Under the pieces are notes generated by a model. The model did no database searches. It was given only the letters and a program-made list of their open reading frames with translations, and was not told the origin of the DNA. A program made the position numbers and the translations under genes. 42,966 nucleotides of DNA from a virus: positions 1 through 42,966 of the IMG/VR virus record IMGVR_UViG_3300037189_010528, one strand, 5' to 3'. Shown here one piece after another: positions 1 through 42,966 of this stretch; positions within the stretch are counted from its first letter, which is position 1, and the number at the start of each line of letters is the position of its first letter.

Positions 1-1
1 C

Positions 2-712
2 CGGGAGAGCGGCCTGGATATACCGAGCTTCGTTTATAGTCCAGCCGCGCTCGCGGAATTCGCACGTAACGGCCAGCTTCGTAAGAAGCCTCAGCCAGGT
101 GATATCGCGATCTTCAACTTCTCATCAATCACGGTAACTAACGGATCAAGCTTTGCTGCGCCACACTGCGGCGTGGTAGTAGATACTCGTGAGTTCAAAT
201 CAAACGGCCGGTTCCTAACCGTTGAAGGTAACGTGACCGGATCAACTTCTTACCAACAGTTCGACGGCGTGCATCAACGGATCCGATACACAACTGATGT
301 TGCGATCTTCTTGCGGCCCGCTAACTTCGAACGAGGAATTCGGAAGTTGTTGTACGTACAAGCTGCGGCGGCCTGGAAGGAACTAACGGCCTGGATTCGT
401 AAGAAGTTCAGCGCTGCAGATCGGATCGAACTAGCTCAGCTAGCAGAAGCTGCAGCTCAACTTCTAACGGTTGATGTTAGGAAGTTGCAGCCAGGATCTA
501 AGAACAAACACGTAACCGCTGTTCAATTAGCGCTTTCCCAGGTAACCGACATCTCAGGGGCTGAAGAAGGAAAGTGGGATGGAGCTACCGCGAGCGCGTT
601 TGCTCGCTTCCAACGAAACATCGGACGTGTAGGATCTGAAGCTAACGGAGCCCCGGAGGCCGGTACCCTGAAGAGACTCGCCGCGATGACCAAGCTTTTT
701 GTGATCGATTAG
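2..712 (+). CDS. Endolysin, C-terminal part (CHAP + peptidoglycan-binding domain), 5' truncated
   Basis: The reading frame is open from base 2, so the gene begins outside the window; ATG-like starts near 173 are internal. The first visible part matches the end of a CHAP amidase/endopeptidase: QPGDIAIFNF, then PHCGVVVD (with the CHAP histidine), then FLTVEGN. The catalytic cysteine would lie upstream of the window. After an Ala/Lys-rich linker, the last 75 residues form a peptidoglycan-binding repeat (KLQPGSKNKHVTAVQLAL, then GKWDGATASAFARFQ). The product would cleave host wall peptidoglycan at lysis. The stop codon TAG at 710-712 lies inside the predicted -10 of the next gene. The family call is secure; substrate bond specificity cannot be told. 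Confidence 0.85.
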   Translation, partial: RESGLDIPSFVYSPAALAEFARNGQLRKKPQPGDIAIFNFSSITVTNGSSFAAPHCGVVVDTREFKSNGRFLTVEGNVTGSTSYQQFDGVHQRIRYTTDVAIFLRPANFERGIRKLLYVQAAAAWKELTAWIRKKFSAADRIELAQLAEAAAQLLTVDVRKLQPGSKNKHVTAVQLALSQVTDISGAEEGKWDGATASAFARFQRNIGRVGSEANGAPEAGTLKRLAAMTKLFVID

Positions 713-722
713 AATCTGTGCT
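687..722 (+). promoter_or_regulatory. Putative leaderless promoter of the first oxygenase gene
   Basis: TGACCA at 687-692, a 17-bp spacer, and TAGAAT at 710-715. The predicted start of transcription falls at 722-723, on the ATG, and no Shine-Dalgarno is visible. The -35 is weak. Confidence 0.4.
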
Positions 723-1364
723 ATGATTCAAAACATGTTGCAGATCTCAGACTTCCAACGAATTGGCTGGACGCCGGAAGTACTCGATGACCAGGTGTTT
801 CTTGTCAAGGGGGTATTAACATCCGACGAACGCGGCCTGCTGCTATCTGAGATCGAGAGCTACACTGACGATGCCTGGAAAGAAAACTACGTAACCGGCA
901 TGCGTGAGTACGCGCTGCGTCAGTTCGGTCGAACAATGGAGGAGCTCATCGAAGACGGCGTGCTCTCACTGGATGAAGAGTGGATTGATAAAACGATCCA
1001 GCTGCAGCCATCAGCAACTATTGACGAACTTGATGAAAAGATTCAGACTCTAGTTGAACCTTACGGTCACCTGGAATTCCGAGGCATCGGTAATGCTCAG
1101 CGGCAGCCATTCGGTGCGGAGCTCAAACTTCACACGGATGGTGATTCCGAACCCGCTGTTGTCTATGCGGTAATCTTTTATTTGAATGATGATTACACTG
1201 GCGGCGAGCTGTACTTCCCAACACGTTCGTTGGAAGTTAGGCCGCCGGCCGGATCCGTCATCTTCTTTCCAACAACCAACGAATACAAACACGGCGTGCA
1301 TCCAGTAGGGCCAGGTCCAACCAGGTATGTGCTGCCTTCATTCATACAAACCGTCGAGGAGTAA
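723..1364 (+). CDS. 2OG-Fe(II) oxygenase, prolyl-4-hydroxylase-like (first of a tandem pair)
   Basis: The 213-aa protein has the P4H-type double-stranded beta-helix signature: LKLHTDGD with iron ligands H137 and D139, YLNDDYTGGELYFP, then KHGVHPV with distal H190, and an Arg about ten residues later (TRYVLPSFI) that would bind 2-oxoglutarate. Family knowledge: such enzymes hydroxylate proline, other side chains, or sometimes nucleobases, using Fe(II), O2 and 2-oxoglutarate. The substrate is unknown; neither a signal peptide nor a membrane segment is seen. The start at 723 has no Shine-Dalgarno but sits on a predicted transcription start; ATG 735 is an alternative. The next gene, four bases downstream, is a clear paralog. 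Confidence 0.8.
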   Translation: MIQNMLQISDFQRIGWTPEVLDDQVFLVKGVLTSDERGLLLSEIESYTDDAWKENYVTGMREYALRQFGRTMEELIEDGVLSLDEEWIDKTIQLQPSATIDELDEKIQTLVEPYGHLEFRGIGNAQRQPFGAELKLHTDGDSEPAVVYAVIFYLNDDYTGGELYFPTRSLEVRPPAGSVIFFPTTNEYKHGVHPVGPGPTRYVLPSFIQTVEE

Positions 1365-1367
1365 CGG

Positions 1368-2063
1368 ATGTTAACGGAGCAGGAAATGCTAGCTGTTCGC
1401 AAATCAGATATTGAAGCACAGGGCTGGGAAGTTGATGAGATCGACGATCACGTCTTCATGATTAAGAATTTCCTCAATGTTGAAGACCGCAAGCGAATCA
1501 TGGACGAGGTTGTTACATACGGCCCGGAGGATTGGCTTGGCCACTACATGGACCACCTTCGCGACCATGCCGAACGAGAACACGGCACGCGTGACATCGA
1601 GCAGCTGAATAAAGACGGCAAGCTCGAGATCACTTGGGACTGGGCGGATAAGAATCTGCATCTTCACACGGTTCGTGATTTGACGGAGAAGCTAAACCGG
1701 CAAGTTGAAGACATCATCCGCCCGTACGATTTCTTGTACTACAACGGCCTGGGTACCATCCAGCGCCAATACGACGGCGCGGAGCTAAGAGTGCACGTCG
1801 ATAACTACACGGACCCATATGTTGCATATGCTGCAATCATCTACGTCAACGATGACTACAACGGCGGCGAGCTCATCTTCCCAACAAGGAACCTCGAGTT
1901 ACGTGTACCGGCTGGTGCGATGATGCTCTTCCCAGGTACCGCGGATTACCCTCACGGAGTGAAGCCGCCTCTTGCAGGCCCGCACCGTTACGTGCTGCCA
2001 TCCTTCATTTCGATGTACAACGAACAAGGACTACGTCGCGATGGGACAAGAGACGGCCGGTAG
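1368..2063 (+). CDS. 2OG-Fe(II) oxygenase, prolyl-4-hydroxylase-like (second of a tandem pair)
   Basis: The 231-aa protein is collinear with the preceding gene. It has LRVHVDNYT with ligands H143 and D145, YVNDDYNGGELIFPTRN, distal H196 in YPHGVKPP, and RYVLPSFIS. The N-terminal halves also align (GW.VDEIDDHVFMIKNFL against GWTPEVLDDQVFLVKGVL), so this is a gene duplication rather than convergence. A GAGGAG Shine-Dalgarno at 1354-1359 lies inside the end of the first gene, so the pair is probably co-transcribed and translationally coupled. Divergence is large enough to allow different substrates. The target is not deducible from sequence. Confidence 0.8.
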   Translation: MLTEQEMLAVRKSDIEAQGWEVDEIDDHVFMIKNFLNVEDRKRIMDEVVTYGPEDWLGHYMDHLRDHAEREHGTRDIEQLNKDGKLEITWDWADKNLHLHTVRDLTEKLNRQVEDIIRPYDFLYYNGLGTIQRQYDGAELRVHVDNYTDPYVAYAAIIYVNDDYNGGELIFPTRNLELRVPAGAMMLFPGTADYPHGVKPPLAGPHRYVLPSFISMYNEQGLRRDGTRDGR

Positions 2064-2118
2064 ATTCGGATCTCAACTTCCAACGAACGGTTAGACTCGA
2101 CACGCGGCCAGGGCCCGG

Positions 2119-2153
2119 TTGACAAAACGGCGAGCGCTTGCTACAGTGAACTC
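2119..2153 (+). promoter_or_regulatory. Leaderless promoter TTGACA-17-TACAGT
   Basis: Consensus -35 TTGACA at 2119-2124, exact 17-bp spacer, -10 TACAGT at 2142-2147. The ATG at 2154 is 12 bases after the start of the -10, which is where transcription should begin. There is no Shine-Dalgarno. Confidence 0.7.
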
Positions 2154-2462
2154 ATGACTATTCACGAGAAGTGCATCTGCTCTGACGGATGCTCAACGGC
2201 ACGCTGCTACACTGCATTCAATTGCTGGGACTGCACGGTCAATACTTTGGAAGCCAACGAGTACTACATGGTTGAGGATGAACTGTGGAAGTTAGGTACC
2301 ATCTACGCGGATGACTATTGCGGCGAGGATGTGATGCTATGCATCGGCTGCCTAGAGAATCGGATTGGTGGGAAGTTAACGGCCCGCGACTTTCTCGAGC
2401 TTCCAATCAATCAAGGATTCTTTCCAAGGTCGGCACGGTTCATGGACAGGCTTGCTCACTAG
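2154..2462 (+). CDS. Small cysteine-rich phage protein
   Basis: The 102-aa protein has many cysteines in its first half (CICSDGC, ARCYTAFNCWDC) and a later pair MLCIGCLENRIGGKLT. The segment WKLG..YADDYCGEDVMLCIGCLE resembles a small conserved protein common in actinobacteriophages, probably zinc-binding, whose function is unknown. The cysteine spacing suggests one or two metal sites. It is expressed from its own consensus promoter with the ATG at the predicted transcript 5' end. I recognise the family pattern but cannot assign a role. Confidence 0.75.
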   Translation: MTIHEKCICSDGCSTARCYTAFNCWDCTVNTLEANEYYMVEDELWKLGTIYADDYCGEDVMLCIGCLENRIGGKLTARDFLELPINQGFFPRSARFMDRLAH

Positions 2463-2467
2463 TCAAT

Positions 2468-2502
2468 TTGCAATAACGGCACGGGCATGCTAACCTGGAC
2501 TC
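2468..2502 (+). promoter_or_regulatory. Leaderless promoter TTGCAA-17-TAACCT
   Basis: -35 TTGCAA at 2468-2473, 17-bp spacer, -10 TAACCT at 2491-2496. The ATG at 2503 is again exactly 12 bases after the first base of the -10, with no Shine-Dalgarno. Confidence 0.6.
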
Positions 2503-2685
2503 ATGAACGCATACGAGTATCTCATCACAAAAGCCGATGACCCAGCACTAAACGGGCGAGTTCTAGCATTTGCTGAAACCGAACGGGAAGCTGAAGCTCA
2601 GCTGCGATCCGCAACTTCTAACGAATCACGGCATGTCGAATGGCTGCTCGTGAAGACAACACCGCTTGGAGTAACGGTCTTCTAG
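2503..2685 (+). CDS. Small hypothetical protein (60 aa)
   Basis: A short soluble, mixed-charge protein (MNAYEYLITKADDPALNGRV...). The beginning resembles the start of a compact alpha/beta domain; the segment ETEREAEAQLRSAT is likely a helix. No family recognised. The start is supported by the predicted leaderless promoter just upstream rather than by a ribosome binding site. The sequence contains the dispersed word AACTTCTAACGAA within the coding region. Confidence 0.6.
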   Translation: MNAYEYLITKADDPALNGRVLAFAETEREAEAQLRSATSNESRHVEWLLVKTTPLGVTVF

Positions 2686-2700
2686 GGATACCGCGAGCGC

Positions 2701-2739
2701 GTTCAAATCACTATTTGAACAACGGGGTATTCTAGCCGT
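2701..2739 (+). promoter_or_regulatory. 20-bp perfect inverted repeat next to a leaderless -10
   Basis: GTTCAAAT at 2701-2708 and ATTTGAAC at 2713-2720 form a perfect inverted repeat with a 4-base centre. It occupies the -35 zone of a -10 TATTCT at 2728-2733. The ATG at 2740 is 12 bases after the start of the -10. No good -35 hexamer is present, so the palindrome may be an operator or activator site. Confidence 0.5.
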
Positions 2740-2976
2740 ATGAGAAATATAGAACTCCACACGATAGAGTCCGCAGCGGACATCGACGCAGCAATGATGG
2801 CTGGCTTGCTAGACATCGACGACATTGACGGCGCGGCATGCTCGGCATGCTACGAAGAGGTCGGGTACATCAACGGTGGGTTCTACTCATACGCTATAGT
2901 TTTAGATGACATAGACCAATGGACGGTTTGCTTGCAGTGCGCAGAAGCTGTTGTAGCAACGGAGGAAGATTTTTAG
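2740..2976 (+). CDS. Small hypothetical acidic protein with two cysteine pairs
   Basis: The 78-aa protein is acidic, with a repeated Asp-Ile pattern (LLDIDDIDGAA) and cysteines in ACSACYEEVGY and VCLQCAEAV, which could bind one metal ion (CxxC twice). No family recognised. It probably starts from a leaderless transcript whose control region contains a perfect palindrome. The sulfotransferase-like gene follows after four bases and is likely co-transcribed. Confidence 0.65.
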   Translation: MRNIELHTIESAADIDAAMMAGLLDIDDIDGAACSACYEEVGYINGGFYSYAIVLDDIDQWTVCLQCAEAVVATEEDF

Positions 2977-2980
2977 CACC

Positions 2981-3559
2981 ATGGGATTAGACTCAACCCG
3001 TAAGAACGGATACGTCGTTTACACCTACCCACGCTCTGGGCTCAATGCATTCACCCACACTTATGAACTGCAGACCGAAGTCCACCTACGTGGGACACAC
3101 TTTGATGATGATGCTGATGGTATGCAAATCGTTTCAATCATTCGCGACCCTAAAAGTTCAGTGGCGTCACTGATTGCAATGAATGCCAAAAAGGGACACA
3201 GTCAAATTGGAGACGAGGGATACCATGCCATGGTAGACCTCTACATTCGCGAGTTCTCGGACAAGATGAGGTTCATAGATTCAAATGCAGAAATTGTCGT
3301 TCTTTATGAAGACTTCTGTAAAGATCCAAGCGCAGTTGTAAAAAAGGTTGCTGACGCTTTGGGTGACGAGATACTCCACCCTGAGGCAGTATCCACAAAG
3401 ATTTTCAATGGAGGGCCATACTCCAGTGTTCCTCATGTATCTAGTTCTAGGGAACTCCCTGACTATGACGAATTCGTTCAATACTTGACTAGATTTGATT
3501 TCGAGCAGGCAGAAAAGAATTACGAAGCGCTGGCAAATAAACATCGACTAAATCTCTAG
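2981..3559 (+). CDS. Sulfotransferase-like protein
   Basis: The 192-aa protein begins with YVVYTYPRSGLNAF, which fits the 5'-phosphosulfate loop of PAPS-dependent sulfotransferases (YPRSG). It continues with VSIIRDPKSSVAS, matching the 3'-phosphate-binding motif, and IVVLYEDFCKDPSAVVKKVADAL, the typical third block. The enzyme family moves sulfate from PAPS to hydroxyl or amine acceptors. At 192 aa it is shorter than most family members (often 250-300 aa), so it may be a minimal domain. GGAGG at about 2961 is the only nearby ribosome site and is 15 bases from the ATG, so coupling to the upstream gene is likely. Acceptor unknown. The last GATC before a long GATC-free stretch is here (3323). 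Confidence 0.65.
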   Translation: MGLDSTRKNGYVVYTYPRSGLNAFTHTYELQTEVHLRGTHFDDDADGMQIVSIIRDPKSSVASLIAMNAKKGHSQIGDEGYHAMVDLYIREFSDKMRFIDSNAEIVVLYEDFCKDPSAVVKKVADALGDEILHPEAVSTKIFNGGPYSSVPHVSSSRELPDYDEFVQYLTRFDFEQAEKNYEALANKHRLNL

Positions 3560-3560
3560 T

Positions 3561-3658
3561 TGTATTTATTTTTTCTAGCGCAACACACCAAGCCAAAAAG
3601 ATTTGACACTACTTATCTACTCTGGTAAAGTTGACTCCAAACGAACAAACAGGAGTTA
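3561..3658 (+). promoter_or_regulatory. Cassette control block 1: 16-mer and consensus promoter
   Basis: First forward copy of TGTATTTATTTTTTCT at 3561-3576. Then -35 TTGACA at 3603-3608, a 17-bp spacer, -10 TAAAGT at 3626-3631, and AGGAG at 3651-3655. The 16-mer end lies 50 bp before the -10. No TGTCG box or 5' hairpin is seen in this copy. Confidence 0.7.
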
Positions 3659-3661
3659 TTT

Positions 3662-4174
3662 ATGGCTGAATACAACACTTTCAAATACATACCTGAACTA
3701 CCAGTAGGTATGCCTGTCTCCGACTGGGCTGGAACAATGCTCTACACATGGTCAGATAGGTCAGACATTACTGCTGGAGTTGTAATGCTCAAAGATGGGG
3801 TGTTCGAGAGCATTTGGAGTGTCCACTCACGACTACCTCTAGCAGAGGCACGAGCAAAGAAGTATGCCAAAGAGAACACGATTGCTGGCAGGGCTTTTAT
3901 CGCAGTTCCACTAAACCTCCAACCAAGAAATAAGACTTACTTCTCTGGGTCTAGTTTCGGAAACGCAGAGGAAATGCTGGTTCTTGATACTTCTGAATGG
4001 AGTATGGAAATGTGGAACAAACTTCGCTACAACGCAAACACGATTGAACTAGCGAAACACTTCGCAGAGGGCGTCCACGAGTTCGAGGAAAGAAAGACTT
4101 GGCGAGGAAGTAAGAGCCTAAGCCTCCCAATCTGTAAAACCTGCTACCTCTTGCGTGAGGAACTCTACGCATAA
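3662..4174 (+). CDS. Hypothetical protein (170 aa), first gene of the cassette block
   Basis: No family recognised. The protein is soluble, with aromatic-rich N-terminal strands, a central segment VLDTSEWSMEMWNKLRYNAN and a C-terminal CxxC (PICKTCYLLREEL) that may be half of a metal site. It is a one-gene transcription unit, with its own promoter and AGGAG site upstream and an intrinsic terminator 15 bases downstream. Codon habits differ from the preceding genes: Glu-Leu is written GAACTN rather than GAGCTN, so the tetramer AGCT is avoided, as in all later cassettes. Confidence 0.75.
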   Translation: MAEYNTFKYIPELPVGMPVSDWAGTMLYTWSDRSDITAGVVMLKDGVFESIWSVHSRLPLAEARAKKYAKENTIAGRAFIAVPLNLQPRNKTYFSGSSFGNAEEMLVLDTSEWSMEMWNKLRYNANTIELAKHFAEGVHEFEERKTWRGSKSLSLPICKTCYLLREELYA

Positions 4175-4187
4175 CAACAAAGAACGA

Positions 4188-4216
4188 AAGCCTCTCAAAC
4201 ACGAGGGGCTTTTTTC
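4188..4216 (+). terminator. Intrinsic terminator
   Basis: Stem AAGCCTC (4188-4194) with GAGGGGCTT (4203-4211), one G bulged, followed by a T run. It closes the first cassette. Confidence 0.75.
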
Positions 4217-4227
4217 TTTGCCCTAGT

Positions 4228-4319
4228 TGTATTTATTTTTTCTACGAAACACGCTCGTTTGACAACTTGTATTTTGTCATAGGTTCGTTGTAAGTTTGGA
4301 ACTAGGCAAATCGAAAGGA
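4228..4319 (+). promoter_or_regulatory. Cassette control block 2: 16-mer, TGTCA box, promoter
   Basis: 16-mer at 4228-4243; -35-like TTGTAT at 4267-4272 (18-bp spacer); TGTCA at 4275-4279; -10 TAAGTT at 4291-4296; Shine-Dalgarno GAAAGGA at 4313-4319. A separate TTGACA at 4259-4264 is too far from the -10 to serve it. Confidence 0.65.
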
Positions 4320-4324
4320 CGAAA

Positions 4325-4861
4325 ATGCACACTTGCCAAATCCTGCTAGTAGAGGCAGAGACACCAGAACAGGCTTTTGATGAAGTAGCACGCAAACTAG
4401 AGGGCGAGCCAAAATGGTCTGACTGGCACAACGCAGACCAGTCAGGGGCTATCACTTTGAACTTTGCTGGTCGCTGGTCTGGTGAAGTCTTTGGGTCATA
4501 CAACGAGGAGGGTGTAATGACCAACACAGATACCAACCCAAACTATCTGCGCTATTCAGACGACCCCGCGCTCGCGGAACAAGTGATTACTCGTTTTCTG
4601 GAGTATCGCTACGAGGAAATCAGACTTCTCCAGCCACAGGCACTAGACCTATCTAGTTATTCTTACGACCCATACAACAACAAACTAGACATGGAGTTGT
4701 GGGGAACTAAGAAGTTGGCACAACTTCTGAATGACGACTGGACACCTGATAGTGGTATCTACGACTTGGACTATTGGACAGGTTCACTAGACAACTTCAC
4801 AAAGCGAGTTGCCTCTAGTCCTGAAAAGCAGTTCCTAATCCCAGTTGATTTTCACTTCTAG
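4325..4861 (+). CDS. Hypothetical protein (178 aa)
   Basis: No family recognised. The N-terminus (MHTCQILLVEAETPEQAFDEV) looks like a beta-alpha unit of a small ferredoxin-like fold, followed by aromatic acidic segments (DWTPDSGIYDLDYWTGSLDNF). It is strongly acidic and has no membrane segment. The start is supported by GAAAGGA six bases upstream. There is no clear terminator after it. Instead an inverted, one-base-shorter copy of the 16-mer follows, and the next promoter begins within 30 bases. Confidence 0.7.
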   Translation: MHTCQILLVEAETPEQAFDEVARKLEGEPKWSDWHNADQSGAITLNFAGRWSGEVFGSYNEEGVMTNTDTNPNYLRYSDDPALAEQVITRFLEYRYEEIRLLQPQALDLSSYSYDPYNNKLDMELWGTKKLAQLLNDDWTPDSGIYDLDYWTGSLDNFTKRVASSPEKQFLIPVDFHF

Positions 4862-4868
4862 ACACGCC

Positions 4869-4883
4869 AGAAAAATAAATACA
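4869..4883 (-). repeat. Inverted, 15-base copy of the cassette 16-mer
   Basis: AGAAAAATAAATACA is the reverse complement of the 16-mer with one A missing from the run. It is one of only two copies in this orientation, and it sits 8 bases before a consensus -35. Confidence 0.75.
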
Positions 4884-4890
4884 GCAGAAC

Positions 4891-4959
4891 TTGACAACTT
4901 CCAACGAACCCTGCTAAGTTTGACTTGTTGGAAAAATCCAACAAACCTAAAGTAAAGGA
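4891..4959 (+). promoter_or_regulatory. Promoter and 5' hairpin for the AAA+/vWA operon
   Basis: -35 TTGACA at 4891-4896, 18-bp spacer, -10 TAAGTT at 4915-4920 preceded by TGC. A perfect 8-bp hairpin follows at the predicted RNA start: TTGTTGGA at 4925-4932 and TCCAACAA at 4937-4944. Shine-Dalgarno AAAGGA at 4954-4959. Confidence 0.7.
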
Positions 4960-4968
4960 CGGAAAAAA

Positions 4969-5487
4969 ATGAACCCAGACCTAATGGGAACATTCGGGGA
5001 ACTAACCCCAGAACTAGCCAGCGCAGTTGCGCTTGGTGAAGTTAGCAACAAGCCAAAGGTAATGGGAATGGGTATCTACCTTGAACTCCCAAATGCCAAT
5101 GGCGACCAAGCAACTCAAATCTTGATTACCCCAGAGGGAAAGAACGAAAAGGGTCAAGATGTCGCAATGGCTATTAGCACTCGCACTATTAGCGATTGGT
5201 CTCCACGCAAGCAATGGCGTATCAGTTTCATTCGACCTGATAAGGAACTGACCACAGCAGAGGCAAAAGCGTCTGCTATGTCAGAGCAGGTAGAGCGTGT
5301 TCTCAAGCGTCAGATGAAGTATGGTCTGACTAACTTGCGTGGCGCAAAGCCTATCGTGTTTGAACTTACAGACATGGACTTCACCGAAATCGGCGATTGG
5401 AAAGCACCAGCGTCAGCACTTCGCCGTATTCAGAAAACTCGCCTAGCACTTGGCTTTCCTGAAAAGCCATACAACTCAAAAGCATAG
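4969..5487 (+). CDS. Hypothetical protein encoded upstream of the MoxR-like ATPase
   Basis: The 172-aa protein was not recognised. It has a predicted beta-rich core (MGMGIYLELP, TQILITPEGK) and a basic helical C-terminal half (SEQVERVLKRQMKYGLTNL, ALRRIQKTRLALGF). It is the promoter-proximal gene of a unit with the AAA+ ATPase gene 24 bases downstream, and both use the same AAAGGACGGAAAA ribosome site. This suggests it works with the ATPase and vWA protein, for example as an adaptor or substrate. That is context only. Confidence 0.7.
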   Translation: MNPDLMGTFGELTPELASAVALGEVSNKPKVMGMGIYLELPNANGDQATQILITPEGKNEKGQDVAMAISTRTISDWSPRKQWRISFIRPDKELTTAEAKASAMSEQVERVLKRQMKYGLTNLRGAKPIVFELTDMDFTEIGDWKAPASALRRIQKTRLALGFPEKPYNSKA

Positions 5488-5511
5488 TCATAGAAAAGGA
5501 CGGAAAATAAA

Positions 5512-6540
5512 ATGACTACTCTCATTACTCCAGCAGTTCCAGAGGTCGAACTAAATGTGGACGACCTTTACCAAGACCTATCGAAACTTGTCTATGGTGT
5601 TGCCATTCAAGACATGGACGCAACCAAAGTTCCAGCAGAACTAAGTGCGCTAATGCCAACGACTGCTCGTGCGAATGTGCGTGCTAAAGTTGGAACTGGC
5701 ACTCCAAAAGTAAAGGCGAACAAAGTGGTAAATGTTGAGGCATTAGAGGGCGTTGAGAAATACGCACGACCTAATGGTCAGGATTACTACTCTCGCTCAT
5801 GGGGAGAACACACAGACATTGAAGTCTTGCGCAAAGCACGAGGCGCAGGTCAGTATGTCTTGCTCTATGGCGCACCTGGAACTGGAAAGACAGCACTCGT
5901 TGAGGGTGCGTTCCCTGACGAACTTTACACCATTCTTGGTTCTGGCGACACCGAACTTGCTGACTTCATTGGTGGCTATGTTCAAACTCCAAGTGGCGGT
6001 TTTGAATGGGTGGACGGCGCATTGGTCAAGTCTGCCGAGCAAGGAAAAGTTTTGCTCATTGACGAGATTGGTCTGATTGACCCAAAGGTCTTGTCTGCGG
6101 TCTATGGTCTTATGGACGGACGCAAGGAAATCACGATTACCCAGAACCCAGAGCGAGGAACTATCAAGGCTCAAGAGGGATTTTTCGTGATTGGTGCGAC
6201 CAACCCTAACGCACCCGGAGTTCGACTTTCAGAGGCGTTGCTCTCTCGTTTCAGCGTTCAGGTCGAAATGACTACTGACTGGGCATTGGCAAAGAAGTTG
6301 GGCGTTCCTGCGACAGCAGTTTCAGCCTCACAGAACTTGGCAAAGAAACAGGCGAATGGCGAAACTTCATGGTCGCCTCAAATGCGAGAGTTGCTTGCGT
6401 TCCGAGACCTAAGCGAGTTGTTTGGTTCTAAGTGGGCAGTTGCCAACTTGCTTGCCAGCGCACCAGAGATTGACAGGTCTGTTGTCGCAGATGTGTTCAC
6501 ACGAGTTTTTGGCGAGGCAGTTCTGCCAGCCAAAATCTAG
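5512..6540 (+). CDS. MoxR/CobS-like AAA+ ATPase
   Basis: The 342-aa protein has Walker A GAPGTGKT at residues 120-127 (K126), Walker B VLLIDEIG with D184 and E185, a sensor-1-like segment GATNPNAPG, and LLSRFSVQVEM in the position of the arginine-finger region. The order and spacing fit the MoxR branch of AAA+ proteins, which form ring ATPases that remodel or activate a vWA-domain partner. Phage copies are often labelled CobS-like, but nothing here indicates cobalamin synthesis. The partner vWA gene lies downstream. The first 90 residues are outside the ATPase core and include a low-complexity linker. Confident on fold, not on role. Confidence 0.85.
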   Translation: MTTLITPAVPEVELNVDDLYQDLSKLVYGVAIQDMDATKVPAELSALMPTTARANVRAKVGTGTPKVKANKVVNVEALEGVEKYARPNGQDYYSRSWGEHTDIEVLRKARGAGQYVLLYGAPGTGKTALVEGAFPDELYTILGSGDTELADFIGGYVQTPSGGFEWVDGALVKSAEQGKVLLIDEIGLIDPKVLSAVYGLMDGRKEITITQNPERGTIKAQEGFFVIGATNPNAPGVRLSEALLSRFSVQVEMTTDWALAKKLGVPATAVSASQNLAKKQANGETSWSPQMRELLAFRDLSELFGSKWAVANLLASAPEIDRSVVADVFTRVFGEAVLPAKI

Positions 6541-6566
6541 TAGTTCCGTTCCTACTAGAAAAGGTG

Positions 6567-6617
6567 GGGAACGCAGTTTGTAAATGAACTTGCGTTCCCT
6601 GCCAAATCTGGTAAGGT
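6567..6617 (+). promoter_or_regulatory. Inverted repeat overlapping a promoter before the vWA gene
   Basis: GGGAACGCA at 6567-6575 and TGCGTTCCC at 6591-6599 form a perfect 9-bp inverted repeat. It covers a -35-like TTGCGT at 6590-6595; -10 TAAGGT follows at 6612-6617 (16-bp spacer). There is no T run, so it is not a standard terminator. It may be an operator or a pause/attenuation element. Shine-Dalgarno GAAAGGA lies before the ATG at 6662. Confidence 0.5.
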
Positions 6618-6661
6618 TGGAACTAGCAACAAATCAAGAGACAACGAAAGGACGAAATCAA

Positions 6662-8422
6662 ATGTCTCACTTATCACGAGTAGCAACACGCACCAGCACC
6701 ACGCCTAACGAGTGGCTGAAAACTTGCGCACAGATTGGGCAGGTTGTAAACACTTGGTCAGGTCGAAATGACTTGGCAGTTTACGCAGGCGAGGACGCAG
6801 GTATGGGCATGGCTATTGCTTGCTTTATCAACACGACTGCTGAAATCGAAATCAACATTGGTGGGGCGTTTGGTCTTGCGACCACTCCAGAAATGGTTGG
6901 CGACTTTTCAGAGCGAGAAGTCCAGTATGACTTCGCAGAGGCAACAGGGGTTATTTATCACGAGGCACTTCACGCTCGTTTTTCAGTTTGGGAAATGTCT
7001 GCGCTTGAAAGCATGGACGAAAAAACTTTCAGGACTTTTCAGTTGCTAGACGAAAGTCGTATCGAACGCAAGGGCGTTGTTCTAATGCCAGAGAACCAGT
7101 TGTTCTTGCGTGCGTCTGCTTTGAACTTGGCACTAGAGGACTTGACAGACGAGGCACTTGACAACTTGACAGAGGTTCGTGCGTGCGCTCATGTATCAGC
7201 GTTGGCACTCGCACGAGTGGACGCAGGTGTTTTGAAGTTGGCAGATGTTCAAGCAACTTTCGACAAAGTTCTTGAGGTCATTGGGTTAGACTTGTTCAAT
7301 GAACTTCGCAAAGTTTGGGTGGAGTTTCAGCAACTTCACACGAGCCAAGTTGCTCGTGGTATCGAACTTGCTCAAAAGTGGAATGACCTTTTGAAAGAGG
7401 CAGACCCAGAGGGCGAACAGGGTGAGGGTGGTTCTGGCGTTCCTCAAATCATTCAGGACTTGCTTGACGCTTTGAGCGAGGACGCAGGTGAGACTGGAAC
7501 TTCCGTTGCGAAAGACTTGGGCGACCAGCAGACCCAAGAGGAATGGAAAGAGGAAGTCTCAAAGCGTCAGAGCGAGAGCAAGCGACAAAGCGAGAGCAAG
7601 CGAGACGCACAGGAAGTCTTTAGCAAGTCAAGTGGTAGCGAGGGAACTTCGTCTCACTCACGACTTCAAGAGCAACGAGACCCAACTGGACACGAACGAG
7701 CCAGCGCAGTCAAACTTGCGCAGATGTTGGAAAAGGCAAAGTATCGTGAGCGTTCGGAAACTATCGTGAAGTCTGTCGAACCAAAGGGCAGACTGAAATC
7801 ACGAGTGCTTGTTCAGAACAAGGCACTAGAGGCAAAGGGCGTGCGAGACTTGAACCCTGCGTGGCGACACAAGACACGCAAGCACACAGACGACCCGACT
7901 TTGACCATTGGCGTAATGGTGGACATTAGCGGTTCTATGTCGTCTGCCATGAAAAGCATGGCGACTACGGCTTGGGTTTTGTCAGAGGCAGGTCGCCGTA
8001 TTCAAGCCAAGACCGCTATGGTCTACTACGGACAAGATGTGTTCCCAACTCTCAAGGTTGGTCAGAAGTTGGATAAGGTTTCGGTCTACTCCGCACCAGA
8101 CGGAACGGAAGTTTTTGGCAAGGCGTTCCGAGCATTGGACGGCGCACTTGGTCTGCTAACTGGAACTGGCGTGCGTATGTTGGTTGTTGTATCGGACGGA
8201 CATTACACAGGCACAGAGACCGAGCGTGCGATTGAGACGGCTCGCCTCTGTAAAGAGAACGGCGTGGCTCTGCTTTGGATTACACCGAAAGAGTGCGGTC
8301 AAGGAATGGGCGAGAGACTGGTCAAGGGAAACGGCGTGGTGCTAGGAAATCTAGCGACCAGCGAGATTGCGTCTGCGATTGGTAAGAGCGCAACGGACGC
8401 ACTTTTGAAAGCAAGCGTTTAG
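6662..8422 (+). CDS. vWA-domain protein with N-terminal metallopeptidase-like domain
   Basis: The 586-aa protein carries HEALH at residues 100-104 with LDESRIER about 35 residues later, fitting the zinc-peptidase-like domain of DUF2201-type vWA proteins. A low-complexity charged middle follows, with a direct repeat (KRQSESKRQSESKR). The C-terminal von Willebrand A domain has the MIDAS motif DISGS (D421, S423, S425), a downstream Thr in APDGTEVFG and Asp in VVSDGH. Family knowledge: such proteins pair with MoxR-like ATPases, here encoded just upstream. I chose ATG 6662 because GAAAGGACGAAAT precedes it; an in-frame ATG at 6584 lies inside the inverted repeat and would be before the promoter. 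Proteolytic activity is untested. Confidence 0.85.
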   Translation: MSHLSRVATRTSTTPNEWLKTCAQIGQVVNTWSGRNDLAVYAGEDAGMGMAIACFINTTAEIEINIGGAFGLATTPEMVGDFSEREVQYDFAEATGVIYHEALHARFSVWEMSALESMDEKTFRTFQLLDESRIERKGVVLMPENQLFLRASALNLALEDLTDEALDNLTEVRACAHVSALALARVDAGVLKLADVQATFDKVLEVIGLDLFNELRKVWVEFQQLHTSQVARGIELAQKWNDLLKEADPEGEQGEGGSGVPQIIQDLLDALSEDAGETGTSVAKDLGDQQTQEEWKEEVSKRQSESKRQSESKRDAQEVFSKSSGSEGTSSHSRLQEQRDPTGHERASAVKLAQMLEKAKYRERSETIVKSVEPKGRLKSRVLVQNKALEAKGVRDLNPAWRHKTRKHTDDPTLTIGVMVDISGSMSSAMKSMATTAWVLSEAGRRIQAKTAMVYYGQDVFPTLKVGQKLDKVSVYSAPDGTEVFGKAFRALDGALGLLTGTGVRMLVVVSDGHYTGTETERAIETARLCKENGVALLWITPKECGQGMGERLVKGNGVVLGNLATSEIASAIGKSATDALLKASV

Positions 8423-8437
8423 TCGCCAGCAAGTTTG

Positions 8438-8478
8438 CTAACGGAGTGCGTTTGTTCGTCCTTTCATCACTCCGTTAG
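8438..8478 (+). other. Perfect 11-bp hairpin before the terminator
   Basis: CTAACGGAGTG at 8438-8448 pairs with CACTCCGTTAG at 8468-8478. There is no T run after it; it may protect the mRNA 3' end. Confidence 0.6.
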
Positions 8479-8491
8479 TGATAACAGAGAA

Positions 8492-8526
8492 CCCCCGATA
8501 GTCCTAACGGATTGTCGGGGGTTTTC
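8492..8526 (+). terminator. Intrinsic terminator
   Basis: Stem CCCCCGA (8492-8498) with TCGGGGG (8515-8521), followed by TTTTCTTT. Confidence 0.8.
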
Positions 8527-8621
8527 TTTGCCATGTGTAAGTGCGCACCAGTTGTTGCCGAGTCTGGTGAACTTCAAACGAACTCATGAAAAGTTGCGTT
8601 GCGTTTTTTTTTTCGAGTGTG

Positions 8622-8720
8622 TGTATTTATTTTTTCTACGAAACGCCACGACACTTCCAACGAGGTATTTGTATTTGTCGTAGGACTAGGGTAAAGTGGA
8701 ACTAATCCAAATGAAAGGGG
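8622..8720 (+). promoter_or_regulatory. Cassette control block: 16-mer, TGTCG promoter
   Basis: 16-mer 8622-8637; -35 TTGTAT 8669-8674; TGTCG 8676-8680; -10 TAAAGT 8692-8697 (17-bp spacer); Shine-Dalgarno GAAAGGGG 8713-8720. AATCC at 8704-8708 can pair with GGATT at 8719-8723, partly covering the ribosome site. Confidence 0.7.
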
Positions 8721-8726
8721 ATTGAG

Positions 8727-9023
8727 ATGTGCGTAAAGTGTTCAGGTGAGCGAATGGACGAGTTGAACCACGCTGACCTAGAGCCAGAGGACATTGCTGG
8801 TATCGCACTAGCAACTTTGGGTGTAATGGTCGAGGAGTATTGCCAAGAGGGATACTGCGACCCAACTATGTATCGTGCTGTGGCACTAGCGGAAATCCTT
8901 GCTCGCAAGTTGGGCATAGAGGAGTTGGAAACACGGCTCGGCGTAGTCAAGTTGTTCGCAGGTGAAACTGTGAACGAGATGATTGAAAAGCACAAAATGG
9001 ACATCAAGAAAGGGGAGTGGTAG
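8727..9023 (+). CDS. Hypothetical protein (98 aa) with N-terminal CxxC
   Basis: The protein starts MCVKCSGERMDEL and continues as helical segments (DIAGIALATLGVMVEEYCQEG, YRAVALAEILARKLGIEELE). No family recognised. CxxC plus a later Cys could bind a metal. The gene is first in a two-gene cassette; its end lies just before the Api92-like gene, whose Shine-Dalgarno (AGGGGAG) is inside this gene's last codons, indicating coupling. Confidence 0.7.
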   Translation: MCVKCSGERMDELNHADLEPEDIAGIALATLGVMVEEYCQEGYCDPTMYRAVALAEILARKLGIEELETRLGVVKLFAGETVNEMIEKHKMDIKKGEW

Positions 9024-9025
9024 AA

Positions 9026-9886
9026 ATGCCAAACTGGGTCTACAACACAATGAATGTCAATGGCTCGAAAGAGGACTTGATTGCGTTCCGTGATAAGGCG
9101 AGCAAAACTCGACCAGACGGACTGAACACGGAGGACGGCTCGCTCACTTACACGGAGGGCGACAAGAGCGAACTCTCATTTTGGAACTTCATTGAGCCAG
9201 AGGACAAGGCTCTCTACTTCGGGGCAAGCGACTACAAGCCAGACGGATACAACGACTGGTCTGTCGAAGATAAGATGGCTTACTCAATGAAGTTTTCTTC
9301 TAACGGCTGGTATGACTGGAATGTTCGTGAGTGGGGAACTAAGTGGGACGCAAGTGATGTGGACTTCACGGACAACACGGACGACAAAGCACCTTTTCTG
9401 AACTACGCATTCCAAACGGCTTGGTCAATACCAGAGCCAGTATTCCACGCAATAGTCAGACAGCACCCAGAACTTTCATTCGACTTCTATTCGGAGGAAG
9501 AGCAGGGCTGGGGCGCGGAGTTTACTTCGTCAGACGCAGATGATGTAGATGAAGACGGCAAGCCAACTAAGTCGCTGATTATGACGAAAGAGTGGGACAT
9601 ACCCGATAGCCACGCAGACTATGTGGAACTAGGGCGTGATTGCTGGGCGTGCGAAAGCGGTGATGAAGACGACCTCTATGAGGACTGCCCTCGTGAGGAC
9701 AGGGACTTCGTAGTTGTAGTCGAACGCCGTTATGTGGTCAAAGCCCAGAACGCAGAGCAAGCGTGGGAACTTGCCCAAGACGGACTAGACAACCTCGAAC
9801 CAGAGGACGCAGATAGTTTCCGAGTTGTAGACGAGAACACAGGGGAACACCTTTTCCCGAAGTATGAGGACAACACGGAGGAGTAG
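9026..9886 (+). CDS. Api92-like protein (DUF1281 type)
   Basis: The start MPNWVYNTMNVNGSKEDLIAF matches the characteristic beginning of the Api92-like family (MPNWCxNxxxxxG), small phage and plasmid proteins with a ferredoxin-like domain and unknown role. The remainder of the 286 aa is acidic, with SFWNFIEPE, W..NVREWGTKWDASDV, and NYAFQTAWSIPEPVFHAI, all typical of the family. A C-terminal extension (VVVVERRYVVKAQNAEQAWELAQDGLDNL) looks like a second alpha/beta unit. I prefer ATG 9026 (AGGGGAG eight bases upstream) to the in-frame GTG at 9017. Confident on family, not on function. Confidence 0.8.
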   Translation: MPNWVYNTMNVNGSKEDLIAFRDKASKTRPDGLNTEDGSLTYTEGDKSELSFWNFIEPEDKALYFGASDYKPDGYNDWSVEDKMAYSMKFSSNGWYDWNVREWGTKWDASDVDFTDNTDDKAPFLNYAFQTAWSIPEPVFHAIVRQHPELSFDFYSEEEQGWGAEFTSSDADDVDEDGKPTKSLIMTKEWDIPDSHADYVELGRDCWACESGDEDDLYEDCPREDRDFVVVVERRYVVKAQNAEQAWELAQDGLDNLEPEDADSFRVVDENTGEHLFPKYEDNTEE

Positions 9887-9900
9887 AACTTCAAACGAAA

Positions 9901-9927
9901 GGCTGGGCGAAAGCCCAGTCTTTTTTT
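9901..9927 (+). terminator. Intrinsic terminator
   Basis: GGCTGGGC, GAAA loop, GCCCAGTC, then seven T. Confidence 0.9.
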
Positions 9928-9937
9928 CAGGGCGGGT

Positions 9938-10048
9938 TGTATTTATTTTTTCTACGAACACGGCGACACGACCACGATAGGATTTGCGTAATGTCGGCAG
10001 ACTAAGGTAATGTGGAACTTGTAAGCCCAGTGATACTCTACGAAAGGA
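9938..10048 (+). promoter_or_regulatory. Cassette control block: 16-mer, TGTCG promoter
   Basis: 16-mer 9938-9953; -35-like TTGCGT 9984-9989 (18-bp spacer); TGTCG 9992-9996; -10 TAATGT 10008-10013; Shine-Dalgarno GAAAGGA 10042-10048. Confidence 0.7.
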
Positions 10049-10054
10049 AATCAA

Positions 10055-10426
10055 ATGGCGAACACAAAGGTTGCGAAAGCAACTATCACCAGCACCACAC
10101 AGGACAACATTGTTGTCTTGCCACCAAAGGTTCAGGCAAAGGTGAAAGCCTTGCGTGAATCACGCAACCTTGCCAAGCAGGCAAAGGCACTAGGGGATTC
10201 GGCACGCACCGAGATTCTTGACTTCGTTGGGGAAACTCTCACCGACCTAGTTGGCACGGACGCTAAGGGAAAGCGTTTGATTAGCGTCAAGGTTATTCCG
10301 TCAAGCGAATCGTTTGACTGGGAACGCCTTGAAAAGACCCAGCCAGAGTTGTATGTCTTGCTCAAACAGGAATACACGATTCCAAAGGGTGCTGGTAAAG
10401 CAACCCTAAGGGTGGACATAATCTAA
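10055..10426 (+). CDS. Hypothetical coiled-coil protein, paralog of the gene at 16419
   Basis: The 123-aa protein has an Ala/Lys-rich helical N-terminal half ([19 protein letters not shown]) and a short beta C-terminal half ([20 protein letters not shown], then [13 protein letters not shown]). The same plan occurs in the product of 16419-16742 (VAVRVVHGSNTHFDRELMK, then PEAFEATLRSTEY), so the two look like diverged paralogs. Many phages carry small proteins with this helix plus D..xL...xPe pattern; the function is unknown to me. It is a single-gene cassette with its own terminator. Confidence 0.7.
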
Positions 10427-10445
10427 ACAGATAAGTCCAGAAAAG

Positions 10446-10483
10446 CCGTCAGCGAGACCCCCCTCTCGCTGGCGGTTTTTTTT
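10446..10483 (+). terminator. Intrinsic terminator with C6 loop
   Basis: CCGTCAGCGAGA (10446-10457), loop CCCCCC, TCTCGCTGGCGG (10464-10475), then eight T. Twelve pairs including one G-U. Confidence 0.9.
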
Positions 10484-10509
10484 TCGCACGGGGTTTTTCG
10501 CACGGGGTT

Positions 10510-10589
10510 TGTATTTATTTTTTCTAGCGAAGAACAAACTTCAAACGAATGTTGTTTACAAAGTTGAACACGGCAACTATCATTTGAGT
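10510..10589 (+). promoter_or_regulatory. Cassette control block with leaderless promoter
   Basis: 16-mer 10510-10525; -35 TTTACA 10555-10560; 17-bp spacer; -10 TATCAT 10578-10583. The ATG at 10590 is 12 bases after the start of the -10. There is no TGTCG box, hairpin or Shine-Dalgarno, unlike the neighbouring cassettes. Confidence 0.7.
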
Positions 10590-10898
10590 ATGAGTAAACG
10601 AGTTTTGTTTAGAGTGGCGTTGGGGCAAGCCCTTCGTGATGAGCGTCAGGCTCAGGGGCTAACGCTAAGACAGGTTTCAGGGCAAGCGTCTGTCGCACTT
10701 GGGTATTTGTCCGAAGTTGAGCGAGGGTCAAAGGAACTTAGTTCGGAACTTTTAGACAAAGTTGCTTATGAGGGAATGGGAGTAGAACCCTCCGAGATTA
10801 TTTATTGTGCGTCTCTCATTATGGGTGGCATACAGATTCCAGACACGGCACACGATTTGCTGAATCGAATCGAAAATTATTCTGAATCAGTTTTGTAA
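10590..10898 (+). CDS. ClgR-like XRE-family HTH transcriptional regulator
   Basis: The 102-aa protein, [18 protein letters not shown] onward, has an N-terminal HTH ([19 protein letters not shown], then [17 protein letters not shown]). This closely follows the actinobacterial ClgR pattern ([19 protein letters not shown]), known as an activator of clp protease and stress genes in actinobacteria. Only about 35 residues follow the HTH. ATG 10590 is chosen because the HTH family begins there and a consensus promoter places the transcript start on it; the longer frame from 10509 only translates the upstream 16-mer. It could redirect host ClgR targets or control the cassettes; neither is shown. Confidence 0.8.
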
Positions 10899-10911
10899 GA
10901 ACTTCAAACGA

Positions 10912-10943
10912 ACGCTGGCGAGAAATCGTCAGCGTTTTTTTTT
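10912..10943 (+). terminator. Intrinsic terminator
   Basis: ACGCTGGCGA, GAAA loop, TCGTCAGCGT, then nine T. Confidence 0.9.
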
Positions 10944-10953
10944 GACTCGCAGA

Positions 10954-11049
10954 TGTATTTATTTTTTCTATCAACTTCAACTCGAATAGAAATGGTTGGC
11001 GTAATGTCGCGCTCGCGGAATAAGATGGAGATAGTCAAGGAAAGGACTA
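10954..11049 (+). promoter_or_regulatory. Cassette control block: 16-mer, TGTCG promoter, 5' hairpin
   Basis: 16-mer 10954-10969; weak -35 TTGGCG 10996-11001 (19-bp spacer); TGTCG 11005-11009; -10 TAAGAT 11021-11026. Hairpin TAGTC 11032-11036 with GACTA 11045-11049 begins at the predicted RNA start and carries the Shine-Dalgarno GGAAAGGA (11039-11046) in its loop and 3' arm. Confidence 0.65.
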
Positions 11050-11054
11050 ACGCA

Positions 11055-11261
11055 ATGGCAAAGCAAGTTCACTTTGTAGTGACAGTTGATTTAGAGGAGG
11101 GCGTGCCGTTCATAGATGACGACACTTACTCGGCAAGGTTCGGCAAGGAAGAACAAGTGTGGAACACGGAAACTTCCGAATGGGAAGAGTTTGATGAGGA
11201 AATGGATTTGTATTACCAAGCCTTAGAGATTCTAAACAATGTCCCTCTGTCAAAGGAATAG
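11055..11261 (+). CDS. Small hypothetical acidic protein (68 aa)
   Basis: MAKQVHFVVTVDLEEGVPFI starts a beta-rich acidic protein (ETSEWEEFDEEMDLYYQALEIL). No family recognised. ATG 11055 follows GGAAAGGA by eight bases; longer in-frame starts lie in the promoter and 16-mer and are rejected. A 44-codon zinc-ribbon gene starts four bases after its stop, so both share one transcript. Confidence 0.7.
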   Translation: MAKQVHFVVTVDLEEGVPFIDDDTYSARFGKEEQVWNTETSEWEEFDEEMDLYYQALEILNNVPLSKE

Positions 11262-11264
11262 GAA

Positions 11265-11399
11265 ATGGCTGTAAAGACCGAATGCTATCAGTGCGACGCA
11301 GAGATTGAAGTCGAGGACATTACGCAGGTTCACCCTATTTGTGAGAAATGTGAGAATGAGTTTTACGACTGGTTTGCGACTGCGTTGCGTGGTGGCTAA
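11265..11399 (+). CDS. 44-aa zinc-ribbon microprotein
   Basis: The frame reads MAVKTECYQCDAEIEVEDI and ends HPICEKCENEFYDWFATALRGG after the second zinc knuckle, giving CxxC (C7, C10) and CxxC (C26, C29) spaced as in a minimal zinc ribbon. AAAGGA at 11252-11257 lies eight bases before the ATG. The four cysteines and the coupling to the upstream gene make it a likely real small gene; function unknown. Confidence 0.7.
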   Translation: MAVKTECYQCDAEIEVEDITQVHPICEKCENEFYDWFATALRGG

Positions 11400-11415
11400 C
11401 TTCAAACGAAAGAGC

Positions 11416-11448
11416 ACGGGCTATCGAAATGGTAGCCCGTTTTCTTTT
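11416..11448 (+). terminator. Intrinsic terminator
   Basis: ACGGGCTA (11416-11423) pairs with TAGCCCGT (11433-11440), then TTTCTTTT. Confidence 0.85.
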
Positions 11449-11468
11449 GCCATTTTTTTGTGTGTATG

Positions 11469-11586
11469 TGTATTTATTTTTTCTCGCAGTGTAGAGACAC
11501 TTCAAACGAACACGGGGTTTTGATTTGTATTTGTCGCGGGTATGTAGTAAATTATTTATGTAGGCAAGTGGCTTACAGAAAAGGGG
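11469..11586 (+). promoter_or_regulatory. Cassette control block: 16-mer, TGTCG promoter, 5' hairpin
   Basis: 16-mer 11469-11484; -35 TTGTAT 11525-11530; TGTCG 11532-11536; -10 TAAATT 11548-11553 (17-bp spacer). Hairpin GTAGGC 11560-11565 with GCTTAC 11571-11576 (one G-U) starts at the predicted RNA 5' end. Shine-Dalgarno AGAAAAGGGG 11577-11586. The 16-mer to -10 distance is 64, about one helical turn above the usual 54. Confidence 0.7.
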
Positions 11587-11594
11587 CAACAAAA

Positions 11595-11930
11595 TTGGGA
11601 GACAGAAGTTTGATTGTTGTAGAGGCTAAGGCTTTTACAAGTCCAATTGCTTTTTATGGACATTGGTCAGGCGAGCAGAACTTAGAGGCTGTGCGTAATG
11701 TGCTGGCTCGAACTGGTCGCATTGGTGATTCAAGTTATCTAACTGCGCAGATTTTTTACGAGTTTGCGAAACTTGGAAACTATGATGGCGAACTAAGTTT
11801 CGGCATTGACACTTTTGGGGCGCAGGATGAAATTTGGATGGATAATCCAACTGTGGTTGTAAACGCAGACACGGGCTCTTACACTTATCAAGGCGTAGAA
11901 TGTCGAGATTTTTGTAAAGTAAAGGTTTAG
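11595..11930 (+). CDS. Hypothetical protein (111 aa), TTG start
   Basis: I place the start at TTG 11595, eight bases after AGAAAAGGGG, because no ATG or GTG exists in frame between the hairpin and the conserved-looking region (GDRSLIVVEAKAFTSPIAFYG). The protein has alternating beta and helix segments (NLEAVRNVLARTGRIGDSSY, LTAQIFYEFAKLGNYDGEL) and ends FCKVKV. No family recognised. Single-gene cassette with two strong hairpins downstream. Confidence 0.65.
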   Translation: MGDRSLIVVEAKAFTSPIAFYGHWSGEQNLEAVRNVLARTGRIGDSSYLTAQIFYEFAKLGNYDGELSFGIDTFGAQDEIWMDNPTVVVNADTGSYTYQGVECRDFCKVKV

Positions 11931-11956
11931 TTAGTCGAGATTACTCCTAACTAAAA

Positions 11957-11987
11957 GAGATAAGGATTACCCCCTAACCCTTATCTC
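11957..11987 (+). other. Hairpin with C5-containing loop
   Basis: GAGATAAGG pairs with CCTTATCTC across a loop containing ACCCCCT. No T run; precedes the terminator. Confidence 0.6.
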
Positions 11988-11992
11988 AAACG

Positions 11993-12030
11993 AACGACAG
12001 TCATTCCCCCAATGACTGTCGTTTCGTTTT
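11993..12030 (+). terminator. Intrinsic terminator with C5 loop
   Basis: Perfect 13-bp stem AACGACAGTCATT / AATGACTGTCGTT around a CCCCC loop, then TCGTTTT. Confidence 0.85.
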
Positions 12031-12058
12031 ATCTGGATTTTATTTTTTTCTCGCAAAG

Positions 12059-12165
12059 TGTATTTATTTTTTCTACAAACTAACACGGCGTAGGTTTTTA
12101 GATTTGACTTTGTAGGTGGAGTATGGTAGACTACAAATGTAGTCAAAAGGTTTGGCTCGGAAAGG
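12059..12165 (+). promoter_or_regulatory. Cassette control block: 16-mer, promoter, palindrome at -10
   Basis: 16-mer 12059-12074; -35 TTGACT 12104-12109; TGTAG 12111-12115; -10 TAGACT 12127-12132 (17-bp spacer). Palindrome GACTAC 12129-12134 / GTAGTC 12139-12144 covers the -10 and start site; Shine-Dalgarno GGAAAGG 12159-12165. Confidence 0.65.
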
Positions 12166-12170
12166 CAGTA

Positions 12171-12452
12171 ATGGACATTACTCAAATCAAGGAAATCAAA
12201 GAGCGTCTAGCAGAGATTGGCGAGCGTCTAGCAGAGATTAGACAAGAGCAGTCGCAGTCTGGGTTGGAACTTGCTAAGGCGCAAGGGACTAGCGTTGTGC
12301 TAGGTATTTCAGTAGACCCCCTAACAGACTGGGCACGCAAGATGCGTGAACTAAACACGGAGTGGTTAGCCCTCATAGTAGAGCGCACTAACCTCAAAGA
12401 GCGTAAGCGTGCGTTGGTGTTGGAGGACTGCACCTGCGACTGCCACGCATAA
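12171..12452 (+). CDS. Hypothetical coiled-coil protein with internal repeat (93 aa)
   Basis: The N-terminus repeats IKERLAEI then GERLAEIRQ in tandem, giving an amphipathic coiled coil; a second helix (WARKMRELNTEWLALIVERT) follows, and the tail is CTCDCHA, a possible metal-binding end. ATG 12171 follows GGAAAGG by five bases; the in-frame ATG at 12123 lies inside the promoter. No family recognised. Single-gene cassette. Confidence 0.7.
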   Translation: MDITQIKEIKERLAEIGERLAEIRQEQSQSGLELAKAQGTSVVLGISVDPLTDWARKMRELNTEWLALIVERTNLKERKRALVLEDCTCDCHA

Positions 12453-12467
12453 AGACACAAAGATTAG

Positions 12468-12491
12468 CCCCGCGCTCGCGGGGTTTTTCTT
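12468..12491 (+). terminator. Intrinsic terminator built on the CGCGCTCGCG word
   Basis: CCCCGC, GCTC, GCGGGG followed by TTTTTCTTTT. The stem is made from the dispersed CGCGCTCGCGG sequence. Confidence 0.8.
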
Positions 12492-12502
12492 TTAGCGTCA
12501 AG

Positions 12503-12616
12503 TGTATTTATTTTTTCTCTGGGTTTGACGACTCTTCGCGCTCGCGGAATAAAATACTTGCAAGCACCTGGTATCGTGAACTTAGTAGTTGAACTAACTA
12601 CAAAAGACGAAAGGGA
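12503..12616 (+). promoter_or_regulatory. Cassette control block: 16-mer, -10, 5' hairpin
   Basis: 16-mer 12503-12518; -10 TATCGT 12572-12577 at the usual 54 bp; hairpin GTAGTT 12585-12590 / AACTAC 12596-12601 at the predicted RNA start. No clear -35 or TGTCG. A weaker alternative is TTGACG 12525 with TAAAAT 12550. Shine-Dalgarno GAAAGGGA lies just before ATG 12621. Confidence 0.5.
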
Positions 12617-12620
12617 CAGA

Positions 12621-12917
12621 ATGGGAAGAATGCAGGCAGTGGAGATGGCCAACACGGCTGGGCTTTCATTAGAGGAGCAACTTGAATGGCACCTAAGGGG
12701 AAATCACTTCCCGCCAGTGCCAAAGACAATGGTGCCAATTTGTAGAGATGTTATCAGCCACCTCAACGAAGGGGGAGACATAAATGCTCACTTCAAACTT
12801 CCAGACAACTCGACTTGGCGTGGAGAGAGTTCAGCGCCTGCTTGGGCTATCGTCGAAGGTCATCACTTGGAGTCTTGGATTATTGACGAAGAAGAGTTTT
12901 GGGCAGACGAAGAGTAA
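12621..12917 (+). CDS. Hypothetical protein (98 aa)
   Basis: MGRMQAVEMANTAGLSLEEQ opens a soluble protein with a helical start, the segment FPPVPKTMVPICRDVISHL, and an acidic end (SWIIDEEEFWADEE). No family recognised. ATG 12621 is four bases from GAAAGGGA; ATG 12630 is an alternative. Longer in-frame starts at 12525 lie in the control block. Followed directly by a terminator. Confidence 0.65.
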   Translation: MGRMQAVEMANTAGLSLEEQLEWHLRGNHFPPVPKTMVPICRDVISHLNEGGDINAHFKLPDNSTWRGESSAPAWAIVEGHHLESWIIDEEEFWADEE

Positions 12918-12943
12918 ACACGGCTAAACATAAATAAAAAGAA

Positions 12944-12970
12944 GCCCCGCCTTGTGCGGGGTTTTTCTTT
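12944..12970 (+). terminator. Intrinsic terminator
   Basis: GCCCCGC, CTTGT loop, GCGGGG, then TTTTTCTTTTTT. Confidence 0.9.
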
Positions 12971-12996
12971 TTTGACTCGAAGCATGCGTCGCAGCG

Positions 12997-13116
12997 TGTA
13001 TTTATTTTTTCTCGCGGCTGGCGACACTTTTGATGAGTTTGTTCGTTGGAAGTTGAAAATGTCGGAGGCTGCCGATAAACTTTAGTTAGTGGAAAAGACA
13101 AGCCACTGAAAAGGGG
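12997..13116 (+). promoter_or_regulatory. Cassette control block: 16-mer, TGTCG promoter, 5' hairpin
   Basis: 16-mer 12997-13012; -35 TTGAAA 13053-13058; TGTCG 13060-13064; -10 TAAACT 13076-13081 (17-bp spacer; 64 bp from the 16-mer). Hairpin AGTGG 13088-13092 / CCACT 13103-13107 at the RNA start; Shine-Dalgarno AAAAGGGG 13109-13116. Confidence 0.7.
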
Positions 13117-13122
13117 AAACAA

Positions 13123-13521
13123 ATGACTATAACAACTGAGGCAGTAAAGTTTGAGATTACTTCAGACTGTATCTGCGAAGACTACAACGAAGATGACGAC
13201 ACTTCATCGCCTAGCAACGAATGTTTCGGTTGCTGGGAAGATGAGAAGGACAACTTCAAATACACTATTCTTCAACCTTGGCTTGAGGCTAATGGTTGGG
13301 ATGAGGACACGGTTGTCTATGTGTTCAGTGGAAACATGAATTGGAATAAGGTTGCTGGCTGGACAAACATTCGAGCAAGCGAGGCTATTGACTGCCTAAC
13401 CTTGAATGGCGACTTTACTCTACGCTACAAACTTGAAGGCAAAGACTTGACTTGCGTTCGTTCAAGCCATGACGAGTTGGGCGCATTGTTCACTTTCAGT
13501 AAGGCGCAAGAAGAAGAATAA
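13123..13521 (+). CDS. Hypothetical acidic cysteine-containing protein (132 aa)
   Basis: The first 40 residues contain CICEDYNEDDD and CFGCWEDEKDNF, a CxC plus CxxC arrangement that could bind zinc, with an Asp/Glu-rich spacer. The remainder (LQPWLEANGWDEDTVVYVFSG, WTNIRASEAIDCLTLNGDF) looks like a compact alpha/beta domain. No family recognised. The start follows AAAAGGGG by six bases. Single-gene cassette. Confidence 0.7.
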   Translation: MTITTEAVKFEITSDCICEDYNEDDDTSSPSNECFGCWEDEKDNFKYTILQPWLEANGWDEDTVVYVFSGNMNWNKVAGWTNIRASEAIDCLTLNGDFTLRYKLEGKDLTCVRSSHDELGALFTFSKAQEEE

Positions 13522-13539
13522 TAAACACGGCTCGAAGAA

Positions 13540-13573
13540 AGTCTGTTGGTCGAAAGACTGGCAGACTTTTTTT
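13540..13573 (+). terminator. Intrinsic terminator
   Basis: AGTCTGTTGGTC, GAAA, GACTGGCAGACT (one internal mismatch region), then seven T. Confidence 0.85.
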
Positions 13574-13605
13574 GTTTCGTGCGAAGTTGCGCCGCCGGTT
13601 GCGAG

Positions 13606-13714
13606 TGTATTTATTTTTTCTACAGACGCCACGCAGAGAAACGCAAATGTTTACAAATGTCCGAGGTTGGGCATAGACTACTGATGTAGTCAAAGGCTGG
13701 CTACAGAAAAGGGG
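13606..13714 (+). promoter_or_regulatory. Cassette control block: 16-mer, TGTCC promoter, 5' hairpin
   Basis: 16-mer 13606-13621; -35 TTACAA 13651-13656; TGTCC 13658-13662; -10 TAGACT 13674-13679 (17 bp). Palindrome GACTAC 13676-13681 / GTAGTC 13686-13691 overlaps the -10. In RNA, GTAGTC 13686-13691 can pair with GGCTAC 13699-13704. Shine-Dalgarno AGAAAAGGGG 13705-13714. Confidence 0.7.
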
Positions 13715-13721
13715 TAGTAAA

Positions 13722-14075
13722 GTGGTTGATTTTAGTTTGGTGGAGGCTCGTATTGACGAGGCAAAGGCAATTGCTTGGGATACTTGCCACAAGATTTACT
13801 TGCTGATGGACGAGGCGCAGGTTCAGGAAATGCGTGAACTTGACTACGACCCGCTAATCACGGCTGATGAAATGTCGCCTAGCGAGATGCTGGAAACTGT
13901 AAAGCAATGGTATGGGGATTCGTGTGGGTTGCGTTTTGTGAACGCAGTCGAAACTAATCTTGAAGACCCGAATGCTGGGTTCGAGACCTTGATAGGTCAA
14001 GGCGAGGGTGATGAAGAGGAAGACGAGTGGGAAGACGAGTTTTCTTCAGATGACGAGGAAGACGAGGACTACTAA
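13722..14075 (+). CDS. Hypothetical protein with acidic tail (117 aa), GTG start
   Basis: GTG 13722 follows AGAAAAGGGG by seven bases. The protein is helical at first (FSLVEARIDEAKAIAWDTCHK), contains MSPSEMLETVKQWYGDSCGL, and ends in about 25 almost purely acidic residues (GDEEEDEWEDEFSSDDEEDE). An acidic tail of this kind can mimic DNA or bind basic proteins, but this is only suggestive. The stop overlaps the start of a 34-codon membrane peptide gene (TAATG). Confidence 0.7.
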   Translation: MVDFSLVEARIDEAKAIAWDTCHKIYLLMDEAQVQEMRELDYDPLITADEMSPSEMLETVKQWYGDSCGLRFVNAVETNLEDPNAGFETLIGQGEGDEEEDEWEDEFSSDDEEDEDY

Positions 14076-14179
14076 TGCTCGCACTTATCGTTGGTTTGAT
14101 TCTGATTATCGCTGGCTTGGCTGGACTGGCTTGGTCAATACGAGAGTTTAGAACACGGAAGCCCTTGCGTAATCGCTAA
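14075..14179 (+). CDS. 34-aa single-pass membrane peptide
   Basis: The frame reads MLALIVGLILIIAGLAGLAW followed by a basic tail (SIREFRTRKPLRNR). It is one hydrophobic helix with positive charges at its C-terminal end, expected to place the tail in the cytoplasm. Its ATG overlaps the preceding TAA by one base, so translation is probably coupled. Candidate functions include a holin-like or regulatory membrane peptide. No homolog known to me. Confidence 0.55.
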   Translation: MLALIVGLILIIAGLAGLAWSIREFRTRKPLRNR

Positions 14180-14191
14180 CTGAAACGAGGA

Positions 14192-14216
14192 AGCCCGCCG
14201 AAAGGCGGGTTTTTCT
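14192..14216 (+). terminator. Intrinsic terminator
   Basis: AAGCCCGCC, GAAA, GGCGGGTTT, then a T run. Confidence 0.9.
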
Positions 14217-14240
14217 TTTGCCCAGATGGTTCGTTGGAAG

Positions 14241-14339
14241 TGTATTTATTTTTTCTAGACTCGCGCTCGCGGGGGGTTGCGAATGTCGTGGGAGTTGTGT
14301 AAGGTTGAAGTATGACAACAAGGGGTTGTCAAAGGGAGG
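14241..14339 (+). promoter_or_regulatory. Cassette control block: 16-mer, TGTCG promoter, 5' hairpin
   Basis: 16-mer 14241-14256; -35 TTGCGA 14277-14282; TGTCG 14284-14288; -10 TAAGGT 14300-14305 (17 bp; 44 bp from the 16-mer, the shortest). Hairpin TGACAAC 14313-14319 / GTTGTCA 14325-14331 at the RNA start; Shine-Dalgarno AAAGGGAGG 14331-14339. Confidence 0.7.
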
Positions 14340-14344
14340 CAGAA

Positions 14345-14521
14345 ATGTCAGGAACAAAGAACGCAACTGGGCTAGGGGTTTGTCCAGACTGCGAAAGTGA
14401 AATTACAACCAAGAATCCGCTAGTAAGCGAACACTACGCACAATTTGGCAGTTGTGAGGAGTGCTACGACCCAACTCCTACTGGGGTTGAGTATTCTGCT
14501 GGATTTGAGATGAACCACTAA
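14345..14521 (+). CDS. Zinc-ribbon protein (58 aa)
   Basis: MSGTKNATGLGVCPDCESEI begins a protein with two knuckles: CPDC, then SCEECYDP after about 27 residues. It is a minimal four-cysteine zinc ribbon. ATG 14345 follows AAAGGGAGG by five bases; ATG 14312 is in frame and sits on the predicted transcript start, so a leaderless longer form is possible. The stop TAA overlaps the next ATG. Confidence 0.7.
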   Translation: MSGTKNATGLGVCPDCESEITTKNPLVSEHYAQFGSCEECYDPTPTGVEYSAGFEMNH

Positions 14522-14766
14522 TGTCGCTAGGTGCTTATGGTGATGGTCGCTCAATGATGGGGTCAGGTATCTACTCGGAGGATTACACGGGTGATTTCTA
14601 TTGCTCGGTGTGCGACAAAGAGTTTGAACTTGATGGTCAGACAGACGACTATGGCTACAACGCCTATGCTGAATGTCCAGACTGCGGAAAAAGCCTAGAA
14701 AAAGAACTGCCAAGCCGAGAGGAACTGGCAGAGGATTATTGGGCAGACTACGACCCAGAAAAGTAA
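14521..14766 (+). CDS. Zinc-ribbon protein (81 aa)
   Basis: The middle of the protein has FYCSVCDKEFELDG and YAECPDCGKSLEKEL, a standard CxxC...CxxC zinc ribbon, between a glycine-rich start and an acidic tail (EDYWADYDPEK). It is coupled to the preceding zinc-ribbon gene by a TAATG overlap, so the two are co-expressed and may act together. No catalytic signature. Confidence 0.7.
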   Translation: MSLGAYGDGRSMMGSGIYSEDYTGDFYCSVCDKEFELDGQTDDYGYNAYAECPDCGKSLEKELPSREELAEDYWADYDPEK

Positions 14767-14773
14767 ATAGAAC

Positions 14774-14836
14774 TCGCTTGCCTTATCCCCCTTTGGCAAG
14801 CGACAGAGATAAAGGAAATGCCCCCTCATTTCTTTC
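14774..14836 (+). other. Two hairpins with C5-containing loops
   Basis: TCGCTTGCC 14774-14782 pairs with GGCAAGCGA 14795-14803 (loop TTATCCCCCTTT). AAAGGAAATG pairs with CATTTCTTT around CCCCCT. Both precede the terminator; no T runs of their own. Confidence 0.6.
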
Positions 14837-14844
14837 TCCGAAAG

Positions 14845-14876
14845 ACCCGATAGCGAAGTTGCTATCGGGTTTTTTG
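14845..14876 (+). terminator. Intrinsic terminator
   Basis: ACCCGATAGC, GAAGTT, GCTATCGGGT, then TTTTTG. Confidence 0.9.
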
Positions 14877-14906
14877 TTTTTTGTTTGAAGTTTTTTCTGC
14901 GCTATG

Positions 14907-15015
14907 TGTATTTATTTTTTCTACACTTTTTGGAAATAGGCGAACTTGAATGATAAAAATGTCAGTGGGTGGAAGTAGAGTTTTAGTAGTTAGCAAATCG
15001 CTAACAGAGAGGGAG
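14907..15015 (+). promoter_or_regulatory. Cassette control block: 16-mer, TGTCA box, 5' hairpin
   Basis: 16-mer 14907-14922; TGTCA 14960-14964; -10 TAGAGT 14976-14981; no good -35. Hairpin GTTAGC 14989-14994 / GCTAAC 15000-15005 begins one base after the predicted start; Shine-Dalgarno AGGGAG 15010-15015. Confidence 0.65.
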
Positions 15016-15017
15016 TT

Positions 15018-15221
15018 ATGGCAGATAGCCTAACGAAGAATGTAGAGGACAAACTCTACACGGCTACTGATTATGTAGCGTCAGCAAACTTGCTTACTGG
15101 TGTCGTCAGCGACCTAGTAGCGCAGGGGAATCTAGCACTAGCGGCAACTGTAATGGAGTCAGTAAACCTTTTACTTACAAAGGCGAACGAGAACATTCAG
15201 CAGATGTCTAAACTCGTCTAA
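15018..15221 (+). CDS. Small helical hypothetical protein (67 aa)
   Basis: The sequence MADSLTKNVEDKLYTATDYV continues with VSDLVAQGNLALAATVMES and LLLTKANENIQQMSKLV; it reads as two or three amphipathic helices without cysteines. No family recognised. AGGGAG lies two to three bases before the ATG, a tight spacing compared with other cassettes. Single gene with its own terminator. Confidence 0.7.
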   Translation: MADSLTKNVEDKLYTATDYVASANLLTGVVSDLVAQGNLALAATVMESVNLLLTKANENIQQMSKLV

Positions 15222-15235
15222 CAAACGAAAAGAAG

Positions 15236-15266
15236 TTGCCTCGTGGAAACACGGGGCAATTTTTTT
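15236..15266 (+). terminator. Intrinsic terminator
   Basis: TTGCCTCGTG, GAAA, CACGGGGCAA with one T-G pair, then seven T. Confidence 0.9.
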
Positions 15267-15292
15267 GCTCGTGAGATGTGCGTGCGTCTAGG

Positions 15293-15400
15293 TGTATTTA
15301 TTTTTTCTTGCGTCTTCAAAACAACAAACGAAACTTGGTTAGAAATGTCGGTGGGTAGTAGTAGGCTTATTACATAACCCAAAGGTTGGGTTAGAAGGGG
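15293..15400 (+). promoter_or_regulatory. Cassette control block: 16-mer, TGTCG box, 5' hairpin
   Basis: 16-mer 15293-15308; TGTCG 15346-15350; -10 TAGGCT 15362-15367; weak -35 TTAGAA 15339-15344. Hairpin TAACCC 15375-15380 / GGGTTA 15388-15393 at the RNA start; Shine-Dalgarno AGAAGGGG 15393-15400. Confidence 0.7.
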
Positions 15401-15405
15401 AACAA

Positions 15406-15756
15406 ATGAGCAAGATTGGTTTGATTGTAAATTCAAACTCAGAGATTACTGAAACTGGTATCTCACTAAAGGAACTACAGGCTGGAGTTGATGGCTGGAT
15501 TGAGGCGATTGACCTAACCGAGAACATGACCATGTGGGTGAACGAGGAGTTTCTACTTCGCAGCGAGCCAGACACAAACCCAATTGCCAGTGCGTTTTTT
15601 GGAACTATTGGTGGACAGTATGCCATTCATGGTTCAGTTGTCTTCACGGGTGGAACTGACGAGAATGGCGACACTCTAGGGCTAGGCGAAGAAGAGATTA
15701 GCCTTATCAAGAACTTGGCTAAGTCAATGGAAACCTTGATGGCGCTAGAGGACTAA
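15406..15756 (+). CDS. DUF3846-like protein
   Basis: The 116-aa protein follows the DUF3846 pattern: ISLKELQAGVDGWIEAIDL, then MTMWVNEEFLLR, N..ASAFFGTIG, and IHGSVVFTGGTDENGD, ending in a helix after GEEEISLI. These proteins are frequent in phages and plasmids and are often found near anti-restriction genes; their biochemical role is not established. The start follows AGAAGGGG by five bases. Its presence in a GATC-free region is suggestive, nothing more. Confidence 0.7.
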   Translation: MSKIGLIVNSNSEITETGISLKELQAGVDGWIEAIDLTENMTMWVNEEFLLRSEPDTNPIASAFFGTIGGQYAIHGSVVFTGGTDENGDTLGLGEEEISLIKNLAKSMETLMALED

Positions 15757-15768
15757 AGACAAAAGAGG

Positions 15769-15798
15769 AGAGGCTAGGGAAACCTAGCCTCTTTTTTT
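15769..15798 (+). terminator. Intrinsic terminator
   Basis: Perfect 10-bp stem AGAGGCTAGG, GAAA, CCTAGCCTCT, then T7. Confidence 0.9.
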
Positions 15799-15822
15799 GC
15801 GTCGTTTTTTTTTGCGTCGAGG

Positions 15823-15930
15823 CGTATTTATTTTTTCTTGGCACACCAGGAACACGGGCAACATTCGTTTGAAGTTGTCCCTGGTTTGGGGTAGTCTTTT
15901 GGTATTGGCAGAGTGTCAATAGAAAAGGGG
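15823..15930 (+). promoter_or_regulatory. Cassette control block: 16-mer variant, TGTCC box, 5' hairpin
   Basis: 16-mer 15823-15838, the only forward copy with a changed base (first T is C). -35 TTGAAG 15869-15874; TGTCC 15876-15880; -10 TAGTCT 15892-15897 (17 bp). Hairpin TATTG 15903-15907 / CAATA 15917-15921; Shine-Dalgarno AGAAAAGGGG 15921-15930. Confidence 0.7.
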
Positions 15931-15936
15931 TTCAAA

Positions 15937-16140
15937 ATGGCAGATGTGAAGTATCCAAATGTCAAGGTTCAACTGGTTGGGCGTGATGGCAATGCGTTCG
16001 CAATTATGGGCGCTGTCCAGAGTGCTTTGAAAAAGGCTGGGGTAGACAAAGACGAGATTTCAAACTACCTAGCCGAGTCAATGGCGGGGGACTACAACAA
16101 CTTGCTTCGAGTTGCTATGGAGTGGGTGGTTGTCAAGTGA
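15937..16140 (+). CDS. Small conserved phage protein (67 aa)
   Basis: The sequence VKVQLVGRDGNAFAIMGAVQ followed by SALKKAGVDKDEISNYLAES and GDYNNLLRVAMEWVVV matches a widespread small phage protein (pattern LxGxDGNAFxIxGxVxxAL..AG......F...ExxsGdYd.LL). Function unknown. ATG 15937 follows AGAAAAGGGG by six bases; the upstream in-frame GTG at 15913 lies inside the hairpin. Its stop TGA overlaps the start of a 31-codon membrane peptide. Confidence 0.8.
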   Translation: MADVKYPNVKVQLVGRDGNAFAIMGAVQSALKKAGVDKDEISNYLAESMAGDYNNLLRVAMEWVVVK

Positions 16141-16232
16141 GCACCAAAAAGATAGATGGGATTGCCTGTGTGGTTGCGTTCGTGTGGTTTGCGATTGCGA
16201 TTATTACAACGATGATTACACGGCTCGTCTAA
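16137..16232 (+). CDS. 31-aa membrane peptide, GTG start overlapping the upstream stop
   Basis: GTG at 16137 overlaps TGA 16138-16140. The frame reads VSTKKIDGIACVVAFVWFAI followed by AIITTMITRLV: a short basic N-terminus and one transmembrane helix. The overlap is typical of coupled translation. It resembles the other short membrane peptides at the ends of cassettes (14075). No homolog known to me. Confidence 0.5.
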   Translation: MSTKKIDGIACVVAFVWFAIAIITTMITRLV

Positions 16233-16247
16233 GTTTCAAAAAGAATG

Positions 16248-16273
16248 ACCCCGCTTCGGCGGGGTTATTTTTT
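16248..16273 (+). terminator. Intrinsic terminator
   Basis: ACCCCGC, TTCG tetraloop, GCGGGGT, then TATTTTTTT. Confidence 0.9.
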
Positions 16274-16298
16274 GCTCGTTGGAAGTTGGTTTTCCGGC

Positions 16299-16411
16299 TG
16301 TATTTATTTTTTCTACGATTTTCAACTCGCTGGTGAAATGATTTGACAAATGTCGTGGCTTGCTTGTATGCTGAATACATCAGCAACAAGGCTGGTAGAA
16401 AAGATAAGGGG
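16299..16411 (+). promoter_or_regulatory. Cassette control block: 16-mer, TGTCG promoter, short hairpin
   Basis: 16-mer 16299-16314; -35 TTGACA 16343-16348 (18-bp spacer); TGTCG 16351-16355; -10 TATGCT 16367-16372; CAGC 16381-16384 / GCTG 16391-16394; Shine-Dalgarno AGATAAGGGG 16402-16411. Confidence 0.7.
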
Positions 16412-16418
16412 TAGCCAA

Positions 16419-16742
16419 ATGGCTAACGCAGTTGTAGTAGCAAAGAGCAACAAGGCAGTTGAGGGTGTAGAACTTTCAGCAAAGGCAGTAAAGGCACTAG
16501 CAGCATTCAACAAGGCAAAGGCAGCAGAGGCAAAGGCTAAGGCTCTCAAGGCTAAGGCAGAGGCAGTTTTGCGTGAGGCTTTGGGCGAGGCTCAGGCTGG
16601 TATCGTTGAGGGCGTAGTTGCCGTTCGTGTTGTTCACGGCTCAAATACTCACTTTGACCGAGAACTAATGAAGGCAAACTTTCCAGAGGCGTTTGAGGCA
16701 ACTCTACGCTCAACCGAGTATGACTACCTAAAGACCCTTTAG
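16419..16742 (+). CDS. Ala/Lys-rich coiled-coil protein, paralog of the gene at 10055
   Basis: The 107-aa protein has a long Ala/Lys/Glu helix (KALAAFNKAKAAEAKAKALK) and a C-terminal beta segment (VEGVVAVRVVHGSNTHFDRE, then LRSTEYDYLKTL) that parallels the product of 10055-10426. ATG 16419 follows AAGGGG by seven bases; the in-frame ATG 16350 precedes the promoter -10 and is rejected. Function unknown. Confidence 0.7.
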   Translation: MANAVVVAKSNKAVEGVELSAKAVKALAAFNKAKAAEAKAKALKAKAEAVLREALGEAQAGIVEGVVAVRVVHGSNTHFDRELMKANFPEAFEATLRSTEYDYLKTL

Positions 16743-16755
16743 GCAGGAGAGGCAG

Positions 16756-16785
16756 ACCCTCGGGCTTCGGCTCGGGGGTTTTGTC
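16756..16785 (+). terminator. Intrinsic terminator
   Basis: CCCTCGGGC, TTCG, GCTCGGGGG with G-U pairs, then TTTTGTCTT. Confidence 0.85.
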
Positions 16786-16811
16786 TTGCCGTTTTTTTTT
16801 TGAAAGCCGAG

Positions 16812-16921
16812 TGTATTTATTTTTTCTTGCCACATCTAAACACGGCGACTTGCTTGCTTGCTTTATTTGGTGTCGAGGGGTAAACTCAAGGTATGAGTTC
16901 CAGAGTGGAGTTCGAAAGGGG
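16812..16921 (+). promoter_or_regulatory. Cassette control block: 16-mer and promoter
   Basis: 16-mer 16812-16827; -35 TTGCTT 16858-16863; -10 TAAACT 16881-16886 (17 bp; 54 bp from the 16-mer). A TGTCG is present at 16871 but six bases out of the usual register. Shine-Dalgarno GAAAGGGG 16914-16921. Confidence 0.65.
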
Positions 16922-16927
16922 TATCAA

Positions 16928-17176
16928 GTGCTAAAGACAGTTCAAAAGGACACAAGGGCAGAGTTCGCCTATGAGGAAGTGTTCCGCCTTGCTGGTGGCG
17001 AGGACCAGTATTCAATTCACACTAAGTCTGCGATTTGGGCAGAGTGCTATCGCAACGAGGAAATAAAGACCCTTGCTGGTATGTATCTCATTGGCTCAAG
17101 CGAGAGGGCAGAGCGCAACCTAAGCCGTCTGCGTGCTAAGTTGTATGAAGTATTCCTAGACAGAGCAGGTGCGTAA
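16928..17176 (+). CDS. Hypothetical protein (82 aa), GTG start
   Basis: GTG 16928 lies six bases after GAAAGGGG. The frame reads VLKTVQKDTRAEFAYEEVFR, LAGGEDQYSIHTKSAIWAEC, then helical NLSRLRAKLYEVFLDRAGA. No family recognised. A much longer frame from 16781 translates the 16-mer and is rejected. The stop TAA overlaps the next ATG by one base. Confidence 0.65.
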   Translation: MLKTVQKDTRAEFAYEEVFRLAGGEDQYSIHTKSAIWAECYRNEEIKTLAGMYLIGSSERAERNLSRLRAKLYEVFLDRAGA

Positions 17177-17307
17177 TGCGTGAGGTTTATTTGCTCAAGC
17201 ATAAGTTTTGGCTTGGCATTAGCCGAGTTGCGTTTCAAGTTTTTCAGCATTCAAACTATGCGTCTTACACGGCTAGACGAGAGGCTTCAAAGCGTGAGAG
17301 TTCCTAA
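17176..17307 (+). CDS. 43-aa basic peptide
   Basis: ATG 17176 overlaps the previous TAA. The frame reads MREVYLLKHKFWLGISRVAF and continues QVFQHSNYASYTARREASKR, ending ESS: basic, aromatic, with no clear membrane helix. The coupled overlap supports it; the out-of-frame membrane ORF starting within it makes one of the two boundaries uncertain. Confidence 0.45.
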   Translation: MREVYLLKHKFWLGISRVAFQVFQHSNYASYTARREASKRESS

Positions 17308-17461
17308 AGAGTTCGCCATTATTTTCTATGGCTTGGCAGTTGGTTTTGGTTTTGGTTGGCTAATGGGATTTGCCATTGGCTACCCTAATCTTTTTGTTCC
17401 AGTCATTCCTTTCGCGCTCGCGGTTTTTTGTTTGTGGGTTGGTTTGAAGTTAGAACGCTAA
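17258..17461 (+). CDS. Two-helix membrane protein (67 aa)
   Basis: MRLTRLDERLQSVRVPKEFA is a basic cytoplasmic segment, followed by IIFYGLAVGFGFGWLMGFAI and FVPVIPFALAVFCLWVGL, two transmembrane helices, and a short LER tail. There is no Shine-Dalgarno at ATG 17258, which overlaps the preceding ORF by 50 bases; GTG 17180 would give a longer form. The hydrophobic pattern is convincing, the start is not. The dispersed CGCGCTCGCGG word encodes part of the second helix. No terminator hairpin is obvious after it, only a T8 run. Confidence 0.6.
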   Translation: MRLTRLDERLQSVRVPKEFAIIFYGLAVGFGFGWLMGFAIGYPNLFVPVIPFALAVFCLWVGLKLER

Positions 17462-17480
17462 TTTTTTTTGACCCTGCGTC

Positions 17481-17578
17481 TGTATTTATTTTTTCTCTGG
17501 GCTGCCATAACACGGGAAGGTTCGTGCGAAGAATGTCGTAGGTAGTTGATAGCATTGTTTTATCAACAAGAAAGGGGG
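17481..17578 (+). promoter_or_regulatory. Cassette control block: 16-mer, TGTCG box, palindrome
   Basis: 16-mer 17481-17496; TGTCG 17534-17538; -10 TAGCAT 17550-17555; no -35. TTGATA 17546-17551 / TATCAA 17561-17566 overlaps the -10; Shine-Dalgarno AGAAAGGGGG ends at 17578. Confidence 0.6.
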
Positions 17579-17586
17579 CAACCAAA

Positions 17587-17763
17587 ATGGTTGCTATTGG
17601 TTCATTGCTTTCAACGCTAGACATTCGCATTATCGTTGGGGATGTTTCGGCAAATACAACTGTCGAATACAACTTGCTATTAGAAGATAAAGATTTTATG
17701 TGGCAGGTTTCTAAGGCAGATAACTTTCAGGAACTCTACGATTGGGTGAATGAGAACTACTAA
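17587..17763 (+). CDS. Small hypothetical protein (58 aa)
   Basis: The frame reads MVAIGSLLSTLDIRIIVGDV, then NTTVEYNLLLEDKDFMWQVS and NFQELYDWVNENY. It looks like a compact beta-alpha protein. The start follows AGAAAGGGGG by eight bases and an intrinsic terminator follows the stop, so it is a complete one-gene cassette. No family recognised. Confidence 0.7.
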   Translation: MVAIGSLLSTLDIRIIVGDVSANTTVEYNLLLEDKDFMWQVSKADNFQELYDWVNENY

Positions 17764-17791
17764 GCCCATAACTCATAACACGGCAGAACTA

Positions 17792-17816
17792 GCCCCCGCT
17801 TCGGCGGGGGTTTTTT
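17792..17816 (+). terminator. Intrinsic terminator
   Basis: GCCCCCGC, TTCG, GCGGGGGT, then T6. Confidence 0.9.
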
Positions 17817-17850
17817 CGTTGAAAGTTTGGTGATGCGTGCGTCGCCTGGT

Positions 17851-17968
17851 TGTATTTATTTTTTCTCCGTTTTTCGAGACGCAGAAAAAAGTTTGTGTTG
17901 AAGTCTTGACTTATGGTTGAGGGTTGCTATGCTTGAAGTATCAAGCAAAGGGCTTGATAGAAAAGGGG
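17851..17968 (+). promoter_or_regulatory. Cassette control block: 16-mer, TTGACT-16-TATGCT, 5' hairpin
   Basis: 16-mer 17851-17866; -35 TTGACT 17906-17911; -10 TATGCT 17928-17933 with a TG extension; hairpin TATCAAGC 17939-17946 / GCTTGATA 17952-17959; Shine-Dalgarno AGAAAAGGGG 17959-17968. No TGTCG. Nearly identical to the block at 18661. Confidence 0.75.
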
Positions 17969-17974
17969 TTCAAA

Positions 17975-18199
17975 GTGAAGTTTGTAGTTCGTAGAGCAGT
18001 AATCGCAGTTGTTGCTGTGCCATTCGTTGCTAGTGCTTGTGTGCTTGGCTACGCAGTATTAGTTGGACTTGGTGCTGGCGCAGGTATCACGGTGAATGAG
18101 GCGTGGTCGAATGGTTGGCTAATCGCTGGCGTTGGCGCAGTCTTTTTCACTTTCGCAACTCAGGTAAATAACTTTCTAGACAAGGTTATTGGCGAGTAG
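17975..18199 (+). CDS. Two-helix membrane protein (74 aa), GTG start
   Basis: GTG 17975 follows AGAAAAGGGG by six bases. The protein starts with a basic KFVVRRAV, then a hydrophobic helix (AVVAVPFVASACVLGYAVLV), a glycine-rich turn, WSNGWLIAGVGAVFFTFATQ and a short polar tail. Two transmembrane helices with both ends probably cytoplasmic. ASAC could be read as a lipobox but no charged mature segment follows, so I favour an integral membrane protein. Function unknown. Confidence 0.65.
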   Translation: MKFVVRRAVIAVVAVPFVASACVLGYAVLVGLGAGAGITVNEAWSNGWLIAGVGAVFFTFATQVNNFLDKVIGE

Positions 18200-18214
18200 C
18201 CTAAAAGTTCAAAG

Positions 18215-18246
18215 ACCCTCTGCCGAAAGGCAGGGGGCTTTCTTTT
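18215..18246 (+). terminator. Intrinsic terminator
   Basis: CCCTCTGCC, GAAA, GGCAGGGGG with G-U pairs, then CTTTCTTTT. Confidence 0.85.
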
Positions 18247-18291
18247 GTCTGGTTCGTTGTTCGTTTTTTTTTTTTTTTTTTGCTGCCTCGC

Positions 18292-18410
18292 TGTATTTAT
18301 TTTTTCTATGGGTTCCCCTCGCGTGGCGAGGCGATTTGCTTTTGTCGCAGGACTGGGGTAGACTACTTATGTAGTCAGGAAGTCAAGGGGACTGAGGGCT
18401 ACGAAAGGGA
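18292..18410 (+). promoter_or_regulatory. Cassette control block: 16-mer, TGTCG promoter, palindrome
   Basis: A T-run of about 18 bases lies just upstream (18264-18281). 16-mer 18292-18307; -35 TTGCTT 18336-18341; TGTCG 18343-18347; -10 TAGACT 18359-18364 (17 bp); palindrome GACTAC 18361-18366 / GTAGTC 18371-18376; GTAGTC can also pair with GGCTAC 18397-18402; Shine-Dalgarno GAAAGGGA 18403-18410. Confidence 0.7.
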
Positions 18411-18418
18411 ATAACCAA

Positions 18419-18580
18419 ATGCGTTTTACTGGAATTGAAATTACTGTCTACGAGGCAGATGGCACTATTGTTGGTCAGCCTGTGTATGAGGCTCACACGG
18501 TCAAGCGTGCGATTGAAATCATTGACGCAACCAAGCAGTTGATGACTGATGGTCGAACCTTTACCTTCCGCACTATTTAG
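18419..18580 (+). CDS. Small hypothetical protein (53 aa)
   Basis: The frame reads MRFTGIEITVYEADGTIVGQ, then PVYEAHTVKRAIEIIDATKQ and LMTDGRTFTFRTI. It looks like a beta-beta-alpha-beta microdomain. The start is eight bases after GAAAGGGA, and a terminator follows. No family recognised. Confidence 0.7.
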   Translation: MRFTGIEITVYEADGTIVGQPVYEAHTVKRAIEIIDATKQLMTDGRTFTFRTI

Positions 18581-18597
18581 TAAAGTTCAAACGAAAG

Positions 18598-18630
18598 CCC
18601 TCGCCAGTTCGCTGGCGGGGGTTTTCTTTT
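18598..18630 (+). terminator. Intrinsic terminator
   Basis: CCCTCGCCAG, TTCG, CTGGCGGGGG, then TTTTCTTTTT. Confidence 0.9.
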
Positions 18631-18660
18631 TGTTCGTTGGAAGTTTGGCGTAGTGGCGAG

Positions 18661-18780
18661 TGTATTTATTTTTTCTGTGGACTTCAGTGCGACAAGAAAG
18701 ATCGATCTTGTTCGCTTGACTTTTTTCAGTTTGTTGGTATGCTTGAACTATCAAGCAAAAAGGTTGCTTGAAGTTAGGGG
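18661..18780 (+). promoter_or_regulatory. Cassette control block: last forward 16-mer, TTGACT-16-TATGCT, 5' hairpin
   Basis: 16-mer 18661-18676; -35 TTGACT 18716-18721; -10 TATGCT 18738-18743; hairpin TCAAGC 18751-18756 / GCTTGA 18766-18771; TTAGGGG 18774-18780. The 16-mer to -35 gap (40) equals that at 17851. AGATCGATCT at 18699-18708 holds the first GATC sites after 15.4 kb without one. Confidence 0.75.
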
Positions 18781-18786
18781 ACTCAG

Positions 18787-19014
18787 ATGTCAAGAACTCA
18801 CCTTCGTTGCGAGGCGTGCCACCAGTGGCACATCTCAGGCGACAACCACGCTCGCGAGTGCGTGCCTGTCGCTCCTGCCCTAGAGGGCGAAACCCTATGC
18901 GAGCGTTGCGACGGCTCGTTCCCTGCGGAAGCCCTTTTCATGGACTTCTGCCAGCCTTGCGTAGACGCGATTGACCGCGTCATGCGTGGGGACTTTAGCG
19001 GCTACGCTTTGTAG
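18787..19014 (+). CDS. Zinc-ribbon protein (75 aa), higher GC
   Basis: MSRTHLRCEACHQWHI, then LCERCDGSFPAEALFMDFCQ and PCVDAIDRV, give three cysteine pairs (CEAC, CERC, CQPC), enough for one or two zinc sites. The gene is visibly richer in GC than its neighbours (GCGAGCGTTGCGACGG) and contains GCGGAAGCCC-type codons rare in the block, suggesting a different origin. Shine-Dalgarno is TTAGGGG. It is the last forward cassette gene. Confidence 0.75.
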   Translation: MSRTHLRCEACHQWHISGDNHARECVPVAPALEGETLCERCDGSFPAEALFMDFCQPCVDAIDRVMRGDFSGYAL

Positions 19015-19036
19015 CCTCTAAGCCTTACACGGCAAA

Positions 19037-19066
19037 CCTCCAGCCTTCGGGCTGGGGGTTTTTCTT
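19037..19066 (+). terminator. Intrinsic terminator
   Basis: CCTCCAGCC, TTCG, GGCTGGGGG, then TTTTTCTTTT. Confidence 0.9.
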
Positions 19067-19101
19067 TTGCCTGCGTGGGTGCGTGGGCGAGGGACATTCC
19101 T

Positions 19102-19117
19102 AGAAAAAATAAATACA
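19102..19117 (-). repeat. Exact inverted copy of the cassette 16-mer closing the block
   Basis: AGAAAAAATAAATACA is the exact reverse complement of the 16-mer. Read leftward it follows a possible hairpin (AGCTGG 19126-19131 / CCAGCT 19139-19144). No leftward gene lies beyond it. Confidence 0.85.
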
Positions 19118-19196
19118 AATAGAGAGCTGGGTAGTTGCCAGCTACACGGCGAATGACACGGCGGATCTCCGCACATCCAATTCAACATAACTCGGT

Positions 19197-19427
19197 TCAT
19201 AGAAAGTTGAGTGCACTAAAAGTCACCACAACCTTCACTGCTCGCCCATCAATGTATGGAATAACATCAAGCAACTTTGTCGGTGCTAGTGACGCAGGCA
19301 GATTCAAATGCGCACCTTTGGCGCGGACTGACCTTAGGTAAATCCCCTGAGATTCTTTGACTGGGTTGAATGTGGCAACTAGCCCGCAGGTTGATAACTG
19401 GCAATTCAACCCAGCAACATTAGACAA
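19197..19427 (-). CDS. Possible leftward small gene (76 aa or more)
   Basis: The complementary strand is open from about 19473 to a TGA at 19197 and encodes SNVAGLNCQLSTCGLVATF, NPVKESQGIYLRSV, then PASLAPTKLLDVIPYIDG and AVKVVVTFSALNFL, which has protein-like composition. However, there is no ATG or GTG; only a TTG at 19425-19427 directly after AGGAG, with too little spacing. It may be a decayed gene or chance. The inverted 16-mer lies downstream of it in the same orientation. Confidence 0.25.
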   Translation of the reverse strand: MSNVAGLNCQLSTCGLVATFNPVKESQGIYLRSVRAKGAHLNLPASLAPTKLLDVIPYIDGRAVKVVVTFSALNFL

Positions 19428-19952
19428 CTCCTGACTGCTTGCCGAGTGCTCCGCAGGCTGTCTGAGTATCTAAGTGTTTTCTTGATTAGTTTCAGTTCCC
19501 TCAGGTAATCAGTTCCCGAACCCTCTGCCTAGAGAAATAGATGAGATGACAACTGCCCAAGAATGAGACAGTTTCAGTGTCTATTCTTAGACTCAGTTTT
19601 GAGCAAGGCTGCTGGGCTTGGTTGTCTAGTCTGCTTTGAAACTAGACAAGAGCCTTAGTCTTTGTTTGAAGTTTGAAGTCAGCCCAAAAAAGCAAGACCC
19701 CCTTGCCGTTAGGAAACAAATCTGGACACCTCCCCAAACAACGACTGCCGTCTCGCACCCCAAAAGCAGTTAGTGCCTAGTATACCATATACCCCCCTTA
19801 ATACAAATATGCCAATCCTGAAGACCCCCCATTTATAAAATCCAGCTCCACAAATTTTCAAAAAATTCGTCCGAACCTTACCATACGAGCCAAAATAATA
19901 AACGCCCCTACCCCCAAATAATCACTGAAAAAGACAGTTTTTTCTTAAAAAT

Positions 19953-20066
19953 TTGACAACGCACCGTAAACTAGTGCTAAACTATTAAGACGACAAGCAC
20001 CTTAGGCAATAAAAGCCAAAAGGTGCTTTTCGCGCACTGTGACAATACAACTGAAAATGATAATGT
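19953..20066 (+). promoter_or_regulatory. Two promoters flanking an attenuator-like hairpin
   Basis: TTGACA 19953-19958 with TGCTAAACT (-10 at 19978-19983, 19-bp spacer) is followed by hairpin AAGCACCTT 19995-20003 / AAGGTGCTT 20020-20028 and a weak T run. A second promoter follows: GTGACA 20039-20044, 16-bp spacer, TAATGT 20061-20066. Early termination could gate readthrough from the first promoter. Confidence 0.5.
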
Positions 20067-20129
20067 CTAACACCAAGACAATAAACGACCGAGTACTAAG
20101 GTATTCACTTCTGAAAGGTAGGTCGCTAA

Positions 20130-20765
20130 ATGAAATGGCTAATTGGAATAGTCGTGGTACTAGTTCTATCGACAAGCGGATGCGTAACGCCTCCACCGGT
20201 AGACCTACAGGCCCAGTTTGTAAGGGCAGAGCTTAATGTTGTAGGCGGAGACCAAGCGGTCCTCGCCCACTACACTAAAGCGAAAACCGATGTGACAACT
20301 ACAAACACTGATCCACTGGTTCCGAAGACAGCTACAGAGCTGGCTAAGGAAAAAGGGATCATTGCAACAATACACAACAACACGATTGCTATGCACAACA
20401 TGCTAGACGCCGTTAAGGCTCGAGTTGGTCGTACATGGTACGTGTTTTCAGGTGCCAGCCCCGCAGGCTGGGACTGCTCAGGTCTTGTACTTTGGGCATA
20501 CGAACAGGTAGGCATTGAGTTACCTCATCGCGCATCTGAACAAAAGCTAGCTGGGAAGCTAACTGAGACCCCTCAGCCGGGAGACATCGTGTCTTTCACG
20601 TACAAGGGTTCTCAGTCTGCATACCACGTTGGCCTTTATCTAGGAGAGGGTATGATGATCGACGCTCCACGTCCTGGTCAATCTACTTCAATCGAATCGA
20701 TTGATAAGTTTGCCGGAAACTACAGCAAGGTCACATACACCCACATCTTGGACACAACTTTGTAG
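20130..20765 (+). CDS. Lipoprotein-type NlpC/P60 cell-wall hydrolase
   Basis: The 211-aa protein starts with MKWLIGIVVVLVLSTSGC, a signal peptide ending in a lipobox-like TSGC (C18), which predicts lipid anchoring outside the membrane. After a helical stretch, residues about 100-205 form an NlpC/P60 domain: GWDCSGLVLWAYEQVGIELP with catalytic C116, PQPGDIVSFTY, and YHVGLYLG with H166. The third catalytic position is IDAPRPG, with Asp where His is common. Such enzymes cut peptide stems of peptidoglycan. It could aid lysis, or exclude other phages at the surface. GAAAGGTAGG precedes the ATG. Confidence 0.75.
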   Translation: MKWLIGIVVVLVLSTSGCVTPPPVDLQAQFVRAELNVVGGDQAVLAHYTKAKTDVTTTNTDPLVPKTATELAKEKGIIATIHNNTIAMHNMLDAVKARVGRTWYVFSGASPAGWDCSGLVLWAYEQVGIELPHRASEQKLAGKLTETPQPGDIVSFTYKGSQSAYHVGLYLGEGMMIDAPRPGQSTSIESIDKFAGNYSKVTYTHILDTTL

Positions 20766-20784
20766 CCCAAGTAAAACAGGTCCT

Positions 20785-20806
20785 GAGCCATGACTAAAAA
20801 CTGGCT
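20785..20806 (+). other. Hairpin between lysis-type genes
   Basis: GAGCCA 20785-20790 pairs with TGGCTC 20801-20806; no T run. Confidence 0.4.
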
Positions 20807-20840
20807 CACCATACTACTCAAAAGACACTAGGATATAAAT

Positions 20841-21032
20841 ATGACAACGACATTCGGAATTACACTTCTAATCGCCTTGGTTGCATACCTAGGTGCCCCA
20901 TACGTTATTGGCAAGATTCGCCACCGCCGCAACCTCAAGAAACTTCACGAGGCAGCAAATAATACCGCACTACTTGGTGTAGTATATCCAGTAGAGACAA
21001 CTTCAAAGACAAAAGGAAAAACATCTAAATGA
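20841..21032 (+). CDS. Small membrane protein (63 aa), holin candidate
   Basis: MTTTFGITLLIALVAYLGAP is one transmembrane helix with a short polar N-terminus; IGKIRHRRNLKKLHEA is a basic amphipathic segment; the tail is Lys/Thr-rich (TTSKTKGKTSK). AGGA lies eight bases upstream. Its stop overlaps the next membrane gene by ATGA. One helix with a charged tail after a wall hydrolase fits holin-like proteins, but that is context only. Confidence 0.6.
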   Translation: MTTTFGITLLIALVAYLGAPYVIGKIRHRRNLKKLHEAANNTALLGVVYPVETTSKTKGKTSK

Positions 21033-21190
21033 TTAACCTGCTCCGCTCACTACGCTGGATTTCGATTCTGGCAGTTGTATTGGTAGTTGCATCTATCATT
21101 CTGATGGCTGTATCTACTCAGGACTTTTTCCCGCTTGCCATAGTTTTCAGCCTTGCTGCAAATGCTCTAGCTACTCTTGCAAAAGAGTAG
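21029..21190 (+). CDS. Small membrane protein (53 aa), holin candidate
   Basis: ATG 21029 overlaps the TGA of the preceding gene. The frame reads MINLLRSLRWISILAVVLVV, then ASIILMAVSTQDFFPLAIVF and SLAANALATLAKE: two transmembrane helices with a short polar turn. With the two upstream genes it forms a plausible lysis cassette. The overlap suggests coupled translation. No family recognised. Confidence 0.6.
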   Translation: MINLLRSLRWISILAVVLVVASIILMAVSTQDFFPLAIVFSLAANALATLAKE

Positions 21191-21218
21191 TAGACTAGCA
21201 AAGCTGCTTAAGCAAGAA

Positions 21219-21252
21219 GGCCACCCCCGGGAGAGAGGTGGCTTTCTTTTTT
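21219..21252 (+). terminator. Intrinsic terminator
   Basis: GCCACC 21220-21225 pairs with GGTGGC 21237-21242, then TTTCTTTTTT. Confidence 0.85.
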
Positions 21253-21292
21253 CTCAGAATAATAAACGCCCTTACCGAAAAGAGAAGCCAAA

Positions 21293-21460
21293 GTGGGATT
21301 TATAATTACCATTCTTGTTTTGCTAGCAGTGTTGGCAATTTGCATCCTAGGAATGTTTGTGATAGCATCTGTAGTTACGATGATCTCGGCCTTTGGCGAG
21401 GCTTATGATGACCTACATTCAGAAGAGGACTATTTTGAAAACTATAAAGCTAAACGTTGA
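21293..21460 (+). CDS. Small membrane protein (55 aa), GTG start
   Basis: GTG 21293 begins GFIITILVLLAVLAICILGM, then FVIASVVTMISAFGEA, an acidic stretch YDDLHSEEDYFEN and YKAKR. One long or two short transmembrane helices followed by an acidic cytoplasmic tail. AGAGAAG lies about ten bases upstream. The end overlaps the next gene by 26 bases if that gene starts at 21435. Function unknown. Confidence 0.5.
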   Translation: MGFIITILVLLAVLAICILGMFVIASVVTMISAFGEAYDDLHSEEDYFENYKAKR

Positions 21461-21686
21461 GAGTGCAGAGCAGTTTAGAGACGAGCTACCAACCTCTGGT
21501 CTTTTTGATATGACTGACTGTAGAGTCCTCATAACAACCTCTGCAAACTCTCATGTATCGGATCTATCTCTAATTACTAAGCTTCTAGAGGGAGCAATTA
21601 ACGTAATCGAACTAGACTTTAATATCGAATCTCGCGATGATATAGAGATCCTCATTCAGAGCATCAAGCCTAAATATGCTAGATAA
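21435..21686 (+). CDS. Hypothetical protein (83 aa), TTG start proposed
   Basis: I propose TTG 21435, giving a start of the type (M)KTIKLNVESAEQFRDEL, because AAGAGG lies six bases upstream and the sequence then opens with a typical first beta strand. ATG 21405 and 21408 are alternatives. The protein alternates strands and helices (MTDCRVLITTSANS, LITKLLEGAINVIELDF, DDIEILIQSIKPKYA). No family recognised. Confidence 0.6.
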   Translation: MKTIKLNVESAEQFRDELPTSGLFDMTDCRVLITTSANSHVSDLSLITKLLEGAINVIELDFNIESRDDIEILIQSIKPKYAR

Positions 21687-21687
21687 T

Positions 21688-21716
21688 TTGACAACTGAAA
21701 TCTAATCCTATACAGT
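21688..21716 (+). promoter_or_regulatory. Promoter TTGACA-17-TACAGT before the packaging genes
   Basis: -35 TTGACA 21688-21693 and -10 TACAGT 21711-21716, with the same hexamers and spacing as at 2119. Predicted start about 21723; AAAGAAAG precedes the ATG. Confidence 0.75.
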
Positions 21717-21747
21717 AGAATTTAATAGCGACAAAGAAAGACAGAAT

Positions 21748-22308
21748 ATGCTAACTGAAGAAAAGAACTACGTAAAAAAGAACCAGCAGCTCCCAGAGTA
21801 CATCGCTGAAGTTTTTGAAGATGTATCTGGCAATAGCCCCCAGCGCGACTTTCTAATTCGCAGCCTGCGCAAGAACGAGTGGACCCTAGAAGCGATCGCA
21901 AGCGCGTCTAAGCTAACTCGAGAGCGTGTTCGTCAGATCTCAACCTCTGACTCACCGGACCAGGAGTTTCCAGTTGAGATTCCAGAGCCACCAATTCATG
22001 CCGTAAAGGCCAAACCAGTTTACGTTGAACCTACCGAAACAACTCTTAATCGTCTTCTAGAGTTGCAGCCTTACGCTCAGCAGGTGCGTTCCAACGGCAA
22101 GAAGTACCGTGAGGAAGCGGAAGAGTATACCAAGCTGCTCAACTACGCTCACACTGTAGAAGGCGTTACCCTGTATCGCCTAGCAAAGCGTCTCGGCGTA
22201 ACTCACGGTGCGCTCCGTTTCCGTCTTGTTCGTTATGGATACAAGACTCCAGTAACCGCCACCTCTAAGGTGTATACTCCAATTGTCAAAGAGAATCGAG
22301 TTAAGTAA
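21748..22308 (+). CDS. HTH DNA-binding protein, possible small terminase or regulator
   Basis: The 186-aa protein contains WTLEAIASASKLTRERVRQI, which closely resembles the sigma-70 region 4 HTH (TLxEIA...xxRERVRQI). A second HTH-like segment near the C-terminus, VTLYRLAKRLGVTHGALRFR, follows. The linker between is Pro/Val-rich. Its location two genes before TerL fits a small terminase, but the sigma-4-like helix also fits a late-gene regulator. It is preceded by a consensus promoter and its stop overlaps the next ATG. Confidence 0.65.
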   Translation: MLTEEKNYVKKNQQLPEYIAEVFEDVSGNSPQRDFLIRSLRKNEWTLEAIASASKLTRERVRQISTSDSPDQEFPVEIPEPPIHAVKAKPVYVEPTETTLNRLLELQPYAQQVRSNGKKYREEAEEYTKLLNYAHTVEGVTLYRLAKRLGVTHGALRFRLVRYGYKTPVTATSKVYTPIVKENRVK

Positions 22309-22697
22309 TGTCATTCAACCACTATTCAATCCTTGGAATTAATACCGAAAAGGATCTAGAAGAGCTAAAGGTTCAGGCCCTATCTGACCTTAAGTCTGCA
22401 AAGATTGGTACCGTTGCCGATAACGTTGTGCACTTTCCTTTCGGAGCTGTTGGATTTGTCGACATCTTCATTGATCAGAAGGAAATTCGTATTGAGGTTC
22501 AGGCCGAGGATGAAGAATCTCTAGCTAAGGGCCAAGAACTTATGCAAAAGAGCCTCTACGAGACAGTTGGTTACGTAGAAGAGCCAGAAAAGCCTCACAC
22601 TTGGCGCGATGTTACCCAGGCTGTTCTTTCTGAAAAGGCCAAGGAAGCTAAGAACGCCAAGCGAGATACTAGCAAGCCACAGGACCCTGCTAAGTAA
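22308..22697 (+). CDS. Hypothetical protein (129 aa) upstream of TerL
   Basis: The TAATG overlap couples it to the HTH gene. The N-terminal 85 residues look alpha/beta (FNHYSILGINTEKDLEELKV, GFVDIFIDQKEIRIEVQAED), the end is a charged helix (VLSEKAKEAKNAKRDTSKPQ). No family recognised. Position suggests a DNA-packaging accessory protein. Confidence 0.65.
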   Translation: MSFNHYSILGINTEKDLEELKVQALSDLKSAKIGTVADNVVHFPFGAVGFVDIFIDQKEIRIEVQAEDEESLAKGQELMQKSLYETVGYVEEPEKPHTWRDVTQAVLSEKAKEAKNAKRDTSKPQDPAK

Positions 22698-22734
22698 ATA
22701 CAACGGGCGTAATTTATTATTCGATCTTTTAAGG

Positions 22735-22746
22735 TAAACTAGCCTC
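22735..22746 (+). promoter_or_regulatory. -10 element placing the transcript start on the terL ATG
   Basis: TAAACT 22735-22740 lies exactly 12 bases before ATG 22747, as in the other leaderless genes. No Shine-Dalgarno and no good -35 are visible. Confidence 0.45.
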
Positions 22747-24147
22747 ATGGGTAAAAGTATTATGGAAATCCTTGCGGCTCTGCCGGAAGATGAACGAGCC
22801 CTTGCCTTAGAGGGTATGGACCCAGAAACTTTACTTTGGGATTGGTCTGTTTGGGGACGTCCAGAACAGCAAGCTCCCGAGGGCGATTGGAACATCTGGC
22901 TTGTACTTGCTGGACGTGGTTTTGGTAAGACTCGACTTGCATCTGAATGGGTTCGCGAGCAAGCGAAATATACAACTGAGGGTCAGCGACGTTTTGCACT
23001 TGTTGCTCGTACTGCAGCTGACGTGCGTGACGTTATCGTTGAAGGTGAGTCTGGCATCATGAATGTCACCCCGCCATCCGAAAAGCCACTCTACGAGCCT
23101 TCAAAGCGTCGTCTAACTTGGCCTAACGGAAATACCGCCACCCTCTTCACCGCCGATGAGCCTGACTCGCTTCGTGGTCCTCAGTTTACGCACGCATGGG
23201 GAGATGAGATTGCAGCCTGGCGTCAGACTCCGGATGCTGCAGGTATGACCGCGTTTGACAACTTACGTGTTGGTACTCGTCTCGGGTCAAAGCCAAAAAT
23301 CTTGGTCACTACAACTCCAAAAAGAACCCCGCTGCTTTACAAGCTAATTGAAGAAGCAAAAACCGGTCGTGTAGCCATTACTCGTGGTTCTACTATGGAT
23401 AACGCAGGTAACCTATCTGGTTCATATCTTGACACGATGCTTGGTGTATATGAGGGGACTTCCCTTGCTCGCCAGGAGCTCTATGGTGAAATGCTTGAGG
23501 CCATGGAGGGGGCAATGTGGACTGAGGAGATGATCGAAGCAGGTCGTGAGAGCTTCTACCCTCTTTCAACGCCTCTACGCTGTATCGGAGTTGACCCATC
23601 TGTTGCCGAGAACCCCCGTGACGAGTGCGGTATCGTTGTAGTAGCGTCTTCTGCCGAACATGACCTATATAAGCGCAATGCTTGGGTGCTCGAAGATGCT
23701 TCAGTTCACGGTTCGCCTGACGTTTGGGCCAATCAAGTTGTTAAAATGGCTAGAAAGTGGGGTTGTCCCGTTGTTGCAGAAGTTAATCAGGGTGGTGCAC
23801 TTGTACGCAATGCGATCAATACCATCGATCCAACAATCAAAGTACTTGAAGTCCACTCAAAACAAGGAAAACAGCTCCGAGCAGAGCCAATCTCACTAGC
23901 TTACGAGCAACAAAGAGTCCATCACATTGGTTATTTAGCTGATTTAGAGTCTCAAATGATCTCCTGGGTGCCTGGAGAGGGTAAATCTCCTGACCGCATC
24001 GATGCTCTGGTTCACGCCCTTACAGCACTGCTAATTAAGCCTCCAGCGGGCTTTTCGGGCGGTAAAATCCGTGCAAAGAGCATGTCAGACCGTAAAATTG
24101 GTCTTCCACAGACAGGAAGAGGCGGAAGTACATTCCGAGTACGATGA
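22747..24147 (+). CDS. terL: Terminase large subunit
   Basis: The 466-aa protein has the ATPase Walker A GRGFGKT at residues 56-62 (K61), Walker B HAWGDEIAAW with D153 and E154, and the coupling segment ILVTTTPKRTPLL. The C-terminal nuclease domain starts with CIGVDPSVAENPRDECGIVV (D283 as a metal ligand) and includes a later Asp-rich PGEGKSPDRIDALVHAL. It packages DNA into proheads and cuts it. Length is typical. No Shine-Dalgarno precedes the ATG. The next gene overlaps by ATGA. Confidence 0.92.
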   Translation: MGKSIMEILAALPEDERALALEGMDPETLLWDWSVWGRPEQQAPEGDWNIWLVLAGRGFGKTRLASEWVREQAKYTTEGQRRFALVARTAADVRDVIVEGESGIMNVTPPSEKPLYEPSKRRLTWPNGNTATLFTADEPDSLRGPQFTHAWGDEIAAWRQTPDAAGMTAFDNLRVGTRLGSKPKILVTTTPKRTPLLYKLIEEAKTGRVAITRGSTMDNAGNLSGSYLDTMLGVYEGTSLARQELYGEMLEAMEGAMWTEEMIEAGRESFYPLSTPLRCIGVDPSVAENPRDECGIVVVASSAEHDLYKRNAWVLEDASVHGSPDVWANQVVKMARKWGCPVVAEVNQGGALVRNAINTIDPTIKVLEVHSKQGKQLRAEPISLAYEQQRVHHIGYLADLESQMISWVPGEGKSPDRIDALVHALTALLIKPPAGFSGGKIRAKSMSDRKIGLPQTGRGGSTFRVR

Positions 24148-24503
24148 AAATACATGCAGATATTTTTCCAGCACACCTGGCGGTAGTTCCGGCAGGCTTT
24201 ACTGATGATGTGACAGCCCTAAACTCATCTCCAGCGACCAAAGATGCTCACTATTTGGCAACCACTCGCGTCATTGTCACCGATGAGATGGTTCTAGTTG
24301 CACAAGACAGTCCTGATGGTGCTCAGATCATATTCCGAGAGGGTTATGACGAGTACCTACCAGGTCAGGGTACAAAGACTGATCACAGGATTGTCACAAA
24401 GAGTGGAAAGATGCTAGCATTCAAGAAGGACACTAATTGCGGATGCGGATCTCGCCTTCGCAGCTGGAATGCCTACAAGACAATTACATCTCTGAAAGAC
24501 TAA
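24144..24503 (+). CDS. Hypothetical protein between TerL and portal genes (119 aa)
   Basis: Starts in an ATGA overlap with terL. It has a Pro/Val N-terminus (IHADIFPAHLAVVPAGF), a beta-rich middle (TTRVIVTDEMVLVAQDSPDG) and a C-terminal motif NCGCGSRLRSWNAY. Similar proteins with a C.CGSRL end occur beside terminase genes of actinobacteriophages; function not known to me. Confidence 0.65.
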   Translation: MKIHADIFPAHLAVVPAGFTDDVTALNSSPATKDAHYLATTRVIVTDEMVLVAQDSPDGAQIIFREGYDEYLPGQGTKTDHRIVTKSGKMLAFKKDTNCGCGSRLRSWNAYKTITSLKD

Positions 24504-24504
24504 A

Positions 24505-24804
24505 ATGCCTCCAGTAACTGAAGTAACATTCTTCACCTACATAATCTTGGCTCTGGCATCCTATAGACTAACTAGGTTACTAACTACTGATGTAATTTTT
24601 GAATCTCTACGTGAAAAGGTTTGGAAGAAATTCCCACCTTCAACTAAATTTGGATACCTATTCACCTGCAACTGGTGCATGAGTATCTGGACATCGTTTG
24701 CACTAATTGGACTATTCTTAGTAGTCCCAATGATTGCATATGTGGTATCATTAGTTTTGTCTATCTCAGCAATTGTTGGGGTTATCGCATCACGTCTCGA
24801 TTAA
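24505..24804 (+). CDS. DUF1360-like membrane protein
   Basis: The 99-aa protein follows the DUF1360 pattern: LALASYRLTRLLTTDVIFES, a short loop ending in FTCNWCMSIWTS (two cysteines, then Trp), then two hydrophobic helices (LIGLFLVVPMIAYVV, LVLSISAIVGVIAS). The family is common in phage head modules and in Bacillus spores; its phage role is not established. ATG 24505 lies one base after the preceding stop. Confidence 0.7.
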   Translation: MPPVTEVTFFTYIILALASYRLTRLLTTDVIFESLREKVWKKFPPSTKFGYLFTCNWCMSIWTSFALIGLFLVVPMIAYVVSLVLSISAIVGVIASRLD

Positions 24805-24816
24805 TAGGGAGACCCA

Positions 24817-26544
24817 TTGGGAATTTTTAAACGCACCCCAAAAAATGAAGATCAGCGCTTTCGAGCACCTGGCCTTCGTGCGACAGCGCCACGCTCAGCA
24901 ACTCCGATTGCTCCTGGAATCTCTGTAGATGCATTTGGCCTAGTTTACGCTGAGCCAGCCGCATACAACACTCCTAGACCCCTAACAGCTGCCGCTGCCC
25001 AAATTCGTATGGACGATAAGGGAGAGGCTGAACGCTTTAAGTCCCGCCGCCAATCAGCCGCATCTTCTTGGCAGACCGAAGCATGGGAGTATTACGATGC
25101 AATTGGAGAAATTAAGTATGCATTCAATCTTGTTGCAGCTGTGGTATCTCGCATCCGCATTTACGCTGCTGTTGTAGATGATCCAGCCGAGGCTCCAGTA
25201 CCACTAAACAAGTCAAAGACTGTTGACAAAGACCTGGCCGCGGCCGCTGAGCGTGCTTTGGCCAGACTTGATTCAGCCTATGGTGGCCAGGCAGGTCTTC
25301 TTAAGGATGCTGCTCTAAATCTTCAGGTGACTGGTGAATGCTACCTAGTCCAGATTCCAGAACGTCTAGGCTCTCAGCTCCCTGAGTCATGGGATATTCG
25401 TTCGGTTGACGAGCTACAGATTAATGCCAAGGGTCAGTACGTAATTAACCCGATCCGCGATGTTGGCGGAGGCTCTTCAGCTACTGGAAGTAAAAACGTT
25501 CTTCTTCTTCCAAAGGATGCTTTCATTGGTCGCATCTGGAAGGCGCACCCTCGCTACTCTCTAGAGTCTGACTCTTCACTACGAGGTCTGCTTGACCTTT
25601 GTGCTGAACTACTTCTACTTAACCGTACTTTCCGTGCAACCGCACGCTCTCGCCTCAACGCTGGTGCTCTTTATTTGCCAGATGGTCTTTCTGTTGCCGC
25701 TGCACCAGACCCTGACTATCCATATGACGAGAACGGCGAGTACAACGAGCAGTACAACACAGAAGAAGCTGCTGATGACTTCGAAGATCAACTCATCGAT
25801 GCAATGACCACTCCGATTAAGGACGAGGATTCTGCATCTGCAGTTGTTCCGCTTCTTATTCGTGGTCCTGCAGAACTTGGTGACAAGATCAAGCAGTTCA
25901 AGTTCGAGCGTTCATTCGATGACTCACTCGTTGCTCGTGCTGACCGAGTACTGGATCGCATCATGCAGGGACTAGACGTTCCTAAGGACGTTGTGACAGG
26001 CCTAGCAAACGTTAAGTACTCGAACGCGCTTCAGATTGATGAAGGTCTCTACAAGGCGCACATCGAGCCTCTGATGCTTCTTATTGCAGATGCTCTAACT
26101 GTTGTCTACCTACGCCCATACCTAAAGTCAATTGGCTATACCGAAGCCGACGTTGATCGAATCCATATTTGGTATGACCCAAGTCAGGTTGCTACCCGTA
26201 ATGACCGAGCAACCGATGCTGATTCTGGGTTCGAGAAGATGGCTGTTAGCTTCGACACATGGCGTCGTGCTCATGGGTTCTCGGATCAGGATGCCCCTAC
26301 TCCTTCAGAAGTAGCCCTTCGTCTAATTCTGGAGAAGGGTGCAATCACCCCTCAGCTAACCGAGTCCCTACTTGCTGCAGTTGCTCCAGATGTTATCAAT
26401 CTAACTCGTGAAGTATCGCAGGCTGAATCAGGAGCACCAATCCCTGAGGATGTAGATCAGATGATCCAAAATGGACAGCCAGCAGCTCCGGCTGAAGCTC
26501 CAGCCACAACCCCCGCTCCTCCCCTAGCAGAACCAAAGGTATAA
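24817..26544 (+). CDS. Portal protein, TTG start
   Basis: The 575-aa protein has the size and features of actinobacteriophage portal proteins: a disordered N-terminus, WEYYDAIGEIKYAFNLVAAV, a beta barrel (LQVTGECYLVQIPE), the stem/clip region with LLLNRTFRATARSRLNAGAL, VLDRIMQGLDVPKDVVTG and KYSNALQIDEGLYKAHIEPL, and a Pro/Ala-rich tail. The start is TTG 24817 preceded by AGGGAGACCCA. Portals form the dodecameric ring through which DNA enters and leaves. Its stop codon lies inside the TATAAT of the next gene's promoter. Confidence 0.85.
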   Translation: MGIFKRTPKNEDQRFRAPGLRATAPRSATPIAPGISVDAFGLVYAEPAAYNTPRPLTAAAAQIRMDDKGEAERFKSRRQSAASSWQTEAWEYYDAIGEIKYAFNLVAAVVSRIRIYAAVVDDPAEAPVPLNKSKTVDKDLAAAAERALARLDSAYGGQAGLLKDAALNLQVTGECYLVQIPERLGSQLPESWDIRSVDELQINAKGQYVINPIRDVGGGSSATGSKNVLLLPKDAFIGRIWKAHPRYSLESDSSLRGLLDLCAELLLLNRTFRATARSRLNAGALYLPDGLSVAAAPDPDYPYDENGEYNEQYNTEEAADDFEDQLIDAMTTPIKDEDSASAVVPLLIRGPAELGDKIKQFKFERSFDDSLVARADRVLDRIMQGLDVPKDVVTGLANVKYSNALQIDEGLYKAHIEPLMLLIADALTVVYLRPYLKSIGYTEADVDRIHIWYDPSQVATRNDRATDADSGFEKMAVSFDTWRRAHGFSDQDAPTPSEVALRLILEKGAITPQLTESLLAAVAPDVINLTREVSQAESGAPIPEDVDQMIQNGQPAAPAEAPATTPAPPLAEPKV

Positions 26545-26551
26545 TATTACT
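26540..26551 (+). promoter_or_regulatory. Perfect -10 TATAAT placing the transcript start on the dps-like ATG
   Basis: TATAAT 26540-26545 is exactly 12 bases before ATG 26552, and there is no Shine-Dalgarno. No -35 is visible in the C-rich upstream sequence. Confidence 0.5.
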
Positions 26552-27004
26552 ATGAATCAGACTTCAATCCCAGTAGCAGAAAAACTAGCTGCCCTAGTAA
26601 GCACTCTAGTAACTGCAAAATTTATTGCACACGGATATCACTGGAACGTAAAGGGTAGGGACTTCAAGGAGTTCCACTTCTTCTTCGAAGAGATCTACAA
26701 CGACTACGACAGTGCTATTGACCCTACTTCCGAGAACATTCGTAAGCTCGGCTTCGATGCCCCATACCTTCTGAATGACTTCCAGGAGATGACCCTAGTT
26801 AACGAGGATCGCATCGAGGATGGAAACATCGATGCAATGCTTGCTTCTCTTGTTCGTGTAAATCAGATCCTTCTAGACCTATGTGTCGAGACATTTGCAG
26901 TAGCAACCGATGCTAACGAGCAGGGTATTGCTAACTTTATTGCAGAACGTATTGACAAGCACCAGTTCTGGAACTGGCAGCTCACTTCATCTCTGTCTGC
27001 CTAA
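26552..27004 (+). CDS. Dps-like ferritin (DNA-binding protein from starved cells)
   Basis: The 150-aa protein has the Dps ferroxidase ligands in exact family spacing: H30 (GYHWNVKG), H42 (EFHFFFEE), E46, D57 and E61 (DPTSENIRKLG), corresponding to E. coli H51, H63, D67, D78 and E82, with Glu replacing one Asp. Helices BC and D follow (LASLVRVNQILLDLCVETFA, IANFIAERIDKHQFWNWQL). Dps dodecamers oxidise and store iron and many bind DNA; the Lys-rich tail used by E. coli Dps is missing here. The gene sits between portal and capsid genes and ends at a terminator, so it may be made late or packaged. Confidence 0.85.
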   Translation: MNQTSIPVAEKLAALVSTLVTAKFIAHGYHWNVKGRDFKEFHFFFEEIYNDYDSAIDPTSENIRKLGFDAPYLLNDFQEMTLVNEDRIEDGNIDAMLASLVRVNQILLDLCVETFAVATDANEQGIANFIAERIDKHQFWNWQLTSSLSA

Positions 27005-27021
27005 TAGCTTTAATCGACAAG

Positions 27022-27047
27022 CCCGACTGCTTTGTAGTCGGGTTTTT
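27022..27047 (+). terminator. Intrinsic terminator
   Basis: CCCGACT, GCTTTGT, AGTCGGG, then TTTTTC. Confidence 0.85.
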
Positions 27048-27153
27048 CGTCTATCTTTCCAAATAACCTACTGGGCTATTCTGTAAACTTTAAGTAGGCG
27101 ATTTTGTGTTGCGATAAACTTACCTCACTTCTGTCATTAATCGAAGGATACAG

Positions 27154-30147
27154 ATGTCTTACCTAGACAAACTAAACCAAGCCCTTACTGCTGCATCAAT
27201 TCCGGGCACCGGGTCTGGAGCTAACAAAGGTTTCTGGGAGCACCAGCTTCGCGATGATCACGGTAAGTGGATGGAGATGGGCCGCGGGTCACTCTTTGAC
27301 ATCATTAAAGATGGCATTAAAAAGACCCTGCATGGTATCTTTATCGGTCCAGATCTAAATAATCCTGGAAATGGTAACTTCCTAGTTCGTGAAAAAGATG
27401 GAACAAAAAACGTTGTCTCTGTTCCTTCTCACTTGGTTCGCCAATATAAGGCTGGAATCTCTAGTGAAGAACTCAAGCGTCAGGGAATCGAGACCAAGCA
27501 GGGTGGTCACATTGGTGACAACATCGCTCCGCTTGAAACTATCCAACTAAATGATAAAAATGTACGTCCAGCAACTGCTGAAGACGAGCGTATGGCATCT
27601 ATCGTTCCAGATAAGAAGCAGCAGAAGATCATTGATGAAGCTCGCGCAAACCACCCTCTAGCAAATGCTCCTGCGGGTGCCGAAAAGGGTATGGATCAAA
27701 TTCCAACCACCCCTGAAACTAAAGTTGAACCAGCATCTGTAGATGATGCTGCATCTAAGCTTTGGAATGATGCCGCTTATGGTGATGGTGCCAACCTTGA
27801 TGATGCTATTAAGGCAATTCAAATTTCAGCAGCTAATGGTCCAGCTGGGTTTGACGTCATCGACAAAGAAGCTAAAGATCTTAAAAAGGACGACGAGGTA
27901 GTAGATAATAAAAATAAACCTGTTGGTCGAATTACGGACATACGTGTTCAGAATGGCAAATACGATTTTATAATTACAACCCCTGATCGTAAGACGATTA
28001 GTTACTCTGCAGGTCCGAACGATAAGATCGGTACCGCCGTGGCTAAGAAGACAGCAGCACCGGCAACACCTAAGAAAGCAGCAAAGGCTAAGCCGGTTCC
28101 TGCATTTAAGCCTGCCACCTCAAAGCAGGTTGACGAACTCGACAACCTAGCTGACAAGATCAGCAATGATGCAAATATTGATCCAGCTTTGAAGAAGAGC
28201 TATGACGATATTGTATCTAAACTTGATAATGCCGAAGATGTATCCTCTGACGAAGCAAAGACTGTTCTTGATCAGGTTAAAGCTCACTATGGTCAGAAGA
28301 CTACACCTAAGGCTGCCCCTACCATTGTTGCACCTAAGAAGGCACCTGCTGCAGCTAAAGCAACTCCAAAGACTAGCAAGAAGACTGCTTCAGAAATTGC
28401 TCTTGCTAAAAAGCGTATGGATGACGGCAGCGACATTACCCTAAACACTAATGGAAAGTCTGAAGAAGACCTACGTAATCTAAAGCTAGATCCTCTCATG
28501 GATGAGAATGGTCAGCCTCTTCGCGATCCTAATAATCCTAAGAAGATCATTCAGGACCCTAATGCGGGCATTAACGGGCTACTTGATAATTTCCCTGATG
28601 CTAAGGTCCAGGGAGACAATGACCGTATTATCCTAGAGCGTCGCGACTACACAGACGTTGATGGTAAAGAATACAAGTTCGAACTAGGTGTATCAAGAAC
28701 CTATGGAAACCAGTTCATTCAGCACTATAAGTTTACCGATAAAACTACAGGTGAAGTAAAGGAATTCCAGGCTGCTGACTACAAAGATTCTTTTGCCGGA
28801 ATTTTTAGTAAGACTAACGGAATTCTTCGTATGCGCGATCAGCTTCTCGGCGAGGATATTCCTGGTAAGAAACTTACTCGCGAGCTTTCTACCTATTTTG
28901 GTCCTAACAAAAATCTAGATCAGCGACTCAAGTACTACCGTAAGGGTTCTGATTTATATGGATACCGACTAGTAACTCCAAAAGAAAACATCAAGAAATT
29001 CCTTGATGGAACTGACCCTAAGTACAACATGAGTATGGCTCAGACTGGTGTTGGTCCAAATGGCGAGGCACGCTATCAGTTCGGAAACGTTATGCGTGGT
29101 CAGGTATCTCCTTTCTGGAAGTCTATGGAGGACAAGGACTGGAACGGAATGAAGTTCCGTATTACTCAGCTTCTTGGAAGAATGCCAGATAGTCCTGAAT
29201 CACGTAAGTTGCTAGTTGATACCTTACGCGAAGAGACTATTTCACACTTTAAGGGTGTCAAGAAGGCTAAGAGTTACCAGACTTATGCTAACTTGCTCGA
29301 CAAGTATATGGCCAGCAACAATGTTGACCTACGTGACATCAATAGAACCCCATACATTATGGGTGATGGAAATACCGTTGCTAAGGTAGGAGACAAAGTC
29401 TTCTACTTCCCGAACCACGATGAATACTCGGTTGGTAGAATTGTTGGGTTCCAGCCAGCTAGTGGAAAGAATGGCGGATATCACGATACAGCCAGTATTC
29501 AATTTGCTGATGGAACAGTTATAAATAATCTACAAACTAGAAACTCATTCCCAGCTGGGCCTGATTCAGAGTTTGGAGACTCGGATCTGACTGACTACTC
29601 TGCAAATGTTAAGCTAGACAATAAACTAGCACTACGTAAGGCAATGCTCGGCCCTGCACTTGATGCATTTAATAAAAAGCGTGAGTCTGATAAGGCAGCA
29701 AAAGAGGGTAGAACCGCCCCATCTAGCGCCAACCCACCTTCTGCTCCAGACTCTACAGATAACTCTGATGATGTCGCTAACCCTAATGCTGGTGCTCCGT
29801 ACATTAACAGTAATGGCCAGCAAACCAACTCCAACGGGCAGGTTATTAGCGATGACTCTACTAGCCCTACTCCTGATGCCGCGGCTCCTGATAGTGCAAT
29901 AAACACCACCGACGAAACCGGCAAGGATGCTACACCTGAAGCACCTAAGGAAGGTAACGTAACCAAGCTTCAGCCAAACGATAGCTGGTATGACGAGAAC
30001 GGTGACTACAAGGGTGTTGTAGTAGAAACTCAAGAAGTTCCTGCTCAGGATGGTGGAGAGCCTGGCTTAGCTGTGTTCTACATCGATGAGAATGGCGATG
30101 AGCAGGTAGAGATTGTAGAGAAGAGCGAGAACCGCGGCCCAAAATAA
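27154..30147 (+). CDS. Large virion-associated protein, first part of a frameshifted polyvalent protein
   Basis: The zero-frame product is 997 aa and ends SENRGPK at TAA 30145. It begins with an N-terminal motif common in actinobacteriophage head proteins (FWEHQLRDDHGKWMEMGRG), then repeated low-complexity Ala/Lys/Pro linkers (KKTAAPATPKKAAKAKPVPA), a central globular domain (DRIILERRDYTDVDGKEYKF to MASNNVDLRDI), and KVGDKVFYFPNHDEYSVGRI, which looks like a small beta barrel. The last 150 residues are Ser/Pro/Asp-rich and end in PNDSWYDENGDYKGVVVETQ. No catalytic motif recognised in this part. A -1 frameshift at CCCAAAA would extend it by 980 residues. AAGGATACAG precedes the ATG. Confidence 0.8.
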   Translation: MSYLDKLNQALTAASIPGTGSGANKGFWEHQLRDDHGKWMEMGRGSLFDIIKDGIKKTLHGIFIGPDLNNPGNGNFLVREKDGTKNVVSVPSHLVRQYKAGISSEELKRQGIETKQGGHIGDNIAPLETIQLNDKNVRPATAEDERMASIVPDKKQQKIIDEARANHPLANAPAGAEKGMDQIPTTPETKVEPASVDDAASKLWNDAAYGDGANLDDAIKAIQISAANGPAGFDVIDKEAKDLKKDDEVVDNKNKPVGRITDIRVQNGKYDFIITTPDRKTISYSAGPNDKIGTAVAKKTAAPATPKKAAKAKPVPAFKPATSKQVDELDNLADKISNDANIDPALKKSYDDIVSKLDNAEDVSSDEAKTVLDQVKAHYGQKTTPKAAPTIVAPKKAPAAAKATPKTSKKTASEIALAKKRMDDGSDITLNTNGKSEEDLRNLKLDPLMDENGQPLRDPNNPKKIIQDPNAGINGLLDNFPDAKVQGDNDRIILERRDYTDVDGKEYKFELGVSRTYGNQFIQHYKFTDKTTGEVKEFQAADYKDSFAGIFSKTNGILRMRDQLLGEDIPGKKLTRELSTYFGPNKNLDQRLKYYRKGSDLYGYRLVTPKENIKKFLDGTDPKYNMSMAQTGVGPNGEARYQFGNVMRGQVSPFWKSMEDKDWNGMKFRITQLLGRMPDSPESRKLLVDTLREETISHFKGVKKAKSYQTYANLLDKYMASNNVDLRDINRTPYIMGDGNTVAKVGDKVFYFPNHDEYSVGRIVGFQPASGKNGGYHDTASIQFADGTVINNLQTRNSFPAGPDSEFGDSDLTDYSANVKLDNKLALRKAMLGPALDAFNKKRESDKAAKEGRTAPSSANPPSAPDSTDNSDDVANPNAGAPYINSNGQQTNSNGQVISDDSTSPTPDAAAPDSAINTTDETGKDATPEAPKEGNVTKLQPNDSWYDENGDYKGVVVETQEVPAQDGGEPGLAVFYIDENGDEQVEIVEKSENRGPK

Positions 30148-30183
30148 ATAGGGCTGAGGGTCCTAGCTCAGGGCCGTCAGCCC
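30138..30183 (+). promoter_or_regulatory. Programmed -1 ribosomal frameshift signal
   Basis: Heptamer C CCA AAA (30138-30144) is directly followed by the zero-frame TAA. After a 6-base spacer, GGGCTGA 30151-30157 pairs with TCAGCCC 30177-30183, and GGTCC 30159-30163 with GGGCC 30171-30175, separated by one G-G mismatch and closed by a 7-base loop. The -1 frame is then open for 980 codons with no start codon for its first 106 codons. Confidence 0.8.
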
Positions 30184-33086
30184 CTAAGGTCTCATCTACT
30201 CGAAAGTTTGACACATCCGGGCTAAGGCCTACCAGATCGGCTAAGACATCCTCAGATAGTTCATCTAAACCTGCAACTAGAACTAACTTCGACCCTAGCT
30301 GGGCCTCGCTAGGTAATCTTGAAGATTACATCTATGGCACTATTCCTGCCGAGCATAACGATAAGGAACTAGATAGCTTAGTTCAAAGGGTACGTAAGGC
30401 TCGTCAAGCTGGCGATACTGCTGAATACAAAGATGCAATAGTTGATCTACTTAATGCTCACATGAGCAGCTTCAAAGATTCCGAGGCATATACTCCATAC
30501 GACTATAAGTCTGATGGATTCCTCGGCCCTAAAGAGGTAGCGATGATTAACGCTCGCTTCCGCAATAAGACGCGTCAAGGCACTCAAGCAAAGACTCTGG
30601 ACACAGATTTTAACGATACGATCACTGCATATAGAAGTGCTATGCCTCGTATTGATAATCTATACTCTGGAGTTCCCGGAAGCTGGGATATTAAAGGTGC
30701 TAAAGCAGATGCAACCGAGGCATTCGACGAGAACTATAAGGCTCTTACTGGTAACTTTAATATCCGACCTGCCGAAGCTAAATATACAGCTCAAAGGGAA
30801 GTAATAAAGAATCTTAAGCTTAAGAGTACAGATCAAAAGTTCTCTAACATTAAGGTAACTGATGCTGATACTGGAAACAGTATCTATGTCCACATGACTG
30901 TAGATGACTCTGGAAAGCTAAACCCTAAAGCAACACCAGAAGACTTTGCAGCAGCTGTTGCGGGTCTCAAAGCCGTGAGGACTGGTGGCCTGTACAGAGG
31001 AACCGTAAACCTTCACCTATTAGATAATAAGAGTTCTGTCCCAGAAAATCTAAGCGGGATAAATGACAACACTGTTGCATTTACTTTTGATGGGGCTAAC
31101 GCTGTAAGAGTTTATGTAGACCGCGTACATGGTCAGGTAGAAGCAGCCAAGGCAAACCCTGGCTACTGGTCTACTGATATTACAGACAACACTAGTGCTA
31201 TGAAGCATTTTGTTGCTCACGAGGTACTTCACCAGATTGCTGATGAAATCTACGGTTCCGGAACAGCCAAGTCACTCTCTGACGATATGCGCAAGTTCTA
31301 CAATAAAGAGCTTAATGGGACAAAGGCACCTGCTGTAGATACATCCGTAAGCGCCGATGTGCAAAAGATTGTAGACAGTCAAAAGGCTTCAGAAGATCTT
31401 TCCAACTGGAAGCAAGTTGGGCGTCAGATGGGATCTAATGATGGAGGAACCTTTGAAGATCCAGCCACTGGTAAGCAGATATATGCTAAGTTTCCTAAGA
31501 CCGTTTTGCATGGAGAAAACGAGCGTCTAGCTTCAGCCCTCTATCAAGCAATGGGAATTGGATCTACAAATATTGTATCTGGCACAGTTGGGGGTAGATC
31601 GGCAACATATTCAGAAATGATTCCTGGAGTTAAAACCGACTTTAACTCAAAACTTAGCGACCCTTCTTACCTAAAAAAGGTTCAAGAGGGCTTTGCGGCT
31701 GACGCATTCCTAGCCAACTGGGACTCTGTTCTAAATGACAACATAGTTAGCGATGCTAATGGCGACCCTATTCGCATCGATCCAGGAGGGTCACTTCTCT
31801 TCCGTGCTCAGGGCGGGGCTAAGGGTACAGCTTTTGGAGATTCAGTACTAGAGCTAGATACTCTAACATCTGGACATCAAAACCCTACTGCAGTGTCTAT
31901 CTTTGGAAAGATGACCCAGCAGCAAAAGATTGACAGCGCCAAGAGAGTTCAAAGCCTAAAAGAGTCAGATATTGATTCATTGGTTGACAGCATTATCACT
32001 GACCCTACTGCTGCTCAGCAGCTAAAAACAACTCTTAAGAACCGTAGATCTTATATTCTTAACAAGTTCGGTCTAGGTGACTCGGCTGACGCTGCTAGCG
32101 TTCAAGAAAAAGCTCATGCGGCTAGCAACCAAACCATCCCTGCAGTAAGTATTCGCGGTGCGGCTGGAGATAGTGAAAACTTCGCTGAGCTAGGTGCTAA
32201 ATATGTTCTGACCGGTGAAGCTCCGGACTGGTTCGTGGCAATGCTTGAATCTCGCGGCATTGCTAAAGCTAAAGTAAGCACTCTATGGCGTCAAGCAGTT
32301 ACTGGAATTAAATCTAATCTTCTAGGTTTTATCGATAAAATACGCCATGAAAATAATAGTGGCACATCTCCGGAATCAGATGCATCCCTATATACGCCAT
32401 CGTCAAGAGGGTATGGATCTAGGTCTCATGGTATCCTTGGTGCCGCTTCTGCCCACAAATTAGCTAGATTAAACGGAGTTAGAGAGAATACCCCTCAGAT
32501 AGTTGATGACTTCACTCCTGGCTGGAAGACAATCTTCCGCGGTGTTGGTGGACTAGACGTTAATGGGAAATACAAGAGTGCCAGAGAGCTACAGAGAGAC
32601 TTTTCGACAACTAAAGACCCTTACTATTCTGATAAGGGTGGAACCATGTATGGTGATGGCATATACTTCTCAACAAGTAAGTCAGAATCGGACAGTTATG
32701 GACGCAATAATAATTCCAGGGATAATGAAACCCTAGAGGTGGCAGTTGATCCAAATGCAAAAATCTATGTAGTAGGTAGAGCATCGAGAATAGGAGCAAC
32801 TAAGGGTAACGGTGATACTGACATCGATGATGTGCAGGCTCAAATAAAGGACCTACTTAAGTCAATTGTTCTTAATGAAGAGCATCCTGAGCTAGATGTT
32901 ACTGATTCTACGGTATCAAGTAAAATTAGCGCTCTATATCACGCACTACCTACCGAAAGCCCTAACGGTGCAAGTCAAAGTAATATGGCCTTCCTACTTG
33001 GCTATGATGCAATAGAGTTTGCAAATGGCTATGTTGTTGTCCTAAATAGAGGTATACTTCAGGTTAGAAAGAAAGATATCGCATAA
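30144..33086 (+). CDS. Second part of the polyvalent protein: HEVLH, kinase-like and ADP-ribosyltransferase-like segments
   Basis: Reading in the -1 frame continues INRAEGPSSGPSAPKV, then NFDPSWASLGNLEDYIYG; the first ATG is at 30462 and lacks a Shine-Dalgarno. Numbering from that ATG: HEVLH at 253-257 is a zinc-peptidase-like motif. Residues 330-540 resemble a HipA/PI-kinase-type fold, with K343 (IYAKF), E near NERLASALYQAMG, ADAFLANWDSVLNDNIV (D421) and IRIDPGGSLLF. The C-terminus resembles an ADP-ribosyltransferase: TIFRGVGG (R693), YGDGIYFSTSKSE (S737) and YDAIEFANGYVVVLNRG. Such multi-toxin-like fusions are known as polyvalent proteins, delivered with phage DNA to act on host defence. 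Individual activities are inferred from motifs. Confidence 0.75.
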   Translation: MNRAEGPSSGPSAPKVSSTRKFDTSGLRPTRSAKTSSDSSSKPATRTNFDPSWASLGNLEDYIYGTIPAEHNDKELDSLVQRVRKARQAGDTAEYKDAIVDLLNAHMSSFKDSEAYTPYDYKSDGFLGPKEVAMINARFRNKTRQGTQAKTLDTDFNDTITAYRSAMPRIDNLYSGVPGSWDIKGAKADATEAFDENYKALTGNFNIRPAEAKYTAQREVIKNLKLKSTDQKFSNIKVTDADTGNSIYVHMTVDDSGKLNPKATPEDFAAAVAGLKAVRTGGLYRGTVNLHLLDNKSSVPENLSGINDNTVAFTFDGANAVRVYVDRVHGQVEAAKANPGYWSTDITDNTSAMKHFVAHEVLHQIADEIYGSGTAKSLSDDMRKFYNKELNGTKAPAVDTSVSADVQKIVDSQKASEDLSNWKQVGRQMGSNDGGTFEDPATGKQIYAKFPKTVLHGENERLASALYQAMGIGSTNIVSGTVGGRSATYSEMIPGVKTDFNSKLSDPSYLKKVQEGFAADAFLANWDSVLNDNIVSDANGDPIRIDPGGSLLFRAQGGAKGTAFGDSVLELDTLTSGHQNPTAVSIFGKMTQQQKIDSAKRVQSLKESDIDSLVDSIITDPTAAQQLKTTLKNRRSYILNKFGLGDSADAASVQEKAHAASNQTIPAVSIRGAAGDSENFAELGAKYVLTGEAPDWFVAMLESRGIAKAKVSTLWRQAVTGIKSNLLGFIDKIRHENNSGTSPESDASLYTPSSRGYGSRSHGILGAASAHKLARLNGVRENTPQIVDDFTPGWKTIFRGVGGLDVNGKYKSARELQRDFSTTKDPYYSDKGGTMYGDGIYFSTSKSESDSYGRNNNSRDNETLEVAVDPNAKIYVVGRASRIGATKGNGDTDIDDVQAQIKDLLKSIVLNEEHPELDVTDSTVSSKISALYHALPTESPNGASQSNMAFLLGYDAIEFANGYVVVLNRGILQVRKKDIA

Positions 33087-33087
33087 T

Positions 33088-33558
33088 ATGAATCCTGCAT
33101 TTTTTCAAACTAATCAGCGAGTAGCCGATGCGCTATTCAACTCTGTAGACGCAGACTACTATAGCTCTGACGGAGAAACCTGGGATCCGTATGCTGATAC
33201 TGTCTATTTCAACGAGACTACTGCTAAATATAATGCCAGTCTCCTAAAGGAGGCGGCTGAAAAAGAGCTAAAAGCCGAGTCTCTAGATGACCTGTCTCCA
33301 GCCCTATCAGAGTTTATACTCCGTGTTGAAAAGCGAGTAGCTGAGCGAGCATCCTCGCCGTTAGAGCGTAATTATAAGACTAATATTGGCTATACCTATG
33401 AAGATCCTAAATCTGGAAAAAAGGTTAGAGGCTATCTAGATATTAAGAATGCTTCTGATGCAGATCTTCAATCTATAATTGATGATGTACCTGAGGCAAG
33501 ACTAGAGCTTATGTATAGGGCTATAACCCAGGTAAACAGCAACAACACTAATGAATAA
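33088..33558 (+). CDS. Hypothetical protein (156 aa)
   Basis: It begins one base after the stop of the polyvalent ORF. Acidic and helical (SLLKEAAEKELKAESLDDLS, LSEFILRVEKRVAER), then a short beta segment (YTYEDPKSGKKVRGYLDIK) and a helical end. No family recognised. The tight spacing suggests it is co-translated with the polyvalent protein; it might be an immunity or chaperone partner, but there is no direct evidence. Confidence 0.65.
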   Translation: MNPAFFQTNQRVADALFNSVDADYYSSDGETWDPYADTVYFNETTAKYNASLLKEAAEKELKAESLDDLSPALSEFILRVEKRVAERASSPLERNYKTNIGYTYEDPKSGKKVRGYLDIKNASDADLQSIIDDVPEARLELMYRAITQVNSNNTNE

Positions 33559-33621
33559 TAGTGGTAAAATAATAATATACTCTATAGAGAGATATTTCCG
33601 CTCGTCAGCAGAAAGAAACCA

Positions 33622-33987
33622 ATGGCAGACAATGTAGTAAATGTATGGTTCTACGTGAACCCTCAGACTAATGCTATCGATGGAGTATATGCGTTTTCCC
33701 CTATGGGAATATTTATTCGTCAGAATGCTGACTGGGACTTCACTACTCGTGAAGAAAGCCGTATTGACACTGATCTTAATAACGATGATGTATACCAGCT
33801 CGACTGGGATACGGATGAAGCTGAAATCGATAACTCGTTTATGTCTGAAGGCTCTGATCCTGACCACATTGCGGTAAAAATGTATGACAACGGTGAGCTA
33901 GACCTTAGCGAACTGGAAAAGTACGCAGATAAGATTTATGACCACAGCGACTTCACTCCAGCTAGCGATAATTTAACGGAGCAGTAA
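33622..33987 (+). CDS. Hypothetical acidic protein (121 aa)
   Basis: VVNVWFYVNPQTNAIDGVYA begins a beta-rich acidic protein with a long Asp/Glu region (DVYQLDWDTDEAEIDNSFMS). AGAAAG precedes the ATG. The 63-bp gap before it contains GGTAAAAT and the palindrome CTCTATAGAG (33582-33591), a possible promoter/operator. No family recognised. The next gene starts directly after its stop. Confidence 0.65.
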   Translation: MADNVVNVWFYVNPQTNAIDGVYAFSPMGIFIRQNADWDFTTREESRIDTDLNNDDVYQLDWDTDEAEIDNSFMSEGSDPDHIAVKMYDNGELDLSELEKYADKIYDHSDFTPASDNLTEQ

Positions 33988-36957
33988 ATGTTCGAGTACC
34001 TAGGCACATCGGGTAACTTTTCTCTTTTCTCTCATGGGGATAAAGCGGTTATAGTTGACACCGAACTTAACCTCATTACCAACTCTGGCTCTTTGTCAAC
34101 CCTAAAATCAGAGTTCTCTAAGGACTCTTTTGAGGTACCATCTGCGGAAGTTATTGGCCTAGTAAACGATCACTTTATTATTCCTAATATTAAATCTGTA
34201 CTAGCCTCTGGTGATGGTAATCGCATGTATACCATTCCTGGTGGAGTTCAGGCAGAAGCAAAGAAGGCGCTCAAGTGGCGTCATGAGGCAAAGCGTGGCG
34301 GCACTCCTGTTGGATTAAATACAGCTCGCACCCTTGCAAGAGGTGGCCAGATTGGCATCGAAAAGGTTCGACACATTGCCAAGTATTTTCCTCGTCATGA
34401 AGTCGATAAAAAGGCTCCTGGATTTAACCCTGGAGAAGATCACTTCCCATCTAACGGTCGTATTGCATGGGCTCTCTGGGGTGGAGATGCCGGGCAGCGC
34501 TGGGCATCTGCAATTGTAGAGCGCGAAAATAAAAAGGCTTTAACTGCCGGTGCTTACGGTATTCCTGGATATGAAGAGGCGCTAGAGAACTACGGTATGC
34601 CAGCAAATGGTTTCCAAGATGCTCAGGAATTAAGCGAAAATCAGGGACCAGAATTTATTGCACGTGTTCGTCATGATGCAACTGGAATTGACCGTCTATA
34701 TATGATCGACATCAATGCAGAAGTATTTGTATGGGATGGCGGCGAGTGGGACTCAATGGGCGATGTTGATGGTGACATTTACTCGTATGACCAGGCCCTG
34801 GATGATGTCTACGACAACTGCGAAAAAACTCACGTAATGATTGACCCGGCATCTGCGGTCATTCTTGCTGCTCGCTTCATCGAAAATGACTACACCCCTG
34901 TAAGCCTGGACGATATTAACGAAGAAGAGGCGGCTTTAGCAGCCGAAGCAATCGAGAATATTGACTGGTCACTAGTAGAATATGCTATGACCGCTGCGGG
35001 AGATACAGAAGATACCAAGCTTGTCCCGAAAATCAGCCCTATTGATACAACCGGAATTCTTGGTGAACCTAGAAACTCGGACAGATCTCACATTGCTAAG
35101 CTCAGTGTTTCAATCCCAGCCCTAACTGCTCGCGAGCTAAAAGATACTCTAACTTCTTGGACTGTCTATGTTATTCAGACTCGCAAGAACAATAAACTTC
35201 AGAATATAACTGCCGCAGCTGCTACTAAAGAATTAACTCCAGATAATACAGATGTACCAGCTAAATATCTAGCAATTGTTTCTCCAGATGACCTACAGGC
35301 TGTTATGGATGTTATTGCTATTGTTCCTAGTAGCGATAAGACTACTGCTCCTACCACTTACCGTCGTCAAGACAAGCAGTGGGTTCGAGATGATCAAATT
35401 CTTGCAGATCTAAAATCAGCAACTCCTCCTCCAGTAGTTAAGTTAGATACTCCAGAGCTTCTAAACGATGTTCTTGCTCAGGCTGATGGTCTAAAGGGCG
35501 TTACCGCTAGTGCGCTCGCGCTTGCCCCTCTCTGGGAGCGTAATCTAGTTTCCCTAATTGCTAGCCTCTCTGCTGCCGGCGGATTAGACCGCAACCGCGG
35601 CAATGCAGAAAAACTTCGTCGCTACTGGGTACACGGAGAAGGTGCTGCCAAGATTCGTTGGGGCCAACCTGGCGACTGGTCACGCTGTGTTCGCCACCTG
35701 GCTAAATATCTAGGACCACGCGCTAAAGGCTACTGCCAGCTTCGTCACAAGGAAGCTACTGGCATGTACACCGCTACCCACGCAGCCAAAGACCGTTACA
35801 AGCAGTTCTCTTCTGATGAATTCATCATGGAAGAAGTTTGGGGCGAAAATATCGGTGAGCCAACAAAGGTTACTGACCGCGATCTATTAATGCCTCTAGA
35901 TGACGTATTCAAAAAGAACGCTGACGACCCTCTTTACGATGAGAGTTGGACTCCTGAGCCTGAAATTGAAGACATGCTTCAGGATGATGGCTGTAAAGAA
36001 GAGATGTGTAACTTCTCGACCGTTTCCGACCACTCTGCTGAAGATCCTTGCTGGGATGGTTACAAGCAGATTGGCTTTAAGGATAAGGATGGAAGACACG
36101 TCCCTAACTGCGTACTAGCTAGTGCAATTACTGCTGCTGGTGGACTAGATCGTAACAGAGGTAATGCCGAACAGCTTCGTCGTTATTGGACTCACGGGGC
36201 TGGTGCTCTTAAGATTCGTTGGGGTACTCCTGGAGACTGGACCCGTTGCGTTCGTCACCTATCTAAGTACCTAGGACTTAGGGCAAAGGGCTATTGCCAG
36301 CTGCGCCACAAGGAAGCGACTGGTGTTTATACCGGAAGCCGATTTAACCCTGGTCACAAGCAGAATACTTTTGGCAATGTAGAAGAATTCAATACAGCAG
36401 TAATCGAAGCAGCCGCACTAGCAGCTCGCGCTAACGATGCTCGCTCTAAGTTTGCCTTAGTTGCAAGTGCCGGAGAAGAAACCGACATTGCTCCAGGTTC
36501 TAGATTTACTATTCCTCTGCTAGTTCCAGAAGGCGTGGAATCAGGCGATGGACGTAAGTTTAAAGCTAATGCTATCGATATCCGTGAACTACCTCTACCT
36601 CTTCTGTGGCAGATTCAGACTGGCGAGGGTCACAATGGTTCAGTTGTAGTTGGTCGTATTGACAAGCTAGAACGAATCCCTGGCGGGCTTGGTAATGCAG
36701 AAGGTGTATTTGACAACGGTCCTTATGGCCGTGAGGCAGAGCGTCTGGTTCGAGGAGGATTCCTTCGTGGAGTTTCCGCAGACCTTGATCAGTTTGAAGC
36801 AAAAGAAGATGCCTCACCGGAAAATGCCGAAGACAGTGGTGAAGATCTTGGTAAGAAGAAGATGACCATTAATCACGCACGTGTAATGGCTGCTACAATT
36901 GTAGCTAAGCCTGCATTCCAAGAATGCTGCATCGAACTCGGCGCTGGCGCGGTTTAA
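33988..36957 (+). CDS. Capsid maturation protease-containing polyprotein with duplicated motifs
   Basis: The 989-aa protein is modular. Residues about 85-180 hold a motif of actinobacteriophage head proteins (WRHEAKRGGTPVGLNTARTL, HEVDKKAPGFNPGEDHFPSN, GRIAWALWGGDAG). A cysteine-containing block occurs twice, near 531 and 718: GGLDRNRGNAEKLRRYW, then KIRWGQPGDWSRCVRHL and GYCQLRHKEATGMYT. The C-terminal 150 residues, from FTIPLLVPEGVESGDGRKFK through GEGHNGSVVVGRIDKLE (H882) to GGFLRGVSADLDQFE, fit the prohead protease domain of actinobacteriophages. It would process scaffold and capsid. In many phages the following ORF's N-terminal domain is part of the same protein; here it is separate. Confidence 0.75.
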   Translation: MFEYLGTSGNFSLFSHGDKAVIVDTELNLITNSGSLSTLKSEFSKDSFEVPSAEVIGLVNDHFIIPNIKSVLASGDGNRMYTIPGGVQAEAKKALKWRHEAKRGGTPVGLNTARTLARGGQIGIEKVRHIAKYFPRHEVDKKAPGFNPGEDHFPSNGRIAWALWGGDAGQRWASAIVERENKKALTAGAYGIPGYEEALENYGMPANGFQDAQELSENQGPEFIARVRHDATGIDRLYMIDINAEVFVWDGGEWDSMGDVDGDIYSYDQALDDVYDNCEKTHVMIDPASAVILAARFIENDYTPVSLDDINEEEAALAAEAIENIDWSLVEYAMTAAGDTEDTKLVPKISPIDTTGILGEPRNSDRSHIAKLSVSIPALTARELKDTLTSWTVYVIQTRKNNKLQNITAAAATKELTPDNTDVPAKYLAIVSPDDLQAVMDVIAIVPSSDKTTAPTTYRRQDKQWVRDDQILADLKSATPPPVVKLDTPELLNDVLAQADGLKGVTASALALAPLWERNLVSLIASLSAAGGLDRNRGNAEKLRRYWVHGEGAAKIRWGQPGDWSRCVRHLAKYLGPRAKGYCQLRHKEATGMYTATHAAKDRYKQFSSDEFIMEEVWGENIGEPTKVTDRDLLMPLDDVFKKNADDPLYDESWTPEPEIEDMLQDDGCKEEMCNFSTVSDHSAEDPCWDGYKQIGFKDKDGRHVPNCVLASAITAAGGLDRNRGNAEQLRRYWTHGAGALKIRWGTPGDWTRCVRHLSKYLGLRAKGYCQLRHKEATGVYTGSRFNPGHKQNTFGNVEEFNTAVIEAAALAARANDARSKFALVASAGEETDIAPGSRFTIPLLVPEGVESGDGRKFKANAIDIRELPLPLLWQIQTGEGHNGSVVVGRIDKLERIPGGLGNAEGVFDNGPYGREAERLVRGGFLRGVSADLDQFEAKEDASPENAEDSGEDLGKKKMTINHARVMAATIVAKPAFQECCIELGAGAV

Positions 36958-36971
36958 ATCTAGGAGAACCA

Positions 36972-39047
36972 GTGAATCCTCAGGATGGAATTTACGAAGA
37001 GTCTGTTGCTATAACAGAGTCGCTAGAAGCGATTACCGCTTCTGGCTTTCTTGCGTCAGCTATTCCAACTACCCCGCCTCAGGAATGGTTTGAAAAGCCT
37101 AAGCTAACTAAGCCAACCCCACTCACCATAGACGAGTCTGGAAGAGTATTCGGTCACATTGCCGCATGGCACGTAAACCACATTGGTATGCCTCGTTCAA
37201 CTCGCCCACCACGTTCGAAGAGCAAGTATGCGTACTTTCACACTGGCGTAGTTCGTACCGACTCAGGTAAGGACATTCCAGTAGGTCAGCTAACTCTTGC
37301 TGGCGGTCACGCATCGCTTCAAGCAGATGCTCAAGCAGCAGCTAAGCACTACGACGATACTGCATCTGCAATCGCTGACGTTCACGCTGGTGAAGACGAC
37401 TACGGTATCTGGGTAGCTGGTTCGCTACGCCCAGACGCAACCGAAGCTCAGATCCGTGCGCTACGTGCTTCTGCTCCTTCAGGCGACTGGCGTCCAATCA
37501 ATGGCCAGCTTGAGCTTGTAGCGGTTTGCCAGGTTAACGTTCCAGGATTCCCTATCGCTCGTGCAATTGTTGCCGGTGGCCAAGTTATGGCACTTGTTGC
37601 AGCCGGAGCTCACTACATGGCAGTTATGAAGAGTACTGCTGCTAATAATCTTTCTACACAAGCTCAGATTCTAAATGAGCTAGGAATGTATGCAGATTCA
37701 TTTGATCTAAGCACTCGAGTAGAGGCTGCTAAAAACAAGATGTATGGTGACTTTGCGTATATCTCTAAGGAAGAGCGAATGAAGGCTGCTGACAAAGGTC
37801 AGGCACTTCCAGATGGCTCATTCCCGATCAAGACCAAGGATGACGTTAAGGCTGCTATTCACGCTTATGGTCGTGCAAAACCAAGCCACAAAGCTGCTGT
37901 ACGCAAGCACATCATCAAGCGTGCTCACCAACTAAAGGTTGCAGACCTAATCCCAGAAAACTGGGTTAAGGGAAAAACTATTGCAGCCTCGGCTCAGATT
38001 GATATGCTCCGCGAGCGTGCTCTAATAGCTTCTGCATATGCAGAGTTATCATCTATTTCAGAAGAAGAACGTAAGTCTCTTGCTGAAGAGGGTAAAGCAC
38101 TACCAGACGGTTCTTACCCTATTCGTAACGAGGCAGACCTTAAGAATGCTATTCAGGCATTTGGACGCGCTAAGAAATCTGATCGAGCTAAAGTTCGTAA
38201 GCACATCATGAAGCGTGCGAAGCAGCTAAAGGTTTCTAACGCAATTCCTGATGATTGGAAGACAGCAGCTTCAGCCGACGCCGAGGCAATGGTTGCTTCT
38301 ATGCGCTCAGTTATTGCAGCTATTCCTGCGACCCAGTTTGCTGAAGGAGAGACACCAACTCCAGCAGATATTAAAGATCTTATGGAGGCTAAAAAGGCTG
38401 CTGATGTTCAAACCGAAAAAGAGGTAAAAGCAGCTAAGCAGCTTCACGAAGATAAGGTTTCTGGAAAGCTAGCTGAAGAAGCTAAAAAGAATGCTACCGA
38501 GGAAAAAACCTCTAATAAGTACGCTGAAACTGGCCGCAGTAAATATACCGCTGAAACTCAGCCGCGCGATGATAGAGGTAAGTTCCGAGAAGTTCTTGCT
38601 CGTCTAAGTCAGCACCTAGGCGATGCTGGACTTCAGGAAGCGCTTAACCAGGCTCAGCAGGCAGACAAACTTGACTTTGCAGGTAACTACGAAGAATCTA
38701 CTAAGGCAGCTTCTGCTCTTCTAGACAATCTAGACAGACTAGATACTAAGGCTCTTAATCCTAAAGACCTAGAGAACGTAAAAGTTACAGCAAGAGAGTT
38801 AGGAAAGGTTATTTCTAACCTACCGCTCCCTTTTGGGCAGGATGCTCAGAAGCTTAGATTTAGCGATCTACCAGCTGGACTACAGGACCTCATGAAAAAC
38901 ATGACGGATCGAGTAATCCAGAAGATCGGTAAAAAAGATGGAGAAGTGGCAACCCACAAGCTCCAATCATATATGTCCGGAGGAGACTATTTCAATCAGG
39001 GTGAGGTTCAGTCTGAGATGAGTAAACTCCTTCGACTCCTTACTTAA
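36972..39047 (+). CDS. Second part of the capsid maturation protease system, GTG start
   Basis: GTG 36972 lies five bases after AGGAG. Residues about 40-215 match the region that normally follows the protease domain in actinobacteriophages: PTPLTIDESGRVFGHIAAWH, then YAYFHTGVV, LTLAGGHASL, HAGEDDYGIWVAGSLRP and VNVPGFPIARA. A second motif is duplicated at about 257-337 and 358-433: EERMKAADKGQALPDGSFPI with YGRAKPSHKAAVRKHIIKRA, and EERKSLAEEGKALPDGSYPI with FGRAKKSDRAKVRKHIMKRA. The rest is Ala/Lys/Glu helical and may act as scaffold (QPRDDRGKFREVLARLSQHL). The in-frame ATG 36924 lies inside the upstream gene and lacks a ribosome site. 691 aa. Confidence 0.7.
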   Translation: MNPQDGIYEESVAITESLEAITASGFLASAIPTTPPQEWFEKPKLTKPTPLTIDESGRVFGHIAAWHVNHIGMPRSTRPPRSKSKYAYFHTGVVRTDSGKDIPVGQLTLAGGHASLQADAQAAAKHYDDTASAIADVHAGEDDYGIWVAGSLRPDATEAQIRALRASAPSGDWRPINGQLELVAVCQVNVPGFPIARAIVAGGQVMALVAAGAHYMAVMKSTAANNLSTQAQILNELGMYADSFDLSTRVEAAKNKMYGDFAYISKEERMKAADKGQALPDGSFPIKTKDDVKAAIHAYGRAKPSHKAAVRKHIIKRAHQLKVADLIPENWVKGKTIAASAQIDMLRERALIASAYAELSSISEEERKSLAEEGKALPDGSYPIRNEADLKNAIQAFGRAKKSDRAKVRKHIMKRAKQLKVSNAIPDDWKTAASADAEAMVASMRSVIAAIPATQFAEGETPTPADIKDLMEAKKAADVQTEKEVKAAKQLHEDKVSGKLAEEAKKNATEEKTSNKYAETGRSKYTAETQPRDDRGKFREVLARLSQHLGDAGLQEALNQAQQADKLDFAGNYEESTKAASALLDNLDRLDTKALNPKDLENVKVTARELGKVISNLPLPFGQDAQKLRFSDLPAGLQDLMKNMTDRVIQKIGKKDGEVATHKLQSYMSGGDYFNQGEVQSEMSKLLRLLT

Positions 39048-39139
39048 AAAATAAGGTAAAATTACTAATAGGTGGAGCGCCTTGCAACTTAATGTTGTCA
39101 GTCCCTCGGCCTTGACTGTTCACCGATAGGCACAATTCC
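39048..39139 (+). other. Structured leader before the major capsid gene
   Basis: CAGTC 39099-39103 can pair with GACTG 39114-39118, inside GGTG 39071-39074 / CACC 39121-39124. No convincing promoter or strong Shine-Dalgarno (only AGG at 39128). It may be a structured 5' untranslated region. Confidence 0.35.
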
Positions 39140-41239
39140 GTGTCTACCAAAATAACTGGCCTAGGAGGTACAGTGTACGACCAGATTAAGACTCAGCTAG
39201 ATACTATCTCTGAGCTTGGCGACGAACAACTCGCAGAGCTTCAGGCAGATATTATCAGCCAGTTCGAAATGGTTGAGGGTGAAGACCCGACTCCTGAGAC
39301 AGTTGATGCTATGACGTCACTTGCTGACTCTCTTGACATCGTTCGTGGTGAGCTATCTCGCCGAGAGGCTCAAGTTCAAGAACTTGCTGCCCAGGCTGCA
39401 GAAGCCACCGCACGTGTTAAGGGCGCTCAGGAAGCGACCGGAGAGGAAATGGCAATGTCTGAAGACAAGCCAATCGTAGAAGAGGAAGTTCCTGCAGAGG
39501 AAGTTGCTCCTACCGAAGAAGCCCCTGAAGAAACCCCTGCTGCTGACAACACCCCTGCCGAGACCGATGGTCAGGTAGAGGAAGGCACTGCAGAAGAGGA
39601 AGCCAAGGAAACTCCAGAAGAAGAGAAGAAGGAGCCTATGAAGGCTTCCGCTGAGCCAGAAGAAACTGCAGAAGTTGCAGTTGAAGAGGCTACTACTTCA
39701 GAAGAGACTGTTGCATCAACCGATCAGGTAACCGGATCAGAACTATCAACCAATGAATCAGAGGTTGTCGAAGAAGTCATCACTGCTGATGGCACTGTTG
39801 AGGAAGCACCTGCAGCACCTGCAGAAGTAGCTACCGAAGAAGCAGTAGTAGAAGCAGTAGAGGGCTCAGAGGCATCAGCTGAAGAAACCACTCTAGAATC
39901 ATCACCAATCGCTGAAGAAGTTCAGCAGGAAGAGCAGGCAACTGTGACCGCATCAGCAGAGGGAACCTTCGAGGCTCCAGCTGACCGTCAGCCTGTAGTT
40001 CAGGTTACCGAGCCAGTAGTAGCAATTACCGCTGGCGCTGACATCCCTGGCTACACCGCAGGCAGCACTATCAACGATATGAACGAAGTAGCTCAGGCTA
40101 TGGAGAAGCGTATCCACTCACTACGTCGTGTAAACGGTGGAGATGGCGAGCAGCACATTGTTGCTTCGATCACCACTAAGTTTGACGACGCACGCACCTT
40201 GACTACCGATGCAGAGGCTAACTCAGCTAAGATCTCAGCTTTCGCAGCTGAGTCTCAGGCTCTTGTTGCTTCTGGTGGTCACGCTGCTCCTTACGAAGTT
40301 AAGTACGACATCTTCGGTCTTGGCTCAAGCACTGCACGTCCAGTTCGTGACGCGCTGCCTAAGTTCCAGGCTGACCGTGGTGGTATCCGCTTCGTAACCC
40401 CACCATCATTCGCTTCTGGTGACTACGCTGACGCTGTTGGTGTATGGACTGCTGCAGTTGATGCTGACCCACAGAGCGCAACCAAGACATCTCTTACCGT
40501 AGCAGCAGCTGGTGAAGTTACTGCAGCAACTGACGCTGTAACTCTACAGCTACAGTTCGGTAACTTGATGACTCGTGCTTACCCAGAGCTAATTGCTCGC
40601 CACAACGAGCTAGCTCTTGTACAGCACGCTCGTGAGGCAGAAGTTAACCTGCTAACTAAGATTGGTACTGCTTCAACCGCTGTTACCACTTCTTCACTAA
40701 TCGGTTTCGGTCGCGACTTCCTAGTTCAGATCCGCCGTGCAGCAGTTGCTTACCGTTCACGTCACCGTATCGACCCAGCAACTCAGCTAAAGGCTATCGT
40801 GCCTGACTGGGTAGTTGACGCTATGGCTGCAGACTTGACTCTGGCAATGCCTGGAGACGGAACTATCGCACTTGCAAAGTCTGAGATCGAGGGCTACCTA
40901 GCTAACAGCAATGTTTCGCTAACTGTATCTCCTGACCAGAACTACTTTGGTGCACAGGGTGCAGGCGCTCTTCTAGAGTTCCCAGACACCTTCTCATGGT
41001 ACCTATTCGCTGAAGGAACCTTCCTGTTCCTTGACGGTGGTACTCTTGACCTTGGTATTATCCGCGACTCATCACTAGTTGGAACTAACGACTACAAGAT
41101 GTTCGTAGAAACCTTCGAAGGTCTGGCTAAGGTTGGTATTGAGTCACTCAAGATCACCTCAACCATCTCTGTAAACGGTGTAGCTGCAGCTCTGCGCGAC
41201 ACTACTGGTGGCGCTACTGCCGCTGCTGTAGAGTACTAA
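39140..41239 (+). CDS. Major capsid protein with long acidic N-terminal (scaffold-like) region, GTG start
   Basis: Residues 1-95 are helical (IKTQLDTISELGDEQLAELQ). Residues 110-285 are extremely Glu/Ala/Thr-rich (EETPAADNTPAETDGQVEEG and similar). The remainder is the HK97-like capsid region seen in actinobacteriophages: YEVKYDIFGLGSSTARPVRD, GIRFVTPPSF, ARHNELALVQHAREAEVNLL, IRRAAVAYRSRHRIDP, LAMPGDGTIALAKSEIEGYL, FPDTFSWYLFAEGTFLFLDG. The acidic half is probably a fused scaffold removed by the maturation protease. No ribosome site is strong. Codons are highly regular, as expected for an abundant protein. Confidence 0.85.
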   Translation: MSTKITGLGGTVYDQIKTQLDTISELGDEQLAELQADIISQFEMVEGEDPTPETVDAMTSLADSLDIVRGELSRREAQVQELAAQAAEATARVKGAQEATGEEMAMSEDKPIVEEEVPAEEVAPTEEAPEETPAADNTPAETDGQVEEGTAEEEAKETPEEEKKEPMKASAEPEETAEVAVEEATTSEETVASTDQVTGSELSTNESEVVEEVITADGTVEEAPAAPAEVATEEAVVEAVEGSEASAEETTLESSPIAEEVQQEEQATVTASAEGTFEAPADRQPVVQVTEPVVAITAGADIPGYTAGSTINDMNEVAQAMEKRIHSLRRVNGGDGEQHIVASITTKFDDARTLTTDAEANSAKISAFAAESQALVASGGHAAPYEVKYDIFGLGSSTARPVRDALPKFQADRGGIRFVTPPSFASGDYADAVGVWTAAVDADPQSATKTSLTVAAAGEVTAATDAVTLQLQFGNLMTRAYPELIARHNELALVQHAREAEVNLLTKIGTASTAVTTSSLIGFGRDFLVQIRRAAVAYRSRHRIDPATQLKAIVPDWVVDAMAADLTLAMPGDGTIALAKSEIEGYLANSNVSLTVSPDQNYFGAQGAGALLEFPDTFSWYLFAEGTFLFLDGGTLDLGIIRDSSLVGTNDYKMFVETFEGLAKVGIESLKITSTISVNGVAAALRDTTGGATAAAVEY

Positions 41240-41275
41240 AAACTCAACAGCTACAAATAAGTAGCAACATCGTTG

Positions 41276-41302
41276 AGGGGGAGTCGGGAAACCGGCTCCC
41301 CC
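41276..41302 (+). terminator. Strong hairpin after the capsid gene, no T run
   Basis: GGGGGAGTCGG, GAAA, CCGGCTCCCCC with one G-U pair. Followed by AATACG rather than T, so it may act in RNA processing or stability instead of termination. Confidence 0.5.
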
Positions 41303-41344
41303 AATACGAAATAAATATTTAGACTTTTAGATAAAGGATCGAAG

Positions 41345-42448
41345 ATGGCTTTTAAGGGTATATTCCCGGCTCCGAAACTGACTCCAATGGAGTTCGGTCT
41401 TTTTAGTGCAGCCAAGCCAGAGGTTACAGGATCAACTGATGTAGATACCCGCTGGGTCCGTGGCTTTGAGGTAGACCTAGAATCTCGTCCGAACTATGTA
41501 CGTTCATGGAGCGAGAACAGTGCAACATCAGATGTTGCTTATTCAGATCCAAATGCTCCTCGCTACCTAGAGGTTAAGCCTTGGTTCATCGAGGTTGAAG
41601 ACCACGCCACAACTATGGGCCTACTTGGTCTTAACCGTTTTGAGCGTGCACTACGCCAGCTAGAGGCTGTTACTCAGCGTACTGTAGAGCGCGAATTCTG
41701 GGAGGGAAATATCACTCGTGGTGAATCTCTTCCAAACACATACCTAACTAATTCAAATACAGTTACTGTTCTAAATGGTGGACTTCCTGTGCCACCTCAC
41801 CACGCAATTGCATACCTAGAGCGTGGTATCGGTAACTCTTCAGCTTCAGGTGAGCAGGGTATTCTGCACATGACTCGCGACGTTGCGACTCTTCTAGGAT
41901 CTCAGTACATGCTTATGCGTGTTGAAGATGATCCTGGTCACATTCACATCGAGACCAATGGTGGAACTACTGTTGTATTAGGTGCTGGCTACTCAGGTAA
42001 TGGTAAGCACACCTCTATTGCATCTGTATCTCTGACTAGCAATGTTGCAACAGTAAACACTAATGGTAATCACTTCCTTGAGATCGGTGACCGTGTAGAA
42101 ATTACTGGTGTTAGTGCTGTATTTAATGGAACTTTCACCGTCACAGGTACTCCTGATGGTGATACGTTCACTTATTCTTTGACTCACGCTAACGTGGGCT
42201 CGACCACTGTCACTACTGGCTGGGCTCAGATGCAGGCTACTAGTGATAAAAAATGGATTTACGCAACTGGCACCATCGGTATCTACCTTGGTGAATCAGA
42301 AGTGGTAAACGACAACCTAGCTCAGGCTTACGATGTCGCGAATAACAATAATGACATGAGAATCAAGGCAACCCGCCCAGTTGCGGCTTACTTTGATACC
42401 TCGATCCACCTAGCTGTCAAGGTTGACCTGTCAACCTCAGCAATCTAA
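41345..42448 (+). CDS. Virion structural protein with an inserted Ig-like domain
   Basis: The 367-aa protein follows the capsid gene, as expected for a head or head-tail protein; FGLFSAAKPEVTGSTDVDTR and RWVRGFEVDLESRPNYVRSW begin it, and AIAYLERGIGNSSASGEQGI, HMTRDVATLLGS follow. Residues about 222-296 (IASVSLTSNVATVNTNGNHF, EIGDRVEITGVSAVFNGTFT, SLTHANVGSTTVTTGWA) look like a mobile all-beta domain found repeated in many phage surface proteins, inserted before the C-terminal AQAYDVANNNNDMRIKATRP. It may decorate the capsid. GGATCGAAG precedes the ATG. Confidence 0.65.
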   Translation: MAFKGIFPAPKLTPMEFGLFSAAKPEVTGSTDVDTRWVRGFEVDLESRPNYVRSWSENSATSDVAYSDPNAPRYLEVKPWFIEVEDHATTMGLLGLNRFERALRQLEAVTQRTVEREFWEGNITRGESLPNTYLTNSNTVTVLNGGLPVPPHHAIAYLERGIGNSSASGEQGILHMTRDVATLLGSQYMLMRVEDDPGHIHIETNGGTTVVLGAGYSGNGKHTSIASVSLTSNVATVNTNGNHFLEIGDRVEITGVSAVFNGTFTVTGTPDGDTFTYSLTHANVGSTTVTTGWAQMQATSDKKWIYATGTIGIYLGESEVVNDNLAQAYDVANNNNDMRIKATRPVAAYFDTSIHLAVKVDLSTSAI

Positions 42449-42469
42449 AAATCAAGGAGAAATAGCTAA

Positions 42470-42966
42470 ATGGCTACTCAAGAATATGCAGCTAGCATCC
42501 AGGGTGTGTCGATCCGTGTCACCCGTCTGGACGCTTCTGGTAACCTACTAACTGGTCCAGCTGATAGCTACACCACTTCTGCCTTCATGCGTATTTCGTT
42601 CACCCCAGAATATGAAGAGGGCGACGAGATCACTGAAAAGGGTGCAAACGGTGTTGTATGCGTAACTTACAAGGCTCCAGATACCCTAAAGCGTATCACC
42701 ATGGAACTTGCTATCTGTGAGCCAGACCCAGAGCTTTCAGCTCTTCTATCTGGTGGTCTACTACTTCGCAAGAACATTGGATCATCTTCAGATGCAAACG
42801 TTAAGTCAGTCGGTTGGGCTGCTCCTGGCGTTGGCGATGACCCTGCTGGTAACGGTGTTGCGATTGAAGCTTGGTCACACGCTGTTAAGGATGGAAAGCG
42901 CGGCGGTCTATTGCCTTACTTCCACTGGATCTTCCCTTACGCTAAGTTCCGTCAGTCAGGTGACCG
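42470..42966 (+). CDS. Virion protein, 3' truncated by the window end
   Basis: ATG 42470 follows AAGGAG by twelve bases and the frame is open to the last base (165 codons seen): MATQEYAASIQGVSIRVTRL, then GNLLTGPADSYTTSAFMRIS, CVTYKAPDTLKRITMELAIC and LPYFHWIFPYAKFRQSGD. The N-terminal pattern resembles major tail tube or related virion proteins of actinobacteriophages, but the position just after head genes also allows a head-tail protein. Confidence 0.6.
   Translation, partial: MATQEYAASIQGVSIRVTRLDASGNLLTGPADSYTTSAFMRISFTPEYEEGDEITEKGANGVVCVTYKAPDTLKRITMELAICEPDPELSALLSGGLLLRKNIGSSSDANVKSVGWAAPGVGDDPAGNGVAIEAWSHAVKDGKRGGLLPYFHWIFPYAKFRQSGD

Follow-up and report, generated by a model that had tools for sequence, protein, structure and literature searches.

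Phage-encoded Dps has so far been interpreted as an intracellular stress gene, or was listed unexplained in virion mass-spectrometry. In the phiEco32-like podophages (SU10 CDS67, Privateer QIN94861, and 7-11 gp073), the dps genes lie among middle and nucleotide-metabolism genes. The Dps of Privateer was detected by mass spectrometry with CsCl-purified virions (PMC7881722), and that of SU10 gave six peptides in a PEG-precipitated preparation, possibly together with non-virion proteins (PMC4281155). Standalone Dps proteins are encoded by Streptomyces phage Comrade (phrog_3636), Lactobacillus phages, and gut Gratiaviridae, and Dps is also known in Streptomyces BE phages. The proteins of the Lactobacillus phages (PMC6669764) and the gut phages (PMC8008677) were interpreted as help against intracellular reactive oxygen species. 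Several cultured phages carry Dps among nucleotide-metabolism genes, and the neighbors of other standalone phage copies were mixed (Hsp20, replication initiation, endolysin), with no bias toward head genes.

The window, i.e., the whole stretch of DNA analyzed here, is a virus record of 42,966 bases, a fragment whose plus strand encodes a tailed-phage head module. It contains a gene for a 150-aa Dps-family ferritin (26552–27004, plus strand). This Dps is phage-encoded as in the phiEco32-like podophages; however, their genes are neither portal-adjoining nor protease-fused, and their products show low identity to the window protein. It is standalone like the proteins of Comrade, the Lactobacillus phages, and Gratiaviridae, whereas the Comrade and Lactobacillus phage genes lie outside the head module.

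Gene order and junctions of dps

All genes of the head module were on the plus strand, and the neighbors of dps were called with a simple ORF picker. The terminase large subunit gene (22747–24147; PF03237/PF17289) was followed by the portal gene (24817–26544; phrog_776, 6e-105), which lay directly upstream of dps and is its conserved neighbor. Further downstream were the genes for the head maturation protease (36924–39047; phrog_18402, 4e-58), the major capsid protein (39140–41239; phrog_777, 9e-77), and a tail protein (from 42470), which placed dps between the portal gene and the protease and capsid genes. Large proteins filled the region 27154–36957 between dps and the protease. The one next to dps (997 aa, 27154–30147) had been called a polyvalent protein in the preliminary description. 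The placement of dps behind the portal in the head module was correct, and the "polyvalent" label was not backed by any family, with zero Pfam, PHROG, or NCBIfam model matches in profile searches. Stretches homologous to this protein were found downstream of dps in many relatives. An 874-aa head-module protein (30462–33086) had a weak PARP-like match (20.1 bits, under the cut-off of 26.7), and by its sequence it is possibly an ADP-ribosyltransferase. Another, of 989 aa (33988–36957), contained phrog_2859, a module found joined to Dps in other phages.

Elsewhere in the window, positions 10000–19500 contained many short ORFs with a strong positive GC skew (about 0.11–0.22), resembling a small-gene phage region. 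A 211-aa ORF (20130–20765) matched minor tail protein families (phrog_329, 1e-25), and its position ~2 kb before the terminase gene is odd for a tail gene. No tRNAs were detected in the window.

The portal was closest to that of DSL-LC01, a metagenome-assembled lake phage genome (69.9% identity) assigned to Actinomycetia (PMC10611076), and the portals of large Microbacterium phages were ~61–65% identical to it. The host of the window phage is likely actinobacterial, judging from these portal relatives. No dps was present at the post-portal site of DSL-LC01 and Pumpernickel, and no Dps matches were obtained among Microbacterium, Arthrobacter, and Gordonia phages. Dps is thus not essential for this head type, since the nearest named relatives (portals about 61–70% identical) gave no Dps match.

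The survey of related phages covered the top 80 viral-contig homologues of the portal, ranked by similarity, and its rate holds for this clade. Four of these contigs ended within ~100 bases of the portal, and 76 were assessable. In 74 of the 76, dps was found directly behind the portal gene; in the two exceptions (L074 and L079), another protein occupied its place. The gap between portal and dps was 1–3 nt in 61 of the 74 loci, and the ORF after dps overlapped or abutted it in 53 of 71. Identity was 70–83% for the portal and 38–58% for Dps, and pairwise dN/dS was about 0.03–0.17 in the pairs listed, which indicated purifying selection. An isolated or decaying gene was ruled out by this synteny and these dN/dS values.

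The gene had been described as beginning at 26540, with a leaderless promoter of its own. The real ORF is 26552–27004, and position 26540 is the start of a TATAAT that lies outside the gene. This hexamer (26540–26545) overlaps the portal stop codon (26542–26544; ..AAG GTA TAA T..) and consists of the last codons of the portal gene (GTA-TAA) plus a T. It had no −35 element and for that reason was not among the promoter-like sites of the window, and it occurred in just two of 77 portal-dps junctions; TATAAT was found six times in the window vs. 13.8 expected by chance. Instead, an AGG/GAGG-type ribosome-binding site was kept in 73 of the 77 junctions. In most relatives, a conserved ..CCAGAGG.. 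immediately preceded the ATG, which began 1–3 nt past the portal stop; a −10 box at that place would touch the ATG and could not produce a leaderless transcript. The promoter was therefore abandoned. In the window, the stretch before the ATG (26535–26551, plus strand) comprised AAAGG (26535–26539) and a spacer; this is likely an ordinary ribosome-binding site with a spacer 6 nt longer than usual, and dps is likely co-transcribed with the portal gene. The terminator described at the end of dps was confirmed as an intrinsic one (27015–27049, plus strand; −21.4 kcal/mol, z −5.3), with its U-run at the foot of the hairpin stem. Similar terminators followed dps in just five of 50 other loci tested.

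Properties and phylogeny of the Dps protein

Profile, structure, and ligand evidence agreed that the protein is a Dps ferritin. It matched Pfam PF00210 at 48.2 bits (cut-off 24.5), phrog_3636 at 3e-21, and 29 Dps-like PDB sequences (E up to 0.001; best 8ff9, 5.6e-15). The AlphaFold monomer model had a pLDDT of 97.2, with helices at residues 3–32, 38–65, 74–80, 93–120, and 124–149, i.e., a ferritin-like four-helix domain plus the short BC helix. Like bacterial Dps such as Pseudomonas aeruginosa PA0962 (PDB 8ff9; PF00210), it has the fold (TM 0.94), the H-x-HWN motif, and the ferroxidase ligands. Unlike PA0962, to which it is 26% identical, it is acidic, lacks a basic tail, and is encoded in a head module, and the phage copies form their own clade.

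The five ferroxidase ligands were all present as described (H30, H42, E46, D57, and E61, numbered from the ATG), with the spacing H-x11-H-x3-E-x10-D-x3-E. H30, H42, D57, and E61 were invariant in 59 of 59 distinct phage proteins, and all 53 fused copies had the four corresponding residues; this conservation in the fused copies favored retained metal chemistry. Position 46 was E in just seven of 51 portal-linked homologues, and E46 is therefore a ligand of the window protein but not of the family as a whole. The position was variable in cellular Dps too (E in 55 of 79 sampled), and acidic residues at position 50, considered as a substitute ligand where position 46 is degenerate, showed a weak inverse pattern that made this at most a tentative candidate.

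The protein was acidic (pI 4.5, net charge −12), and the portal-linked set had a mean charge of −10.9, with ~1.3 basic and 2.2 acidic residues among the first 12. The Lys/Arg-rich terminal tail of the E. coli-type, DNA-compacting Dps was absent from it. Classical DNA compaction, one of the functions suggested earlier, was thus disfavored, and iron and peroxide chemistry appeared more likely.

An LG[IVLMT][RKQ] C-terminus, mostly LGVR or LGIR, was found in 41 of 51 portal-linked Dps (e.g., L036, L061, and L102) vs. one of 80 cellular ones. These ends resemble the cargo peptides of encapsulins. As a capsid-targeting tag, the motif was kept only as a lead: the window Dps ends in LTSSLSA and does not have it, and cellular Dps often end in LGGR-type sequences. 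No recognizable capsid-targeting sequence was seen in the window Dps, which is a separate protein.

In a quick maximum-likelihood tree, which contained some long branches and a cellular sample drawn with one peptide pattern, the Dps of viral contigs together with L119 formed a single clade, separate from 79 cellular Dps (SH-aLRT 97). Portal-linked Dps and the Dps of the L005-type fusions grouped together in this tree (96). A recent pickup from a sampled host was not supported, because the best cellular matches had 28–36% identity vs. 38–58% among the portal-linked phage copies. The one match at 47% was on a contig binned as a Gammaproteobacteria MAG (L119, CAIOZF010000052.1). This contig looks like phage DNA, with the gene for a major head protein (phrog_2522, 3e-101) directly before dps.

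Dps domains in capsid-maturation proteins

Scans yielded 228 Dps-bearing viral loci, some of which may be one contig fetched twice. In 63 of them, Dps was inside an ORF of more than 260 aa, and 41 of 53 fused proteins scanned matched the head maturation protease phrog_80. Five architectures were distinguished. In the first (L005 type, ~20 contigs), the order phrog_2859–HAD–Dps–Peptidase_S78 protease was encoded between the portal and capsid genes. In the second, Dps lay between the protease and an acidic, scaffold-like tail. The third belonged to the lineage of the window: in L205, L313, L333, and L334, the homologue of the window protease carried a fused Dps domain behind the protease, directly before the capsid gene. 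The capsid and tail proteins were the same in these four sister phages, and the protease-fused domain was the only Dps on each contig. In the fourth, Dps formed the N-terminus of a larger protein encoded immediately after a window-type portal (L201, L207, L274, and L307), and in the fifth (L237) it was combined with a zeta-toxin domain. Protease-Dps or protease-Dps-scaffold fusions thus occurred in three phage lineages, including that of the window and two unrelated to it. In another lineage (L119 and relatives), Dps was the gene right after the capsid gene. Among viral proteins, two annotated as "Prohead protease" of uncultured caudoviruses (UniProt A0A6J7XDU5 and A0A6J7WPK9) were some of the closest to the window Dps in fold; there Dps is fused to the protease, whereas the window Dps is separate.

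Procapsids enclose HK97-type maturation proteases and scaffolds, so a domain fused between the two would be delivered inside. On balance, we consider it more probable than not that the window gene encodes a ferroxidase-active Dps serving as procapsid or virion cargo. The earlier suggestion of a virion Dps gained strong, though indirect, support from the synteny, the protease fusions, and the swapping of the module described below. Counted against the cargo reading were the separate, tagless state of the window Dps, the variable position 46, and the absence of Dps from the nearest named relatives.

Exactly one Dps was found on each of 17 contigs of the window lineage. In G001, G002, and G004, portal and capsid genes were both present, and the single Dps was fused to the protease, with none behind the portal. 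This indicated that Dps occupies either of two positions in the head module. The main rival explanation is that Dps is produced alongside the head proteins and sequesters iron and peroxide in the host cell during DNA replication and packaging, acting as an intracellular, late-infection antioxidant that stays outside the particle. It would agree with the unfused window Dps without a targeting tag, with the standalone phage copies among non-structural genes, and with how Dps of Lactobacillus and gut phages has been interpreted in print (PMC6669764; PMC8008677). However, it leaves unexplained the repeated fusion to maturation protease and scaffold, the fixed portal linkage, and the occurrence of a lone Dps at one or the other of two sites in the head module, and the Dps of Privateer was seen with CsCl-purified virions. 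We therefore regard it as rather unlikely, at perhaps one chance in a few. Standalone copies elsewhere, with mixed or nucleotide-metabolism neighbors, do show that Dps does not need a head module.

Gain or loss of the domain was evident in the second architecture. Contigs L397 (with Dps) and L404 (without) had 98.4% DNA identity over 5,575 flanking bases and 98.0% over 4,129, and their difference was confined to the segment between protease and scaffold. Among protease-scaffold forms, 27 loci had Dps and 37 untruncated ones did not; both forms recurred in several metagenomes, which argued against an assembly error. Dps therefore rides on the capsid-assembly protein as a passenger that can be swapped in or out, and assembly does not need it. 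This bears on a second alternative, in which the Dps domain was recruited for its oligomerization, as a scaffold or core component or a portal partner, with incidental iron chemistry. The place of Dps between protease and scaffold and next to the portal would suit such a part, as would the degenerate fifth ligand of many copies. Near-identical capsid-assembly proteins occur without Dps, however, as do relatives with the same head proteins, and four ligands are invariant in all copies; the alternative thus appears improbable.

Possible role of Dps in the phage head

For the cargo reading, the following steps are proposed. Dps would be expressed with the portal and neighboring head genes. It would probably assemble as the usual 12-subunit shell, and probably bind and oxidize Fe(II) at the inter-subunit ferroxidase sites. 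It may enter the assembling head close to the portal or in company with the maturation-protease/scaffold complex, stay with the packaged DNA, and limit Fenton damage to it within the particle or once inside a newly infected cell. More broadly, several tailed-phage lineages may load an active Dps into the head via a "cargo slot," either portal-adjoining or inside a protease-scaffold polyprotein, so that the virion would carry its own iron-scavenging antioxidant; we give this generalization an even chance.

A further alternative holds that the iron core of a virion Dps aids entry via host iron uptake (the "Ferrojan horse") or feeds iron to the infected cell. The idea has been put forward along with the mass-spectrometric detection of a ferritin-like protein in a Vi01-like phage (PMC10892097), and the Dps fold implies iron storage. 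No reliance on the iron-uptake genes TonB or FeoB was seen in that study (PMC10892097), and the window Dps is encoded with the head rather than the tail. We consider this alternative very improbable.

Neither fusion nor portal linkage of Dps was found described in the literature outside subscription papers. The new element here would be the link of phage Dps to capsid assembly, and virion Dps itself has precedent. The repeated coupling of Dps to capsid maturation, with clean gain and loss of the domain, offers a natural route for packing an enzyme into a head. It makes questions testable about iron in aquatic phage particles and about virion enzymes that shield the genome from reactive oxygen. 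The same coupling could also be exploited as a natural means of loading cargo into engineered capsids.

Three minor observations concern the proteins around Dps. The zeta-toxin fusion in L237 (5440–7833, plus strand) was a protein of 798 aa (Zeta_toxin, PF06414) resembling polyvalent phage proteins. The phrog_2859 module was repeatedly fused to or encoded near Dps across different phage lineages (the window protein 33988–36957, L005, L019, L212, L284, and L333). A small motif, PCW(E/D)GYKQ(I/V)GM...MVPNC (phrog_36547/9737), was recurrent in head-module proteins and in genes adjoining standalone Dps; its carriers included the window protein 33988–36957 (residues 671–722), the fused protein of L201, and the protein that replaces Dps after the portal in L074 (6791–8038) and L079.
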